NCBI RefSeq assembly: GCF_030549525.1
Contig: NZ_CP130831.1
Span: forward strand, 4,427,501-4,491,500
Length of the DNA: 64,000 nucleotides
Source of the DNA: Stenotrophomonas sp. 704A1
GTDB lineage: Bacteria; Pseudomonadota; Gammaproteobacteria; Xanthomonadales; Xanthomonadaceae
Reading direction: 5' to 3'
Shown: in pieces, positions 1-64,000 of the stretch
Position numbering within the stretch: position 1 is the stretch's first letter
Layout: every line of letters starts with the position of its first letter
Program-made: the position numbers and the translations under genes
Notes under the pieces: generated by a model
What the model saw: the letters and a program-made list of their open reading frames with translations, nothing else
Databases searched by the model: none
Told to the model about the DNA's origin: nothing

Positions 1-2087
1 TCGACGTTGGTCAGGCTCTTGCCCAGGTCCACGTCACCGGCACGGCGCGACTGCCGCAGCAGGTCGGCGATGGCGTTGGTCTCGGCGCAGCGGACCTCAT
101 CGCGATAGCCGCCCAGCTGGGCGAACACGCCGCCGCTGCCCGACTCGGCCAGGCTCGGCGCGCGGAAGCCGGTGGAATAGGTACCGCGCAGCATCAGCTG
201 GTCGAACGCCTGGTACTTGAAGCCGATCTTCGGGGCCACGTTGGCCTTGAAGTTCGGGTACTTGTCCACGCGCAGAGCGGCATCCAGTTCCAGCTTGTCG
301 GTGATCGGCGCCACCGTTTCGGCGAACAGCGCGTAGGTATTGCGCGCACCGTCGAACCACGAGCCACCCTGCTGGGTGATCAGGCCAGCGGCTGCATCCG
401 GGTTGCCGGGGGTGTAGAAGGTTTCGCGGCTGGCATTGAAGCCGAACGCCGCACGCATCTCACCGGCCGGCAGCTGAAACAGCGGACCTTCGATCTTGCC
501 GTCCAGGGTATGCAGGCGGGTCCACGACTGGATGTCGAACGTCGGGAAGGCCTCGCGGATCAACGCACCGTTGGCATCGCTGATCTCGCCGAAGCGGTAG
601 GCGGGGTGGTCGGAAATGATCACCCGGCCGGTGCCCGGATCGATGCTGTACGGACCGAAGGCCTTCTCGAAGCCCTTCAGGTTGACGTTGATGGTCTGGT
701 AGGTGGTCGAGTGCGTGCCGGCGGTGGCAAAGGCGGTTTCCCAGTTCCAGTCACCGACATTGCCGCGCGCGCCGGTCAGCACGCGGTAGCTCTTGTCGGT
801 GTTGCGCTGGCCGAAGTAGTTGGCACCGGCGTCCTGCAGCAGGTACTGCAGGCCGACCACGCCGCCCATCATCGCCTTCAGTTCGGGGCTGGCGTGGTTG
901 TACTCGTTGTTCGGGCCCAGGTACGGGTACAGGAACTGGTTGACCGTGGTGCCGGTATCGCGCGAGAACCAGCTGGTCGGATTGCCGGTGGTGGTGCTGA
1001 ATGCACGCGGCGTACCGCCGTTGGCGCGCAGGTCGATGTCGGTATAGGTGGCCTCGGCGAAGATCTCGGTGCTGTCGCCGACCAGGAAGGTGCCGTTGAG
1101 GTAGGCGGTGTTGCGCTCGGACTTGGCGCCGGCATCGATCTCGTTGTTCATCCAGGTTTCCCAGACGCAACGCGGGCCGGCAGCTTCGCCGACCAGCACG
1201 TTCTGGCACCCCGGCGCGGCTTCCTGCACGCGGCGGCCGGTGACGGGATCGAAGGCGAAGTAGCTGCCCGGATTGAACTGGCCGGGCTTGCTGCCCACGC
1301 CCAGGCGCAGGTTGGTCAGGTAGTTGGGGTTGTTGACGTAGTACTGGTCCGGGCGCTTGTCATAGAAATCGGCCAGCGGGATCGCGTCGCGGCGGTACAT
1401 GTTCACCGCGCCGTAGATGTTGAAGCGGTTCTCGGCCAGGTCACCGAAGCCGGCGGTGATGCTGGCCTGGCGCTCGCCGTAGGAGTCGATGCGCGAGGAG
1501 GTGTCGTTGCTGAAGGTGATTTCCGCGCCCTGGAAGTTGCGCTTGGTGATCACGTTGATCACGCCGGCCACCGCATCGGTGCCGTACACCGCCGAGGCGC
1601 CGTCGGTCAGCACCTCCATGCGTTCGATGGCCGCAGCCGGAATCGCATCGATGTTGACGAACTGGGTCTGGAAGCCGGCCGGCGCACCGTAGTACGACAG
1701 GCGCCGGCCGTTCAGCAGCACCAGGGTGCCCTGTGCGCCCAGGCCACGCAGGTTGGCCTGCGATGCACCGTCGGAGCCGGTGAACAGCGAACGCGAGTCC
1801 TGCTGCGCCGGGCGGGCGGCCGGCAGGTTGTCCAGCACCTGCAGCAGCGTGCGCGCACCCATGTTCTGGATGTCCTGCTTGCTGATCACCTGCACCGGCG
1901 AGGCGGTTTCCACGTCGGTGCGGCGGATGTTGGAACCGGTGACCTCGATGCGGGCCAGATCGGTGGCGTTGTCCTTGCTGTCCTGCGCGAAGGCGGGCGC
2001 AGCGACCGACAGCAGCACGCCGGCGATGGCCAGCGACAGCGGAGCGATGGAACGACAGGGGGGGCGGCGGTGGCGTGCGGGCAACAT
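1..2087 (-). CDS. TonB-dependent outer-membrane receptor (3' part outside window)
   Basis: I read the minus strand from ATG at 2087 leftward without a stop to the window edge, giving 695 codons; the C-terminal barrel end is missing. An AGGAGAG ribosome site lies about 8 bases before the ATG. The first ~35 residues form a signal peptide ending in AFAQ. The plug domain follows, with the LRGLG and LVLLNGRRL signatures and the VYGTDAVAGVINVITK motif typical of these receptors, then barrel-like aromatic repeats. The gene lies directly downstream of the GH31 glycosidase on the same strand. By analogy with Xanthomonas carbohydrate-utilisation loci it probably imports oligosaccharides across the outer membrane with TonB/ExbBD. 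The actual substrate, a GalNAc-containing glycan, is inferred from neighbours only. Confidence 0.9.
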   Translation of the reverse strand, partial: MLPARHRRPPCRSIAPLSLAIAGVLLSVAAPAFAQDSKDNATDLARIEVTGSNIRRTDVETASPVQVISKQDIQNMGARTLLQVLDNLPAARPAQQDSRSLFTGSDGASQANLRGLGAQGTLVLLNGRRLSYYGAPAGFQTQFVNIDAIPAAAIERMEVLTDGASAVYGTDAVAGVINVITKRNFQGAEITFSNDTSSRIDSYGERQASITAGFGDLAENRFNIYGAVNMYRRDAIPLADFYDKRPDQYYVNNPNYLTNLRLGVGSKPGQFNPGSYFAFDPVTGRRVQEAAPGCQNVLVGEAAGPRCVWETWMNNEIDAGAKSERNTAYLNGTFLVGDSTEIFAEATYTDIDLRANGGTPRAFSTTTGNPTSWFSRDTGTTVNQFLYPYLGPNNEYNHASPELKAMMGGVVGLQYLLQDAGANYFGQRNTDKSYRVLTGARGNVGDWNWETAFATAGTHSTTYQTINVNLKGFEKAFGPYSIDPGTGRVIISDHPAYRFGEISDANGALIREAFPTFDIQSWTRLHTLDGKIEGPLFQLPAGEMRAAFGFNASRETFYTPGNPDAAAGLITQQGGSWFDGARNTYALFAETVAPITDKLELDAALRVDKYPNFKANVAPKIGFKYQAFDQLMLRGTYSTGFRAPSLAESGSGGVFAQLGGYRDEVRCAETNAIADLLRQSRRAGDVDLGKSLTNV

Positions 2088-2161
2088 CGGGGTTCTCTCC
2101 TGGCAGGGGTGGCGGCGCGGAAGGCAGCACGAAAGCGATTGGCGGGCAAAACGCTCCCGGG

Positions 2162-2181
2162 CCACGGCTCGGAAGCCGTGG
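2162..2181. other. perfect 8-bp stem-loop between GH31 gene and TonB receptor
   Basis: The sequence ccacggct-cgga-agccgtgg is a perfect inverted repeat with a four-base loop. It lies in the 131-bp space between the stop of the GH31 gene and the receptor start, so a GH31-receptor transcript would carry it. No T-tract directly follows on the minus strand, so it is more likely an mRNA processing or stabilising hairpin, or a weak attenuator, than a full terminator. Confidence 0.4.
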
Positions 2182-2218
2182 TCGGAATGGGCGGGGGAGG
2201 AGCGGTGTTACGAGGGGG

Positions 2219-5200
2219 TCATGGGGCGACGAAGCTGGCGGAGTCGCCCTCCTGGCCGATCAGCACGGCGTTGGCCCAGTTGGCACAGACCTGGGCGGGT
2301 TGGCTGCCCTGCGCACCCAGCGTGCGCAGGCTCAGGGTGGAAAGACCACGGATGTCCAGTTCCGGCTTGACCACGCCGGGCGCCTTCACCAGGCCGCTGT
2401 CGTACAGCAGGCGGTTGTCGCCCCAGACCTGGAACTGCAGGCCGCCGGCGCTGCGGCAGGCGTCATCGATGCCCAGGTCGGCGCGCAGCAGATGCCAGCT
2501 GCCCTGCAGGCGCAGATCGATGCGGCTGGTGGCGGCCACGCCGAGGCCGCGGCGGAACTGCAGGCCGTTCATGCGCATGCCGGCCTCGCCGCTGAACGCC
2601 TTGTCGGTGCGCACCTGCTGGGCCAGCGCGGCCGGCACCGGCAGCTCGGAGAGATAGCGCTGCCGGGCCGGTCGCTCCGGTTCCTGGTGTTCGAGAATGT
2701 GGAAGGTGGACAGCGCGATCGGGCCGACATCGCGCGGCTGCAGCGCATCGAACGCGCGCGCACTTCCCTGCGCCGCTGTCACCATCGGATCGGTACTGCT
2801 GGCACCGTCTCCTTCAGGGTTCTGCACGCTCAACACGCGGAAGCGCAGCAGGCGGCCGGCATGGGCAGGGAAATCGATGCGCTGCACGCCTTCCTTCAGC
2901 TGCAGGCGGCCACGGGCGATCGGCTCGCCCCACTCGCCGTTGCTGTCGCCCAGGTACACCTCGTAGTCGCGCACCTGGCCATGCTTCCAGTTCTTGTCGT
3001 TGCGCGGGGCGATGTCGATGCCGTCGATCATCTTCCGTTCGCCGAAGCCCACCACCCATTCGTGGGCACCGGTACGCACGGCCTGGTTGCGCACGCTGCG
3101 GAACCAGGTGCCCGGGTCATCGTCGAAGGCGTTTTCCAGCGCATGGCCGGGTTCTTCGGCCGGGCGGTTGACCACCAGCAGGCTGTCGGCCGGCAGTTCG
3201 CGGCCCAGCACCGGCGCGGCCGGGTAGGCGTCGTCGGCGGTGGCAGCAGCGACGGCGAAGTCCAGCTGCAGCTGCAGCGGCTGGCGGATGTCCTGGCTGG
3301 CCGTGCGCACGTGCAGCGTGCCCCGGCGTTCGGCGGCATCGAAGTACCAGCCTTCGCTGGCGCTGTTGAACGTGGCCGCATCGGCCAGCGCCGGCAATGC
3401 GCGGCCACCGGCCTGCACCGCACGCGGCGCCTGCCGGCTCAGCACGCGCAGGCCATAGCGGCGCTGCGCCAGCTGGCCCTTGTAGGTTCCCTGCACCGCA
3501 TCGATCTGCACCTGCACCGGGCCACTGCCCTGCGCCGGTGCCTGCATGCGGATCTGCTGCGTGCTCGACTCGCCCTGCTGGTAGCGGCGGGTGTTGCCAT
3601 CGTCTTCGTACAGCGTGTACTGCGAATCACCCTGCGGGTACAGGTCGAACGTCACTTCGTCGAGGGGCTTTTCGCCATCGAACAGCATCGACGGGTACAT
3701 CGGCAGGATCGCACCGGCACGCACGAACACCGGCAGCGTGGCCAGGTCGACCTGGCGATCCAGCTGGCGGCCGTCGGCGGCGGCCTGCACGCGGCGGCCA
3801 TCCCAGTAGTCGATCCAGCCGCCGGCGGGCAGGTGGATGTCGCGGCGCCAGCCGCGGCTGGCGGCCTGGCTGCGGTACACCGGCGCCACCAGCAGGTCGC
3901 GGCCGAGCAGGAACTGGTACTTGTAGGTTTCATCCTGCGCATGCGGATCGCGCGGGTTGTCCCACATCAGGCCACGCACCGGCGGTGCACCGGTCTGCGC
4001 GGCCTCGTGCACCAGGCCGTACATGTACGGGGTCAGGCGCATCTTCAGCTTCAGGTAATCGCGGTTGATGCTGCGGTAGGGCTCGTCGTACCACCATGGA
4101 TGCTTGCGCGCGTTCGACGACCAGCCGCTCATGCCCATCAGCACCGGGGTGAACGCCTTCCACTGCAGGTCGCGGGTGAAGGTCTCGGCGCTGCCGCCGA
4201 AGATCGCATCCACATCGCCGCTGGCGTAGGCCATGCCGGACAGGCCCGAACCGACCAGGGTCGGCACGTGCCAGCGGATGTAGTCCCAGCTGCTGCTCTG
4301 GTCTCCGGTCCAGGCCACGGCATAGCGCTGGATGCCGGCCCAGCCCATCACCGTCCACAGGAACGGGCGCGAGTCGGAATTGTCGAGGATGCCGTTGAAT
4401 GCCTGGCGGTTGGCGTCCATCGCGAACTGGTAGCCCTTGCCGGTCCAGGCCACGTCCAGTTTCTGCACGCGGCTGCCGGCCTTGCCCACTTCCCAGGCGA
4501 TCTTGTCGACGCCGTTCTCGGTCCACAGGCCGGTGCGGAAACCGTAGCCGGCCAGCCCCTTCACCGTTTCCGGCAGCTGCCTGTAACCGCAGCCATAGCC
4601 ATCGTTGGGCAGGATCCAGCCACCGGGCATGTCGTGGGCGCGGTACTGCCTGGCCACGCTGTCGACCACATCCGGCGTGGTACCGGTCGGGCCGTCGCTC
4701 CAGCCTTCGGGCACGGTGCCGGGCTTCTTGCTGTTGTCGCCGTCGTTGTAGCAATCGGCATCGCCGTAGGACAGCGCCCAGCGCGCAACCATGTTCGGGC
4801 GGCCGGTCAGCTGGGTGTAGCGTTCGATCAGCCTGGGCAGGTCCGCGCCCACGAAGTAGTAGGCATCGAAGCGGTCTTCGCGGTGCAGCAGCGTGGCCTG
4901 GTCGCTCTGGCGCAGGTCGTAGCTGCCATCGCTCCAGGTGTTGCGCAGCATGCCCCAGCCGCGGCTGCTCAGCAGCATCGGCGCCGGGCTTGGGCGGTCG
5001 CCCTCTTCCCAGCCGCCGGAATAGGACACCTCCAGCTCGCGGCCCTTGAACTGGTAGCGGCCGTTCTGCTGGCCGCCGCCGTAATAGCCCTCATCGGCCT
5101 GCGAGGACAGCACCTGCACGCTCTGCGCGGCATCCAGGTCCAGCGGCTGCAGTTCCTGCCACAGCGCGGTGGGCTGGCCGTTGTCCAGGCGTTCCAGGCG

Positions 5201-5575
5201 CAGCCGCAGCGGCTGGCGCTGTACGTGCAGTACCAGCGCATCGGTGCGCACGCGGATTTCCTGCGCGTCTTCTTCCAGCTGCGCCTGCACGTTCGCCTTG
5301 GGCTGCGGCAGCACGATCGGTGCGGCCTTGTCGCCGGCACCGGTCAGGGTGCCGTTGCGTCCGGCCTGCACGCGGATGATGTCGCTGGCCGGCAGTTCGA
5401 TGCGGATCCGCGCGCCGTTGTCGGTCTGCAGGTCCCAGCCGCGCACGCCCTCGCCATCGCTGGCACGGACCGAGCGCAGGTTGCCGACGGGTTCGGCCTG
5501 GGCAGTCGTGGCCACCAGCATCAGGGCCGGCAGCAATGCCAGCAGCAGCGGCGAACGACGAACGCAGATTTCCAC
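2219..5575 (-). CDS. secreted GH31-family glycosidase with F5/8C and NPCBM modules, probable alpha-N-acetylgalactosaminidase
   Basis: About 1118 aa. I prefer GTG at 5575 because GGGAG lies five bases upstream; an in-frame GTG at 5596 has no ribosome site. A signal peptide ends in TTAQA, so the enzyme is periplasmic or exported. A GH31 (beta/alpha)8 barrel occupies about residues 240-540, with a candidate nucleophile Asp near 374 (motif KLDVAW) and a candidate acid/base Asp near 425 in WTGDQ. A C-terminal beta-domain, an F5/8-type (CBM32-like) module (~790-925) and an NPCBM module (~975-1110, with FQVW and LLYDSG) follow. The WTGDQ context and the adjacent galactosamine-6-phosphate genes suggest the GH31 branch that releases alpha-linked GalNAc rather than glucose. 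GH31 membership is clear; substrate is inferred. Confidence 0.85.
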   Translation of the reverse strand: MEICVRRSPLLLALLPALMLVATTAQAEPVGNLRSVRASDGEGVRGWDLQTDNGARIRIELPASDIIRVQAGRNGTLTGAGDKAAPIVLPQPKANVQAQLEEDAQEIRVRTDALVLHVQRQPLRLRLERLDNGQPTALWQELQPLDLDAAQSVQVLSSQADEGYYGGGQQNGRYQFKGRELEVSYSGGWEEGDRPSPAPMLLSSRGWGMLRNTWSDGSYDLRQSDQATLLHREDRFDAYYFVGADLPRLIERYTQLTGRPNMVARWALSYGDADCYNDGDNSKKPGTVPEGWSDGPTGTTPDVVDSVARQYRAHDMPGGWILPNDGYGCGYRQLPETVKGLAGYGFRTGLWTENGVDKIAWEVGKAGSRVQKLDVAWTGKGYQFAMDANRQAFNGILDNSDSRPFLWTVMGWAGIQRYAVAWTGDQSSSWDYIRWHVPTLVGSGLSGMAYASGDVDAIFGGSAETFTRDLQWKAFTPVLMGMSGWSSNARKHPWWYDEPYRSINRDYLKLKMRLTPYMYGLVHEAAQTGAPPVRGLMWDNPRDPHAQDETYKYQFLLGRDLLVAPVYRSQAASRGWRRDIHLPAGGWIDYWDGRRVQAAADGRQLDRQVDLATLPVFVRAGAILPMYPSMLFDGEKPLDEVTFDLYPQGDSQYTLYEDDGNTRRYQQGESSTQQIRMQAPAQGSGPVQVQIDAVQGTYKGQLAQRRYGLRVLSRQAPRAVQAGGRALPALADAATFNSASEGWYFDAAERRGTLHVRTASQDIRQPLQLQLDFAVAAATADDAYPAAPVLGRELPADSLLVVNRPAEEPGHALENAFDDDPGTWFRSVRNQAVRTGAHEWVVGFGERKMIDGIDIAPRNDKNWKHGQVRDYEVYLGDSNGEWGEPIARGRLQLKEGVQRIDFPAHAGRLLRFRVLSVQNPEGDGASSTDPMVTAAQGSARAFDALQPRDVGPIALSTFHILEHQEPERPARQRYLSELPVPAALAQQVRTDKAFSGEAGMRMNGLQFRRGLGVAATSRIDLRLQGSWHLLRADLGIDDACRSAGGLQFQVWGDNRLLYDSGLVKAPGVVKPELDIRGLSTLSLRTLGAQGSQPAQVCANWANAVLIGQEGDSASFVAP

Positions 5576-5600
5576 ACGGACTCCCAACCCGTTCACCGGG

Positions 5601-5862
5601 CGTTTCGAAAGCGGTTGGGCCGACTCTAGGGCAGCGATTCGAAAGATGTCAACAAATTGAAAGGAAAAAGGAAGATATATTTAGATGAAACGAAAGTTGG
5701 TGCGGTGCAATACTTTGTGTAATCGCTTGCAGAGGCCTGTTAAGCATTGTGCGATACGGCATTCAGCCCTTTCTTTCGTTTTCTCCGCTGCGGTTCAAGG
5801 CAGAAAGGCAACCCCGCCATATCTTTCTTTTTGCTTTCGGTATTTGACATTTCGAAAGAAAA
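5601..5862. promoter_or_regulatory. array of GAAAG/CTTTC boxes, candidate AgaR-type operators
   Basis: The 300-bp gap between the divergent GH31 and agaS genes is far more AT-rich than the flanking genes. GAAAG occurs at 5607, 5641, 5659, 5692, 5803 and 5854, and CTTTC at 5769, 5773, 5823 and 5834. Two boxes sit inside palindromic TTTCGAAA (5603-5610 and 5850-5857) and one in TTCGAA (5638-5643). E. coli AgaR is a DeoR-family repressor that recognises repeated CTTTC/TTTC-rich sites, and a DeoR gene lies in this locus, so these are likely its operators. I see the repeats directly; the regulator assignment is inference. Confidence 0.7.
5623..5652 (-). promoter_or_regulatory. candidate sigma70 promoter for the GH31 gene
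   Basis: On the minus strand a perfect TTGACA (5652-5647) is separated by 18 bases from TAGAGT (5628-5623). The GTG start at 5575 is about 45 bases beyond. A CTTTCGAA box directly follows the -35 hexamer, so a DeoR-type repressor bound there would block RNA polymerase. Confidence 0.6.
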
Positions 5863-5873
5863 CGCAGATGGTG
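5844..5873 (+). promoter_or_regulatory. candidate agaS-operon promoter with box after the -35
   Basis: TTGACA at 5844-5849 is followed immediately by TTTCGAAAG, mirroring the arrangement on the other strand. The -10 position 17-18 bases later is a poor match (gatggt), so only the -35 is convincing. Transcription from here would give a short leader before the ATG at 5898. Confidence 0.4.
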
Positions 5874-5897
5874 CGGTGGCCCAACTGGAACCTCCGA

Positions 5898-7052
5898 ATG
5901 GACGTCACCCTGCTTTCCGATGTGTCCGCCTGGCAGCGCCGAGGCGGAGCCGATACCGCTACCGAAATCGCCCAGCAGCCGGCGCTGTGGGACTCCCTGG
6001 CGCAGGACCTGTCGCGTGCCCGCGAACGCCTGCAGGCGTTTCTTGGCGACCGCCTCGACGATCCCCGCCAGCGCGTGCTGTTCACCGGCGCCGGCAGTTC
6101 CGGTTTCATCGCCGAAATGGTGGCCGATGCGATCAATGCGCAGTGGCCGGCCGACGTGCGCGTGGTGCATACCACCAGCCTGCTGACCCACCCCGGGCTG
6201 TACCTGCAGCGCGACCGTCCCACCCTGCTGGTGTCGTTCGGCCGCAGCGGTTCCAGCCCGGAAAGCGTGGCCGCGGTGGACCGCGTGCGCAGCGATGTGG
6301 ATGACGCGCGCTTCCTGGACATCACCTGCAACGCCGAGGGCGAGCTGGCCCGTCGCGGCGCCGGCCGCGCCGACACGTGTACCCTGCTGATGCCTTCGGC
6401 CAGCTGCGACCGTGCCTTCGCCATGACCAGCAGCCTGACCTGCATGCTGCTGGCCGCGCTCACCGTGTTCGACCGCGCGCCCTGGGAGACCCGCGTGGCG
6501 CGCCTGAAGCAGATCGCCGCCCTGGCCCGCGAAGGGCTGGCGCACTGGGATGCGCCGGTGGCCGCGCTGGCACAGCGCCCGTTCAACCGCGTGATCTATC
6601 TGGGCAGCGGTCCGCTGGAGGCGCTGGCACGCGAGTGCGCACTGAAGGTGCTGGAACTGACCGCCGGCCGCGTGCTGGCGCTGGCCAACACACCGCTCGG
6701 TTTCCGCCACGGTCCGAAGTCGACGCTGGACGCCGATACCCTGGTGGTGGTGCTGCGCAGTGTGCAGCCGCTGGCGCGCCGCTACGAACAGGATCTGCTG
6801 GAAGAACTGCGCCGCGACGGCGTCGCCGGCCAGGTGCTGGCGATCGGCCCGCATTCGGATATCGGTGCCGATGACGAATACACCCTCACCGTGCCGGCCC
6901 TGGACGACCCGTGGCTGGCGCCGGTATGGCTGGGCTTCGCGCAGCTGTTCGCACTGCAGCGTTCGGCTGCACTCGGGCTGACCCCGGACAATCCGTTCCC
7001 GGACGGCACGGTCAACCGCGTGGTGAAGGGCGTCACCATCCATCATGGCTGA
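5898..7052 (+). CDS. agaS: galactosamine-6-phosphate deaminase/isomerase AgaS (SIS domains)
   Basis: 384 aa from ATG 5898, the same length as E. coli AgaS. The reading frame stays open upstream, but residues encoded before 5898 lie in the operator region. An extra ATG at 5868 is possible. Two sugar-isomerase (SIS) domains are visible: the first with FTGAGSSGFIAEM and SFGRSGSSPESVA, the second with YLGSGPLEALARECALKVLE and the FRHGPKS motif. AgaS converts galactosamine-6-phosphate to tagatose-6-phosphate plus ammonia in the cytoplasm. The gene opens a close-packed operon; its stop overlaps the start of the ROK kinase gene by eight bases. A GlmS-like or NagB-II enzyme is the main alternative, but the gene context favours AgaS. 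Confidence 0.88.
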   Translation: MDVTLLSDVSAWQRRGGADTATEIAQQPALWDSLAQDLSRARERLQAFLGDRLDDPRQRVLFTGAGSSGFIAEMVADAINAQWPADVRVVHTTSLLTHPGLYLQRDRPTLLVSFGRSGSSPESVAAVDRVRSDVDDARFLDITCNAEGELARRGAGRADTCTLLMPSASCDRAFAMTSSLTCMLLAALTVFDRAPWETRVARLKQIAALAREGLAHWDAPVAALAQRPFNRVIYLGSGPLEALARECALKVLELTAGRVLALANTPLGFRHGPKSTLDADTLVVVLRSVQPLARRYEQDLLEELRRDGVAGQVLAIGPHSDIGADDEYTLTVPALDDPWLAPVWLGFAQLFALQRSAALGLTPDNPFPDGTVNRVVKGVTIHHG

Positions 7053-7983
7053 GCTGATCGCCCACGCCTGCTACGGCATCGACATCGGCGGCACCAAGAT
7101 CGAGCTGGTGGCGTGCGATGCGGCGATGCAGGTCGCGTGGCGCCGCCGCGTGACCACGCCGCAGGGCGACTACGACGGGTTCCTGCAGGCGCTGGTGGCG
7201 CTGGTGGCCGACGCCGATGCGGCCCTGGGCCGCAACGACGCCGCCATCGGCATCGCCTTGCCCGGCGTGCGTGACCGCCGCAGCGGTCGCCAGCTCAGCG
7301 CCAATGTTCCCGCGCTGACCGGCCAGTGCGTGGCCGCCGATCTGCAGGCACGCCTGCCGCGTGCCCTGCACTTCGGCAACGATCTGCAGTGCTTTGCGTT
7401 GTCCGAAGCCCATGGCGGCGCCGCCGATGGTTACCCCAGCATGTTCGGCGCCATCCTCGGTACCGGCGCCGGCGGTGGCTTCTGCGTGCAGGGCCGGCTG
7501 CTGTCCGGATTCAATGGACTGGCCGGCGAATGGGGCCACTGGAGCGTGCCGGGCCATCTGCTGCAGCGCCACGGTCTGCCGCTGATCGCATGTGCCTGTG
7601 GCCTGCAGGGCTGCGTGGAGCGCTACGTCTCGGGCAGTGGCCTGGCGATGATCGAGCGCCATCTTGGTGGCAGCGCCCCCGACGCCGGTGCGGTGATCGC
7701 ACTGGCAGAGGCCGGTGATGCCCGCGCGCAGCAGGCACTGGGCATCCATCGCGACCTGCTCGGCCACAGCCTGGCCGCACTGGTGCTGGCGCTGGACCCG
7801 CACGTGATCGTGCTCGGCGGCGGGCTCTCGCAGTACGCGCCGCTGTACCAGCAGCTGCCGGCGGCCGTCGCCGCCCATCTGTTCAATGGCGTGCAGGTGC
7901 CGCCGATCGTGCCGCCACGCTTCGGCGATGCCGGCGGCGCCCGTGGTGCCGCCCTGCTGGCCTGCCAACCCTCGTTTTCCTGA
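7045..7983 (+). CDS. agaK: ROK-family amino-sugar kinase, probable GalNAc kinase
   Basis: 312 aa. The N-terminal phosphate motif YGIDIGGTKIE (residues 10-20) and the zinc-binding CACGLQGC motif (Cys183, 185, 190) with GEWGH (His165) define a ROK kinase. Asp113 in FGND is the expected catalytic base. It would phosphorylate free N-acetylhexosamine delivered by the MFS porter, so deacetylation and AgaS follow. ROK kinases in E. coli (NagK) act on GlcNAc; an AgaK that acts on GalNAc is known from non-PTS proteobacteria. No PTS gene is seen here, which fits. The GalNAc preference is inferred from context. Confidence 0.82.
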   Translation: MAELIAHACYGIDIGGTKIELVACDAAMQVAWRRRVTTPQGDYDGFLQALVALVADADAALGRNDAAIGIALPGVRDRRSGRQLSANVPALTGQCVAADLQARLPRALHFGNDLQCFALSEAHGGAADGYPSMFGAILGTGAGGGFCVQGRLLSGFNGLAGEWGHWSVPGHLLQRHGLPLIACACGLQGCVERYVSGSGLAMIERHLGGSAPDAGAVIALAEAGDARAQQALGIHRDLLGHSLAALVLALDPHVIVLGGGLSQYAPLYQQLPAAVAAHLFNGVQVPPIVPPRFGDAGGARGAALLACQPSFS

Positions 7984-7999
7984 TGTCTGGAGCCTGACC

Positions 8000-9334
8000 A
8001 TGTCCCCGTTGCAGAGCCTGCTTGCCTCCCACCGCGCCGGTGCCAACGTCGGCCTGTACAGCGTCTGCTGCAGCAACGAACAGGTGCTGCGCGCGGCCAT
8101 GCACGTCGCGCAGGCACACGGCACCGTGCTGCTGGTCGAGGCCACCTCCAACCAGGTCGACCAGTTCGGCGGCTACACCGGCATGACCCCACCGCAGTAC
8201 CGCGACTACGTGGGTGCATTGGCCGATGAGGAAGGCTTCCCGCGCGCGCGGTTGATCCTGGGCGGTGACCACCTCGGCCCGAATGCCTGGCAGAAGCGTC
8301 CGGCCGCCGAAGCGATGACCCACGCGCGCGTGCTGATCGAGGCCTACGTCGCCGCCGGGTTCCACAAGATCCATCTGGATTGCAGCATGTCCTGCGCCGA
8401 TGATCCGGTGCCGCTGCCCGATGCCATCGTCGCTGCGCGCTCGGCCGAGCTGGCCGGGATTGCCGAGCGCACCGCCGCCGAACATGGCCTGCCGCCGCCG
8501 GTGTACGTGATCGGTACCGAAGTGCCGATTCCCGGTGGCGAGGCCTCCCTGGCCGACGGCCTGCAGGTGACCACGCCGGCCGCGGCCGCGCAGACCCTGG
8601 CCATCCACCAGCAGGCCTTCGATACGCCACAGCTGCGCGATGCGTGGCAGCGCGTGATCGCCATGGTGGTGCAGCCGGGCGTGGACTTCGACCACAGCAG
8701 CGTGCACGAATACGACCCGACAGCGGCGGGCGAACTGGCCGACTTCCTGGAGCAGCAGCCGCGCATCGTGTTCGAGGCACACTCGACCGATTACCAGCGC
8801 GAAAGTGGCCTGCACGCGCTGGTGCGCGATCACTTCGCCATCCTCAAGGTCGGCCCGGCCGCCACGTTCGCCTACCGCGAGGCGCTGTTCGCACTGGCCG
8901 CCATTGAAGCCGAACTGCTGCCGGCCGCGCAGTGCTCGCGCCTGCCGCAGGTGCTGGACGAGGTGATGGTGGCGCAGCCGAAATACTGGCAGTCCTACTA
9001 CCAGGGCGATGACGCGGCGCTGCGCCTGCTGCGCAGCTATTCCTTCAGCGACCGCTGCCGCTACTACTGGGGCGAACCGGCGCTGGTGCAGGCGGTGCAG
9101 ACCCTGTTCGCCAACCTGGAACAGCACGCGCCGCCGCTGGTGCTGCTCAGCCAGCACCTGCCGGAGCAGTACCGCGCCGTGCGCGAAGGCACCCTGGCCA
9201 ACACCCCCACCGCACTGGTGCAGCACCGTATCGGCCTGTGCCTGGGCGAGTACGCCCGCGCCTGCAGCGCCAACCAGGCCGGAACCCGCAAGCAGAACGC
9301 AAGTTCGGCTGCCGGCGTTCTTGCGAACGGCTAA
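8000..9334 (+). CDS. agaZ: KbaZ/GatZ-family protein (tagatose-bisphosphate aldolase-associated subunit)
   Basis: 444 aa from ATG 8000, chosen because GGAG lies eight bases upstream. The frame runs open further back but only inside the kinase gene. The sequence is GatZ/KbaZ-like throughout: VLLVEATSNQVDQFGGYTGM, ILGGDHLGPN, KIHLDCSMSCADD, VYVIGTEVP and a C-terminal SYYQGDDAALRLLRSYSFSDR. In enteric bacteria this protein supports the class II aldolase KbaY/GatY, and it has also been annotated as tagatose-6-phosphate kinase. No KbaY/GatY gene and no PfkB-type kinase is seen in the window, so the step after tagatose-6-phosphate is either done by this protein or encoded elsewhere. Confidence 0.82.
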   Translation: MSPLQSLLASHRAGANVGLYSVCCSNEQVLRAAMHVAQAHGTVLLVEATSNQVDQFGGYTGMTPPQYRDYVGALADEEGFPRARLILGGDHLGPNAWQKRPAAEAMTHARVLIEAYVAAGFHKIHLDCSMSCADDPVPLPDAIVAARSAELAGIAERTAAEHGLPPPVYVIGTEVPIPGGEASLADGLQVTTPAAAAQTLAIHQQAFDTPQLRDAWQRVIAMVVQPGVDFDHSSVHEYDPTAAGELADFLEQQPRIVFEAHSTDYQRESGLHALVRDHFAILKVGPAATFAYREALFALAAIEAELLPAAQCSRLPQVLDEVMVAQPKYWQSYYQGDDAALRLLRSYSFSDRCRYYWGEPALVQAVQTLFANLEQHAPPLVLLSQHLPEQYRAVREGTLANTPTALVQHRIGLCLGEYARACSANQAGTRKQNASSAAGVLANG

Positions 9335-9361
9335 TCTCTACCTTTCCCCGCGAAACCGAGA

Positions 9362-10144
9362 ATGGCCATGCGCAACACCCGCTCCCGCCGTCAACAGATC
9401 CTGCAGCTGCTGATCGAGCATGGCTCGGTGCAGGTGGCCGATCTGGTCGAGCGCTTCGGCGTGTCGGCGGTGACGATCCGCGCCGACCTGACCCACTTCG
9501 AGTCGCAGGGGCTGGCCAACCGCACCCATGGCGGTGCCACGCTGGTGCGCACGCCGCCGCAGGAGCAGGACATCCATGAGAAGGACGCACTGAACCTGCC
9601 GCTGAAGGAGTCGATCGGCACGGCCGCCGCGCGCCTGGTGCAGTCCGGTGACAACATCATCATCGACTCCGGCTCGACCACGATGACCCTGGCCCGGCAC
9701 CTGCGCGAGCACCGCGATGTGACCGTGATGACCAACGGGCTGAACATCGCGTGGGAACTGGCCAACGCGCCCGGCATCAACGTGCTGCTGACCGGTGGCC
9801 TGCTGCGCCAGCAATCGCTGTCGCTGCAGGGCAGCCAGGCCGAGGCCAGCCTCAACTCCTACAGCTTCGACACCCTGTTCCTCGGCGTGGATGGCCTGGA
9901 CCTGCAGTTCGGCCTGACCACCCACGACGAGGCCGAAGCACGCCTCAACCACCGCATGGTCGAGCGCGCGCGCCGCATCGTGGTGCTCACCGACGCCTCC
10001 AAGTTCGGCCGCGTCAGCCTGCACCGCATCGCCCGCCTGGACCAGATCCACGCCATCATCACCGACGCCGGAATCGACGAGGCGACCCGCGAGGGGCTGC
10101 AGCGGCTGGGCATCGAAGTGATCATCGCCGAGCCTCCCGCATGA
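9362..10144 (+). CDS. agaR: DeoR-family transcriptional regulator, AgaR-like
   Basis: 260 aa. Residues about 5-60 form the DeoR winged helix (QQILQLLIEHGSVQVADLVE, then VSAVTIRADLTHFESQGL). The rest is the sugar-phosphate-sensing DeoRC domain with IDSGSTTMTLARHL and FLGVDGLD. It sits inside the operon, overlapping the deacetylase gene by four bases (ATGA), so it would be autoregulated. Its likely targets are the GAAAG/CTTTC boxes at 5601-5862. ATG 9368 is an alternative start two codons in. Confidence 0.85.
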   Translation: MAMRNTRSRRQQILQLLIEHGSVQVADLVERFGVSAVTIRADLTHFESQGLANRTHGGATLVRTPPQEQDIHEKDALNLPLKESIGTAAARLVQSGDNIIIDSGSTTMTLARHLREHRDVTVMTNGLNIAWELANAPGINVLLTGGLLRQQSLSLQGSQAEASLNSYSFDTLFLGVDGLDLQFGLTTHDEAEARLNHRMVERARRIVVLTDASKFGRVSLHRIARLDQIHAIITDAGIDEATREGLQRLGIEVIIAEPPA

Positions 10145-11253
10145 CCGACACCCGCACCCTGCACGGCCGCATCCTCACCCCGCTGGGCTGGCGCCGCGGC
10201 CAGGTCCATTTTGATTCGCAGGTGCGCCAGCTGCAGGTGGATGACCACAGCGGCAGCGACGATCTGCAGCTGCCGGTGATCCTGCCCGGCTTCATCGACC
10301 TGCACGTGCACGGCGCGGCCGGGGTGGACCTGATGCAGGGTGGCGAGGTGGCGCGCACCATCGCGCGCACCCATCTGCGCTTCGGCACCACCACGCTGCT
10401 GGCAACCACCATGACCGCCGGGCTGGACGAGATCGAGCACGCGCTGCAGGGGGTGGCCGCCACCATGGCGGCGCCGGATGCCGAGGCCGCGTGCATTGCC
10501 GGCGTGCATCTGGAAGGGCCGTTCATCAGCCCGCAGCGGCTGGGCGCGCAGCCCAACAGAACGATCGAGGCGACCCTGGCACTGGTGCAGAAGCTGCACG
10601 CGCTGGCGCCGATCCGGGTGATGACGCTGGCCCCGGAGATCGGCGAACACACCGCGCTGATTCCCGCGCTGTCGGCGCTGGGCATCCGCGTGCAGCTCGG
10701 CCACAGCGCCGGCACCTACGAGGAAGGGGTTGCTGCGCTGCAGGCCGGTGCGTCCGGCTTCACCCACCTGTTCAACGGCATGACCGGCGTCGATCACTAT
10801 CGCCCGGGCATCGCCGCGGCGGCACTGGCACATGCGCAGTACGCCGAAATCATCCCCGACCTGCAGCACATCCATCCGGGCGTGATCCGCCTGGCAGCGC
10901 GCGCGATCCCGCGCCTGTACGCGGTGACCGACGCCACCGCCGCCACCGGCATGCCCGATGGCGAGTACGCGCTGGGCGAGCAGCGCGTGCACAAGTGCGG
11001 TGGCTGCGTGCGCCTGGCGACCGGTTCGCTGGCCGGCAGCGCGCTGACCATGGACCAGGCGCTGCGCAACCTGGTGCGCGTGGGCCTGGAGCTGGCCGAC
11101 GCCTCGCAACGGGTTTCCACGTTCCCGGCCGACTACCTGGGCCTGGACGATCGCGGCCGCATCGCGCCCGACGCCCGCGCCGACCTGGTGGTGCTGGATG
11201 CCGAACTGCGCCTGCAGCAGGTGGTGGTCGGCGGGCGGGTAATCGATTTGTAG
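10141..11253 (+). CDS. agaA: N-acetylgalactosamine-6-phosphate deacetylase (NagA family)
   Basis: 370 aa, starting in the ATGA overlap with agaR. The amidohydrolase metal and substrate motifs are present: DLHVHG (His55, His57), HLEGPF (Glu125), QLGHSAG (His188), THLFN (His209) and VTDATAATG (catalytic Asp264). It removes the acetyl group from GalNAc-6-phosphate, feeding AgaS. NagA and AgaA are the same family, so the GalNAc label rests on the adjacent agaS and kbaZ-like genes and on the absence of a nagB. Its TAG stop lies inside the GTAG head of a SMAG-type palindrome. Confidence 0.83.
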   Translation: MTDTRTLHGRILTPLGWRRGQVHFDSQVRQLQVDDHSGSDDLQLPVILPGFIDLHVHGAAGVDLMQGGEVARTIARTHLRFGTTTLLATTMTAGLDEIEHALQGVAATMAAPDAEAACIAGVHLEGPFISPQRLGAQPNRTIEATLALVQKLHALAPIRVMTLAPEIGEHTALIPALSALGIRVQLGHSAGTYEEGVAALQAGASGFTHLFNGMTGVDHYRPGIAAAALAHAQYAEIIPDLQHIHPGVIRLAARAIPRLYAVTDATAATGMPDGEYALGEQRVHKCGGCVRLATGSLAGSALTMDQALRNLVRVGLELADASQRVSTFPADYLGLDDRGRIAPDARADLVVLDAELRLQQVVVGGRVIDL

Positions 11254-11320
11254 AGTCGAGCCATGCTCGACTGACCGCGAATGGCGCGGCAAAGCAGTCG
11301 AGCATGGCTCGACTTTACAG
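11250..11320. repeat. SMAG/REP-type palindrome pair
   Basis: Two hairpins face each other: agtcgagc-cat-gctcgact at 11254-11272 and agtcgagc-atg-gctcgact at 11296-11314. They are led by GTAG, which shares the TAG stop of agaA. The pair separates agaA from the MFS gene and could modulate the downstream transcript. Its stem sequence differs from the ccgggcatggcccgg type found elsewhere in the window. Confidence 0.75.
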
Positions 11321-11360
11321 AAAGCAATCCGCACCGAAACGCCGCACAGGAAACCTGTCG

Positions 11361-13163
11361 ATGACTGCACGCACCGCCCCGCGCTGGCCCGTTCGCTACC
11401 TGCTGTTCATCGGCGGCCTCGGCGGCCTGCTGTACGGCATCGACATCGGCATCATCGCCGGTGCCCTGCCCTACCTCGAAGCGACCGCCAGCCACGCCTG
11501 GCAGCTCAGCAGCCAGCAGCTCGGTTTCGTCGTCGCCGCCGTGCTGCTGGGCAGCGTGCTGTCCTCGCTGTTCGCCGGCATGGTTGCCGACCTGATCGGC
11601 CGTCGCGGCGCGATGCTGCTGGCCGGACTGCTGTTCACCGCCTCGATTCCGATCATGGCACTGGCCTCCGGCTACACGCCGCTGCTGCTGGGGCGGCTGC
11701 TGCAGGGCATCAGTGGCGGCCTGATCGGCGTGGTCATTCCGCTGTACCTGGCCGAAGTACTCAGCCCCGAGCGCCGCGGCCGTGGCGCGGCGATGTTCCA
11801 GCTGCTGCTGACCGTTGGCCTGGTGCTGGCAGCCCTGATCGGCCTGTACCACGCGCACGCGGTGGATGCCGCCGCCGAAGCCGTGCGTTCGCTGCCGGTC
11901 GCGCAGCAGGCACAGGAACTGTTCACGGTGAAGGACCACGCCTGGCGCACCATCTTCTGGACCTGCCTGGCACCGGGCCTGCTGTTCTGCGCCGGCATCT
12001 TCTGGCTGTCCGAGTCGCCGCGCTGGCTGGTACGCCGTGGGCGTATCGATGATGCCCGTCGCAGCCTGCAGCGCGTGCTGCCGACTTCGGAGGTCGAGCC
12101 GACGCTCGCACAGATCCAGGCGCCCGAATCCAGCAGCAACAGCGGCAGGCGCGACCCGCTGCTCAGCCGCCGCTACGTGGTGCCGTTCCTGCTCGCCTGC
12201 GTGGTACTGGCGTGCACCCAGGCCACCGGCATCAACTCGGTGCTGGCCTACGCGGTGAACATCCTCAACCAGGCGGGCCTGTCCGGCTCGGTGGCCAATG
12301 GCGCCGACGTGGCGATCAAACTGCTCAACGCGGTGATGACCGTGGTCGCGCTGCTGCTGGTCGACCGCAAGGGCCGCAAGTTCCTGCTGATGCTCGGCAG
12401 CGGCGGCATCTGCGTGGCCCTGCTGGCAGCCGCCACGCTGTTCTTCCAGGCCGAGCGCGGGCGGACCGACGTGCAGCCGCAGCTGCAGGCGGCGGTCAGC
12501 GGCGATGGTCTGCAACTGGTACTGGATGATGCGCAGTGGCAGCGCCTTGGCGCTGGCATCGACAGCGAAGGCCGGCCGCTACAGCTGACCGTATCGTATG
12601 CCTATGGGGACTTCGCCAATGTGCGCGCCCTGCGCAGCGACAACCTGACCGACCGCGAACTGCGCATCGAGCGCACCGGCACCGTGCAGCCGGACAGCGT
12701 GATCAGTGCGTTCTTCCGCACGCTGCACCTGAACCCGTTCCCCGACCCGGCCAGCGCCGCGCAGGCGCCGCTGCGCATCGAGCAGGCGCGCATCGGCCCG
12801 GTGCCGCCACCGGCCCACGGCTGGGCGGTGGCCGCCTGCATCCTGGTGTTCGTGGCGTTCTTCGCGGTGGGCCCCGGTGTGTGCGTGTGGCTGGCGCTGT
12901 CGGAGCTGATGCCCAACCGCATCCGCTCCAACGGCATGAGCATCGCGCTGCTGATCAACCAGTTCGTGTCCACCACCATCGCCGCGATCTTCCTGCCCAC
13001 GGTGGGACACTACGGCTACGCCAGCATGTTCGTGTTCTGGGCGGCGTGCACGTTTGTGTTCTTCCTGGTGGCCGCGTTCTGGCTGCCGGAGACCAAGGGC
13101 AAGTCGCTGGAAGAGATCGAAGCGCGGTTCGCGGGCAAGCAGGGCGCGGGGAGGGCCGACTGA
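11361..13163 (+). CDS. MFS sugar porter with large periplasmic insert, probable GalNAc permease
   Basis: 600 aa from ATG 11361, although the frame is open far upstream inside agaA. Twelve membrane segments can be traced. Sugar-porter signatures include GRRGAMLLAG after TM2, RLLQGISGG, PLYLAEVLSPERRGRG, WLSESPRWL, VDRKGRKFL and a C-terminal LPETKGKSLEEI. Family members are usually 450-500 aa. The extra length is a ~124-residue soluble segment between TM9 and TM10 (residues 363-486), on the periplasmic side, plus a ~30-residue loop between TM5 and TM6. It lies downstream of agaA across a palindrome pair and likely imports the sugar freed by the GH31 enzyme. Confidence 0.87.
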   Translation: MTARTAPRWPVRYLLFIGGLGGLLYGIDIGIIAGALPYLEATASHAWQLSSQQLGFVVAAVLLGSVLSSLFAGMVADLIGRRGAMLLAGLLFTASIPIMALASGYTPLLLGRLLQGISGGLIGVVIPLYLAEVLSPERRGRGAAMFQLLLTVGLVLAALIGLYHAHAVDAAAEAVRSLPVAQQAQELFTVKDHAWRTIFWTCLAPGLLFCAGIFWLSESPRWLVRRGRIDDARRSLQRVLPTSEVEPTLAQIQAPESSSNSGRRDPLLSRRYVVPFLLACVVLACTQATGINSVLAYAVNILNQAGLSGSVANGADVAIKLLNAVMTVVALLLVDRKGRKFLLMLGSGGICVALLAAATLFFQAERGRTDVQPQLQAAVSGDGLQLVLDDAQWQRLGAGIDSEGRPLQLTVSYAYGDFANVRALRSDNLTDRELRIERTGTVQPDSVISAFFRTLHLNPFPDPASAAQAPLRIEQARIGPVPPPAHGWAVAACILVFVAFFAVGPGVCVWLALSELMPNRIRSNGMSIALLINQFVSTTIAAIFLPTVGHYGYASMFVFWAACTFVFFLVAAFWLPETKGKSLEEIEARFAGKQGAGRAD

Positions 13164-13185
13164 GCGTCGCGTCCACCGAAGCACC

Positions 13186-13653
13186 TCACTGGCCGGTGAT
13201 GTGCTTCGCCAGATCCCTGGCCTCGTTTGCGGGCAGCCCGCTCAACCTCATCGACTCCGCAAACGGTCCCTGCACGGTCGCCACGCTCAGTATCCGGCCA
13301 TCCACGCTGACTGCGATGCGCTGACCCACCATCGCCGCCGTACTCTCGTGGATGCGCTGCTGTGCTTCGGGTCGATAGCGGATCTGCAGCACTGCCAGGC
13401 CGCTCTCATCCAGCACCGAGCGCACGTCGGCGATGTCGGCACTGCTGGCAATCGGCGGCTCGCGAAGCGTCAGCCGCTCGTTCTGCCACTGTGCCTGCGT
13501 GCCCTTCCCCGCTGTGTCGACCGCACTCAGGCGCACCTCCACCCCGGCGCGCGGCACGTGGTCCGCAGCCGCCGACGAACCGGAAGTCGTGCCCGACACG
13601 CATCCGGTCAGCGCCAGGGCCGCGCCAAGCAACACCGGTTGCAGGGCCCTCAC
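13186..13653 (-). CDS. lipoprotein with SecD/SecDF head-like domain
   Basis: 155 aa, starting with GTG at 13653 in a GTGA overlap with the stop of the HdeD-like gene. The N-terminus is a short lipoprotein signal with lipobox ALTGC (Cys18). The C-terminal half (DESGLAVLQIRYRPEAQQRI, then GQRIAVSVDGRILSVATVQG and a LSGLPANEARDLA helix) resembles the periplasmic P1-head subdomain of SecD, where the same strand-helix pattern surrounds a KRIAIVLDG-type core. It lacks all SecD membrane segments, so it is not a translocase. The role is unknown; a membrane-anchored periplasmic domain partnering HdeD is possible. Confidence 0.6.
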   Translation of the reverse strand: MRALQPVLLGAALALTGCVSGTTSGSSAAADHVPRAGVEVRLSAVDTAGKGTQAQWQNERLTLREPPIASSADIADVRSVLDESGLAVLQIRYRPEAQQRIHESTAAMVGQRIAVSVDGRILSVATVQGPFAESMRLSGLPANEARDLAKHITGQ

Positions 13654-14201
13654 CGCAGCTTGCGCAGCTTGAATGCCACCAGCACCTGCAGCAGCCCGTA
13701 CAGCAGGCTGCCGATGCCGATCCACAGTGTGGTCACCGCTACACCGGCATACGGGTTGGCCGCAAACAGCAGGCCCAGCACCACGGCCAGCACGCCGCTG
13801 AGGACCAGCAGCCATTCGCCCTGGATCTGCCTGCGCACGCGGATCGCGAACACGATGCGGTAGATACCGGCCACCAGCAGCCAGGCCGCCAGGAACAGCA
13901 CCAGCACGCTGGCGGTGGCCAACGGATTGATCACCGCCAGGATGCCGAAGCCCAGCGAGGCGACGGCGTACAGCAGCAACCAGCCGCGGGAGGCACCGCT
14001 GCCGCCGCTGACCAGTGCGAACAGGCTGATGACACCCTCCACGATGGCCATCACGCCCAGCGTCCAGGCCAGGGCGGTTGCCGCCGACATCGGCCAACCG
14101 ATGGCGATGATGCCGAAGCCGAGGGCGACCAGGCCGTACAGCAGGAGGATCCACCAGCTACGGCCGACCGCCGACAACAGGGGAGACAAGGGGGAATTCA
14201 T
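13650..14201 (-). CDS. HdeD/DUF308 family membrane protein
   Basis: 183 aa from ATG 14201 with GGAGT just upstream; an upstream extension to 14297 lacks support. Six hydrophobic segments alternate with short loops, and two repeats of the family pattern (LVALGFGIIAIGWP and VASLGFGILAVINP) are visible. E. coli HdeD is an inner-membrane protein linked to acid resistance; the molecular function of the family is not settled. It is translationally coupled to the SecD-head-like lipoprotein. Confidence 0.8.
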   Translation of the reverse strand: MNSPLSPLLSAVGRSWWILLLYGLVALGFGIIAIGWPMSAATALAWTLGVMAIVEGVISLFALVSGGSGASRGWLLLYAVASLGFGILAVINPLATASVLVLFLAAWLLVAGIYRIVFAIRVRRQIQGEWLLVLSGVLAVVLGLLFAANPYAGVAVTTLWIGIGSLLYGLLQVLVAFKLRKLR

Positions 14202-14259
14202 GGCCACTCCTTCGATCCGGGAACGGAGCCATCCTAGTCCCCGGGCATGAAGGCAGCGA

Positions 14260-14955
14260 TCACGGCACCCGTGCGCACACCCACACCCGTACCTCATCGG
14301 TCCCCACCATCCGCAGCGTGTCGGCGATCTCCAGCACCGTGCTGCCGGTGGTCATCACATCGTCGACCAGGGTCAGGCGGGCCGGTGGCGTGCCGCGCAC
14401 GCCGAAGGCATCGAACAGATTGTCGCGCCGCTGCTCGGCGCTGCGTTCGGACTGCGGTGCGGTGTGCCGACGCCGGTACAGGCCATGCCATACCGGCCCG
14501 GCCAGCAACCGGCACAGTTCTGCCGCCTGGTTGTAGCCGCGCTGGCGCACGCGTCGTCGATGCAGCGGCACCGGTACCAGCGGCGGGCACCACCATGGCG
14601 GCGGTGCGCGCTGCATCAGCTGCGCCAGCAGGCGTCCCGCCGCCAGGTCCTGGTGGAACTTGTAGCGCGGCAGCAGCTGGTCGACCGGCGGCAGGTACAG
14701 CAGGCTGGCATGGGTGGCGGTCTGCGGTGGCGGCTCGTCCCGGCACTGTGCGCAGACCGGAAGTGCATCGTCGGCCAGCGGCAGCGCACAGCGAAGACAG
14801 GCGTGGCCGGACCAGGGCAGGTCCGCGTAGCAGGCGGGGCAGAGATCGAGGTCGTCGTGCCCCGGGTCGCCACAGACCAGGCAGCGCAGGGGCAGCAGCA
14901 GGCGAAGCACTGCCTGCCCGCAGCGCGTCACGCCGGATGGAGACCACGTGTGCAT
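14260..14955 (-). CDS. comF: ComF/GntX family phosphoribosyltransferase-like protein
   Basis: 231 aa from ATG 14955; an in-frame ATG at 14991 is an alternative. The N-terminal third carries a four-CxxC zinc finger (CLVC, CPAC, CLRC, CAQC). The C-terminal half is a PRTase domain with RGYNQAAEL and the PRPP loop TLVDDVMTTGST. Members are needed for natural transformation (ComF) or support gluconate or iron-sulfur metabolism (GntX). The family is clear but the exact role here is not. It is divergent from bioB with two tiny ORFs in between. Confidence 0.85.
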   Translation of the reverse strand: MHTWSPSGVTRCGQAVLRLLLPLRCLVCGDPGHDDLDLCPACYADLPWSGHACLRCALPLADDALPVCAQCRDEPPPQTATHASLLYLPPVDQLLPRYKFHQDLAAGRLLAQLMQRAPPPWWCPPLVPVPLHRRRVRQRGYNQAAELCRLLAGPVWHGLYRRRHTAPQSERSAEQRRDNLFDAFGVRGTPPARLTLVDDVMTTGSTVLEIADTLRMVGTDEVRVWVCARVP

Positions 14956-15059
14956 CCTCCCAGCTTCGGCAGCACCTGCCCTGATCGCCATCAGCGCAGG
15001 CGACCGCCGAGGGTGGGGGTTGTACCCGTCGCGGCGTCGCCGCTGCACCCGACCCGAGC

Positions 15060-15314
15060 TCAGCCGGCCCTGAACAGCCTCCTGAGCCTGAGGTAGCAGG
15101 GCATGATGATGAACGTACTGATGACCGACCAGTTCTGGCGCACCTGGATGCCGATCAGCAGGACGAACACATCCACGCCGATCATGTTCACCAGCAGAAC
15201 CACCGACAGCAGTTCGGGATTCGACAGGAACAGGATCACCGTAGCGAAGGCGATGAGTGCTCCCCACTTGCGGGCGAACGGTGTGTTCAACCGGCTTCGA
15301 AGGAAGCCCATCAT
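15060..15314 (-). CDS. small two-segment membrane protein
   Basis: 84 aa. I chose ATG 15314 because it overlaps the stop of the 44-codon ORF upstream (ATGA); a GTG at 15344 would add ten residues. Two hydrophobic segments ([15 protein letters not shown] and [19 protein letters not shown]) are followed by a basic C-terminus. I do not recognise the family. It reads on the same strand as comF, about 105 bases before it. Confidence 0.5.
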
Positions 15315-15445
15315 CCGCGTGCGGCCTGTCCCTGCTGCAACCACTGTTGTGCCGAACGCCGGATGGCCGGATCGCCGTCAGGCAGCTCCGGCACACTGCA
15401 CAGCACCGCATCGCGGCGGATCGGGCAGGTCTGGCAACTGTCCAT
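15311..15445 (-). CDS. tiny Cys-rich ORF resembling the N-terminus of Crp/Fnr regulators
   Basis: 44 codons, too short for most gene finders. The start of the product, [21 protein letters not shown], has a CxxCxxxxxxxxC spacing and a PxRRDAxxCS-P-L pattern like the cysteine-rich N-termini of Crp/Fnr regulators, but the HTH and effector domains are absent. It overlaps the next membrane-protein ORF by ATGA. No good ribosome site precedes its ATG. It may be a gene remnant or a small metal-binding peptide. Confidence 0.35.
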
Positions 15446-15515
15446 GGGGAAGTGCTCGCGAATCCGTATGCAGCAATGAACTTACACCGTGCCGCGCGGT
15501 CCTTGCACCTTGTCA

Positions 15516-15549
15516 CTGTAAACTCCGTAACAGATGCACTGGTTGACAG
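15516..15549 (+). promoter_or_regulatory. candidate BirA operator upstream of bioB
   Basis: Two half-sites resemble the BirA consensus TTGTAAACC/GGTTTACAA: CTGTAAACT at 15516-15524 and GGTTGACAG at 15541-15549, each matching seven of nine. The spacer is 16 bases, slightly longer than the usual 14-15. It lies 60 bases before bioB. BirA represses biotin operons in many gammaproteobacteria, so this would give biotin feedback. The match is inexact and untested. Confidence 0.5.
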
Positions 15550-15607
15550 GAGCCGACCCGCCCACCCACACTGCCGCCCTCGCTCCACCCCCTTCCAAGG
15601 TCCCGCC

Positions 15608-16651
15608 ATGGCATCGGCCATCCGCCACGACTGGCAACACGACGAACTGCAGGCACTGTTCGATCTGCCGTTCCCCGAGCTGCTGTTCCGCGCCGCAACG
15701 GTCCATCGCGAGCACTTCGACCCAGCGCAGGTGCAGGTCTCCACGCTGCTGTCGGTGAAGACCGGCGGCTGCCCCGAGGATTGCGCGTACTGCCCGCAGG
15801 CGCAGCGCTACAGCACCGGGGTGAGCGCGCAGAAGCTGATGGACACCGACGCGGTGCTGGCCAAGGCACGCCAGGCCAAGGCCGCCGGTGCATCCCGCTT
15901 CTGCATGGGCGCTGCGTGGCGTTCGCCGAAGGACCGCGACATTCCGAAGGTGGCGGCGATGATCGCCGGGGTGAAGGCACTTGGCCTGGAAACCTGCGCC
16001 ACCCTGGGCATGCTCAGTGGCGACCAGGCGCGTGCGCTGAAGGATGCGGGCCTGGATTACTACAACCACAACCTCGACACCGCGCCGGACTACTACGACT
16101 CGATCATCCACACCCGCCAGTACCAGGACCGGCTGGACACGCTGGAACACGTGCGCGATGCCGGCCTGAAGACCTGCTGCGGCGGCATCGTCGGCATGGG
16201 CGAAACACGCGCACAGCGTGTCGGCCTGCTGCTGGCGCTGGCCACGCTGCCGGCGCACCCGGATTCGGTGCCGATCAACAAGCTGGTGCAGGTGGCAGGC
16301 ACGCCGCTGCATGGCAGTGCCGAGCTGGATCCGTTCGAGTTCGTGCGCATGATCGCGGTGGCGCGCATCGCCATGCCGCGCTCGATGGTGCGGCTGTCGG
16401 CCGGGCGCGAGGCGATGAGCGACGAGCTGCAGGCGCTGTGCTTCCTGGCCGGGGCCAACTCGATCTTCTACGGCGACAAGCTGCTGACCACCGGCAACCC
16501 CGAGAGCGAGCGCGACCTGGCCCTGTTCGCCCGGCTTGGGTTGCAGCCGATGGCGGTACAGGTGGATGCCGAGGGCCATGACCACGGCGGCACGGTGCAC
16601 GCCGATATCAGTGCCGATGCGCCCGGCTGCGGCTGCGCTCACGCGGCCTGA
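15608..16651 (+). CDS. bioB: biotin synthase
   Basis: 347 aa from ATG 15608. The radical-SAM cluster motif CPEDCAYC gives Cys55, Cys59 and Cys62. Family blocks [29 protein letters not shown] and [12 protein letters not shown] are intact. It inserts sulfur into dethiobiotin, the last step of biotin synthesis, using SAM and iron-sulfur clusters. It heads a five-gene operon with bioF, bioH, an SDR gene and bioC. Confidence 0.97.
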
Positions 16652-16718
16652 GACGGGGCACAGGCAGGCGTCGCGGCAACGCGCTACCCTAGCCGCCCCG
16701 TCGCCGCATTCAGCCGCC

Positions 16719-17942
16719 ATGGCCCGCCCCGACCTGACCGCTCGCCTCCATGCCCAGCGCGCTCTGCGCGATGCCCAAGGCCGTCGCCGCACGCGGCGCA
16801 CGGTCACCCGTCGTGATGGCGTGCGCCTGGAAGTGGACGGCCAGTGGCTGACCGGCTTCTGCAGCAACGATTACCTGGGCCTGGCCCAGCAGTTCAGCGT
16901 GGTCAACGCACTGCAGGACGCCGCCGCGCGCGAAGGCGCCGGTGCCGGCGCGTCGCACCTGGTGTGCGGCCACCACGCGCTGCATGACGCACTGGAACGC
17001 GAAGTGGCCGAGTGGCTGGGCTACCCGCGTGCGCTGCTGTTCGGCAGCGGCTTTGCCGCCAACCTGGCGGTGCAGCAGGCGCTGCTGAGCGAAGAGAACG
17101 ATGTCTGCGTGCAGGACAAGCTCAACCACGCCAGCCTGCTCGATGCGACGCGGCTGGCCGGTGCGCGCCTGCGCCGTTATCCGCATCTGGATGCCGAAGG
17201 CGCGATGCGCCAGCTCAAGCATGCGCCCGAAGGCGCGGCGATGCTGGCTACCGATGGTGTCTTCAGCATGGATGGCGACATCGCGCCGTTGCGTGCGTTG
17301 TCGCTGGTGGCACGGCTGCAGCAGGCACTGTTCTACGTCGATGACGCGCACGGTGTCGGCGTGGTCGGCGATGGCCGTGGCGCGGTCGCCGCCGCCGGGC
17401 TGGGCGTGGACGATGTGCCGCTGCAGCTGGTGACGCTGGGCAAGGCACTGGGCGGCTCCGGCGCGCTGGTGCTGGGCCGCGACGATCTGATCGAGCACCT
17501 CGCCGAGACCGCACGCCCGTACATCTACACCACCGCAGTGCCGCCAGCGATGGCCGCCGCCGCGCTGGAAGCGGTGCGCCTGGCGCGCCGTGACACCTGG
17601 CGCCGGACCAAGCTGGCCGAGCTGGTCGCGCTGTTCCGCGGCGAAGCGCGCCGCCACGGGCTGGACCTGATGGCCTCGGAAACCCCGATCCAGCCACTGC
17701 TGTGTGGCGACGACCACGCGGCCGTGGCGATGTCGCGGGCGCTGGAACACGCCGGCTGGCTGGTCGGCGCGATCCGTCCACCGACGGTGCCGGAGGGCAA
17801 GGCACGCCTGCGCATCACCCTGTCGGCACTGCATACGCCGGAACAGGTGCGCGGCCTGGTCGAGGCCATCGCCAGCGCGCGCGACCGGGTGACCCTGGCG
17901 GTGCGCGAAACCGCTCCGCCACCGCTGCCCGCCTTTGCCTGA
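16719..17942 (+). CDS. bioF: 8-amino-7-oxononanoate synthase
   Basis: 407 aa from ATG 16719. This is an alpha-oxoamine synthase of PLP fold type [10 protein letters not shown] near 48, [33 protein letters not shown] (Asp208/His211) and the PLP lysine Lys242 in [10 protein letters not shown]. It condenses pimeloyl-ACP with alanine in the second dedicated biotin step. It lies 67 bases after bioB in the same operon. Confidence 0.96.
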
Positions 17943-17959
17943 GTCCGGCATCGTTGCCC

Positions 17960-18739
17960 ATGCATATTGAAGTCACCGGCCGTGGGCCGGACCTGGTGCT
18001 GATCCACGGCTGGGCCCTGCAGGGCGGTGTGTTCGCGCCGCTGGTACAGCGCCTGGCCGAGCAGTTCACGCTGCACCTGGTCGACCTGCCTGGCCACGGC
18101 CACAGCCGCGAGGACAGCACGCCACTGCGCCTGCCGTTCGTGGTCAACGCCATTGCCGCGGCCACGCCGCCGGCGGTGTGGTGCGGCTGGTCGCTGGGTG
18201 GCCTGTTCGCGCTGCATGCAACGGCGACGCTGCCGAAGGTGCGCGGGCTGGTGATGATCGCCGCCACGCCGCGCTTCGTGCGCAGCGAGGACTGGCCGCA
18301 CGCGGTGGAACCGGCGGTGTTCGCGCAGTTCGGGCGCGACCTGGCCACCGATTTCGGTGGCACGCTGGAGCGCTTCCTGGCGCTGGACGTGATGGGTTCG
18401 GCGCATGCCCGCGAGGAACTGCGCACCCTGCGCCAGCGCCTGGTTGAACGCGGTGCGCCCAGCGAGCGCGCACTGCGCGAGGGCCTGCAGCTGCTGGAGA
18501 GCGCCGACCTGCGTGGCGCGCTGCCGGCACTGGGCAGGCCGAGCCTGTGGATTGCCGGCCAGCGCGATCGCCTGGTGTCGCCGGCGGCGATGCAGGCGGC
18601 CGCCACGCTGGCACCGGCCGCACAGTCGCTGACCATCGCCCACGGTGGCCATGCCCCGTTCCTCGGCCATGCCGACGAGGTAGCCGTCGCCCTGCAACAG
18701 TTCGTTGCCAGCCTGTCGCCGGCCGATGGCGGACAATGA
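17960..18739 (+). CDS. bioH: pimeloyl-ACP methyl ester carboxylesterase
   Basis: 259 aa from ATG 17960. This is an alpha/beta hydrolase with oxyanion block LIHGWALQGG, nucleophile Ser78 in GWSLGG, and the catalytic His in AHGGHAPFLGH near the C-terminus. BioH removes the methyl ester added by BioC so that pimeloyl-ACP can be used by BioF. It lies 17 bases after bioF; having bioH inside the operon, rather than unlinked as in E. coli, is common in this lineage. Confidence 0.93.
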   Translation: MHIEVTGRGPDLVLIHGWALQGGVFAPLVQRLAEQFTLHLVDLPGHGHSREDSTPLRLPFVVNAIAAATPPAVWCGWSLGGLFALHATATLPKVRGLVMIAATPRFVRSEDWPHAVEPAVFAQFGRDLATDFGGTLERFLALDVMGSAHAREELRTLRQRLVERGAPSERALREGLQLLESADLRGALPALGRPSLWIAGQRDRLVSPAAMQAAATLAPAAQSLTIAHGGHAPFLGHADEVAVALQQFVASLSPADGGQ

Positions 18740-18768
18740 GCGCCTTCCGAATTCCGCAGGACTGACGC

Positions 18769-19548
18769 ATGGATCTGGGTATCAACGGCCGCTGGGCACT
18801 GGTCTGCGGCGCCAGCAAGGGACTGGGCCTCGGTTGCGCGCAGGCGCTGGTGCGTGAAGGCGTCAACGTGGTGATCGTGGCCCGTGGTGAGTCCACGCTG
18901 CAGGCCGCTGCCACTGCACTGCGTGCGTTGCCGGCTGCCGGCGAGGTGCGCGCGGTCGCCGCCGATATCACCACCGAGGCCGGCCGCGCCCAGGCGCTGG
19001 CGGCGTGCCCGCAGGTCGATATCCTGGTGACCAACGCAGGCGGTCCGCCGCCGGGTGATTTCCGCACGTTCGAGCGCGATGACTGGATCGCCGCGCTGGA
19101 TGCCAACATGCTGGCGCCGATCGCGCTGATCCGCGCCACCGTGGATGCGATGATCGCGCGCGGCTTCGGCCGCATCGTCAACATCACCTCCTCGTCGGTG
19201 AAGGCACCGATCGACGCCCTGGCGCTGTCCAACGGCGCGCGCAGTGGCCTGACCGGCTTCGTGGCCGGGCTGGCACGGCGCACGGTCGGCCACAACGTCA
19301 CCGTCAACAACCTGCTGCCCGGCCAGTTCGATACCGACCGCCTGCGCGCCAACTTCGCCCACAGTGCGGGCAAGGACGGCGATGCTGCGGAAGTGGCCGA
19401 ACGCCGCCGCCAGCAGATTCCCGCCGGCCGCTTCGGCACGGCGGACGAATTCGGCGCCGCCTGCGCCTTCCTGTGCAGTGCACAGGCCGGTTACCTCACC
19501 GGGCAGAACCTGCTGATCGACGGCGGCGCCTACCCCGGTACGTTCTGA
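18769..19548 (+). CDS. short-chain dehydrogenase-like protein lacking the catalytic Tyr/Lys, within the biotin operon
   Basis: 259 aa Rossmann-fold SDR. The cofactor loop GASKGLGLG (residues 14-22), the TNAGG motif (89) and the C-terminal LTGQNLLIDGG are normal. Aligned to FabG-type enzymes through IVNITSSS and the following helix, the Tyr of YxxxK falls on Ser154 and the Lys on Arg158 (SNGAR). This is an SDR subgroup with an altered active site, so a normal Tyr-Lys ketoreductase mechanism is unlikely. It lies 29 bases after bioH and 12 before bioC. A link to pimelate chain building or protection is possible but unproven. Confidence 0.8.
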   Translation: MDLGINGRWALVCGASKGLGLGCAQALVREGVNVVIVARGESTLQAAATALRALPAAGEVRAVAADITTEAGRAQALAACPQVDILVTNAGGPPPGDFRTFERDDWIAALDANMLAPIALIRATVDAMIARGFGRIVNITSSSVKAPIDALALSNGARSGLTGFVAGLARRTVGHNVTVNNLLPGQFDTDRLRANFAHSAGKDGDAAEVAERRRQQIPAGRFGTADEFGAACAFLCSAQAGYLTGQNLLIDGGAYPGTF

Positions 19549-19560
19549 GAGACTTTCACA

Positions 19561-20445
19561 ATGCCGTCCCACTTCGATGCCCGCCATGTCCGCCGCGCGT
19601 TCGCGCGTGCCGCCAGCAGCTACGATGCCGCCGCCGCGCTGCAGCGCGAGGTGCAGTCGCGCCTGCTGGAGTCGCTGGATTACCTGGAGGCACGCAGGCC
19701 CGAGGTGGTGCTCGACATCGGCGCGGGTACCGGCCACGCCAGCGCGCTGATGAAGAAGCGCTGGCCGAAGGCGCAGGTGATCGCGCTGGACGTGGCGCTG
19801 CCGATGCTCGACCAGGCCAAGCGCCAGGCCGGCTGGTGGAAGCCGTTCCAGCGCCTGTGCGCCGACGCCGCAGCACTGCCGCTGGCCGACAACAGCGTCG
19901 ATGTGATCTTCAGCAACCTGTGCCTGCAGTGGGTCGACGACCTGCCGGCGGTGTTCGCCGGCTTCCGCCGCGTGCTCAAGCCCGGTGGCCTGCTGGTGTG
20001 CTCGACGTTCGGCCCGGAAACCCTGATCGAACTCAACGAGGCCTTTGCTGCCGCCGATGACCGTCCGCACGTCAGCCGCTTCGCGCAGATCGCGCAGTTC
20101 GGTGATGCGCTGATGATGGCCGGCTTCCGCGACCCGGTGCTGGACCGCGATCTGTTCACCCTCACCTACGACGACCTGCCGGCACTGATGCGCGAGCTGC
20201 GGGCGATGGGCGCCACCAATGCGCGGGTGGATCGCCGCCATACCCTGACCGGGCGTGGGCGCTTCGCCGCAGCCGCGGCAGCGTACGAGCCGATGCGGCG
20301 CAGCGATGGCAAGCTGCCCAGCAGCTGGGAAGTGATCTACGCCCACGCCTGGGCACCGGAGCCGGGCGCGCCGATCCGCGAAGGCGGCCATGACGTGGCG
20401 TCGGTGCCGGTGTCGGCGATCCCGATCCGGCGCAGGCAGAGCTGA
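19561..20445 (+). CDS. bioC: malonyl-ACP O-methyltransferase
   Basis: 294 aa. The N-terminus (HVRRAFARAASSYDAAAALQ) and the SAM-binding VVLDIGAGTGHASALM, ALDVALPMLDQAK and FSNLCLQWVDD motifs are BioC signatures. It methylates malonyl-ACP so fatty-acid synthesis can build the pimeloyl chain; BioH reverses the masking. It is the last gene of the biotin operon and is followed by a SMAG-type palindrome. Confidence 0.94.
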   Translation: MPSHFDARHVRRAFARAASSYDAAAALQREVQSRLLESLDYLEARRPEVVLDIGAGTGHASALMKKRWPKAQVIALDVALPMLDQAKRQAGWWKPFQRLCADAAALPLADNSVDVIFSNLCLQWVDDLPAVFAGFRRVLKPGGLLVCSTFGPETLIELNEAFAAADDRPHVSRFAQIAQFGDALMMAGFRDPVLDRDLFTLTYDDLPALMRELRAMGATNARVDRRHTLTGRGRFAAAAAAYEPMRRSDGKLPSSWEVIYAHAWAPEPGAPIREGGHDVASVPVSAIPIRRRQS

Positions 20446-20464
20446 TCGCAGGGCGCGCCATGGG

Positions 20465-20500
20465 GGTAGCGCCGGGCCATGCCCGGCGAGCGCAGCGGCG
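20465..20500. repeat. SMAG-type palindrome after bioC
   Basis: GTAG followed by the core gccgggccatgcccggc and the tail gagcgcagcgg. It is a single unit between the convergent bioC and DUF218 genes. Confidence 0.75.
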
Positions 20501-20505
20501 TGCCG

Positions 20506-21138
20506 TCAGGTATTGGCCGGCGAACTCAGCGGCGGACGGACCAGGTCACGATGGAAGAAGTAGATCTCCTGCACCAGGAAGCGCCAGCTGGTATGGAAGC
20601 TGCGGAAGCGCGTGCTGGGCGTGGAGGAGGCCAGCGCGTCGATGCCCAGCGCCCTGCTCAGGCGCAGCGCGCGGGCCATGTGCAGCGGGTCGCTGACGAT
20701 GATCACCGAATGCAGCCTGCGCTGGTCCATCAGCCGCTTGGCCTCCACCAGGTTCTGCACGGTATTGCGTGAGGCGGTCTCGATCAGGATCGCCTCATCC
20801 GGGATACCGTGCTTGAGCGCATAGCGACGCGCCACCTGCGATTCGGAGAAGCGTGCGCCGCTGCCGCCATAGCCGCCTGTAAAGATCAGCAGGGGTGCGT
20901 AGCCGGCGTCGTACAGATCCAGCCCATGGCGGATGCGCTCTTCGAACACCGGCGACGGCTTGGCGTCGTAAGCGGCGGCGCCCAGCACGATGATCGCGTC
21001 GGCCTTGGCCGCCTGGTCCCGCTCACCCACCCAGACAATCCACGCGGTGACGCCCAGCAGCCACACCACCAGCAGCACGAACACGCGCCACAGCCAGCCG
21101 AACAGGCCGGTGCGGGGCCGGCGGCGGCCGCCGCTCAC
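20506..21138 (-). CDS. YdcF/SanA-type DUF218 membrane protein
   Basis: 210 aa, with GTG at 21138 overlapping the dehydratase stop (GTGA). The frame continues upstream only as a shadow of that gene. One N-terminal membrane segment (FVLLVVWLLGVTAWIVW) is followed by a DUF218 domain with AIIVLGAAAYDAKPSPVFE, FTGGYGG, ETASRNTVQNL and VSDPLHMARAL. The family includes SanA, needed for vancomycin barrier function, and YdcF; the active part faces the periplasm. Function is tentatively envelope-related. Confidence 0.82.
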   Translation of the reverse strand: MSGGRRRPRTGLFGWLWRVFVLLVVWLLGVTAWIVWVGERDQAAKADAIIVLGAAAYDAKPSPVFEERIRHGLDLYDAGYAPLLIFTGGYGGSGARFSESQVARRYALKHGIPDEAILIETASRNTVQNLVEAKRLMDQRRLHSVIIVSDPLHMARALRLSRALGIDALASSTPSTRFRSFHTSWRFLVQEIYFFHRDLVRPPLSSPANT

Positions 21139-22097
21139 GGCATCCCCCAGCGCAGCGCAGGCAGATCGACGTTGCCACCCGACAGCACCAGGCCCACGTG
21201 CTGGCCGGCGAACCGCTGCGGCTGCGCGAGCACCGCCGCCAGCACGGTTGCCGAGGACGGCTCGACCACTTGCTTGAGTACGTCCCACAGCAGGCGCATG
21301 GCGGCCAGGGTCGCGGCATCGTCGACCACGATCACCTCGGCGGCGGCGGCCTGCAGCAGCGCGAAATTGGGTGCGCCGATCAGCGTGCGCAGGCCATCGC
21401 AGACGGTATCCGGCACCTGATCCTGCTGGCGCGTACCGGCAGCCAGCGAACGCGCGGTGTCGTCGGCCCCGGCCGGTTCGGCCAGCAGCAGACGGGTCTG
21501 CGGGCTGGCGTGCTGCAGGGCCAGTGCCGTGCCGCTGGCCAGGCCGCCGCCGCCGACCGGAACCACCAGCACGTCGAACGGCCCGTCGCTGTGCAGCAGT
21601 TCCAGCGCAGCGGTGCCCTGGCCGGCCATGACGGCCGGGTCCGCATAGGGGTGGACCAGCGTCGCCCCGGTATCGGCCTGGACACGGGCGCAGGTGGCCT
21701 CGCGGTCGGCGATGGTGGCCGGGCAGCGCCACAGGGTGGCACCGTGGCGGGCAATGTTGGCCAGCTTGGCAGCCACTGCGCCTTCCGGCACCACCACGTG
21801 GCAGGGAATCCCGCGCGTGCGCGCGGCCAGCGCCAGCGCCGCACCGTGGTTGCCGGAGGAGTGGGTGACCACGCCGGCACGGGCGCGGTCGGCATCCAGC
21901 GACCACACCGCATTGCAGGCGCCGCGGAACTTGAATGCGCCGCCTCGCTGCAGGTGCTCGGCCTTGAAGGCCAGCCGTGCGCCGGCCAGTTCATCCAGCG
22001 TGCGCGAGCGCAGCACCGGGGTCACGCTGGCATGCGGGGCGATCCGCGCGGCGGCGGCGAGGACGTCATCAGCGCGGGGCAACAGTGAATCGCTCAT
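21135..22097 (-). CDS. threonine/serine dehydratase (PLP fold type II)
   Basis: 320 aa. The PLP lysine is Lys56 in AFKFRGA; SSGNHGAALALAA and the phosphate-binding VGGGGLASG loop follow, and SGGNVDL closes the domain. It has no C-terminal ACT regulatory domain, so it matches catabolic threonine dehydratase or serine racemase length rather than IlvA. It is translationally coupled to the DUF218 gene. Substrate cannot be fixed from sequence. Confidence 0.86.
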   Translation of the reverse strand: MSDSLLPRADDVLAAAARIAPHASVTPVLRSRTLDELAGARLAFKAEHLQRGGAFKFRGACNAVWSLDADRARAGVVTHSSGNHGAALALAARTRGIPCHVVVPEGAVAAKLANIARHGATLWRCPATIADREATCARVQADTGATLVHPYADPAVMAGQGTAALELLHSDGPFDVLVVPVGGGGLASGTALALQHASPQTRLLLAEPAGADDTARSLAAGTRQQDQVPDTVCDGLRTLIGAPNFALLQAAAAEVIVVDDAATLAAMRLLWDVLKQVVEPSSATVLAAVLAQPQRFAGQHVGLVLSGGNVDLPALRWGMP

Positions 22098-22253
22098 GAC
22101 GCAAGATTAACGTATGCCTTTGCGCTGGCGACGGGGCCTTCGGTCATGCCAGCATGCTGGCCTTCACCGCCATTCATCCTGGCCAACGGAGTTAAGGGCC
22201 GATTCAATGCCCGCGCCTGAAGCTGCCCGCATACCCGTCCTCTGGGGGGACCC

Positions 22254-22727
22254 ATGAAAACGCGCCTGATGCTCGCCGGCGGCCTGATGCTGGCCCTGAC
22301 CGGTTGCACCACCTACGACTATGTCGGCGGTGGCCGCAGCGGCGGCTACTACCACGGTGCGCCGTCGGTGGAATACCGCTATCCCTATGGCTACCCGTCC
22401 GACTATGGCTACCCGTACTACCGCGGCTATGGCGGTGGTTACTACGGCTACGGCGGCCCCTATTACCAGCGTCCGATCTACCGCCCGCCGCACCATCATC
22501 GTCCGCCGCCGCGTCCGGGCAACGGTGGCGAGAATCGTCCGCCGCCGCCGCCGCGCCAGAACAATGGCGGGTCGCCGTGGCGGAACATGGACTCGCTGCG
22601 CCGGCCGTCGCAGCCTGCACAGCGCATCGAACGCCCGTCGCCGCCGCCACAGGCGCGTCCGGCCCCTGCCCCGCGCGCTCCGAGGATGAACAGTTCCCCC
22701 TGGCGCGCGATGGATCGTGAGAGGTAG
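22254..22727 (+). CDS. Tyr/Gly- and Pro-rich lipoprotein
   Basis: 157 aa with a ribosome site (ggggggac) and a lipobox ALTGC at Cys18. Residues about 25-70 are a low-complexity Tyr/Gly/Pro tract (GYGGGYYGYGGPYY), and residues 75-145 are rich in His, Pro and Arg with two SPWR(N/A)MD units. It is an exported, anchored, probably disordered protein. I recognise no domain; a cell-envelope role is a guess. Confidence 0.7.
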   Translation: MKTRLMLAGGLMLALTGCTTYDYVGGGRSGGYYHGAPSVEYRYPYGYPSDYGYPYYRGYGGGYYGYGGPYYQRPIYRPPHHHRPPPRPGNGGENRPPPPPRQNNGGSPWRNMDSLRRPSQPAQRIERPSPPPQARPAPAPRAPRMNSSPWRAMDRER

Positions 22728-22740
22728 CGCACAGTTGCGG

Positions 22741-22772
22741 CTTGGACCATCTTGCATTTCACACGGTCCAAG
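22741..22772. other. 8-bp inverted repeat at start of the intergenic gap
   Basis: cttggacc (22741-22748) and ggtccaag (22765-22772) are perfect inverted copies with a 16-base spacer containing ttgcat. It follows the lipoprotein stop by 13 bases. It may be an operator or promoter element for the RNA downstream, or a weak transcript-end hairpin; it has no T-tract. Confidence 0.4.
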
Positions 22773-22784
22773 CCTCAATCTAGG

Positions 22785-22950
22785 CGGGTGGTGACGGCCC
22801 GCGTCACAAAGTGACAAAAACGACAGGGCGCGTCGCAAAAAGCTCTACGTCGATATCCGACAGGAACATCTGGATCCCCCCTGTTCCGGCCCTGTCGGAT
22901 GTCGGCACCTTTACAGGCAAACGGCCCCGCACTGCGGGGCCGTTTGTTTT
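22785..22950 (+). ncRNA. candidate small RNA with C-rich loop hairpins and intrinsic terminator
   Basis: Three structures follow each other with no ORF. Hairpin A is gtgacg/cgtcac at 22791-22807 with loop gcccg. Hairpin C is a 12-bp stem, ccgaca-ggaaca (22857-22868) pairing with tgttcc (22882-22887) and tgtcgg (22893-22898), with a loop ending in six C. The last is the terminator at 22918-22950. A-rich linkers separate them. C-rich loops on stable stems ahead of a terminator recall sX13, an sRNA of Xanthomonadaceae; homology is unverified. No clear -10/-35 pair was found. Confidence 0.5.
22918..22950 (+). terminator. strong intrinsic terminator
   Basis: acggccccgc-act-gcggggccgt is a perfect 10-bp stem (22921-22943) with A before it and ttgtttt after it. 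It ends plus-strand transcription from the lipoprotein/sRNA side. Confidence 0.85.
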
Positions 22951-23010
22951 GCAGGCGCCGCACCACGGTGGATCGGCGGCCTGGATGGAGGCGGCGTTCC
23001 GGCCTGCCGC

Positions 23011-23050
23011 AAAGAAAAACAGGGCCGGACAGTCCCCCGACTGCCGGCCC
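23011..23050 (-). terminator. strong intrinsic terminator on the minus strand
   Basis: On the minus strand gggccgg/ccggccc plus cagt/actg form an 11-bp stem (one bulged base) with a G-rich loop, followed by TGTTTTTCTTT (23021-23011). No annotated gene reads into it from the right, since mnmG is on the plus strand. It therefore implies an unannotated minus-strand RNA starting between about 23060 and 23290, where further hairpins occur (ggcgcc-tgc-ggcgcc near 23105-23120). Confidence 0.75.
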
Positions 23051-23292
23051 CCTGCTCCCCCACCGTGCGCCTGTACCGGCCCCTGTTCCAATTCCGGTCA
23101 CGGGCGCCTGCGGCGCCAGCCACGATGGGTGCTATTGGGTTATCTGCAAAAATCCTGCCAACTTTAGGGTCGATTTCGCTGCGGACCGGCCCGCGCCCGT
23201 CCTGCCCCCGCGAATGGCGCTAAAATCGCCACCCTGGCGCCGCCCCCGGCCGCGCCACCCCCCTGCTGACCTGGCCTGCGCCACCCGACCCC

Positions 23293-25182
23293 ATGATCGA
23301 TTCCTTCCATCGTTACGACGTCATCGTCATCGGCGGTGGCCACGCCGGCACCGAGGCCGCGCTGGCCGCAGCCCGTACCGGCGTGCGCACCCTGCTGCTG
23401 ACCCACAACATCGAAACCGTGGGCGCGATGAGCTGCAACCCGGCCATCGGCGGTATCGGCAAGGGCCATCTGGTCAAGGAAATCGATGCCCTGGGCGGTG
23501 CGATGGCGCATGCCGCCGATCGCGCCGGCATCCAGTGGCGCACGCTCAATGCCTCCAAGGGCCCGGCCGTGCGCGCCACCCGCTGCCAGGCCGACCGCAA
23601 CCTGTACCGCATGGCGATCCGCGCCATCGTCGAAAGCCAGGCCAACCTGACCGTGTTCCAGGCGGCGGTGGACGATCTGGTGATCGAAGGCGACGCCGTG
23701 CGCGGGGTGATCACCCAGACCGGCCTGCGCTTCGATGCCGAGGCCGTGGTGCTGACCGCCGGCACCTTCCTGGCCGGCAAGATCCACGTCGGCCCCACCC
23801 AGTACGCCGCCGGCCGCATGGGCGACCCGCCGGCCACCACGCTGGCCGCGCGCCTGCGCGAGCGCCCGTTCCAGGTGGACCGCCTGAAGACCGGCACGCC
23901 GCCGCGCATCGATGGCCGTTCGCTGGATTACAGCGTGATGGACGAACAGCCCGGCGACACGCCGCGACCGGTGATGTCCTTCCTGGGTTCGGTGGAGGAG
24001 CATCCGCAGCAGGTCAGCTGTTGGATCACCCACACCACCGAGCAGACCCACCAGATCATCCGCGATGCCCTGCACCGCTCGCCGCTGTACAGCGGCCAGA
24101 TCGAAGGCATCGGCCCGCGTTACTGCCCTTCCATCGAAGACAAGGTGGTGCGCTTCGCCGAGAAGGCCAGCCACCAGATCTTCGTCGAGCCGGAGGGCCT
24201 GGGCATCGTCGAGATCTATCCCAACGGCATCTCCACCTCGCTGCCATTCGACGTGCAGCTGGAGATGGTGCGCAGCATCCGCGGCTTCCAGAACGCGCAC
24301 ATCACCCGCCCCGGCTACGCCATCGAATACGACTTCTTCGATCCGCGCGGGCTGAAGGCTTCGCTGGAAACCAAGCTGGTCAACGGCCTGTTCTTCGCCG
24401 GCCAGATCAACGGCACCACCGGGTACGAGGAAGCGGCCGCGCAGGGCCTGCTGGCCGGCCTCAACGCCGCCCGCCAGGTGCGCGGGCTGGACGGCTGGTG
24501 CCCGCGCCGCGACGAGGCCTACCTGGGTGTGCTGGTGGACGACCTGATCACCCATGGCACCAACGAGCCGTACCGCATGTTCACCAGCCGCGCCGAGTAC
24601 CGGCTGCAGCTGCGCGAGGACAACGCCGACCAGCGGCTGACCCCGGCCGGCCGCGACATGGGCCTGGTCGACGATCAGCGCTGGCGCGCTTTTGAAGCCA
24701 AGCAGGCGGCAGTCGCCGCCGAGCGTTCGCGGCTGGCGGCATTGTGGGCCACCCCGGCCAATGCACTGGGCCGCGAAGTGCAGGAAACGCTGGGCGTGGC
24801 GGTCAGCCGCGAAACCAACGTGCTGGACCTGATCAAACGCCCCGAGCTGGATTACGCGCAGCTGATGCAGGTGCCGTCGCTGGGCCCGGCGGTGGCCGAC
24901 AGCAAGGTGGCCGAGCAGGTGGAGATCGGGGTGAAGTACGCCGGCTACCTCGACCGCCAGCGCGACGAGATCGCGCGCCAGCAGCGGCATGAAGCCACGC
25001 CGATTGCCGAAGGCTTCGACTACGCCATCGTGCGCGGGTTGTCGGCCGAGGCACTGCAGAAGCTGGAGCGCGTGCGGCCGCAGACCATCGGCCAGGCGCA
25101 GCGGATTCCGGGCATGACGCCGGCGGCGATCTCGCTGCTGCTGGTGCACCTGGAGCGTGCACGCCGCGGCCGCGTGGCGTAA
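23293..25182 (+). CDS. mnmG: tRNA uridine-5-carboxymethylaminomethyl modification enzyme MnmG (GidA)
   Basis: 629 aa, the usual family length. The FAD motif [17 protein letters not shown] is at the N-terminus. The MnmG signatures [44 protein letters not shown] and [16 protein letters not shown] are intact, followed by the C-terminal GidA-associated domain. With MnmE it modifies the wobble uridine of several tRNAs. It appears monocistronic, bounded upstream by the sRNA/terminator gap and downstream by SMAG palindromes. A TAAAAT at 23221 is the only -10-like hexamer close to it. Confidence 0.97.
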
Positions 25183-25194
25183 CGCGCATCAGCG

Positions 25195-25263
25195 GTAGCG
25201 CGGGGCCATGCCCGGCGAGCGTAGCGGCACGCGAACAGCCGCCGGGCATGGCCCGGCGCTACC
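25195..25263. repeat. SMAG palindrome dimer after mnmG
   Basis: One unit (gtagcgcggggccatgcccg) and one inverted unit (gccgggcatggcccggcgct ending in ac) face each other across a short spacer. It lies between mnmG and the carbonic-anhydrase-like gene. Confidence 0.8.
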
Positions 25264-25313
25264 AACACGTTCGCCGCGTATCATCGTCGTGTTTGCCCCA
25301 CCTGGAGACACCG

Positions 25314-25844
25314 ATGACCCCGCTGCGCCCCTTCCGCGACAAGATGCCCGTCCTCGGCGAGCGCGTGTACGTCGACCCGGCCTGCACGATCATCGGCGAT
25401 GTCGAACTGGCCGATGACGTGTCGGTGTGGCCGGGCACGGTCATCCGTGGCGACGTCAACCATGTCCGCATCGGCGCCCGCACCAACGTGCAGGACGGCA
25501 CCATCATCCACGTCAGCCACCACAGCCCGTACAACAAGGCCGGCTACCCGACCCTGATCGGCGAAGGCGTGACCGTCGGCCACGGCTGCATCATCCACGC
25601 CTGCAGCATCGGCGATTACAGCCTGATCGGCATGGGCGCCTGCATCCTCGATGGTGCCCGGGTCGAGCGCCACGGCTTCGTCGGCGCCGGTGCGGTGGTC
25701 GGTCCGGGCAAGGTGGTGGGCGAAGGGGAACTGTGGGTGGGCAACCCGGCCCGTCCCGTCCGTATGCTGAGCGACAGGGAAATCGAATCGCTGCACTACT
25801 CGGCCGACCACTACGTGCGGTTGAAGGCCGAGTACCTGGGCTGA
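25314..25844 (+). CDS. gamma-carbonic-anhydrase-like hexapeptide protein (YrdA/PaaY type)
   Basis: 176 aa from ATG 25314 (CTGGAGA upstream). This is a left-handed beta-helix of hexapeptide repeats (VWPGTVIRGDVNHVRIGART). The three zinc-ligand histidines sit where gamma-CAs have them: IIHVSHHSP, VTVGHGCIIHAC. A C-terminal helix carries SADHYVRLKAEY. Members are trimeric, often without measurable CA activity. Whether this one hydrates CO2 is unknown. Confidence 0.87.
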   Translation: MTPLRPFRDKMPVLGERVYVDPACTIIGDVELADDVSVWPGTVIRGDVNHVRIGARTNVQDGTIIHVSHHSPYNKAGYPTLIGEGVTVGHGCIIHACSIGDYSLIGMGACILDGARVERHGFVGAGAVVGPGKVVGEGELWVGNPARPVRMLSDREIESLHYSADHYVRLKAEYLG

Positions 25845-25909
25845 AGCCGCTTCGTCGGTCGCCGGGCTCTGCTACAGTCTGGGCCCGACCAGGAACCGTC
25901 GAGACCCCC

Positions 25910-25969
25910 ATGCCTGTGGCTGCACGCCGGAGAGGACTCCAGCGCCCACATCCGGGGCCATCGCTCTGA
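25910..25969 (+). CDS. possible 19-codon leader peptide before the RDD gene
   Basis: An ATG at 25910 opens 19 codons rich in Arg and Pro (MPVAARRRGLQRPHPGPSL). Its TGA overlaps the RDD gene ATG (TGATG at 25967-25971). The RDD start has no good ribosome site of its own, so coupled translation is plausible. It could also be chance in high-GC sequence. Confidence 0.3.
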   Translation: MPVAARRRGLQRPHPGPSL

Positions 25970-26658
25970 TGGCCACGCCAATGCTCGATACCTACCGCGA
26001 GGTGGTAACGCCGGAAGGCGTGCCGCTGCAGTTGCCCGCGGCCGGTCCGATGCCGCGTGCGCTGGCCTGGCTGATCGACGTGGGCGTGCGTTTCGGGGCG
26101 CTGACCGCGCTGTCCATTCCGCTGGCCCTGCTCGACGAGTTCGGCCGTGGCCTGTACCTGGCGCTGATGTTCCTGCTGATGTGGGCCTACCCCATCGTCT
26201 GCGAAGCGCTGTGGGGCTGCACCCTGGGCAAGCGCGTGCTCGGTCTGCGCGTGCTGGCGCAGGACGGCGCGCCGGTGGGCTGGATGGCCTCGATCACCCG
26301 CAACCTGCTGCGTACCGTGGACATGCTGCCGTTCGGGTATGCCCTCGGCCTGGTCACCAGTCTGTTCGACCCCCATGGACGCCGACTGGGTGACCTGGTG
26401 GCCGGCACGATGGTGGTGCATGCACCGCTGCACTACCTGGCACCGCCGGCCACCATCGACAGCGTGATGGCCCCGCCGCAGCCGCTGCGCCCGGAAGAGC
26501 AGGCCGCGGTGATGGCCTTCGCCGAACGTGCGCCGCGGCTGTCGCCCGCGCGCCAGCAGGAACTGGCCACGCTTGCCGAGCCGCTGACCCGCGCGTCCGG
26601 CCAGGTCGGCGTGCTGCGCCTGTACGCCATGGCCAACTGGCTGCTGGGCCGGCGATGA
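25969..26658 (+). CDS. RDD-family membrane protein
   Basis: 229 aa. The RDD domain covers about residues 25-155, with the Arg near the start of TM1 (RALAWLIDVGVRF), TLGKRVLGLRVL and the Asp pair in FDPHGRRLGDLVAG; three to four membrane segments are visible. A soluble tail rich in Ala, Glu and Arg follows. It is the first gene of a six-gene operon with SpoIIM, DUF4129, DUF4350, MoxR and DUF58, each overlapping the next. Confidence 0.85.
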   Translation: MATPMLDTYREVVTPEGVPLQLPAAGPMPRALAWLIDVGVRFGALTALSIPLALLDEFGRGLYLALMFLLMWAYPIVCEALWGCTLGKRVLGLRVLAQDGAPVGWMASITRNLLRTVDMLPFGYALGLVTSLFDPHGRRLGDLVAGTMVVHAPLHYLAPPATIDSVMAPPQPLRPEEQAAVMAFAERAPRLSPARQQELATLAEPLTRASGQVGVLRLYAMANWLLGRR

Positions 26659-27647
26659 AGCAGGAACAGTTCGTCGCGCGCCATCAGCAGGAATGGCATG
26701 ACCTGGAGCAATGGCTGCAGCACCGCGCGGGTGCCTCGCGCCGGCGCCGGCGCGCGCCGGGCGCGGACGAGGCCGGCGATACCAGCTTCCCGCAGCGCTA
26801 CCGGCGGCTGTGCCAGCAGTTGGCGCTGGCCCGCGAGCGCGGCTACAGCCCGCAGCTGGTGCAGCGCCTGCAGCAGCTGATGCAGCGCGGACACGGCGTG
26901 CTGTACCGCACGCCACCCACGCGCTGGCGCCGTGCCCTCGAGTTCCTTGTCGCCGACTTCCCGCTGCTGGTGCGCAGCCAGGCGCGCAGCATGTGGGCGG
27001 CGCTGGCGATGTTCGCGGCGCCGGCGCTGGCCTGCTTCGTGCTGGTCCAGCTGTATCCGGACGCCATCCATCTGTTGATGGACAACGGCCAGATCGCCGA
27101 GATGGAGCGCATGTACGACCCATCGGCCGAACGGCTGGGCCGCGACAGCGGCACCGACTGGATGATGTTCGGCTACTACATCATGAACAACATCAGCATC
27201 GCCCTGCGCACGTTTGCCAGCGGCCTGCTGGCCGGGCTGGGCACGCTGCTGGTGCTGCTGTTCAACGGCATCACCATCGGCGCGGTCGCCGGCCACCTGC
27301 AGCACGTCGGTCACGGGGGGCCGTTCTGGCGCTTCGTGGTCGGCCACGGCGCATTCGAACTGACCGCGATCGTGATTGCCGGCGGCGCCGGCCTGCAGCT
27401 GGGCATGAAGCTGCTGGCCCCGGGCCGCCGCCGGCGCCTGGACGCGCTGGTCGAAGGCGGTCGCATCGGCGCACGGCTGTGCCTCGGCGTGGCGTTCATG
27501 CTGCTGCTGGCCGCGTTCGTGGAAGCCTTCTGGTCGTCCATCGCCGAGATCCCGGCGTGGCTGAAGTTCAGCGTCGCCGGCGTGTTGTGGAGCGGCGTGC
27601 TGCTGTGGCTGTGGCGCGGTGGACGTGGAGCCGGCCATGCGGATTGA
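26655..27647 (+). CDS. SpoIIM/DUF95-family membrane protein
   Basis: 330 aa, overlapping the RDD gene by ATGA. About 100 polar residues (FVARHQQEWHDLEQWL and an Arg-rich stretch) precede five or more membrane helices. The SpoIIM core MNNISIALRTFASGLLAGLG, LFNGITIGAV and GHGAFELTAIVIAGGAGL is clear. SpoIIM acts in peptidoglycan remodelling during Bacillus sporulation; this non-sporulating organism uses the family in the MoxR cluster, where its role is not known. Confidence 0.86.
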   Translation: MKQEQFVARHQQEWHDLEQWLQHRAGASRRRRRAPGADEAGDTSFPQRYRRLCQQLALARERGYSPQLVQRLQQLMQRGHGVLYRTPPTRWRRALEFLVADFPLLVRSQARSMWAALAMFAAPALACFVLVQLYPDAIHLLMDNGQIAEMERMYDPSAERLGRDSGTDWMMFGYYIMNNISIALRTFASGLLAGLGTLLVLLFNGITIGAVAGHLQHVGHGGPFWRFVVGHGAFELTAIVIAGGAGLQLGMKLLAPGRRRRLDALVEGGRIGARLCLGVAFMLLLAAFVEAFWSSIAEIPAWLKFSVAGVLWSGVLLWLWRGGRGAGHAD

Positions 27648-29253
27648 CCATCTGGACGTGGTCCTGCGCGCACGCAGCGGCTGGGAAGCGATGGAGCTGG
27701 GCAGCGCCCTCGCCCGTCGCCATGCACGCGCGGTGTGGGGCAGCTGGCTGCTGGCCAGTGCGCCGCTGTTCGTGCTGTTCAACGCGCTGGCCGGATGGCT
27801 GGATGCCTACGGCTGGGCCTTGCTGGCGATGTGGTGGTGCAAGCCGTTGTTCGAGCGTGCCCCGCTGTACGTGCTGTCGCGCGGCATCTTCGGCGAACGG
27901 GTCGGCCCGCTCGCGGCGCTGCGCGCGCAGCGGCACTGGGGTGGCAGCGGGTTCTGGGGTTACCTGGGCTGGCGCCGCTTCAGCGGCCTGCGCAGCCTGT
28001 GCCTGCCGGTCAACCTGCTGGAGGGCAACGCGCCGGCCCAGCGCGGCCCGCGCCGCCGGGCGGTCGCTGCCGGAGCCGCCGGCCCTGCTCTGGTGCTGGC
28101 CTTCATCTGCCTGCTGTTCGAGCTGGTGCTGGTGGTGGGCGCCATCGCCGCCGTCTTCCTCTTCATTCCGCTGGACCTGCTGCCCGAATCCTGGCGCGCG
28201 GCCTGGGCCATGGTCAGCGTCGACATGCCGGGGTGGGCCAAGCTCGGCCTCAACCTGCTGTGCTGGCTGGCCGCGGCGCTGATCGGTCCGTTCTACGTCG
28301 GCGCCGGCTTTGGCCTGTACTTGAACCGCCGTACGCAGATGGAAGCCTGGGATGTGGAGATCGCCCTGCGCCGCCTGCGCGAACGCCTGTTGCCGGTCGC
28401 ATCGTCGCTGCTCGTGCTGCTGTGCCTGACACTGCCGCTGGCACCGGCGCAGGCACAGGACACCTTCCCTGCCGCCAGCGGAACCGACGCGGACACGACC
28501 GACGCAGCGGACGACACGGATGCCGACACCGCCACGGCCGAGAACGACCCGGCCAACACGCCCGCGGTGATCTTCGGCGACCGCGCGGTGGACACTGCCG
28601 GTTTCCGCCAGGCGGTGAACCGCGCCTACGAAGACCCGCTGCAGCGGCCGGTGCGTGAGATCACGCGGTGGAAGGCCATTGAAGACGGCACGGAAAAGAA
28701 GGACGGGAAGAAGGAACTGAAGAAGGACAGCACGGCCAGCAGCGACCGGCGCGCGCGCCGCAGTGGCCAGCTCTGGCTGGCGCGCCTGGCCGAATGGGGC
28801 CTGTGGGGCCTGCTCGGGGTGCTGGTGCTGGTCCTGCTGCTGAGCGCGCGGCTGTGGCTGCCGTGGCTGCGCGGGTCGGGCCGGCGCAAGGCAGCCACGG
28901 CACCGACGGTCAGCGAAGAACGGGTGGAGCTGCCGGTGGTGCTGCCGCCGGACGTAGCCACCCAGGCCGGGCTGCTGTGGGATCAGGGGCGCCCGCGGCA
29001 GGCCCTGGCCCTGCTCTACCGCGCCAGCGTCCGCACCCTGGTCGAGCGCACCGGCATCGTATTGCCGCCGGGTGCCACCGAAGCACAGTGCCTGCGCGCG
29101 TCACGACGCCTGCCCGACGCCGGCGACCGTGAACTGTTCGCGCGCATCGTGCGCATGTGGCAGTACGCGGCCTACGGTGGCCGCCTGCCGGTTCGCGATG
29201 ACTTCGATGCGCTGGCCACGGCGCTGCGCCAGCAGTTCGGGTGGCAGGCATGA
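27637..29253 (+). CDS. DUF4129-containing membrane protein
   Basis: 538 aa from ATG 27637, overlapping the SpoIIM gene by 11 bases. The N-terminal half has about five membrane segments. A low-complexity Asp/Thr/Ala stretch and a Lys/Glu-rich stretch (about residues 285-370) surround a periplasmic-looking region, one more helix follows (LWGLLGVLVLVLLLSARLWL), and the C-terminal DUF4129 domain (ALALLYRASVRTLVERTGIV, then AYGGRLP) is cytoplasmic. Function unknown; the domain is a regular companion of MoxR/DUF58. Confidence 0.8.
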   Translation: MRIDHLDVVLRARSGWEAMELGSALARRHARAVWGSWLLASAPLFVLFNALAGWLDAYGWALLAMWWCKPLFERAPLYVLSRGIFGERVGPLAALRAQRHWGGSGFWGYLGWRRFSGLRSLCLPVNLLEGNAPAQRGPRRRAVAAGAAGPALVLAFICLLFELVLVVGAIAAVFLFIPLDLLPESWRAAWAMVSVDMPGWAKLGLNLLCWLAAALIGPFYVGAGFGLYLNRRTQMEAWDVEIALRRLRERLLPVASSLLVLLCLTLPLAPAQAQDTFPAASGTDADTTDAADDTDADTATAENDPANTPAVIFGDRAVDTAGFRQAVNRAYEDPLQRPVREITRWKAIEDGTEKKDGKKELKKDSTASSDRRARRSGQLWLARLAEWGLWGLLGVLVLVLLLSARLWLPWLRGSGRRKAATAPTVSEERVELPVVLPPDVATQAGLLWDQGRPRQALALLYRASVRTLVERTGIVLPPGATEAQCLRASRRLPDAGDRELFARIVRMWQYAAYGGRLPVRDDFDALATALRQQFGWQA

Positions 29254-30436
29254 GCCCGCGGCTGTTCTGGTCGCTGCTGCTGGGGGCACTGGTCCTGCTC
29301 GGGGTGCCACTGACGATCCTGTTCCTGCGCACCCACGAACGGGTGACCGAGACGCTGGTGCTGCCGCCCCGCGGCGAAGCCAGCTACAACCCGTTGTACG
29401 TGCTGGGCCAGGCACTGCGTGCCGACGGCATCGCGGTGCAGTCGCGGCAGCGGCTGGAGCTGGCGCAGATGCCGCTGGCCGCCACCGACACGCTGGTGCT
29501 GCTGCAGGACACGCGTGATCTGCCGCCGCGCACCGCGCAGGCGCTGCTGCAGTGGGTGGAAGGCGGTGGCCATCTGCTGGTGCGCACGCAGCCACCGGGC
29601 AAGGACGATGCCAGCAGCACGCAGGGCCCGCTGCTGGACCGCCTGGGCGTCGACAGCCTGTTCCACGACAGCGCGTGCCAGCCTTTCCACGTCGTTGATG
29701 ATCCCAGCCACGTGGAGTTCTGTGGCGGCCGCCGCTTCACCCTGGGCTTCGGCGCCAGTGCGCAGGCCGAACGGCGCTGGGGCGGCAGCGAAGGGCTGGT
29801 GTTCGCGCGCCTGCGGCATGGCAAGGGCCGCGTCGACGTACTGGCGGACATGGAGGTGATGCGCGGTGAGGGCGCTTCCGCGCTGATCAAGCGGCGCCCG
29901 GTCAGCGCCGATGCGGTGGCCCGCGACGGCCTGCATGATCTCTCGCATCGCGATCTGACCCGCCACCTGCTGGACCCGAACTACGGCCGCGGCACGGTCT
30001 GGCTGGTATACGGCGGTCGCCCGCCCTCGCTGGCGGCACGCATCTTCCATCAGGGCTGGCCGCTGTGGGCGCCCCTGCTGCTGGCGATCCTGGGCTGGCT
30101 GTGGGCGCGCTCGCAGCGCTTCGGCAGCCTGCTGCCTTCGCCGGCAGTCGAACGCCGCTCGCTGCTGGAACACGTGCGCGCCAGTGGCGAACTGCTGCTG
30201 CGTTTCGGCCACGGCGCGCGCCTGTACCACGCCGTGCAGGCGCTGTTCCTGCACCGGCTGCGGCTGCGCGCGCCGCTGGCTGCCGCGCTGGACGGCGACG
30301 CCCGCGACCAGGCCATCGCCGACCTGCTGGGGTGGCCCCGCAGCCGCGTCGGCAGTGCACTCACTCCACCGTCGCCCCATGATTCCTCCGCCCTGCGCGA
30401 GCGTATCCGCTTGCTGCTCCAGATGAGATCCCTGCT

Positions 30437-30440
<4 letters not shown>
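29250..30440 (+). CDS. DUF4350-containing membrane protein
   Basis: 396 aa with ATGA overlaps at both ends. An N-terminal anchor (LFWSLLLGALVLLGVPLTILFL) precedes the DUF4350 domain, with a Rossmann-like LVLLQDTRDLPPRTAQALLQWVEGGGHLLV segment and KGRVDVLADMEVM. A second helix lies near 270 (LWAPLLLAILGWLWA), followed by a cytoplasmic tail (RRSLLEHVRASGELL). Such proteins may sense a periplasmic ligand for the MoxR ATPase; that is inference. Confidence 0.82.
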
Positions 30441-31419
<979 letters not shown>

Positions 31420-31423
<4 letters not shown>

Positions 31424-32718
31424 GGCCGGCGCCGCTGCTGCTGGCGTTGCTGCTGGCCTGGGCTGCCCTGGGCGGGCTGGTGCTGGGCGGGCTGCTGCCA
31501 CGCTGGAGCTGGGTGCTGGCCGCACTGGCCATTGCCGTGCCTGCGTTGATGGATCTGTGGCGGCAGGCGCGGCGCGCATCGCCACAGGTGCAGCGCGAAC
31601 TGCCCGAAGCGCTGGCGCTGGGCGTGCGCCGCGACGCCGCGCTGCGGCTGCAGGCGGACGCGCCGATGACGGTGCAGGTGTTCGACCTGGTGCCCGGCGG
31701 CTGGCCGCTGCAATCGCTGCCGCAGCGCGTGCGCCTGCAGGCCGGCAGCGCCTCCACCGTGCACTATCACCTGCAGCCGCTGCAGCGCGGTCACTTCCGC
31801 TTCGAGGGCGTGCACCTCCGCATGCGCTCGCCGTGGCGCCTGTGGTGGCAGCAGCGCACGCTGCCGCCGGCGCTGGACGTACGCGTCTATCCGAACTTCG
31901 TGCCGCTCACCCGCTTCGCACTGTTCAGTGCCGACCAAGCCTCGCGGCTGGTGGGCGCGCACGTGAAGCGCCGCCGCGGCGAAGGCACCGATTTCCACCA
32001 GATGCGCGAATACCGCATCGGTGACAGCCTGCGCCAGCTCGACTGGAAGGCCACCGCACGCGCGCGCAAGCTGATCTCGCGCGAGTACCAGGACGAAAAG
32101 AACCAGCAACTGCTGCTGATGCTCGACAGCGGGCGGCGCATGCTGGCCAGCGAAGGCGGACTCTCGCACTTCGACCATGCCTTGAATGCCTCGCTGGTGG
32201 TGGCCTACCTGGCGCTGCGCCAGGGCGATGCCGCCGGCCTGTTCGCCGCCGGTGGCGAACGCCGCTGGGTGGCGCCACAACGCGGCATGGGCACCGTGGA
32301 GCACCTGCTGCGCGCCAGCTATGACCTGCAGCCACGCGCGGTGGCCACCGATTACCTGGCCGCCGCCACCGAAGTGTCGCTGCGCCAGCGCCGGCGTGCG
32401 CTGGTGATGCTGGTCAGCAACGTGCGCGATGAAGACATCGAGGATCTGCTGGCGGCCGTGCGCCTGCTGCAACGACGCCACCTGGTGTGCGTGGCCAGCC
32501 TGCGCGAACGCGAGCTGGAGGGCGCGCTCGACGGCGAGATACAGACGGTGGAAGAGGCGGCGCAGGCCGGCGCCGCGGCACTGTACCTGCAGCAGCGGAC
32601 GCAGGCGCACGACGCGCTGCGCGCCGAGAAGGTGATGGTGCTGGACGTGACCGCCGACGCCCTGCCCGCCGCGCTGGTGGAGCGCTACCTGGCGGTGAAG
32701 CGCGAAGGTCTGCTGTAA
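31420..32718 (+). CDS. DUF58-family protein, partner of the MoxR ATPase
   Basis: 432 aa. Two N-terminal membrane helices, then a beta-rich region, then the DUF58 core: RRGEGTDFHQMREYRIGDSL, RQLDWKATARARKLISREY and LLLMLDSGRRM, the last a VWA-like strand with a degenerate metal site. It ends the six-gene operon and is followed by a SMAG palindrome. The biological target of the complex is not known. Confidence 0.9.
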
Positions 32719-32721
32719 GCG

Positions 32722-32765
32722 GTAGCCGCGACCGCTGCGCTCGCCGGGCATGGCCCGGCGCTACC
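32722..32765. repeat. SMAG-type palindrome after the DUF58 gene
   Basis: gtag, ctgcgctcgccgggcatggc and ccggcgctac, 4 bases after the DUF58 stop and before the convergent zinc-ribbon gene. Confidence 0.75.
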
Positions 32766-32798
32766 GATGCACGCGCCGCGGGCTCCCGGGGCCGGGCG

Positions 32799-33449
32799 CT
32801 ATCCGTGCAACAGCCGCCGTTGCAACCGCTCCAGCGAGCGCTGCAGCAGCACCCGGTTGCGCGCCAGCTTCATCCACTGCGGCAGCCGCGAGAACATCGA
32901 ACGATGATGCCCGCTGCTTTCGCGCAGCGTGGCCATGGCGTAATCGTGCAGCGCCTGCAGGTGCTCGGCGTTGTACGCCCACAGCAGGCCTGCGCGGGTG
33001 GGCTCCACCAGGTACAGCGGCAGGCCGAAATGCGGATCGGCTGGCTCGGCATCCCGCAACGGGGCGGCGCTGACCTTCACCTCACTGCTGCGCCCGCACT
33101 GCGCGCACCTGGCTGGCAGCGCTTCGGGCACGGGGAGGGACGCGGCAGGCCGCCGCTGATGCACGCGTACCCATTGGTGGCCACAGTAGCCGCACGGGCG
33201 GCGGCCATCGATACGCACCGCGCCCACCCAGGCTCCGCTGTCCAGCACTGCGCTGCAGCCGGTGCAACGGAAGCGCGCGGTCCAGCGATAGGGCTGCCAG
33301 CTGGCAAGCACCCACCCCGGTGCAGCGCAGCGGTGACAGCGCACAGCCACACGCCCGGCGAAGGCATGCAGCCCGCTGCCATCATCAACGTGCCGCCCCG
33401 CCGCCGGCGTGGCTCGCCCGCGACGGCGCAGCGGGCGGCGCAGGGCCAT
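32799..33449 (-). CDS. zinc-ribbon protein of unknown function
   Basis: 216 aa starting in an ATGA overlap with the ygiC-like gene. Four CxxC pairs (CHRC, CTGC, CGYC, CAQC) arranged at about 38, 62, 86 and 115 suggest two zinc ribbons. The C-terminal half is helical (GLLWAYNAEHLQALHDYAMA, then an Arg-rich end). I do not recognise a named family. Coupling to the ATP-grasp gene suggests a shared job. Confidence 0.6.
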   Translation of the reverse strand: MALRRPLRRRGRATPAAGRHVDDGSGLHAFAGRVAVRCHRCAAPGWVLASWQPYRWTARFRCTGCSAVLDSGAWVGAVRIDGRRPCGYCGHQWVRVHQRRPAASLPVPEALPARCAQCGRSSEVKVSAAPLRDAEPADPHFGLPLYLVEPTRAGLLWAYNAEHLQALHDYAMATLRESSGHHRSMFSRLPQWMKLARNRVLLQRSLERLQRRLLHG

Positions 33450-34627
33450 CAGACGTAGATCCGCGTCGGCGCCTCGTCGACGATCGCGTGTGGCACGAAG
33501 CGCGCGCTGTCACGGGTGATCGCGCTGTCGTCTTCGCGGATGCCGATGCCGCAGGCGTGGTCACCCACCACCCAGCTGCCGATCAGTGGGTAGCCGCCGT
33601 CGAAGCGGGTGAGCGGGTGCGCGCGCTGGATGATGGCCGGGCCGTCATAGGGCCCGTCGCTGCGCTGGGTACTGCCATCGGCCAGGTGCATCTCGATGTT
33701 GGCGCCTTCGCGCGAGAACAGCGGCTTGCGCACCCAGCCCGAGGCCAGCGTGCTGCCGTCGTCGAAGTGCGCTTCCAGCAGGTTCGGATGGCCGACGTTG
33801 CGCTGCCACAGCAGTGGCAGGATGCCCTTGTTGCTCAGCACCGCCTTCCACGCCGGTTCCAGCAGCTGCACGCCCGAGCCCGGCAGCGCGCGGCCGAATT
33901 CCTCGGCCATCAGGTCTTCCAGCGGGTACAGCTTGAACAGCGTGCCGATCACCGAATCATCCAGCGCGGTGAAGCGGCCGTCCTCGGACAGGCCGATGTC
34001 CTCGATGGCGATGGCCTGGCCGTGCAGGCCGGCCTGCGCGGCGCAGTCACGCAGGTAGTCGACGGTGCCGCGATCCTCTTCCGAGCTGCCCACCGCGCTG
34101 AAGTACAGCGGCGGAGGCAGCTGCCCGGCCAGTGCGCCGAAGCGCTCCACCAGCGCCTCATGGATGGCGTTGAACTGGTCGGCGTGCTGCGGCAGGCGGC
34201 CGGCGTTGCGCTGGTCCTCCAGCCACTGCCACTGGAAGAAGCTGGCCTCGAACAGGGAGGTCGGCGTGTCGTAGTTCAGTTCGTACAGCTTGGCCGGGCC
34301 GCTGCCGTCATAGGCCAGGTCCAGGCGCCCGTACAGGTGCGGCTGGCGCTGACGCCAGCTGTCGGCAATCCAGTCGCGGTAATGGGCGGGGATCGCCAGC
34401 TGGTCCATCAGGCGCTCGCTGGCGATCACATCGCCAACAAGATCCAGCGCCATCTGGTGCAGCTCGGCGCTGGGGTCTTCGATGTCCTGTTCGATCTGGC
34501 GCAGGGTGAACGCGTAGTACGCGCGTTCATCCCAGTACGGCTGGCCGTCGATGGTGTGGAAGCGGAAACCGGCTTCCTCCGCGCGCGCCCGCCACTGGGC
34601 GCGCTCGGCAATACGGATACGTTGCAT
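33449..34627 (-). CDS. glutathionylspermidine-synthase-like ATP-grasp protein (YgiC/YjfC family)
   Basis: 392 aa, covering only the synthetase half of GspS without the amidase domain. Signatures include YWDERAYYAFTL, LYGRLDLAYDGSGPAKLYEL (ATP-grasp metal region), EDLMAEEFGRAL, LLPLLWQRNVGHPNLLEAHF and GPYDGPAIIQR. Members form an amide bond at ATP cost; the substrates of YgiC are not known. The gene upstream (DUF1190) is the partner seen in E. coli ygiB-ygiC, seven bases apart here. Confidence 0.88.
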   Translation of the reverse strand: MQRIRIAERAQWRARAEEAGFRFHTIDGQPYWDERAYYAFTLRQIEQDIEDPSAELHQMALDLVGDVIASERLMDQLAIPAHYRDWIADSWRQRQPHLYGRLDLAYDGSGPAKLYELNYDTPTSLFEASFFQWQWLEDQRNAGRLPQHADQFNAIHEALVERFGALAGQLPPPLYFSAVGSSEEDRGTVDYLRDCAAQAGLHGQAIAIEDIGLSEDGRFTALDDSVIGTLFKLYPLEDLMAEEFGRALPGSGVQLLEPAWKAVLSNKGILPLLWQRNVGHPNLLEAHFDDGSTLASGWVRKPLFSREGANIEMHLADGSTQRSDGPYDGPAIIQRAHPLTRFDGGYPLIGSWVVGDHACGIGIREDDSAITRDSARFVPHAIVDEAPTRIYV

Positions 34628-34634
34628 GGGTCGC

Positions 34635-35204
34635 TCAGCCGCCGATGCTGCTGCCGCTGCGGCGTGCGCTGGTGCTGCCGAAGCCGCTGCGGCTGGCGGT
34701 CACCGCACGGTTCGGCTCGCTGGTGACCGGCGCCAGGCCGGCCTTGCCGGCGCCGATGCCACTGGCGGTGTTCAGGCCACCGGTACCGCCCGGCGCCGGG
34801 CGCGCCCAACCGGCGCTCTTGTCCTGGTACGCCGGTGCCGACGCCGGCGCCTGCGGGGCCAGGCCACCGCGGTTGCTCAGCATCTGCGACATGAAGAAAC
34901 CCATCATCATCGGACCGATGAAGGAGGTACCGGCCGAGGTGTGCTGCTGCACGCACTGCTCAGGCTTGTAATCCTTCTCGCAGGCTTCCTTGCTGGCGTA
35001 CTTCGGCGCCGCATCGGCGGCCTGCTTCTGCGCTTCGGCAAAGGCGTTGCGGCACGAGGACGGATCGCCGGTCGCCTCGGTACAGGCTTCCACCGAGGTG
35101 TACAGACCTTCCTGCACCTGCACCTGTTCGTCCTTCTGGCAGGCGGTGAACAGCAGGGGGGCGGCGCTCATCAACAGCAGCGCGGTGGTGCGGGAACGCT
35201 TCAT
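34635..35204 (-). CDS. DUF1190 lipoprotein (YgiB family)
   Basis: 189 aa from ATG 35204 (GAGG about eight bases upstream); the open frame before it runs into the SMAG repeats. Lipobox LLFTAC. The middle has paired cysteines in CTEATGDPSSCRNAF and CEKDYKPEQC, matching DUF1190. The C-terminus is Gly/Ala/Ser-rich and basic (SGFGSTSARRSGSSIGG). It is exported and anchored; in this family it is linked with the YgiC ligase. Confidence 0.82.
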   Translation of the reverse strand: MKRSRTTALLLMSAAPLLFTACQKDEQVQVQEGLYTSVEACTEATGDPSSCRNAFAEAQKQAADAAPKYASKEACEKDYKPEQCVQQHTSAGTSFIGPMMMGFFMSQMLSNRGGLAPQAPASAPAYQDKSAGWARPAPGGTGGLNTASGIGAGKAGLAPVTSEPNRAVTASRSGFGSTSARRSGSSIGG

Positions 35205-35280
35205 GGCGTCATGCCTCGGAGTCGGATCAATGCCCCAATGATGCCAAATCCCGGCCATCAACCGGAATCGGCAAAGTGGG

Positions 35281-35304
35281 AAAGATGAACGGACTTTCAT
35301 CTTT
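35281..35304. other. 9-bp perfect inverted repeat upstream of the DUF1190 gene
   Basis: aaagatgaa (35281-35289) and ttcatcttt (35296-35304) are separated by six bases, about 77 bases before the DUF1190 start and before the SMAG repeats. This AT-rich dyad in GC-rich surroundings is a plausible operator or a small hairpin. Confidence 0.4.
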
Positions 35305-35314
35305 GCCGCCCCCG

Positions 35315-35404
35315 GTAGACCCGGGCCATGCCCGGCGAGCGCAGCGGCGGCGTCGCGACGGGGCGGGCGCGTCCGGATCCCGCCGGACATGGTCCGGCGC
35401 TACC
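35315..35404. repeat. SMAG palindrome dimer between the DUF1190 and ilvD genes
   Basis: Unit one (gtagacccgggccatgcccg) and inverted unit two (gccggacatggtccggcgct ending in ac) flank a GC-rich spacer. It lies in the 291-bp divergent gap between the DUF1190 gene and ilvD. The gap otherwise holds only the 9-bp dyad at 35281-35304. Confidence 0.8.
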
Positions 35405-35495
35405 GCACTGCGGCCCGGTGGTTGCAGCAGCAACCGAAAAAATTGGCCATGATCGGGCGACCCCCACGTTGTACGGCCCGCCCGTTCCGCCAGCC

Positions 35496-37334
35496 ATGCC
35501 TGAATACCGCTCCCGCACCTCCACCGCCGGCCGCAACATGGCCGGCGCCCGCGCGCTGTGGCGCGCCACCGGCATGAAGGATGGCGACTTCCACAAGCCG
35601 ATCGTCGCCATCGCCAACTCGTTCACCCAGTTCGTGCCCGGCCACGTGCACCTGAAGGACCTCGGCCAGCTGGTCGCGCGCGAGATCGAACAGGTCGGCG
35701 GCGTCGCCAAGGAATTCAACACCATCGCCGTGGACGACGGCATCGCCATGGGCCACGACGGCATGCTGTACTCGCTGCCCAGCCGCGAGATCATCGCCGA
35801 CTCGGTGGAATACATGGTCAACGCGCACTGCGCCGACGCGCTGGTGTGCATTTCCAACTGCGACAAGATCACCCCCGGCATGCTGATGGCCGCGCTGCGC
35901 CTGAACATCCCGGTGGTGTTCGTCTCCGGCGGGCCGATGGAAGCGGGCAAGACCAAGCTGTCCGAGCACAAGCTGGACCTGGTCGATGCGATGGTCATCG
36001 CCGCCGATGCTACCGCCAGCGACGAAAAGGTCGCCGAGTTCGAGCGCAGCGCGTGCCCGACCTGCGGTTCGTGCTCGGGCATGTTCACCGCCAACTCGAT
36101 GAACTGCCTGACCGAAGCACTGGGCCTGTCGCTGCCCGGCAACGGCTCCACCCTGGCCACCCACGCCGACCGCGAGCAGCTGTTCCTGCGCGCCGGCCGC
36201 TTGATCGTCGAGCTGTGCCACCGCTGGTACGGCGGCGAGGAAGCAAGCGCGCTGCCGCGTGGCATCGCCACCCAGGCCGCGTTCGCCAATGCGATGACCC
36301 TGGACATCGCCATGGGCGGTTCCACCAACACCATCCTGCACCTGCTGGCTGCCGCGCAGGAAGCCGGCGTGGACTTCGACCTGACCCACATCGATGCGCT
36401 GTCGCGGCGCGTGCCGCAGCTGTGCAAGGTGGCGCCGAACACGCCCAGGTACCACATGGAAGACGTGCACCGCGCGGGCGGCGTGTACGGCATCCTCGGC
36501 GAACTGGCGCGTGGCGGCCTGCTGGATACCAGCGTGCCGACCGTGCACAGCCGCACCCTGGCCGATGCCATCGAGCGCTGGGACGTGGCGGTCAGCAGCG
36601 AATCCAGCGTGCACGACTTCTTCCGTGCCGGCCCGGCCGGCATCCCCACCCAGGTGGCTTTCAGCCAGGCCACCCGCTGGCCCACGCTGGACGTGGACCG
36701 CGCCGAAGGCTGCATCCGCAGCGTCGCGCACGCCTATTCGGCCGAAGGCGGCCTGGCCGTGCTGCGCGGCAACCTGGCCGTCGATGGCTGCGTGGTGAAG
36801 ACCGCCGGCGTGGATGAATCCATCCATGTCTTCGAAGGCAGCGCGCGCGTGTTCGAGAGCCAGGACGCGGCGGTGGCCGGCATCCTCGCCGACCAGGTGC
36901 GGCCGGGCGACGTGGTGGTGATCCGCTACGAAGGCCCGAAGGGCGGTCCGGGCATGCAGGAAATGCTCTACCCCACCAGCTACCTGAAATCGAAGGGGCT
37001 GGGCAAGCAGTGCGCGCTGCTGACCGACGGTCGTTTTTCCGGCGGCACCTCGGGCCTGTCGATCGGCCACGTCTCGCCGGAAGCCGCCAGCGGCGGCACC
37101 ATCGGCCTGGTGGAAGACGGCGACCGCATCCGCATCGACATCCCTGCGCGCCGCATCGACCTGCTGGTGGACGACGCCACTCTGGCCCAGCGCCGCGCCG
37201 ATGCCGACGCGCGTGGCTGGAAGCCGCGTGAAGCGCGCCCGCGCAAAGTCACCAGCGCGCTGAAGGCCTACGCGCTGCTCGCCACCAGCGCCGACAAGGG
37301 TGCCGTGCGCAACACTGCGCTGCTGGGCGATTGA
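35496..37334 (+). CDS. ilvD: dihydroxy-acid dehydratase
   Basis: 612 aa from ATG 35496; E. coli IlvD is 616 aa. The iron-sulfur cysteine motifs [10 protein letters not shown] and [16 protein letters not shown] are intact, as are [26 protein letters not shown] and the C-terminal [10 protein letters not shown]. It makes the 2-oxo acid precursors of valine, isoleucine and CoA. It stands alone, outside an ilv cluster. Confidence 0.97.
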
Positions 37335-37340
37335 GGGGCC

Positions 37341-37378
37341 GTGGGGTCGGACCCCTTTCGCAGCATGGGCTCTGACCC
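37341..37378. repeat. short interspersed palindromic repeat
   Basis: ggggtcggacccc and gggctctgacccc, separated by tttcgcagcat, form a nested palindrome just after ilvD. It is unlike the SMAG units. I believe similar ggggtc(a/g)gacccc elements recur in Xanthomonadaceae genomes, but only one copy is seen here. Confidence 0.5.
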
Positions 37379-37431
37379 CGATCCGCGCCATCAGCAGTAA
37401 GGTAGGACGAAACACCGACACGGAGGTTGTG

Positions 37432-38043
37432 ATGAATCTGCTTTCGCTTGCCCTGGCCGCTGCTCTGGGCACGGGCGCCGAGCCGCCGAAGGCACCGCAC
37501 TGCCGATACGACCGCGATGCGATGCTGGCCATGGAACCGGAGGCATTCGACCAGGATCTGCAGGGCGGCTGGCGCCCGCTGGCCGACCGCGGCTGCCACC
37601 GCGAGGCGGCGGACCTGCTGACTGCGTACGCCGCGCAGCCCAAGGCCGCAGGCAGGACCATCATCCTCTGGCATGCAGGCCAGATGCGCGCCGAGGCCGG
37701 ACAGTACCCGCAGGCGATTGCGCTGATGCAGCGCACCTACAAGCCCAAGGACACCGATCCCGGCTACTGGAACGCGTACGTGGACGGCACGATCGCCTTC
37801 CTGCAGCGCGACCGTGCGGCGCTGGAAAGGGCGCGTGCAGCCCTGATTGCGATTCCCACGCCGGAGCAGATCGCCGGGGCGCTGAAGGATGGGCGCTATC
37901 ACTTCACCACCGCCGGCGGGCAGAAGGTGGATGCGCCGTGGCCGCCCAACCTGGACGTGCTGGATGGCTTCCTGCGCTGCTTTGATCGCGATTACCACAC
38001 TGCGATGGGCAACCAGGCCTGCCGGAATCCGGAAGGCGGTTGA
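37432..38043 (+). CDS. exported protein of unknown function with TPR-like middle
   Basis: 203 aa; GGAGG six bases before ATG 37432 fixes the start. A weak signal peptide (NLLSLALAAALGTGAEPP) is followed by helix pairs such as CHREAADLLTAYAA, YPQAIALMQRTY and TIAFLQRDRAALERARAAL, which look like TPR-type repeats. Two Cys near the C-terminus (LRCF, NQACRN) could form a disulfide. No named family is recognised. Confidence 0.65.
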   Translation: MNLLSLALAAALGTGAEPPKAPHCRYDRDAMLAMEPEAFDQDLQGGWRPLADRGCHREAADLLTAYAAQPKAAGRTIILWHAGQMRAEAGQYPQAIALMQRTYKPKDTDPGYWNAYVDGTIAFLQRDRAALERARAALIAIPTPEQIAGALKDGRYHFTTAGGQKVDAPWPPNLDVLDGFLRCFDRDYHTAMGNQACRNPEGG

Positions 38044-38049
38044 GGCGCT

Positions 38050-38074
38050 TCGCCGGGCATGGCCCGGCGCTACC
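38050..38074. repeat. SMAG-type half unit
   Basis: gccgggcatggcccggcgct ending in ac, between the TPR-like gene and the convergent dinG. Confidence 0.65.
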
Positions 38075-38083
38075 TTCTGATCG

Positions 38084-40186
38084 TCAGCCGATGCTGCGCT
38101 TGAACGGCGGCAGCGCGTCGATGATGCGCTTGCCGTAGCGACGGGTCAGCAGCCGCGAATCGAGGATGATCACCCGGCCGGTGTCGGTGGACGTGCGGAT
38201 CAGGCGGCCGGCGAACTGGGTGAGCGTGCGCAGCGCATGCGGAATCGCGATCAGGTTGAAGGCGTTCAGCCCACGCGCTTCCACCCACTCGCTCAGGGTG
38301 GCGGTCTGCGGATCGGTGGGCACTGCGAACGGCACCTGGGTGATGACCACCGTGGTGCAGGCCTCGCCGGGAAGATCCAGGCCTTCGCCGAACGAGTTCA
38401 GGCCGAACAGCACCGAGCCCTCCCCGGCAGCCACGCGCCGCAGGTGCTCGTCGATCAGGCGCGTCTTGGACATCTCGCCCTGCACCAGCACCTGCTTGCG
38501 CTTGGCCGCGGGCATCAGCCCGGCCACCTTCTCCATCTTCCAGCGCGAGGTGAACAGCACCATCGAGCCCTTGGACCAGTCCAGCTCCCTGCCGATGTAG
38601 CGCGCCACTTCGCGCGGGTGGCCTTCGCGGTCATCCGGGGTGACCGGAAACGGCGGCACGATCAGCTCGGCCTGGTTGGGCAGGTCGAACGGCGACGACA
38701 GTGAGACCATCTCGGCGGTTTCGGGGATGCCATTGTCGATCGCCAGCGACTGGAAATCGCCGCCGCCGGTCAGCGTGGCCGAGGTCATCACCACCGAATC
38801 CACTTCATCCCACAGCAGCTTGCGCAGCACGTGCGCGGCCGACACCGGCGAGCCGTGCAGCACCAGGTCGCCGTCGCGGGTGGCGGTGACCCAGCGCGCC
38901 ATCGGCGGTGCGCCGTCCTTGTCTTCGCGGCGCCAGACCTGCCACAGGTTGTACTGCTGCTCGATCATTTCCAGCGCCATGCCCAGGTTGCGCTGCAGGC
39001 GCTCGCGCGCCGGATCGTCGGGCTTGCCCTTGGCCACCTGCGCGGTGGCCGCATGGGCCCAGTTGTAGAGGCTGCGGGTATCGTCGGCCAGCGCTTCGAT
39101 CGGCGCGCGCCAGGCCTCGGGCAGGCGGCCGTTGGCGGCGCGCCACATCGGTTCCTCGTCGGCCGGGGCCGGCATCCACACCGCTTCGACGTGGTCGCGG
39201 AACGCACGCAGTTGCTTGCTGACGTTGCTGGCCACGTCGATGGCCTCGTTCGGCAGCAGGTTGCCGAGCCGATCCTTGTCCACCGCGCGGTAGGCGCCGG
39301 CGATCAGGATCTGCAGGCGGCCGGTGCGTTTGGCCATCTCGTCCAGCGCCAGGCTGGCGGCGCCCTGGTCGATCGCCACGTTGCCGACGTGGTGGCCTTC
39401 ATCCAGTACCAGCAGCATGTCCGACGGCGCGGCGATCATCGGCTGGCCGTTGTCGCTGTCACCAATGGACAGCGCCGACAGCAGCAGCGCGTGGTTGGTG
39501 ACCACGATCTGTGCATCGCGCACGGTGTTGCGCGAGCGCAGCACCGCGCACTGTGCCGAATAGGCGCAGCGGCGCCCTGCACAGCCCGAGGCCGGCGTGG
39601 TGATGCGGCTGCGCAGGCCGGGGCTGATCGTCTCCGGCGCATTGTCGATGTCGCCGTCCCAGCTGCCGCTGGTGAAGGCCACCGTGAGCCGCTTGGCGAT
39701 GTCCATCTCGATCGGTGCCAGCGGCCGGTCGAACAGCGGCTGCTCGTCGTCGAACATGCCGTTCTGTGCGCCCTCGCCATGCGCTTCGGCGGCATTGCGC
39801 GTGCACAGGTAGCGGGTGCGGCCCTTGGCCAGCGCCACGGTCGCCTCCAGGCCGGTGGCCTTGAGGAAGTTCGGGATATCGCGCTCGACCAGCTGCGACT
39901 GCAGGGCCACGGTGCCGGTGCTGATCACCAGCTTCTTCTTGCTGGCCAGGGCAATCGGCACGCCCGCGGTCAGGTAGCCCAGACTCTTGCCGACGCCGGT
40001 CGGTGCCTCGACCACGCCAACGCCGCCGCTGGTGGACAGCGCGCGCGACACCACGCCGATCATCTGGCTCTGCGAGCGGCGGGTGGAGAAGCCGGGGGTG
40101 TTGGCCTGCAGCGTGGTGTACGCCTTGCGGATCGCATCCTTCAGGGCGTCATCGAGCTTGCGCGGGGCGGCGACGGTTTCGGTCAC
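38084..40186 (-). CDS. dinG: ATP-dependent DNA helicase DinG
   Basis: 700 aa. Walker A is [15 protein letters not shown] (about residue 60-70). The iron-sulfur cysteines lie at CTRN and in [12 protein letters not shown]. The DEAH-type box is [10 protein letters not shown]. The C-terminal helicase motifs include [17 protein letters not shown] and [17 protein letters not shown]. DinG is a 5'-3' XPD-like helicase acting on R-loops and damaged DNA. No LexA-like box was recognised in the short upstream region. Confidence 0.93.
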
Positions 40187-40342
40187 GCCAGTAGCTACCG
40201 TAGCGGGGTCAGGCCGGTCATTGTCGCATGCTGGACCGGCCGGACCGGGGCGACGGCGCTGAACGGAGTCAGCGGCGTCGGGGGTTGGCGCTCATGGGCT
40301 GGGCGCAGCGCCGCAGCCAAGGCAGATGCGCAAGCCCATCAC

Positions 40343-40413
40343 GGGTCGCGCCGGGCCGTGCCCGGCGGCTTGATCGGGACCGCTGCGCTCGCCGGGCATC
40401 GCCCGGCGCTACC
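40343..40413. repeat. degenerate SMAG palindrome dimer
   Basis: cgccgggccgtgcccggcgg and cgccgggcatcgcccggcgc face each other in the gap between dinG and the small membrane-protein gene. Each has a base change in the usual cat loop region. The second unit runs into the stop-codon end of that gene. Confidence 0.65.
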
Positions 40414-40774
40414 GGGTGGGAGGCGTCGGCGCGGCCGGACGTTGGCGCAGCATCCGCACCAGCGCCCAGACCAGCAGCACGATGCCGATGGCATCGAACA
40501 TGGCCAGTGCGAAGTGAACCACGCCCAGCACCATGCTCAGGCCCGACATCGCGCTGAAATCCCCCTGGCTGACCATCCACATCGGCACCAGGCCGGCCAG
40601 TAGGCTGCCGATGCTGGCAGCCAGCAGCAGCAGCAGGCCGACCAAGGCGCCGGTGCGGGCCGGATCGCGCGGCGCGCCCAGCACCCAGACCAGGCCGACG
40701 CAGAGCGCGATCAGCACCGGCAGGCGCACGCCGACCATGGTCAGCACGGTCATCATCAAGGCCTGGGTATCCAT
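40409..40774 (-). CDS. small membrane protein of unknown function
   Basis: 121 aa with three to four hydrophobic segments (LPVLIALCVGLVWVL, ALVGLLLLLAASIGSLLAGL, GVVHFALAMFDAIGIVLLVW) and a Pro/Arg-rich tail. It starts three bases after the aroE stop on the same strand, so it is probably cotranscribed. No family recognised. Confidence 0.65.
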   Translation of the reverse strand: MDTQALMMTVLTMVGVRLPVLIALCVGLVWVLGAPRDPARTGALVGLLLLLAASIGSLLAGLVPMWMVSQGDFSAMSGLSMVLGVVHFALAMFDAIGIVLLVWALVRMLRQRPAAPTPPTR

Positions 40775-40777
40775 CGA

Positions 40778-41623
40778 TCAGTCCTGGCCGGCGAAGGCAC
40801 CGGCACCGGCGCGCAGCTGCTGGTAGACCTCGTCGGTCTGCGGGCGCACGCCATGCCACTGCAGGAAACTTTCAGCGGCCTGCTCGACCAGCATGCCCAG
40901 GCCATCGACGGTGTTGCGGCACTGGGCGGCGCGCGCCCAGGCCAGGAACGCGATGGACGCCTCGCCATAGTTCAGGTCCACCGCGGTGGTCATCGAATTG
41001 ACCAGCGACAGCGGCAGCTTGAATTCGGCATCGCGGTCACGGCCCGCCGACGTGGCGTTGAGGATCAGTTCGAAATCGCCGAGGTCGCGCAGGTCGTCCC
41101 AGTAGCGGCTGAGCGCACGGCCCGGTTCGCCCATCGCGTCGATCAGCTCGTCGGCGCGCTCCGGGGTGCGGTTGACCACCACCAGCTCGGTGATGCCGGC
41201 ATCCAGCAGCGCCGGTGCAACGCTGCGCGCCGAACCGCCGGCGCCGAGCAGCAGCACGCGGCGACCGCGCAGGTCCAGGCTGTGGCGGTCGGTGAGGTCG
41301 CGCACCAGGCCGATGCCATCGGTGGTGTCGCCGTGCCAGCGATCGCCCTTGCGCAGCAGCGTGTTGACCGAACCGGCGCGGCGCGCGCGCGCGGTCAGCG
41401 TGGTGCACACCGAAAACGCGGCCTCCTTGTGCGGCGAGGTGACATTGGCGCCGACGCCACCTTCGGCGGCGAACGCCTCCAGCCCTGCCAGGAATGCCTC
41501 CGGGGCCAGGTCGAGCGCGCGATAGTCGATCGCGATGCCTTCCTGGCGACCGAACGCGGCATGGATCTGCGGCGACTTCGAGTGGGCAACGGGGTGTCCG
41601 AAGACGGCGTAACGGTCGGTCAT
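40778..41623 (-). CDS. aroE: shikimate dehydrogenase
   Basis: 281 aa. The substrate site [18 protein letters not shown], catalytic Lys and Asn in [12 protein letters not shown], the NADP loop [16 protein letters not shown] with NRTPERA, and the C-terminal [13 protein letters not shown] are present. It reduces 3-dehydroshikimate in the aromatic amino acid pathway. Confidence 0.96.
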
Positions 41624-41671
41624 GGAATCCTCAAGCTGGCTAGACTGGTGCTCTTTCGTGCATGGACCTGG

Positions 41672-42565
41672 ATGATGCGTATCGCCCCGACCCTGCTGGT
41701 GCTCGCCGCCAGTCTACTCTCTGCCCCGGTGGCGATGGCGTTGAACGAGTACGGCATCGAAGGCATGGGCGTGGTCTCCAGCCGTGCCGATGAAGGCCGC
41801 GCGACGATCAGCGCCGACGGCCAGCGCATCGTCTTCGCCCGGCGCGGCGAGGCCGGCTGGGCCCTGTGGCAGGCGCGCCTGGCCGACGGCCGCTGGCAGG
41901 ACGCGCAGGCGCTGCCGCTCACCATGGTCGGGGATGCACGCGATCCGTACTTCAGCCGCGATGGCCGCTGGCTGCTGTTCGCCGCGGGCCGCGAGGGGCA
42001 GCTGGCACTGTACCGCGCGGCGGTGACCGCCGATGGCCGCCTCGGCACGCCACAGCCGATGGCCGGCAGCGGCGGCCGCGCCGAACGCGGCCCAGCCCTG
42101 AGCGTGGACGGACGCTGGCTGCTGTTCGCCCGCCAGCAGGGCCGTGGTGCCGGCTGGGACCTGTTCGTGGCGGCACTGGACGCCCACGGGGCGCGCGGGC
42201 CGGCGGTGGCGCTGACCGCGCTGAACAGCGCCGCCGATGAAACCGATGGCGACTGGCTCGGCAGCGGCGGTGCCGTGGCCTTCAGCCGCGGCAGCGGCGA
42301 AACCGCGCAGGTCTGGACCAGTCAGTGCGCATGGACCGGCGCGGGCGCGCAGCCGCTGGCCCTGTCGTTCAACCAGGACAGCGGCTGGACGGCGGCGCCG
42401 GTACTCGACAACGCCAAGCCCGGCGAGATGATGGTGGCCAGCAGCGCGGCCAGGGCGCCGCGCGCCGGCGGCGTGGATGTGTACCGGCTGGCGGTGCCGA
42501 AGGTGACCCCGGTGGCCGGGTGCCTCCCGCAGGCAACACCGGCCACGGTAGGCGACGCCCCGTAG
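41672..42565 (+). CDS. exported PD40/TolB-like beta-propeller protein
   Basis: 297 aa from the tandem ATGs at 41672/41675; the upstream open frame is antisense to aroE. A signal peptide ([16 protein letters not shown]) is followed by WD40-like PD40 repeats with the D-x-x-R-I/W-L-L/V-F-A signature: [45 protein letters not shown]. It is likely periplasmic and may bind protein or sugar partners. It is divergent from aroE. Confidence 0.75.
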
Positions 42566-42604
42566 CTCCACGCCGCGCGCGGAGGCAACGCCAGCAACAC
42601 GCGG

Positions 42605-42874
42605 TCAGCGCGACAGCACCTTGGCGCGCTGCTGCTCGTACTCCACTTCACTCAGCTGGCCGTTGTCCTTGCGCCGGTTCAGCGCCGCCAGCTCGGCCTG
42701 CACGCTCTGCGGCAGGGCCTGCTCACGGGCGACCCGCGCGGCGGCGGACAGCTGTTCCGGCGGACGCCGCGCGGCCCGCCACGCGGCCACGAACACGGCA
42801 ACGATGATGGCCCCGAACAGCAGTGTGCCGGCGCCCCAGATCAGCCATTGCATCCAGCCCATTTCGGGTCCCAT
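42605..42874 (-). CDS. SHOCT-domain small membrane protein
   Basis: 89 aa. One membrane helix (LIWGAGTLLFGAIIVAVFVAAW) and a C-terminal SHOCT motif (LAALNRRKDNGQLSEVEYEQ), a short helical oligomerisation motif found at C-termini of many membrane proteins. Function unknown. Confidence 0.75.
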   Translation of the reverse strand: MGPEMGWMQWLIWGAGTLLFGAIIVAVFVAAWRAARRPPEQLSAAARVAREQALPQSVQAELAALNRRKDNGQLSEVEYEQQRAKVLSR

Positions 42875-42907
42875 TGCCTGTTCCTCCGTCCGTCGTGGCC
42901 GCTATTG

Positions 42908-44834
<1,927 letters not shown>

Positions 44835-44953
44835 GGGAGCAGCCGCGGGGGCGCGGTTTCACAGGCACGCGGGGGGCTCGCGCAGCCGCTCATTGTACTC
44901 CCCGGCCCGGCGGGCAGCCGTGGCCCTGCGACGCCCGGTCGCACCCTGGGGGC

Positions 44954-45202
44954 TCAGACCACGCCGCCGCCCAGGCCCAGGCGGACGATCCCGACCACCA
45001 CCACGATGCCGTTCAGGACCAGACCGGTCCAGGCCCTGCCGCGCTTGCTGGGGTGGGTGAACAGGATGCCCAGCGCGGCGATGATCGCGCCGACCGCAGC
45101 GAAGGGAATCAGGAACCAGTTGCCCCACCCCAGCAGCGGTATCAGCGCCAGGATCATCCACAACAGCGCCAGTACCCCCCACAACAGACTGATCACACCC
45201 AT
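44954..45202 (-). CDS. small three-helix membrane protein (DUF4190-like pattern)
   Basis: 82 aa from ATG 45202, chosen because GGGAG is correctly spaced; an in-frame start at 45280 adds 26 polar residues. Three hydrophobic segments (VISLLWGVLALLWMILALIPL, WFLIPFAAVGAIIAALGIL, WTGLVLNGIVVVVGIV) around a THPSKRGRAW loop resemble small DUF4190-type proteins. Function unknown. Confidence 0.65.
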   Translation of the reverse strand: MGVISLLWGVLALLWMILALIPLLGWGNWFLIPFAAVGAIIAALGILFTHPSKRGRAWTGLVLNGIVVVVGIVRLGLGGGVV

Positions 45203-45381
45203 GCCCGGCTCCCGTGGTTGCTCCGGTTCACCATAGCCCTTCCGGGCGGCCGCGCCTACCGTCATTGCCATCAGCCTCACCGGCCCCGTGCTAGCGTGCG
45301 GCCATGGCTCGCGCGCCGGTGTTGGCGCCGATTCAGAGTGGCCGGCCGATGATCCGATCCAGTCCTACAGGGGTACACGCC

Positions 45382-45846
45382 ATGAACATCCGTTGGGTCG
45401 CCTTGGCGGCCATGCTGCTGGCCGCCGCCGGTTGTGCCAGCACCTCCAAGGTCATGCTCGGCCGCGCCCGGGCGCCGATCGATCCGGCCCAGGTGCAGAT
45501 CTATTCGACGCCGCCGGCCGGTTCGCAGGAAATCGCACAGCTGGAATCGTCCTCGGCCGTGGGCTTCGGCACGCAGGGCCAGACCGACGCCGCCGTGGCC
45601 CGCCTGAAGCGCGAAGCCGCTGCGCTCGGCGCCAACGGCGTGATACTGATGGGCGTGGGCAGCAGCGGCTCGCCGGTGGGCATGTCCGTCGGTGCCGGCA
45701 GCTACGGTTCGCACGTGGGCGGTGGCGTCGGTATCGGCATTCCGACCACGCAGAAGCGCGCGGCCGGCGTGGCGATCTGGGTGCCGAACCCGCAGGCGCC
45801 GGCGCGCTTGCCGACGCAGACCATCACCCCGGAACCGCAGCGCTGA
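45382..45846 (+). CDS. lipoprotein of unknown function
   Basis: 154 aa from ATG 45382. Signal with lipobox AAAGCAS (Cys18). The body has an IDPAQVQIYSTPPAGSQEIAQLES strand-turn, a helix AAVARLKREAAALGANGVILMG, and a Gly/Ser-rich segment. The ALGANGVI-type helix resembles small YbjQ/DUF4156-like exported proteins, but I cannot assign a family. Confidence 0.7.
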   Translation: MNIRWVALAAMLLAAAGCASTSKVMLGRARAPIDPAQVQIYSTPPAGSQEIAQLESSSAVGFGTQGQTDAAVARLKREAAALGANGVILMGVGSSGSPVGMSVGAGSYGSHVGGGVGIGIPTTQKRAAGVAIWVPNPQAPARLPTQTITPEPQR

Positions 45847-45865
45847 CGCCACCGCGTCGACGCCG

Positions 45866-45928
45866 GTAGCGCCGGGCCAGGCCCGGCGGCGTTTCCGCTG
45901 CGCTCGCCGGGCATGGCCCGGCGCTACC
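45866..45928. repeat. SMAG palindrome dimer
   Basis: gtagcgccgggccaggcccg and inverted gccgggcatggcccggcgct ending in ac, between the lipoprotein gene and the convergent DUF885 gene. Confidence 0.8.
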
Positions 45929-45930
45929 GC

Positions 45931-47733
45931 TTACTTCGTCCGGTACTTCGGCACGAACTGCTGCTGCACCGCTTCGGCCAGCTGATCCGGCGGCAGCAGG
46001 CCCTGGTCGAGCAGGAAGTTGTTGAACGCCAGGCGGTCGAACTTCGCGCCCAGCGCAAGCTCGGTCTGCATGCGCAGTTCCAGGATGCGGGTGTAGCCGT
46101 AGAAGTAGCTGCCCGCCTGGCCCGGCATGCGCACCATGTAGCGGTCCAGTTCCTGGGTGGCCATCGCCTTGGACAGGCCGACCTGCTCGATCAGCACGCG
46201 CTCGGCATTGGCGCGGTCGGTCAGGCCCAGGTTGAGCATCGGGTCGAGCATCGCGCGGGCGGCACGCAGCAGGCGGAACTGCAGAGCGATCATCTGCCCG
46301 TCCAGCGGCTCGTACGGCACCATCTCGGCTTCGGCATACAGCGCCCAGCCTTCCACGTTCACCGAATTGAACGCGAACATGGTGCGCGCCAGCGATACCC
46401 CACGCTCGACCATCGCGGTGAACTGCAGCTCATGGCCGGGGCGGCCTTCGTGCGCGCTCAGCGTCCACGCTGCGGCACCGAAGTTGAAATCATCGTACTG
46501 CGCGCCCGGGCCAGCGGCCGGGTTGCCCAACGGCAGCACGAAGGTGCCCTGCTGCCCGGTATTGTTGACCAGCGGTGCCGGCAGGAAGTGCGGGGCCGGG
46601 CTGGCCGCGCTTTCCGCCGCCGAGCCCAGGCGCATCTGCATGGCGCGCTTGGGCACATCGACGATGCCGTGTTCGCGGATCAGCGGATCGATGGCGTCGA
46701 TGACCTTGCGGTAGTGGCCTTCCAGATGATCGTCGGCGATCTTGTCGGCCTTCAGCGCGCGGATCACCGCCACCGGGTCGCTCGGGTCAGCCACCTTCAG
46801 GCCCTTGTCCTTGGCCACCAGCGGCGCCAGCTGCTGCATCGCCGAGCGGGTCTCCATGAATTCCAGCTGCGCGCGCTGCATCAGCAGCTTCGGATCGATG
46901 TCGATACCGACCTGCTTCAGCTGGTACGCATACAGCGGCGCCGGCAGGCGCGCATCGGCGCGTGCCTTGGGCAGCACCTCCTTGCGCGTCCACGCGGCGT
47001 AGTCCTTCATCTGCCCGGCCAGGGTCTTCATCGCCTCGTCGGCACCAGCGATCTGGTACTTCTTCAGCAGTGACTCGATGCCGGTGATGTAGGTCTCGAC
47101 GTTGTCCAGCGACTGCTGCACTTCGATCGTGGTCGGCTGCAGCAGCGTGCTGTCCTTCAGGCGTTCTTCGTAACGCTGGCGGGCCAGCGTGGTGAAGGCG
47201 GTGCCGCCCGGCTGCAGGCCCGCGTACGCCTTGAGGCGATCGAGCGCCTTGGCCCGGCGCTCGACCGGCACCTGGTCGGACAGCAGCAGGTTGAGGCCGC
47301 TGAACACCGTCTGCGGCGCGTCGCTCCACGGCAGCAGGTACTTCTCGTTGAGCTCACTGCCTTCGATGTCCTGGCTGGCGGCGTGGATCATGATCGCCAG
47401 GTCCTGGCGGACGTTGGGATCCTTCTCGGTGGCCAGCTTGGCCTTCAGCTCGTCACGGGCCTTGGCCATGGCGGCGCGGTAGCGCGCATCATTGTCCGGG
47501 CCGAGGTCGGCCACCTTGTCGTCATAGCCGGGCACGCCGAAGAAGCCGGTCTCCTCTGGCTGGAACGGCCCCTGCGCATCGAGCAGGATCTGCGCCAGCG
47601 CGTTGCTGCGCGCCACCCAGGCCGGGCTGGCCGGGGTAGCGGCCTTGGCGGCGGGTGCGGCCAGGGCCGACGGAGCGGACAGCAGCGGGGCGGCACTCAG
47701 GGCCAGGGCAACGGCCAGCGCGATGGGCTTCAT
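45931..47733 (-). CDS. exported DUF885-family hydrolase
   Basis: 600 aa from ATG 47733 (GGAG upstream). A signal peptide with Ala-rich cleavage region (PSALAAPAAKAATPA) precedes a single long DUF885 region. The diagnostic AHEGRPGHELQFTAMVE motif, with His and Glu that could bind a metal, lies around residue 430, and SYFYGYTRILELR nearby is also typical. The family is probably a zinc-dependent peptidase-like group; the substrate is unknown. It is likely periplasmic. Confidence 0.83.
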   Translation of the reverse strand: MKPIALAVALALSAAPLLSAPSALAAPAAKAATPASPAWVARSNALAQILLDAQGPFQPEETGFFGVPGYDDKVADLGPDNDARYRAAMAKARDELKAKLATEKDPNVRQDLAIMIHAASQDIEGSELNEKYLLPWSDAPQTVFSGLNLLLSDQVPVERRAKALDRLKAYAGLQPGGTAFTTLARQRYEERLKDSTLLQPTTIEVQQSLDNVETYITGIESLLKKYQIAGADEAMKTLAGQMKDYAAWTRKEVLPKARADARLPAPLYAYQLKQVGIDIDPKLLMQRAQLEFMETRSAMQQLAPLVAKDKGLKVADPSDPVAVIRALKADKIADDHLEGHYRKVIDAIDPLIREHGIVDVPKRAMQMRLGSAAESAASPAPHFLPAPLVNNTGQQGTFVLPLGNPAAGPGAQYDDFNFGAAAWTLSAHEGRPGHELQFTAMVERGVSLARTMFAFNSVNVEGWALYAEAEMVPYEPLDGQMIALQFRLLRAARAMLDPMLNLGLTDRANAERVLIEQVGLSKAMATQELDRYMVRMPGQAGSYFYGYTRILELRMQTELALGAKFDRLAFNNFLLDQGLLPPDQLAEAVQQQFVPKYRTK

Positions 47734-47848
47734 GGGACACTCCAGCAAAGGGTTGCCCGCAACTTACGCGGTTGGGGCGATGGCGACAATCGGCTGGAGG
47801 TCATGGCAGCTGGCAACGCGGCCGGGCGTAGCGCCGCGTGATCGGCAG

Positions 47849-48364
47849 TCACAACGCGGCGGTCAGTGCACACTCGCCGCGTTCACGGCAGGCCTGCAAC
47901 TCGCATTCTTCCGCGGCCTCGGCATCGTCCAGCGCGCTCAGGTCGAAGGTCTGCTTGTCATCGCCCAGCACGTACATCACCGGGTAGTCCCACACCCCAT
48001 CGGAGCGGGTGCCCTTCACGAACAGGCGCCCCTGCGCGTGGGGCCCTTGCAGTGCCACGGTCAGGCCGACATCGCGCTCGCCGTTGATCGCGGTCTGCAT
48101 GCTGCCCAACGGCAGCGCGCCCGCGTGCAGGGGTTCACCGAACGCCTGCACCAGTTCAACGCTGCAGCCGGCGCGACGCATCGCCTCGCGCATCGGCGGG
48201 CTGTCATGCGCGGCTTCGGTCCAGCGCAACACGCTCCAGGCGATCGCTCCCCCCAGCGCGCCCAGGAACAGCACCACGGCCACCGGCATCGCCCAGCGCC
48301 AATGACGGCACCACCAGCCCGGGGCGGCGGCGGCAGGGGTAGGAAGCGGCGGTGGCAGGGTCAT
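47849..48364 (-). CDS. Coa1/Tim21-like membrane-anchored protein
   Basis: 171 aa. A Pro-rich N-terminus and one helix (AMPVAVVLFLGALGGAIAW) precede a periplasmic Coa1-type domain: VELVQAFGEPLHAG, then VGLTVALQGPHAQGRLFVKG and DGVWDYPVMYVLGDD. It ends in a Cys/Glu-rich tail (EECELQACRERGEC). In mitochondria Coa1 helps assemble cytochrome oxidase; the bacterial role is untested. Confidence 0.7.
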   Translation of the reverse strand: MTLPPPLPTPAAAAPGWWCRHWRWAMPVAVVLFLGALGGAIAWSVLRWTEAAHDSPPMREAMRRAGCSVELVQAFGEPLHAGALPLGSMQTAINGERDVGLTVALQGPHAQGRLFVKGTRSDGVWDYPVMYVLGDDKQTFDLSALDDAEAAEECELQACRERGECALTAAL

Positions 48365-48389
48365 CGGCGGGCTCCTTCCCGGCAGGCGG

Positions 48390-51489
<3,100 letters not shown>

Positions 51490-51601
51490 GGCGGCGGCTC
51501 GGGGTACGGAAAGGAACCTGGAGTCTAGTGCGTGAGTTGGCTTGGCACCGTCATGGCGGGCCGGTAACCTCGCCTCTCCCCCGAAACGCAGCATCCTCCG
51601 C

Positions 51602-52210
51602 ATGAGTGCAAACCGACCTTCGCTCTCCCCGCTGTCCACCCTGATCTTCGCCTCGCGCTGGTTGCAGCTGCCGCTGTACCTGGGCCTGATCGTCGCCCAG
51701 TGCGTCTATGTGTTCCTGTTCGGCAAGGAACTGTGGCACCTGATCTCGCATTCGGCCTCGATGGGCGAGCAGCAGATCATGCTGATCGTGCTGGGCCTGA
51801 TCGACGTGGTGATGATCTCCAACCTGCTGGTGATGGTGATCGTCGGCGGCTATGAGACCTTCGTGTCGCGCCTGCGCCTGGAAGGCCACCCGGACCAGCC
51901 GGAATGGCTGAGCCACGTCAACGCCAGCGTGCTGAAGGTGAAGCTGGCCATGGCGATCATCGGCATCTCCTCGATCCACCTGCTGAAGACCTTCATCGCC
52001 ACCGGCGCGCTGGGCGGCATCCCGCTGTGCACCCCGGAGCAGATGAACGTCGCCGCCGCCAACATCGGCGCCGCGAAGTGCGCGATGCTGACCGCCGACG
52101 GCGTGCTGTGGCAGACCATCATCCACTGCGTGTTCATCCTGTCGGCGATCGGCATCGCCTGGACCGACAAGCTGATGTCCGGCAGCCACGACAAGGCTGC
52201 CGCGCACTGA
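51602..52210 (+). CDS. UPF0114 (YqhA family) membrane protein
   Basis: 202 aa. Family blocks [51 protein letters not shown] and [19 protein letters not shown] are clear; there are about four membrane segments. Cys residues at CTPE and AKCAM may pair. Function unknown in any species I know. Confidence 0.88.
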
Positions 52211-52408
52211 CGCCGACGCCGGCGGCCGCACCGTTGCCGCCGCCGGCCTGTCCCCCACCCTTGTACGCAAGGGTGGCCGGGATGCTAGATTGCACCCTCG
52301 CTGCAGGCGACGGTGACGCCGGGAAACGTCCCCCGCCACGCCCGGACGTTGCGTCCCGGCCCTGCGAATCAACGTTTTGGTAACGTCGTCTTCTTAGAGG
52401 GGAGCAGG

Positions 52409-53416
52409 ATGTCGCACGTCACAATGATCGCTGCCGCGCGCCGGTGGATGCCGGTTGCGCTGGCATTGGCCCTGGCGGCCTGCTCGGGCAAGGAAGAAAC
52501 ACCGGCTCCGGCCGCGCCGGGTGCCGCAGCACCGGCCACTGCGGCGCCCGCCACCCCGGCGGTCGCCGCCAAGGTGCAGTCGATGGGCACCGAGCAGCTG
52601 CGCGAATCGGCCAGCCAGGCACTGCGCGAGAACCGCATGTATGCCCCGGCCGGTGACAACGCGATCGAGTACTACCTGGCGCTGCGCGACAAGACACCCG
52701 ACGATGCCTCGGTGAAAAGCGCGCTGACCGACCTGCTGCCCTACACCCTGATCGCCGCCGAGCAGCACCTGGGCCGCGAGGACTTCGCCGAAGCGCAGCG
52801 GCTGGTGGCGCTGATCGAGAAAGTCGACGCCTCCGCGCCCGCGCTGCCGCGCCTGAAGGAAGGCCTGGCCAAGGGCGTGCAGGCCGCCGCCAAGCGCACC
52901 GAAGACGAGACCGAGAAGGTCAAGAAGGACGCCGAGGACCGCACCCGGCAGCTGGCCGAGCAGCAGCGCCTGGCCGAACAGCGCGCCAAGGAAGCCGAAG
53001 CCGCCAGGCAGATTGCTGCGCAGCAGGATGCGACCCGCCGCGACACCGAGCGCCAGGAAGCCGAACGCCAGGCCGCGGCCCGGCGCGATGCCGAGCAGAA
53101 GCAGCAGCAGGCTGCCGCACAGCAGGCCAGTGCCGCGCGCCAGGCTGCCACCGTCGCTGCGCCAAGCCTGCGTCCGGTCAGCACTCCGGCCCCGCGCTAT
53201 CCGGCCGAAGCCCTGCGCTCGGGCACGTCCGGCGAAGTGCTGATGGAGATCACCGTCGGCACCGATGGTTCGGTGACCAATGCGCGCGTGCTGCGCGCCA
53301 CGCCGTCGCGCATCTTCGACCGCGAAGCGCTGAACGCGGTCAAGCGCTGGCGCTTCGAGCCGGTCAATGCTCCGGTCACCACCCGCCGCACGCTGGTGTT
53401 CGCGCCGGGCGGCTGA
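52409..53416 (+). CDS. TonB-like energy transducer anchored as a lipoprotein
   Basis: 335 aa from ATG 52409 with ggggagc upstream. The N-terminus is a lipoprotein signal (lipobox ALAACSG, Cys25), not the usual TonB membrane helix. Ala/Pro linker, helical region (about 55-150), a long charged coiled coil of Gln/Glu/Ala/Arg (~155-245), then a TonB C-terminal domain (PAPRYPAEALRSGTSGEVLM to AVKRWRFEPV). Without a TonB N-terminal helix it cannot contact ExbBD in the standard way, so it is either a TonB-like periplasmic protein or works differently. Confidence 0.85.
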   Translation: MSHVTMIAAARRWMPVALALALAACSGKEETPAPAAPGAAAPATAAPATPAVAAKVQSMGTEQLRESASQALRENRMYAPAGDNAIEYYLALRDKTPDDASVKSALTDLLPYTLIAAEQHLGREDFAEAQRLVALIEKVDASAPALPRLKEGLAKGVQAAAKRTEDETEKVKKDAEDRTRQLAEQQRLAEQRAKEAEAARQIAAQQDATRRDTERQEAERQAAARRDAEQKQQQAAAQQASAARQAATVAAPSLRPVSTPAPRYPAEALRSGTSGEVLMEITVGTDGSVTNARVLRATPSRIFDREALNAVKRWRFEPVNAPVTTRRTLVFAPGG

Positions 53417-53427
53417 GCAGGCCCTGC

Positions 53428-53453
53428 GTAGCGCCGGGCCATGCCCGGCGGGA
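53428..53453. repeat. SMAG-type palindrome
   Basis: gtagcgccgggccatgcccg then gcggg, right after the TonB-like gene. Confidence 0.7.
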
Positions 53454-53460
53454 CTTCATC

Positions 53461-53494
53461 ACAAGGCCCGGAGCGATCCGGGCCTTGTGCGTTT
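53461..53494. terminator. bidirectional terminator-like hairpin
   Basis: acaaggcccgga-gcga-tccgggccttgt is a perfect 12-bp stem followed by gcgttt. It lies between the convergent TonB-like gene and the 84-aa ORF and probably ends both transcripts. Confidence 0.6.
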
Positions 53495-53748
53495 CAGCCC
53501 TGGCCGTCGATCAGTCGCTGCAGTGCCGGATCGCGCGCGGCCAGCACCTGGAACAGGCCCAGCGCGTGCAGGCCCGGCAGCAGTGCGCGCAGATCGGCTT
53601 CGGCGCCGGCCCGGGCAGCCGCATCGCTGGCCGGGTCCTGCCAGTCGCGCACGCTGGCCAGGAAGGCGCCGACGCTGCCCTTGCGCACGGTCAGGCCATT
53701 GACCTGCACATCGTTCTGCTGGTCGGCAAGGATGTCCTGCGGTTTCAT
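53494..53748 (-). CDS. small acidic protein of unknown function
   Basis: 84 aa from ATG 53748. The sequence (KPQDILADQQNDVQVNGLTV, KGSVGAFLASVRDW, then an Ala-rich helical C-terminus) has no signal peptide or membrane segment. It is divergent from the AraC gene and shares its 77-bp promoter gap. Longer upstream starts read into that gap and are less likely. No family recognised. Confidence 0.6.
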   Translation of the reverse strand: MKPQDILADQQNDVQVNGLTVRKGSVGAFLASVRDWQDPASDAAARAGAEADLRALLPGLHALGLFQVLAARDPALQRLIDGQG

Positions 53749-53802
53749 GGGAGTGGGTTCCTTGGGATGAGTCTCCAGTCTCAGGCTTGCGCAGCGGCCG
53801 TT

Positions 53803-53832
53803 CTGCCGTATAACTGCCAATCCATATGGCAG
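53803..53832. promoter_or_regulatory. operator-like dyad overlapping the AraC gene start
   Basis: ctgccgtat (53803-53811) and atatggcag (53824-53832) are inverted copies with one mismatch and a 12-base spacer. The ATG of the AraC-type gene (53826) lies inside the right arm. It could be the regulator's own binding site controlling both divergent genes. Confidence 0.5.
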
Positions 53833-54629
53833 ATCAGCCAAACCACGCGCCTCTGATCGATCCCGCCCTGGCCGATGCGGGCGCCGGGCCGTGGCTGCTG
53901 GGCGTGCAGTTGGCGATGGCAGGCGCTCGCCGCACGCCCCGCCACCAGCACGCACGTGGGCAGTTGCTGGGCGCGCGGCGCGGCCTGCTGCGCATCGAAG
54001 CGGGTGACCAGCACTGGCTGCTGCCGGCCGGGCACGTGGCCTGGGTACCGCCGGAACTGCCGCATGCCTTGGCCAGTGTCGGTGACTTCGATGGCTGGAG
54101 CCTCTACTTCAGCACCGATGCCTGCAGGGGTTTGCCCGCTGCCCCCCGCGTCTTCCAGCCCAGCGCGGTGCTGCTTGCGACGGTGCCACGCGCGTTGCAA
54201 TGGTCGGGCAGCACGCTGGAGGCAGCGCAGTTGCGCCTGGCGGCGGTGATCGGCGATGAAATCGCCGCGGGCGTTCCGCTGCCGCTGGCATTGCCGCAAC
54301 CCCGTGATCGCCGCCTGCGGCGGATCGCCACCGCACTGGCCCGCGCACCGCATGACACCCGCAGCGTGCAGGACTGGGCCGCCGCCAGCGGCCTGTCCAG
54401 CCGCAGCCTGGCCCGCCACTGGCAGGCCGAAACAGGCATGGCACTGAGCCAGTGGCGACAACGCCTGCGCGTGCTGCTCGCGCTGCCACGCCTGCTGGCA
54501 GGTGAGCCCGTGATCAGCGTCGCGCTGTCGATGGGCTACGACACATCCAGCGCGTTCATCAGCGTGTTCAAGCGCGAAATGGGAGTGACGCCGGCGCGCT
54601 ATGCGCAGCGGAGCGCTGCGCCGGGGTGA
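53826..54629 (+). CDS. AraC-family transcriptional regulator
   Basis: 267 aa. An N-terminal cupin-like sensor (HARGQLLGARRGLLRIEAGD, LLPAGHVAWVPPELPHAL) is followed by two helix-turn-helix motifs (SVQDWAAASGLSSRSLARHW and ISVALSMGYDTSSAFISVFK). The start has no ribosome site and sits within an operator-like dyad, so translation may begin leaderless or from a nearby codon. The likely target is itself and the divergent 84-aa gene. Confidence 0.87.
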   Translation: MADQPNHAPLIDPALADAGAGPWLLGVQLAMAGARRTPRHQHARGQLLGARRGLLRIEAGDQHWLLPAGHVAWVPPELPHALASVGDFDGWSLYFSTDACRGLPAAPRVFQPSAVLLATVPRALQWSGSTLEAAQLRLAAVIGDEIAAGVPLPLALPQPRDRRLRRIATALARAPHDTRSVQDWAAASGLSSRSLARHWQAETGMALSQWRQRLRVLLALPRLLAGEPVISVALSMGYDTSSAFISVFKREMGVTPARYAQRSAAPG

Positions 54630-54635
54630 ACGCAA

Positions 54636-54660
54636 CGAGGCCCGGAATGACCGGGCCTCG
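54636..54660. terminator. terminator-like hairpin after the AraC gene
   Basis: cgaggcccgg-aatga-ccgggcctcg is a perfect 10-bp stem six bases after the AraC stop, in front of the convergent NatB gene. Short T-runs only. Confidence 0.5.
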
Positions 54661-54669
54661 CTTCAAACC

Positions 54670-54693
54670 CGCCGGGCATGGCCCGGCGCTACC
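54670..54693. repeat. SMAG-type half unit
   Basis: cgccgggcatggcccggcgc ending in tacc, nine bases after the preceding hairpin and nine before the NatB-like stop. Confidence 0.6.
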
Positions 54694-54701
54694 GGTGGCG
54701 G

Positions 54702-55886
54702 TCAGCCCGAGATCGCCAGGCGCTCGTTGTGGTAGCGGCGCACGGCCGCGAACCACAGCACGGCGGCCAGGCCGAGGCTGGCGCCGAGGTAGATCGCCCA
54801 GATCGTCGGCGTGATCGCCTCGTGGCGGATCACTTTCAGCAGCATCTGGTTCTGCGACAGGAACGGCACCGCGTACTGCCACAGCTCGCTCTTCACCGGA
54901 TAGGCCATCAACGCGTAGCCGGGCAGCATCGGCAGCAGCACCAGCCAGGTCATGTGGCTCTGGGCTTCCTTCATGCTCTTGGCCGCCGCCGACAGATAGG
55001 TCAGCAGCGAAGTGCCGATCAGCAGCATCGGCAGCATCACCAGCAGCATCTGCAGCATCGAGCCGACGTTCATGTTGAGCTGGCGACCGACATTGCCCGG
55101 GGCGATCTGCGCGCTGGCCTTGAACGCGACCAGGGTCAGCAGCAGCGACGCGAAACCGACCACGCAGGCGGCAGCGATCTTGCCGCTGACGATGGCGCTG
55201 CGCGAACCGGGGGTGGCCAGCAACGGCTCCAGCGATTGCCGCTCGCGCTCGCCGGCGGTGGAGTCCATCACCAGATAGGCGCCACCGATGAACGAGGTCA
55301 GCGTCAGCAGCACCGGCAGCAGCATCGACAGCATCATGCCGCGCTTGGCCTCGGCGCTGGCCATGTCCTGGTTGGCGACGTCCAGCGGCCGGGCGACCTG
55401 CGCGTCGACGCCGCGCGCCATCAACCGCAGCGCACCGACCTGGCCGTTGTAGGTCGCCAGTGCGGCCTGCAGGCGGGCGCTGGGCACTTCGGCGGCACGC
55501 CGCGTGCTGTCACGGATCACCTCCACCAGCGCCGGCTTGCCGTCGGCCCAGTCCTTGCCGAATCCGGGACTGATGCGCAGGGCCACGTCGATCTCCTGCG
55601 AACGGATGGCCTCGGCAAGGTCCTTCGGCGCAGGGGCGGCGTTCAGGCCCTGGGCCGCCAGGAAGCGCACCAGGTTGGGGGCATTCTCGGCACCGATGGT
55701 GGGAATCTGCAGCGGCTGCTCGATCTGGGTGCGCACGCGGCTCTCCGACAGCTTGCCCATGCCCAGGATCAGCAGCGGATACAGCAGCGGGCCGAACAGC
55801 AGGGTCAGCGCCAGGGTGCGGCGGTCACGCGAGAGGTCGCGCAGTTCCTTGCGCATCACGGTCATCAGGGTCGACATCATGCTCAT
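54702..55886 (-). CDS. natB: ABC-2 exporter permease, NatB-like
   Basis: 394 aa. One N-terminal helix (LALTLLFGPLLYPLLILGMG), a large extracytoplasmic domain (~50-190), then five helices with STAGERERQSLEPLLATPGSR, the ABC-2 cytoplasmic motif, and LLPMLPGYALMAYP. It matches NatB-type permeases (sodium exporters in Bacillus) but the substrate here cannot be told. Its start overlaps the natA-like stop. Confidence 0.83.
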   Translation of the reverse strand: MSMMSTLMTVMRKELRDLSRDRRTLALTLLFGPLLYPLLILGMGKLSESRVRTQIEQPLQIPTIGAENAPNLVRFLAAQGLNAAPAPKDLAEAIRSQEIDVALRISPGFGKDWADGKPALVEVIRDSTRRAAEVPSARLQAALATYNGQVGALRLMARGVDAQVARPLDVANQDMASAEAKRGMMLSMLLPVLLTLTSFIGGAYLVMDSTAGERERQSLEPLLATPGSRSAIVSGKIAAACVVGFASLLLTLVAFKASAQIAPGNVGRQLNMNVGSMLQMLLVMLPMLLIGTSLLTYLSAAAKSMKEAQSHMTWLVLLPMLPGYALMAYPVKSELWQYAVPFLSQNQMLLKVIRHEAITPTIWAIYLGASLGLAAVLWFAAVRRYHNERLAISG

Positions 55887-56629
55887 GCGTGCAGGCCCTC
55901 TTCGCTGCCGATCAGTTTCACGAACGCATCTTCCAGATTGGGCTCACCGGCCTGCGCGCGCAGTTCATCGGCACTGCCGGAGGCCATCACCGTTCCCTTG
56001 GCGATGATGACGATGTGGTCGCACAGCGCACCGACCTCCTGCATGATGTGGCTGGACAGGATCACGCAGCGCCCCTGCTCGCGCAGGCCCAGCAGGAACC
56101 GGCGCAGCGCGCGGGTGGTCATCACATCCAGGCCGTTGGTAGGTTCGTCGAGGATCACGTTGCGCGGATCGTGCACCAGTGCGCGGGCGATCGCGGTCTT
56201 GGTGCGCTGGCCCTGCGAGAAGCCATCGGTCTGGCGGTCGAGGATGTCGGCCATGTCCAGCGCCTGGGACAGCACCTCGATGCGCTCGCGGATGCGCTGC
56301 GCCGACAGGCCGTGCAGTTCACCGAAATAGGCGATGTTCTCGCGCGCGGTCAGCCGCTTGTAGACGCCTCGCGCATCCGGCAACACGCCGAGATGGCGGC
56401 GCACTTCGACCGGATCGCGGGCGGCATCGATGCCGTCGACGGTGATGCTGCCCTGGTCGGGCGTCATCAGCGTGTACAGCATGCGCATGGTGGTGGTCTT
56501 GCCGGCGCCATTGGGGCCAAGCAGTCCGGTGATGCGTCCGTCCTCGGCACGGAAGCCGACATCGGCCACCGCCTGGATGCGGCCGCTGCGGGTGTCGAAC
56601 GCCTTGTGCAGGTTGTCGGCGATGATCAT
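55883..56629 (-). CDS. natA: ABC transporter ATP-binding protein, NatA-like
   Basis: 248 aa from ATG 56629, which overlaps the stop of the hydrolase gene (ATGA); ATG 56638 would add three residues. Walker A GPNGAGKTT, signature FSQGQRTKTAIARAL, Walker B VILDEPTNGLD and the H-loop SSHIM are intact. It pairs with the NatB permease directly downstream. Confidence 0.92.
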   Translation of the reverse strand: MIIADNLHKAFDTRSGRIQAVADVGFRAEDGRITGLLGPNGAGKTTTMRMLYTLMTPDQGSITVDGIDAARDPVEVRRHLGVLPDARGVYKRLTARENIAYFGELHGLSAQRIRERIEVLSQALDMADILDRQTDGFSQGQRTKTAIARALVHDPRNVILDEPTNGLDVMTTRALRRFLLGLREQGRCVILSSHIMQEVGALCDHIVIIAKGTVMASGSADELRAQAGEPNLEDAFVKLIGSEEGLHA

Positions 56630-58143
56630 GGGGCCCATCCGTTGAACGAGGTGAACGCCGGCACATAGGTCAGCGTGTCCAGGCAGCTGGCATCCAGCGC
56701 CTTGGCATCGGTGGTGTCGATGAACTGGCCGAGCAGGCGCGGCATGCAGCCCGCGGTCAGCGTGCCGTGGCCCTGGCCACGGGCCACCAGTGCGCGGCCA
56801 TTGGGCAGGCCCTTGGCCACCTGTTCGGCATAGCGCGGCGGGGTGACCGGATCCAGCTCGCCGGACAGCAACAGCACCGGCAACGCGCCGGTGAAGGGCG
56901 TGGCAGCCGCTGCCGGTGCTGGCTGATGCGGCCACACCGGGCAGGCCGCGAAGAACGCGCGCGCAACGTCCGGCCCGATCAGGCTGTCGGCGGCCTCGGC
57001 CGGGGCCTGGTAACGCGGCGCGTCCTCGCTGCAGATGACCGACCACTGCATGCCGCGGTTGATCTGGAAGTCCATGCTGCGGGTGGCGCCGCGTGCCAGC
57101 GAGGCCAGAGGCGCATAGCGCCCCTGCGCGGCCTCGTCCAGCACCAGCGGCAGCAGCGAGGAATACTGCGGCACGTAGGAGAACGCGAAGGCCAGGCCGA
57201 CCACGCTGTCCGGGGTCAGCACGTCCTGGCGCGGCGCATGGGTGCCGGGATCGCGGTAGTCGACCGTGACCGGTGCGCGCCGCAGGGTGTCCACCACGCT
57301 GCGCAGCTGCGCGCGGGTGTCCACCGGGAAGCGCTTGCTGCACGCCGGATCCTTGCGGCACTGTGCAGCCTGCAGCGTGATCGCGTTCTCGAAGGTGCTG
57401 GCGAAGTCGCCACCGACCACGACGTCATTGGGCACCACGCCATCGATCACGATGCTGCGGGTGTGCCGGGGATAGGCCAGCGCGTAGCGCTGGGCGACGC
57501 GGGTGCCATAGGAGCCGCCGACCAGGTTCAGGGTGCTGACCCCGAGTGCCTGCCGCACCGCATCCAGATCGGCGATGGCCTCGGCAGTGGTATAGAAGCG
57601 CGGGTCGGCGCGCCCCGCCAGCGAGGTCGCGCAGCGCTGGGCATAGTCGCGCAGCAGCGCTTCGCTGGGCACGGCATCCTCGTCCATCGGCAGCGCCTTG
57701 CCGTCGGCATCGAGGCAGGTGAGCGGATTGGAGCCACCGGTGCCACGCTGGTCGATCAGGAAGATGTCGCGCTGCTTGCGCACCTGGCGCAGGGCGGTAT
57801 CGACGATCACCGCCACCTCGCTGGCCGCCTGGCCGGGGCCGCCGGCCAGGAAGAACACCGGGTCCGGCTGGCTGGAGCCGCTGTTGCCCGATTCCAGCCA
57901 GGCGATGCGCAGGTCGATCCTGCGGCCCTGCGGCCGGGCGCGGTCTTCGGGCACCTGCAGCGTGGCGCACTGGGCCTCCACGTTGGCGCTGGCGCCGACG
58001 GTGGTCAGCGTGCAGGGACGGAAATCGATCTGGCCGTAGCGGCGGCTGGGCGAGTCGTCGCCGGTGCCGGCCTGAGGCGCGCTGCAGCCGGCAATCAGCA
58101 TGCTGACCAGCAACCCGGCCCGCCCCAAATGATGTCTTTGCAT
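56626..58143 (-). CDS. TAP-like alpha/beta-hydrolase lipoprotein
   Basis: 505 aa from ATG 58143. Lipobox LIAGCSA. The fold has FLAGGPGQAASE (oxyanion side), DQRGTGGSNPLTC, nucleophile Ser in VGGSYGTRVAQ and a C-terminal His in GQGHGTLTAG, as in tripeptidyl aminopeptidase-like and proline iminopeptidase enzymes. Long insertion with CSEDAPRY matches the TAP C-terminal domain. It is anchored in the envelope and is the first gene of an operon with natA and natB. Confidence 0.85.
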   Translation of the reverse strand: MQRHHLGRAGLLVSMLIAGCSAPQAGTGDDSPSRRYGQIDFRPCTLTTVGASANVEAQCATLQVPEDRARPQGRRIDLRIAWLESGNSGSSQPDPVFFLAGGPGQAASEVAVIVDTALRQVRKQRDIFLIDQRGTGGSNPLTCLDADGKALPMDEDAVPSEALLRDYAQRCATSLAGRADPRFYTTAEAIADLDAVRQALGVSTLNLVGGSYGTRVAQRYALAYPRHTRSIVIDGVVPNDVVVGGDFASTFENAITLQAAQCRKDPACSKRFPVDTRAQLRSVVDTLRRAPVTVDYRDPGTHAPRQDVLTPDSVVGLAFAFSYVPQYSSLLPLVLDEAAQGRYAPLASLARGATRSMDFQINRGMQWSVICSEDAPRYQAPAEAADSLIGPDVARAFFAACPVWPHQPAPAAAATPFTGALPVLLLSGELDPVTPPRYAEQVAKGLPNGRALVARGQGHGTLTAGCMPRLLGQFIDTTDAKALDASCLDTLTYVPAFTSFNGWAP

Positions 58144-58294
58144 CGTGCGTGTTTCCCCTGGAGGATGTTCCTGCCGACCACGACGGACGGTCGCGGCGGA
58201 TGTGACCAAACAGATGGGCCCACGTTACACGGGCCCGGCGCCGACGGCGACGGGCAATCGCGGCCGGCGTGCGCTGCGGCGGACGGCCCACGCC

Positions 58295-58321
58295 GGATGC
58301 AACGTCGGATGCAACGTCGGA
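58295..58321. repeat. tandem 12-bp direct repeat
   Basis: ggatgcaacgtc occurs twice head to tail, then gga. It lies in the 237-bp gap between the divergent hydrolase and DUF1203 genes. It may be an operator pair or a small slippage repeat. Confidence 0.5.
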
Positions 58322-58380
58322 ATACGGCGAGCACGGGGCGGCGGCGCTGGCCAGAATGCGCCGAACGCCGGGAGACACCG

Positions 58381-58902
58381 ATGACGTCGTGGTACCTCAG
58401 TGGCATCGACCACCAACCGTTCCAGTCCCTGTTCGATGAGGACGACCGCACGCTGGCCCGCCGCGGGATCGTTCGTCGCCGCGCCGACGGCGCTGCCAGC
58501 TATCCGTGCCGGATCAGCCTGACCGATGCGCCGCGCGGCGCCGAACTGCTGCTGCTGACCTACACGCACCTTGACCGTGACTCTCCGTACCGCGCCTCGG
58601 GGCCGGTCTTCGTGCAGCGGCAGGTGACCCGCTGCGTGCTGCCGCCGCGGGTGGTGCCGCCCTACGTGCAGCGCCGCATGATCTCGGTACGGGCCTACGA
58701 CCGTGCAGCGTTCATGCTCAGCGGCCAACTCTGCGCCGGCACCGATGCCGGCGCGCAGCTGGACCGCCTGTTCGCCGATCCGGCCGTGGCCTTCGTCCAG
58801 CTGCACTACGCCGGCCACGGCTGCTTTTCGTGCCAGGCGGAGCGGGTGGCGCCCGCACCTGCCGAGGCCGCGAACGTGATCGTTGCCGCGCTGCATCCGT
58901 GA
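58381..58902 (+). CDS. DUF1203 family protein
   Basis: 173 aa from ATG 58381. The DUF1203 pattern is visible: SYPCRISLTDAPRGAELLLLTY, ASGPVFV and VQLHYAGHGCFSCQAER at the C-terminus. No signal peptide or membrane segment. Function of the family is unknown; the conserved Cys and His residues suggest metal or redox involvement. Confidence 0.8.
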   Translation: MTSWYLSGIDHQPFQSLFDEDDRTLARRGIVRRRADGAASYPCRISLTDAPRGAELLLLTYTHLDRDSPYRASGPVFVQRQVTRCVLPPRVVPPYVQRRMISVRAYDRAAFMLSGQLCAGTDAGAQLDRLFADPAVAFVQLHYAGHGCFSCQAERVAPAPAEAANVIVAALHP

Positions 58903-59086
58903 CCTGCCGCGCACCCGTTCAGGCCGGCGTGAAGCCTGCGGGAACGGCTTCACAGCCGTGGTCACGGATCGGCACAGCGGCGGTTCCGTCGATGCGGGTG
59001 CGCCTCGATACTCGCTGCGGTGCCGTTGCCGGCGCGCTGCGCGGGCCTGCGGTCACCACTCCCTTCGACGACCACAAGGATGCGCC

Positions 59087-60256
59087 ATGTCATTCCGATC
59101 CACCCCCGTCCTGTTGGCCACCGCACTGGCCGGTGCCGGTCTGGGCGTTGCCGGCAACGCGGCCGCGCACGGCACGATGATCACCCCGGTCAGCCGCGTC
59201 TATGCCTGTTTCCAGGGCAACCCCGAGAATCCGACCAACCCTGCGTGCGCTGCGGCCAAAGCGGTCGCCGGTTCGCAGGCCTTCTACGACTGGAACGGCA
59301 TCAACCAGGCCAACGCCAACGGCAACCACCAGGCAGTGGTGCCGGATGGCAAGCTGTGCAGCGGCAACAATCCCACCTTCCGTGGCCTGGACCTGGACCG
59401 CAGCGACTGGCAGACCACGCCGATCCAGCCCGATGCCAATGGCAGGTTCACCTTCGTGTTCAAGGCTACCGCACCACATGCCACCCGCGACTGGCGCTTC
59501 TTCGTCACCCGCGCCGGCTGGCAGCCGGGCAGCCCGCTGCGCTGGGCCGACCTGCAGGAGTTCTGCACGCTGGGCAACACGCCACTGTCGGCCGATGGCA
59601 CCTACAAGCTGCAGTGCACGCTGCCGCAGCGCAGCGGCCAGCACGTGATCTACAACACCTGGCAGCGCTCGGATTCGACCGAGGCGTTCTACACCTGCAT
59701 GGACGTTCGCTTCGAGGGCAGTGGCGGCAGCACGCCGGTGCCACAGTGGCAGGACGCCGGGCCGGTTACCGCGCGTACCGAACTGCCGGTGGGCACCACG
59801 CTGGCGCTGCGCGTGTTCAATGCCAACGGCAACGACGTGGAGCGGGTGGAAGCAGTCCTGGCCGCCGGCCAGACCACGCCCGCGCAGTGGCCACTGGCAC
59901 TGGCACGCAAGGTCAACGCCAGCGCGCAGCACGCGCGCGTGGGCATACTCGGCAACGGCGTGATCACGCCGACCGCCTCGGCCACGGCCAACCGCGTGTA
60001 CCTGAAGGACGGCAACCGCTTCCAGCTGGATACCAAGGTGCCTGACCCGGGTACGCCCTCGCCGGGCGGCGATTTCGATCACGCGTATCCTGCCGGCATC
60101 GGCAGCTACATTCCCGGCCAGACCGTGGTGAAGGGCAGCGACGGCAACCTGTATGCCTGCCGCCCGTTCCCGGAAGGCGCCTGGTGCAACGTCAATGCCG
60201 AGGCCTATCGACCGGGCGTGGGCAGCGCGTGGCGCGATGCGTGGATCGCCTACTGA
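59087..60256 (+). CDS. AA10 lytic polysaccharide monooxygenase with C-terminal chitin-binding module (copy 1)
   Basis: 389 aa from ATG 59087. The signal peptide ends in AAA just before His28, so the mature enzyme begins HGTM, as required for the copper histidine brace; the second His is His131 in APHATRDW. A middle beta-domain (GbpA-like, about 240-330) and a C-terminal aromatic module (~338-389, YPAGIGSYIPGQTVVK) resembling CBM5/12 or CBM73 follow. It oxidises crystalline chitin outside the cell. A near copy follows downstream. Confidence 0.92.
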   Translation: MSFRSTPVLLATALAGAGLGVAGNAAAHGTMITPVSRVYACFQGNPENPTNPACAAAKAVAGSQAFYDWNGINQANANGNHQAVVPDGKLCSGNNPTFRGLDLDRSDWQTTPIQPDANGRFTFVFKATAPHATRDWRFFVTRAGWQPGSPLRWADLQEFCTLGNTPLSADGTYKLQCTLPQRSGQHVIYNTWQRSDSTEAFYTCMDVRFEGSGGSTPVPQWQDAGPVTARTELPVGTTLALRVFNANGNDVERVEAVLAAGQTTPAQWPLALARKVNASAQHARVGILGNGVITPTASATANRVYLKDGNRFQLDTKVPDPGTPSPGGDFDHAYPAGIGSYIPGQTVVKGSDGNLYACRPFPEGAWCNVNAEAYRPGVGSAWRDAWIAY

Positions 60257-60263
60257 GACCCGG

Positions 60264-60297
60264 TGCAGGGAACGGCGGCAGAGCGCCGTTCCCTGCA
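60264..60297. terminator. strong hairpin between the two LPMO genes
   Basis: tgcagggaacggcg-gcagag-cgccgttccctgca is a perfect 14-bp stem just after the first LPMO stop. No T-tract follows, so it may be a processing or stability element or a weak terminator that separates expression of the two copies. Confidence 0.55.
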
Positions 60298-60436
60298 AAG
60301 CGTGAGACGCGCCGGCCTTCGCGTGTGAGGTCGTTCCCACTCGACACCCCGCAGCGCGTTTTTGAATGTATTCCGATGGATGCGGGCAACGGGCATGCCG
60401 AGACTTCGCAGGGTTCCACCACCCACGGAGATCTCC

Positions 60437-61594
60437 ATGCAACTGAACCTTCAAGCCGCCCTTGCGCTGTCTGTGATCGCGGGCATTGCCACGTCCGGCA
60501 GCGCGTCCGCCCACGGCACCATGTCCAAGCCTTCCAGCCGCGTCTATTCCTGTTACCAGGGAAATCCTGAAAACCCGACCAATCCGGCCTGCGCCGCCGC
60601 CAAGGCCATCGGTGGCGCGCAGCCGTTCTATGACTGGGCCGGGATCAACCAGGCCGAGGCCAATGGCAACCACCAGGCCGTCGTGCCGGATGGCGAGTTG
60701 TGCAGCGGCGGCAACAGCAAGTACCGCGGCCTGGACCTGAACCGCAGTGACTGGCAGAGCTCGCCGATCCGTGCCGACGCACGCGGCCGCTACACGTTCG
60801 AGTTCAAGGCGCCAGCGCCGCACGCCACCCGCGATTGGACGTTCTACGTCACCCGTGAAGGCTGGCAGCCGGGCAGCCCGCTGCGTTGGGCCGACCTGCA
60901 GGAATTCTGCACGCTGGGCAACGTGCCGCTTTCCGGCGATGTCTACAAGCTGGACTGCCCCCTGCCCAAGCGCAGCGGCCAGCACGTGATCTACAACACC
61001 TGGCAGCGCTCCGATTCGAAGGAAGCGTTCTACACCTGCATGGACGTACGCTTCGAAGGCGGTGGTGGCGTCGAGCCGCCGCCGCAGTGGCAGGATGCCG
61101 GTCCGGTCACCGCCCGTGGGGCCCTGGAGGAAGGCACCACTGTGACCCTGCGCGTGTTCAACGCCCAGGGTAATGATCTGGAACGTCCCGAAGTCACCCT
61201 GACCGCCGGCCAGACGGGCGCGGCACAGTGGCCATTGGCGCTGGCCCGCACGGTCAACGCCAGCGCCCAGCACGCCCGCGTGGGGGTGATGCACAATGGT
61301 GTGATCACACCCGTGGCCTCGGCGACCGCGAACCGCGTGTACCTGACCCCAGGCCACCGGTTCCAGCTGGACACCCGCGCACCGGACCCGGTCGAGCCAC
61401 CGCCGGGCGACTATGACTTCGTCTACCCCGCCGGCATCGGCAGCTACATTCCCGGCCAGACCGTGGTCAAGGGCACCGACGGCAAGCTCTACGCCTGCCG
61501 CCCGTTCCCGGAGGGCGCATGGTGCAACGTCAATGCCGAAGCCTACCGCCCGGGTACCGGCTCTGCCTGGCGTGATGCCTGGATCGAGTACTGA
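60437..61594 (+). CDS. AA10 lytic polysaccharide monooxygenase with C-terminal chitin-binding module (copy 2)
   Basis: 385 aa from ATG 60437 with acccacggag upstream. Signal peptide ends SASA before His26; second brace His is His129 in APHATRDW. Same three-part layout as copy 1, and about four of five residues agree by eye, including the C-terminal YIPGQTVVKGTDGKLYACRP module. The interdomain linker differs (GGGGVEPPPQW against GSGGSTPVPQW). Tandem copies on one strand 180 bp apart point to a recent duplication. Confidence 0.92.
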   Translation: MQLNLQAALALSVIAGIATSGSASAHGTMSKPSSRVYSCYQGNPENPTNPACAAAKAIGGAQPFYDWAGINQAEANGNHQAVVPDGELCSGGNSKYRGLDLNRSDWQSSPIRADARGRYTFEFKAPAPHATRDWTFYVTREGWQPGSPLRWADLQEFCTLGNVPLSGDVYKLDCPLPKRSGQHVIYNTWQRSDSKEAFYTCMDVRFEGGGGVEPPPQWQDAGPVTARGALEEGTTVTLRVFNAQGNDLERPEVTLTAGQTGAAQWPLALARTVNASAQHARVGVMHNGVITPVASATANRVYLTPGHRFQLDTRAPDPVEPPPGDYDFVYPAGIGSYIPGQTVVKGTDGKLYACRPFPEGAWCNVNAEAYRPGTGSAWRDAWIEY

Positions 61595-61602
61595 GGCAGG
61601 GC

Positions 61603-61631
61603 ACCGGGGGCGGCGTGATGCCGCCTCCGGT
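61603..61631. terminator. terminator-like hairpin after LPMO copy 2
   Basis: accgggggcggc-gtgat-gccgcctccggt forms a 12-bp stem with one G-T pair, eight bases after the stop. It lacks a long T-run. Confidence 0.45.
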
Positions 61632-61634
61632 TCG

Positions 61635-61699
61635 TGGGGTTGCCGGCCAGCGGCCGGCACTGCCAGGGTTCATGGGGTTGCCGGCCAACGGCCGGCACC
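61635..61699. repeat. two direct copies of a variant GTAG-family palindrome
   Basis: tggggttgccggcca(g/a)cggccggcac occurs at 61635-61660 and again at 61673-61699 in the same orientation. This gccggcc(a/g)cggccggc stem is another SMAG-like subtype. It lies between LPMO copy 2 and the convergent reductase gene. Confidence 0.7.
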
Positions 61700-61707
61700 A
61701 GCCGGCC

Positions 61708-62457
61708 CTATTTGCTGCTGACGTACTTCTCGCGGCGGATCTGCGGGTTGCCCAGGCCGGCGGCCTTCAACAGCTCGGCGCAGGCATCGACCATGTCCGG
61801 GTTGCCGCACAGGTAGGCGATGTCGGTGGCCGGGTCCGGCGTGAAGCCGGCCAGCGCCTGCTGCACGTAGCCGTGCTGCACGTCCGGGTGCGGTTCGGCC
61901 GGCAGTTCGCGCGACAGGCACGGTACATAGCGGAAGTTCGGGTGCTTTTCGGCGAAGCTGTAGAAATCTTCGCTGTACAGCAGCTCACCGGGGCTGCGCG
62001 CGCCCTGCAACAGCACGATCTGCACACCGCGTTCGGCCATGGCCTTTTCCAGCAGCGGCAGCATCGAGCGGTACGGGGTAACGCCGGTACCGGTGGCGAT
62101 CAGCAGGTAACGGGCATTGTGATCACCGGGGTTCAGGCAGAACCGGCCATAGGGGCCGGACGCACTGATCTGGCCGCCCTGCTCCAGCGCCTCGAACAGC
62201 GCCGTGGCGGCGCCACCGGGCACGAAACTGACCGCGATATCCACCGCCTCGCCCGGGCCGAGCGCGTGGTCGTGGATGGTCGCCAGCGAGTAGCTGCGCT
62301 TGGTTTCGGTGCCGTCGGCGTAGCTGAAATGGACCTGGATGAACTGGCCGGGCTGGAAATCCAGCGGCTGTCCATCGTCACGCACGAACTGGTAGTGGCC
62401 GACGGTCGGGGCCAGCATGCGGCAGCCGACCAGCTTGAGGGGGAATTGAACAGGCAC
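61708..62457 (-). CDS. fpr: ferredoxin-NADP reductase
   Basis: 249 aa, typical of bacterial Fpr. The FAD motif RSYSLATIHD, the NADP motif LLIATGTGVTPYRSML and the C-terminal AYLCGNPDMVDACAE with a terminal YVSSK fit the subclass. It moves electrons between NADPH and ferredoxin or flavodoxin in oxidative stress and iron-sulfur supply. It is divergent from the ABC exporter with a shared AT-rich promoter gap. Confidence 0.93.
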   Translation of the reverse strand: MPVQFPLKLVGCRMLAPTVGHYQFVRDDGQPLDFQPGQFIQVHFSYADGTETKRSYSLATIHDHALGPGEAVDIAVSFVPGGAATALFEALEQGGQISASGPYGRFCLNPGDHNARYLLIATGTGVTPYRSMLPLLEKAMAERGVQIVLLQGARSPGELLYSEDFYSFAEKHPNFRYVPCLSRELPAEPHPDVQHGYVQQALAGFTPDPATDIAYLCGNPDMVDACAELLKAAGLGNPQIRREKYVSSK

Positions 62458-62503
62458 GACTTTTCGGGACAGTGTGTAGCCGGGGCAAGCCCTCGGGGTC
62501 TTC

Positions 62504-62509
62504 TATAAT
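62504..62509 (+). promoter_or_regulatory. perfect -10 hexamer (TATAAT) in divergent gap
   Basis: ttcTATAATag is the only consensus -10 seen in the window and lies about 33 bases before the ABC ATPase start. No clear TTGACA-like -35 lies 16-18 bases upstream. The complementary strand reads TATTAT, so it could also serve the fpr gene. Confidence 0.5.
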
Positions 62510-62541
62510 AGCCCCTCCCCGCCCCTCTCCAGCGCCAGCCC

Positions 62542-63510
62542 ATGGGCGCGAAGGCTTCGAGCTTGGCATCCCAGAACGATACGGCGCCCGCCCTGCGCGT
62601 GCGCGACCTGCGCAAGACCTACGACAACGGCACCCAGGCCCTGAAGGGGGTTTCCCTGGAAGTGGCCCCGGGCGACTTCTTCGCCCTGCTCGGCCCCAAC
62701 GGTGCCGGCAAGTCCACCCTGATCGGCATCATCAGCTCCCTGGTCAACCTCAGCGAGGGCCAGGTGGAAGTGTTCGGCAGCGACCTGGTGCGCAACCGCA
62801 GCGCCACCATGCGCCTGATCGGGCTGGTGCCGCAGGAGATCAACTTCAACCTGTTCGAGAAGCCTTTCGACATCCTGGTGAACTACGCCGGCTTCTACGG
62901 CGTCGCCCGCGAGGAAGCGGAGCAGCGCGCCGAACAGGAACTCAAGCGTGCGCACCTGTGGGAAAAGGCGCAGGTGATGAGCCGCACCCTGTCCGGCGGC
63001 ATGAAGCGCCGGCTGATGATCGCCCGCGCGATGATGACCCGCCCGCGCCTGCTGATCCTGGACGAGCCGACCGCCGGCGTGGACATCGAGATCCGCCGCG
63101 ACATGTGGCGCGTGCTGAAGGAGATCAATGCCGCCGGCACCACGATCATCCTCACCACCCACTACCTGGAAGAAGCCGAGTACCTGTGCCGGCACCTGGC
63201 GATCATCAATCATGGCCGGATCGTCGAGCAGGGGCCGATGCGCACCCTGCTGGCCAAGCTCGACGTGGAAGGCTTCCTGCTGGACATCGACGGCGACCTG
63301 CCGGCGCAGCTGCCGGTGATCGAGGGCGCGACCCTGACCGCGCCTGATCCGCACACGCTGGACATCGACATGCCGCGCGCGATGGACCTCAACCGCGTGT
63401 TCGCCACGCTCAACGAGTCCGGCATCCGCGTGCGTTCGATGCGTACCAAGAGCAACCGCCTGGAGGAGCTGTTCGTGCGCCTCACCGGCAACCTGGAGAC
63501 ATCCGCATGA
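62542..63510 (+). CDS. ABC exporter ATP-binding protein (YadG-like)
   Basis: 322 aa. Walker A LLGPNGAGKSTLIG, signature LSGGMKRRLMIARAMM, Walker B LLILDEPTAGVD and H-loop LTTHYLEEAEYL are intact, with a C-terminal extension (~235-322) as in YadG. It couples by ATGA to the permease gene. The substrate of YadGH-type exporters is unknown. Confidence 0.92.
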   Translation: MGAKASSLASQNDTAPALRVRDLRKTYDNGTQALKGVSLEVAPGDFFALLGPNGAGKSTLIGIISSLVNLSEGQVEVFGSDLVRNRSATMRLIGLVPQEINFNLFEKPFDILVNYAGFYGVAREEAEQRAEQELKRAHLWEKAQVMSRTLSGGMKRRLMIARAMMTRPRLLILDEPTAGVDIEIRRDMWRVLKEINAAGTTIILTTHYLEEAEYLCRHLAIINHGRIVEQGPMRTLLAKLDVEGFLLDIDGDLPAQLPVIEGATLTAPDPHTLDIDMPRAMDLNRVFATLNESGIRVRSMRTKSNRLEELFVRLTGNLETSA

Positions 63511-64000
63511 GCGGTACCCCGAACACACCCGCTGCGCAGATCACCGACGGCCAGCGCAACCGCATCGCACTGATGACCATCGTGCGCCGCGAAGTCGCGC
63601 GCATCATCCGCATCTGGGGCCAGACCCTGGTGCCGCCGGCGATCACCATGACCCTGTACTTCCTCATCTTCGGCCGCCTGATCGGCTCGCGGGTGGGTGA
63701 CATGGGCGACTACAGCTACATGGAGTTCATCGTGCCGGGCCTGGTGATGATGAGCGTGATCCAGAACAGCTACGGCAACATCAGCTCCTCGTTCTTCGGC
63801 GCCAAGTTCGGCCGCCATGTGGAGGAGCTGCTGGTCAGCCCGATGCCGAACTGGGTGATCCTGTGGGGCTACGTGGCCGGTGCGGTGCTGCGTGGCCTGA
63901 TGGTCGGCGTGATCGTGCTGATCATCGCCATGTTCTTCACCCCGGTGCGCATCCCGCACCCGCTGGTGACGCTGAGCACGGTGATCCTGGGTGCGACGAT
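63507..64000 (+). CDS. ABC-2 exporter permease (YadH-like), 3' end outside window
   Basis: The ATG at 63507 overlaps the ATPase stop (ATGA). About 164 codons are in the window. TM1 is TLVPPAITMTLYFLIFGRLIG; the extracytoplasmic loop has GDYSYMEFIVPGLVMMSVIQ, then FGAKFGRHVEELLVSPMPNW and more helices. This matches ABC-2 permeases of the YadH type. The gene is cut by the window edge, not broken. Confidence 0.88.
   Translation, partial: MSGTPNTPAAQITDGQRNRIALMTIVRREVARIIRIWGQTLVPPAITMTLYFLIFGRLIGSRVGDMGDYSYMEFIVPGLVMMSVIQNSYGNISSSFFGAKFGRHVEELLVSPMPNWVILWGYVAGAVLRGLMVGVIVLIIAMFFTPVRIPHPLVTLSTVILGAT

Follow-up and report, generated by a model that had tools for sequence, protein, structure and literature searches.

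GalNAc (N-acetylgalactosamine) probably enters the metabolism of the Stenotrophomonas strain studied here as fructose-6-phosphate and not as trioses derived from tagatose bisphosphate. The genes that point in this direction lie at positions 1-13163 of the window, a chromosomal stretch of 64,000 nucleotides, where the genes of a TonB receptor and of a GH31 glycosidase form one arm, diverging from agaS, a ROK kinase gene, kbaZ, agaR, a NagA-type deacetylase gene and a sugar porter gene. We regard it as likely that the whole is a regulon under AgaR control, devoted to terminal alpha-linked GalNAc, equipped with two alpha-GalNAcases and ending in KbaZ as an epimerase. Concerning this tail, the part that we consider new, we lean towards a route in which fructose-6-phosphate is the end point of GalNAc catabolism in the Xanthomonadaceae, and probably also in the Oxalobacteraceae and certain further Lysobacterales. 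KbaZ alone would serve there as a dedicated tagatose-6-phosphate 4-epimerase, with no need for tagatose-6-phosphate kinase or tagatose-bisphosphate aldolase. The features are as follows.

1..2087, minus strand: TonB-dependent outer-membrane receptor, N-terminal two thirds (plug PF07715 1.7e-21, barrel PF00593 1.7e-15)
2219..5575, minus strand: candidate exported GH31 alpha-N-acetylgalactosaminidase with F5/8C and NPCBM domains (PF01055, PF21365, PF17137, PF13802, PF00754, PF08305)
5597..5897, no strand: divergent promoter region; its ten CTTTC/GAAAG boxes are the presumed operators of AgaR (box count against shuffles)
5898..7052, plus strand: agaS, predicted galactosamine-6-phosphate deaminase/isomerase (TIGR02815 8.8e-120; start at 5898 or 5868)
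7045..7983, plus strand: agaK, candidate N-acetylhexosamine kinase of the ROK family (PF00480 9.6e-61)
8000..9334, plus strand: kbaZ/agaZ, predicted tagatose-6-phosphate/fructose-6-phosphate C4-epimerase (PF08013 5.5e-186; TIGR02810 603 bits, cut-off 569)
9362..10144, plus strand: agaR, predicted DeoR-family repressor of the locus (NCBIfam NF040755 AgaR 331.6 bits, cut-off 260)
10141..11253, plus strand: nagA/agaA, candidate N-acetylgalactosamine-6-phosphate deacetylase (TIGR00221 229 bits, cut-off 225.65)
11361..13163, plus strand: sugar porter of the MFS type that presumably imports GalNAc across the inner membrane (PF00083 2.5e-88; TIGR00879 272 bits, cut-off 238)
Outside the window, about 0.9-2.3 kb to its left (15193-16602 of stretch L002), minus strand: GH109 gene (GH109 C-terminal domain PF21252 3.8e-81)

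Profile searches recovered all six gene types named in the earlier note where it had placed them. The DeoR-family regulator at 9362-10144, absent from its gene list, passes the AgaR equivalog cut-off. The receptor gene, whose start (ATG 2087) was picked by eye, runs off the left edge of the window to about 889 bases beyond it, giving a stop-free frame of 1017 codons, and the locus extends further past base 1 with the GH109 gene. The GH31 frame is open to 5596 on the minus strand. On the other arm, the 5′ end of agaK overlaps the 3′ end of agaS by 8 bases, and nagA/agaA overlaps agaR by 4 bases.

In the proposed pathway, alpha-GalNAc glycans would pass the outer membrane via the TonB receptor, and GalNAc would be freed in the periplasm by the exported GH31 enzyme, predicted to be retaining and to carry carbohydrate-binding domains, and by the GH109 enzyme, presumably NAD-dependent and likewise exported, with its Tat-like signal. 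The sugar porter would bring GalNAc into the cytoplasm, where the ROK kinase may convert it to GalNAc-6-phosphate, a substrate for the NagA-type deacetylase. AgaS would then form tagatose-6-phosphate and ammonia from galactosamine-6-phosphate. Finally KbaZ, alone and as a metal-dependent C4-epimerase, would yield fructose-6-phosphate, leaving tagatose-6-phosphate kinase and tagatose-bisphosphate aldolase unused. The sequences establish which genes are there, their conservation and families, the retained catalytic residues and the lack of the usual kinase and aldolase families in the searched genome, whereas enzyme activities, cellular location, transport direction, the inducer and the role of KbaZ are inferred from them.

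Conservation of the locus and the candidate alpha-GalNAcases

The locus was compared with 80 related loci from other genomes, each a stretch around the GH31 gene with at most 10 kb on either side. The unit recurs in most of them, mainly in Xanthomonadaceae and Oxalobacteraceae. Matches to agaS and agaR were found in 78 loci each and to kbaZ in 77, and this recurrence beside the GH31 gene argues against a chance arrangement. GH109 is present in 66 of the 80 loci, three of the other 14 ending early on that side. The sugar porter occurs in 61 loci and is gone from 19, the receptor from 10 and nagA from 11, some stretches stopping before the gene could lie. Parts of the system thus appear to be replaceable. 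Neither agaS nor kbaZ lies within the stretches of two Thermomonas loci (L052, L055), and the matches of a Rudaea locus (L062) are distant.

Among solved structures, the best relative of the GH31 product is Nag31A (6m76; E 9e-109, 368 bits), with a lead of 200 bits over the next solved GH31 enzyme (168 bits). In the alignments, the three Nag31A entries deviate from one another at one residue (D, N or A), presumably a mutated nucleophile, so that the aligned D381 of the GH31 product is its predicted nucleophile. D432 is presumably the acid/base, an assignment taken from the GH31 family in general. Both residues, numbered in the frame counted from 5596, are kept in all 80 related loci. Nag31A (6m76, 7f7q, 7f7r), which we take to come from Enterococcus faecalis, has the catalytic domain, the nucleophile and the WTGDQ segment in common with the product described here. 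The solved protein is named as an LPXTG wall-anchor protein, whereas the Stenotrophomonas protein is a predicted Gram-negative exported enzyme, its signal peptide called by eye, with NPCBM at the C terminus. The earlier assignment of the predicted enzyme to the alpha-GalNAcase branch of GH31 is supported by Nag31A as closest solved relative and by the retention of D381 and D432; the GH109 neighbour and AgaR add to this support.

The GH109 protein, encoded directly after the receptor gene, is a second alpha-GalNAcase candidate unrelated to GH31. It scores 492 bits against the solved alpha-N-acetylgalactosaminidase 2ixa; NCBIfam holds no fitting model, the top label below cut-off being levoglucosan dehydrogenase (44 bits). 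According to PMC11992087, the GH31 and GH109 enzymes of Bacteroides thetaiotaomicron both free GalNAc from mucin. As proposed here, that organism combines both families (BT3169-GH31, BT4243-GH109) with periplasmic GalNAc release and phosphorylation by a kinase (BT4240). However, its genes for the two enzymes lie at distant positions and import is of the Sus type (PMC11992087), whereas both genes lie here in one TonB/AgaR cluster of a member of the Pseudomonadota. One conserved cluster would join two unrelated alpha-GalNAcases with GalNAc uptake and catabolism, both in an opportunistic pathogen and in many of its environmental relatives; the new Nag31A-like and GH109 candidates are of interest for stripping alpha-GalNAc from glycoproteins.

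Source of the glycan

Mucin, a substrate suggested in the earlier note beside other host glycans, is a guess. We think it slightly the more probable that the locus scavenges environmental glycans such as bacterial exopolysaccharide or O-antigen, fungal galactosaminogalactan or invertebrate mucin, a reading compatible with the regulon proposed above and at odds solely with the ecology suggested in the earlier note. The locus is common to Lysobacter, Luteimonas, Massilia, Janthinobacterium and Duganella, which are mostly genera of soil, water and plants, but S. maltophilia, which is found on humans as well, accounts for many of the 80 loci. A scan of 20 flanking ORFs in the relatives revealed no mucinase; a genome search for GH101 is uninformative here, as it matched in no control genome. 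In support of an environmental source, Microbacterium oxydans is reported to build Gal/GalNAc matrix networks together with S. rhizophila and X. retroflexus as members of a soil consortium (PMC11985002). In contrast, the GH31 alpha-GalNAcase BT3169 is described as acting on mucin after desialylation, but not on the A antigen (PMC11992087).

KbaZ and the fate of tagatose-6-phosphate

The KbaZ protein is 56% identical to KbaZ of E. coli. Its annotation is that of a non-catalytic aldolase subunit. In 2025, GatZ and KbaZ of E. coli were reported to be fructose-6-phosphate/tagatose-6-phosphate C4-epimerases (PMC11907403). According to this report, deletion of gatZ abolished tagatose formation, which was restored by kbaZ together with a phosphatase but not by kbaY, gatY or fbaA, and plasmids carrying gatZ or kbaZ still yielded tagatose in a strain devoid of gatY and kbaY. 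The epimerases described therein (E. coli, Agrobacterium, Sinorhizobium, Caldilinea) have PF08013 in common with the KbaZ studied here, as tested for the E. coli proteins. Seven active-site residues of E. coli GatZ (C20, E44, D87, H88, E171, H257 and K279) are likewise conserved here and in all 77 loci that carry kbaZ. Since these residues are family-wide, they show that a GatZ-like action of KbaZ is possible, not that it takes place. The known epimerases belong to galactitol or tagatose routes or to engineered strains, and a dedicated role in GalNAc breakdown is not described in the consulted parts of PMC11907403.

Profile searches of the Stenotrophomonas genome revealed neither a class II aldolase (PF01116; 11 of 14 controls matched) nor a LacD-type aldolase (PF01791; 13 of 14 controls matched). 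None of its six PfkB-family genes is LacC-like (best 35 of 469 bits); one of them reaches 122 of 420 bits with a tagatose kinase model, below the cut-off. Across the order, kbaZ was found in 45 of 248 sampled genomes, of which one contained PF01116 above the cut-off, two more below it and 42 none; as these genomes are related, the 44 of 45 without an over-cut-off PF01116 represent far fewer independent events. Among the 24 genomes behind named loci, PF01116 exceeded the cut-off in none of 15 Xanthomonadaceae (one below it). All nine Oxalobacteraceae contained exactly one member, Fba-like as judged from its approx. 32% identity to E. coli KbaY. An E. coli KbaY query had no match in the 80 loci at 1e-10, and KbaY and GatY queries had none at 1e-8 in ten kbaZ neighbourhoods fetched from Lysobacterales, two of which repeat loci of the 80. 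All ten hold an agaS match. Taken together, the lack of the kinase and aldolase families, the epimerase report and the kept residues make fructose-6-phosphate the probable entry point of GalNAc.

Alternatively, a PPi-dependent phosphofructokinase might phosphorylate tagatose-6-phosphate and a class I FBP aldolase cleave the product, KbaZ being a helper or a relic. The genome has one gene for each (637 bits for the phosphofructokinase), which might carry tagatose-6-phosphate to trioses, E. coli KbaZ has been presented as a subunit on which the full activity and the stability of the aldolase depend in vitro (PMC3668189), and the route to trioses is given as the only described GalNAc pathway in PMC5583593. 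Nevertheless, we consider this scheme unlikely. A helper of KbaY would have no partner in a genome without KbaY or any other PF01116 member, yet kbaZ with its metal-site residues is retained in 77 of 80 loci, and the other fetched Lysobacterales kbaZ neighbourhoods also hold agaS.

The earlier note had called the locus complete-looking. Its proposal of a GalNAc route without a PTS and with an alpha-GalNAcase of GH31 is supported, and the genes from uptake to AgaS are present, but textbook completeness is not, as the usual tagatose-6-phosphate kinase and tagatose-bisphosphate aldolase are missing; completeness would require either that KbaZ is an epimerase or that housekeeping enzymes stand in. 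Members of the GatZ/KbaZ family have been labelled as kinase, as aldolase subunit and as epimerase in turn; AgaZ was proposed as tagatose-6-phosphate kinase in the Leyn scheme according to PMC12118421. We attach more weight to the tail of the pathway than to the clustering and the new glycosidase candidates. If the epimerase reading is true, the term aldolase chaperone misdescribes this family throughout a natural clade, and the genomes without the partner offer a natural test of it: where kbaZ lies beside agaS without a class II aldolase, the epimerase role is directly testable. It would also add a branch from GalNAc to fructose-6-phosphate, running in parallel with the pathway of GlcNAc, which the consulted parts of PMC5583593 and PMC12118421 do not list.

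Galactosamine specificity and AgaR control

The AgaS protein reaches 400 bits with TIGR02815, under the cut-off of 529, but is 43% identical to E. coli AgaS and has the solved AgaS-like relatives 3odp and 3c3j; hence we label it AgaS-like. The best NCBIfam model for the ROK kinase is N-acetylglucosamine kinase (288 bits, under the cut-off of 380), its solved relative being the N-acetyl-D-glucosamine kinase 7p7i, and that of the deacetylase is NagA 2vhl (4.3e-48). As both AgaS and the kinase miss their model cut-offs, specificity for galactosamine over glucosamine rests partly on context. A locus for GlcNAc or amino sugars in general, with an ordinary alpha-glucosidase or xylosidase from GH31, is nonetheless highly improbable: kinase and deacetylase do score best against GlcNAc models and the best NCBIfam label of the GH31 product is a sub-cut-off alpha-xylosidase, but Nag31A leads all other solved GH31 enzymes by 200 bits, and galactosamine is indicated by AgaR, the AgaS-like protein, KbaZ and GH109 alike.

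The locus brings together the set of the Shewanella-type non-PTS pathway, i.e. outer-membrane receptor, permease, kinase, deacetylase, AgaS and AgaR, with AgaS and the kinase assigned by sub-cut-off similarity. In that pathway, which also has AgaS, an outer-membrane transporter, the permease AgaP and the kinase AgaK replace the PTS as they would here (PMC12118421). In contrast to it, the present locus has two linked candidate exported alpha-GalNAcases (GH31, GH109), a permease of the sugar-porter type and a NagA-type deacetylase, in a genome without tagatose aldolase or LacC-like kinase. The E. coli aga/gam cluster (agaR, kbaZ, PTS genes, agaA, agaS, kbaY) has relatives of agaR, kbaZ and agaS here at 52, 56 and 43% identity, but it uses a PTS and its kbaY adjoins agaS, whereas no KbaY match is found here.

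Leyn et al. (2012) reportedly gave CTTTC as AgaR consensus and assigned AgaR with CTTTC motifs to the Shewanella-type pathway. Ten CTTTC/GAAAG boxes lie between the divergent arms in 5597-5897 (at 5607, 5641, 5659, 5692, 5769, 5773, 5803, 5823, 5834 and 5854, that at 5773 overlapping a neighbour). These putative operators fit control by AgaR, with GalNAc or GalNAc-6-phosphate as possible inducer. Dinucleotide shuffles contain 1.4 boxes, and none of 1000 reached ten. A similar enrichment was observed in 73 other loci, with a mean of 6.8 boxes against 1.35.

Layout and regulation of the locus

The window (4427501-4491500) belongs to a single-contig genome of 4.69 Mb. An earlier note had placed a complete-looking GalNAc scavenging locus at 1..13163, and domain and NCBIfam profile matches confirmed all gene types that it named. 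The list fell short of complete, agaR having been left out; the agaR product scored above the NCBIfam AgaR equivalog cut-off. The genes form two arms on either side of a 0.3 kb divergent region:

From 2087, crossing the left window edge, minus strand: TonB-dependent receptor (left arm, beyond GH31)
2219-5575, minus strand: GH31 glycosidase (left arm)
Right arm, to 13163, plus strand: agaS, ROK kinase, kbaZ, agaR, NagA-type deacetylase, MFS sugar porter

Overlaps of 8 bases between agaS and the kinase gene and of 4 bases between agaR and nagA are as expected of an operon. Left of the window, in the fetched chromosomal sequence, a GH109 frame starts ten bases past the receptor frame; its likely start is MKRREF, from which a twin-arginine-like signal was recognized by eye.

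The 301-base gap between the arms contains ten CTTTC/GAAAG words, compared with 1.4 on average in dinucleotide shuffles of the gap, none of which reached ten (0/1000). Such CTTTC repeats are reportedly AgaR sites. A contig scan with one genome per species returned 196 relatives, from which the best 80 loci were retained. Of these 80, 73 had both flanking genes, spaced 100-700 bases apart; in them the mean was 6.8 CTTTC words vs 1.35 expected from shuffles.

Three further features were seen in and around the locus. A REP-like inverted repeat at window positions 11250-11316 (GTAGAGTCGAGCCATGCTCGACT ... AGTCGAGCATGGCTCGACT), between nagA and the porter gene, resembles the SMAG repeats of S. maltophilia. 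By eye, about 100 additional hydrophilic residues precede the last transmembrane helices of the porter (window about 12450-12800), and its Sugar_tr match is split into two stretches. The chromosomal stretch further left (G000:C1:4410000-4426000) encodes a short-chain fatty acid transporter (PF02667), UbiA, a C92 peptidase, an M3 peptidase and another TonB receptor with an AraC regulator; this transporter, seen in the 704A1 genome itself, would suit acetate set free by deacetylation.

Predicted glycosidases and source glycan

The GH31 protein comprises GH31 N-terminal, barrel and C-terminal parts together with DUF5110, F5/8C and NPCBM domains in its profile matches. It is 96% identical to a protein labelled Stenotrophomonas geniculata and 96% to that of S. 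maltophilia D457, which points to a source within the maltophilia group of Stenotrophomonas. Its top NCBIfam labels (alpha-xylosidase and others) were far under the cut-off. The closest solved structures are three Nag31A sequences (6m76, 7f7r and 7f7q, 364-368 bits), the next solved GH31 scoring 168 bits. The single position at which these three differ in the alignments (Asp, Asn, Ala) corresponds to D381 of the GH31 protein, and D432 lies within WTGDQ; both residues are kept in 80/80 of the best loci among the 196 relatives. The GH109 product has the C-terminal domain PF21252 (3.8e-81) and matches the solved alpha-N-acetylgalactosaminidase 2ixa with 492 bits. GH109 and GH31 enzymes differ in fold and mechanism. 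Because two independent alpha-GalNAcase families sit in one cluster, there is strong evidence that alpha-linked GalNAc would be the substrate of the locus.

A mucin-type source of GalNAc, which the earlier note had considered, fits the characterised enzymes. The occurrence of the locus in soil and water genera speaks against a role chiefly on animal mucin. No mucin-degrading family turned up among 20 ORFs that flank nine relatives' loci and were scanned with Pfam; a GH101 search of the 704A1 genome carries no weight here, as none of the control genomes matched. Fungal galactosaminogalactan, a possible source of GalNAc, is one option and a microbial matrix polymer is another. Matrix networks of Gal/GalNAc formed by Microbacterium oxydans are described, in the accessible part of the report, for a soil consortium including S. 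rhizophila (PMC11985002).

KbaZ and the tail of the pathway

In E. coli, and in the accessible parts of the reviews, tagatose-6-P is phosphorylated by a kinase to tagatose bisphosphate; KbaY/GatY or LacD then cleaves the latter, and KbaZ/GatZ serves as an accessory subunit (PMC3668189, PMC12118421, PMC5583593). AgaZ is also mentioned as a proposed kinase (PMC12118421), and a single GalNAc pathway, ending in trioses, is stated to have been described so far (PMC5583593). The 704A1 genome has no match to the class II aldolase family PF01116, none to the LacD-type family PF01791 and no LacC-like PfkB protein. Its six PfkB-family members best fit fructokinase, ribokinase, KDG-type, nucleoside, pyridoxal and HMP kinases; the top LacC score among them was 35 vs a 469-bit cut-off, and one scored 122 bits, against a cut-off of 420, with a model for tagatose kinase, as distinct from tagatose-6-P kinase. 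The profile searches led us to reject a LacC-type kinase or LacD-type aldolase encoded away from the locus. An aldolase of KbaZ with KbaY was ruled out by zero PF01116 matches in the genome and zero KbaY matches in the 80 loci.

The explanation we favour for KbaZ is an independent enzyme, with a putative activity that would convert tagatose-6-P to fructose-6-P, because it is kept beside agaS in genomes that lack its supposed aldolase partner and has its metal site intact. E. coli GatZ, on which we verified the residue numbering, is described with H88, H257 and E171 as metal residues and D87 as base, and with K279, E44 and C20 as differences from class II aldolases, in the accessible part of PMC11907403. 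All seven residues are present in the window KbaZ, in E. coli KbaZ (56% identity to the window protein) and in 77/77 loci with kbaZ. Just two solved relatives turned up for the window KbaZ, 2fiq with 415 bits and 3txv, a Sinorhizobium protein, with 374 bits. In a KbaZ tree of 34 rows the E. coli rows were on long branches, and we base nothing on their placement.

Precedent for such an activity comes from E. coli. As far as the accessible text of a 2025 study goes, deletion of gatZ abolished tagatose formation, which was rescued by gatZ or kbaZ together with the phosphatase HxpA, but neither by gatZ alone nor by kbaY, gatY or fbaA with HxpA (PMC11907403). With gatZ or kbaZ on plasmids, a strain lacking gatY and kbaY formed tagatose at the scale of grams per litre; according to the strain table, this strain still had chromosomal gatZ and fbaA (PMC11907403). 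The same text cites enzymes with this epimerase activity from Sinorhizobium, Agrobacterium and Caldilinea. Counting against the reading, its E. coli evidence is in vivo, and its authors, who describe the epimerase activity as low, present the mechanism as a hypothesis open to testing (PMC11907403).

The co-occurrence of kbaZ and class II aldolases was surveyed in 248 Lysobacterales genomes. kbaZ was present in 45/248 and PF01116 over cut-off in 22/248, both together in one genome (G045), with two more under cut-off (G028, G145). Among the genomes behind named loci (25 of the 80 chosen, 24 examined), none of 15 Xanthomonadaceae had PF01116 over cut-off and one had it under; all nine Oxalobacteraceae had exactly one. 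With an identity to E. coli KbaY of about 32%, measured over a longer stretch, these proteins are taken to be Fba-like. In a class-wide sample the KbaZ family PF08013 was rare, with 8/377 genomes containing it. Two of these were weak (G372 and G559, 35-43 bits) and left out of the KbaZ count, and three were also in the order sample. Of the remaining three, all strong and from other orders, G389 and G602 had no PF01116 match and G543 had one. Neighbourhoods were fetched for 10 of 50 PF08013 genomes (45 from the order and five more), including G389 and G602. All ten had an agaS match and none matched KbaY/GatY; two of them (L114, L119) carry KbaZ identical to that of L062 and L057 and so repeat the 80-locus set.

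An alternative we retain is that the PPi-dependent PFK and class I FBP aldolase carry tagatose-6-P onward. The 704A1 genome encodes one of each, the former with 637 bits. The aldolase match carried one flagged TGA, taken as the end of the alignment and not as a broken gene because the ORF list places the aldolase sequence within an open frame of 381 codons.

Viewed against known systems, we file release and uptake as already known in kind and the proposed kinase- and aldolase-free tail as the variant. Accessible parts of reports describe a PTS-free GalNAc pathway in Shewanella (PMC12118421) and GH31 and GH109 alpha-GalNAcases, both in B. theta (PMC11992087). In a literature search covering mostly titles and abstract beginnings and few subscription papers, we found no paper on this locus, the Stenotrophomonas GH109/AgaR literature included, no GalNAc route via a tagatose-6-P epimerase, and no paper using the exact term "tagatose-6-phosphate 4-epimerase".

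Conservation across related loci

The best 80 of 196 loci came from Stenotrophomonas, Lysobacter, Luteimonas, Pseudoxanthomonas, Thermomonas, Vulcaniibacterium and Rudaea, and from Massilia, Janthinobacterium, Duganella, Rugamonas and kin. Within these 80, tblastn matched agaS and agaR in 78 each, the kinase and kbaZ in 77 each, the receptor in 70, nagA in 69, GH109 in 66, the porter in 61 and E. coli KbaY in none. Neither agaS nor kbaZ was found inside the stretches around GH31 of two Thermomonas loci (L052, L055), and the Rudaea locus (L062) has distant aga genes (kbaZ 50%, agaS 35%) in a different arrangement. The receptor had no match within L049, L051 and L058. Seven stretches (L039, L040, L049, L051, L053, L058, L065) had no match to NagA or the porter and retain agaR-kbaZ-kinase-agaS-GH31; different deacetylases and importers may take over these steps there. 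In L039, L040 and L051, Pfam scans covering part of the flanking ORFs gave no candidate.

One locus (L047), from a genome titled Bacillus subtilis strain SK7B5, shows identities of 79% (GH31), 92% (nagA) and 92% (GH109). As this is the level of Stenotrophomonas rhizophila relatives, the assembly is probably contaminated or mislabelled.

The 20 flanking ORFs scanned, from nine hand-picked relatives' loci, encode DUF3472 proteins, receptors and regulators. Next to the GH31/GH109 genes, a DUF3472 protein recurs both in Oxalobacteraceae and among the Luteimonas/Lysobacter relatives:

L069:21216-22673, DUF3472 protein
L064:19358-20719, DUF3472 protein
L070:8676-10004, DUF3472 protein
L039:16506-17897, DUF3472 protein
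L037:17146-18945, DUF3472 protein

Four of the five carry DUF5077 and the one in L037 has a ricin-B lectin domain; the DUF3472 protein is a candidate partner on alpha-GalNAc glycans.
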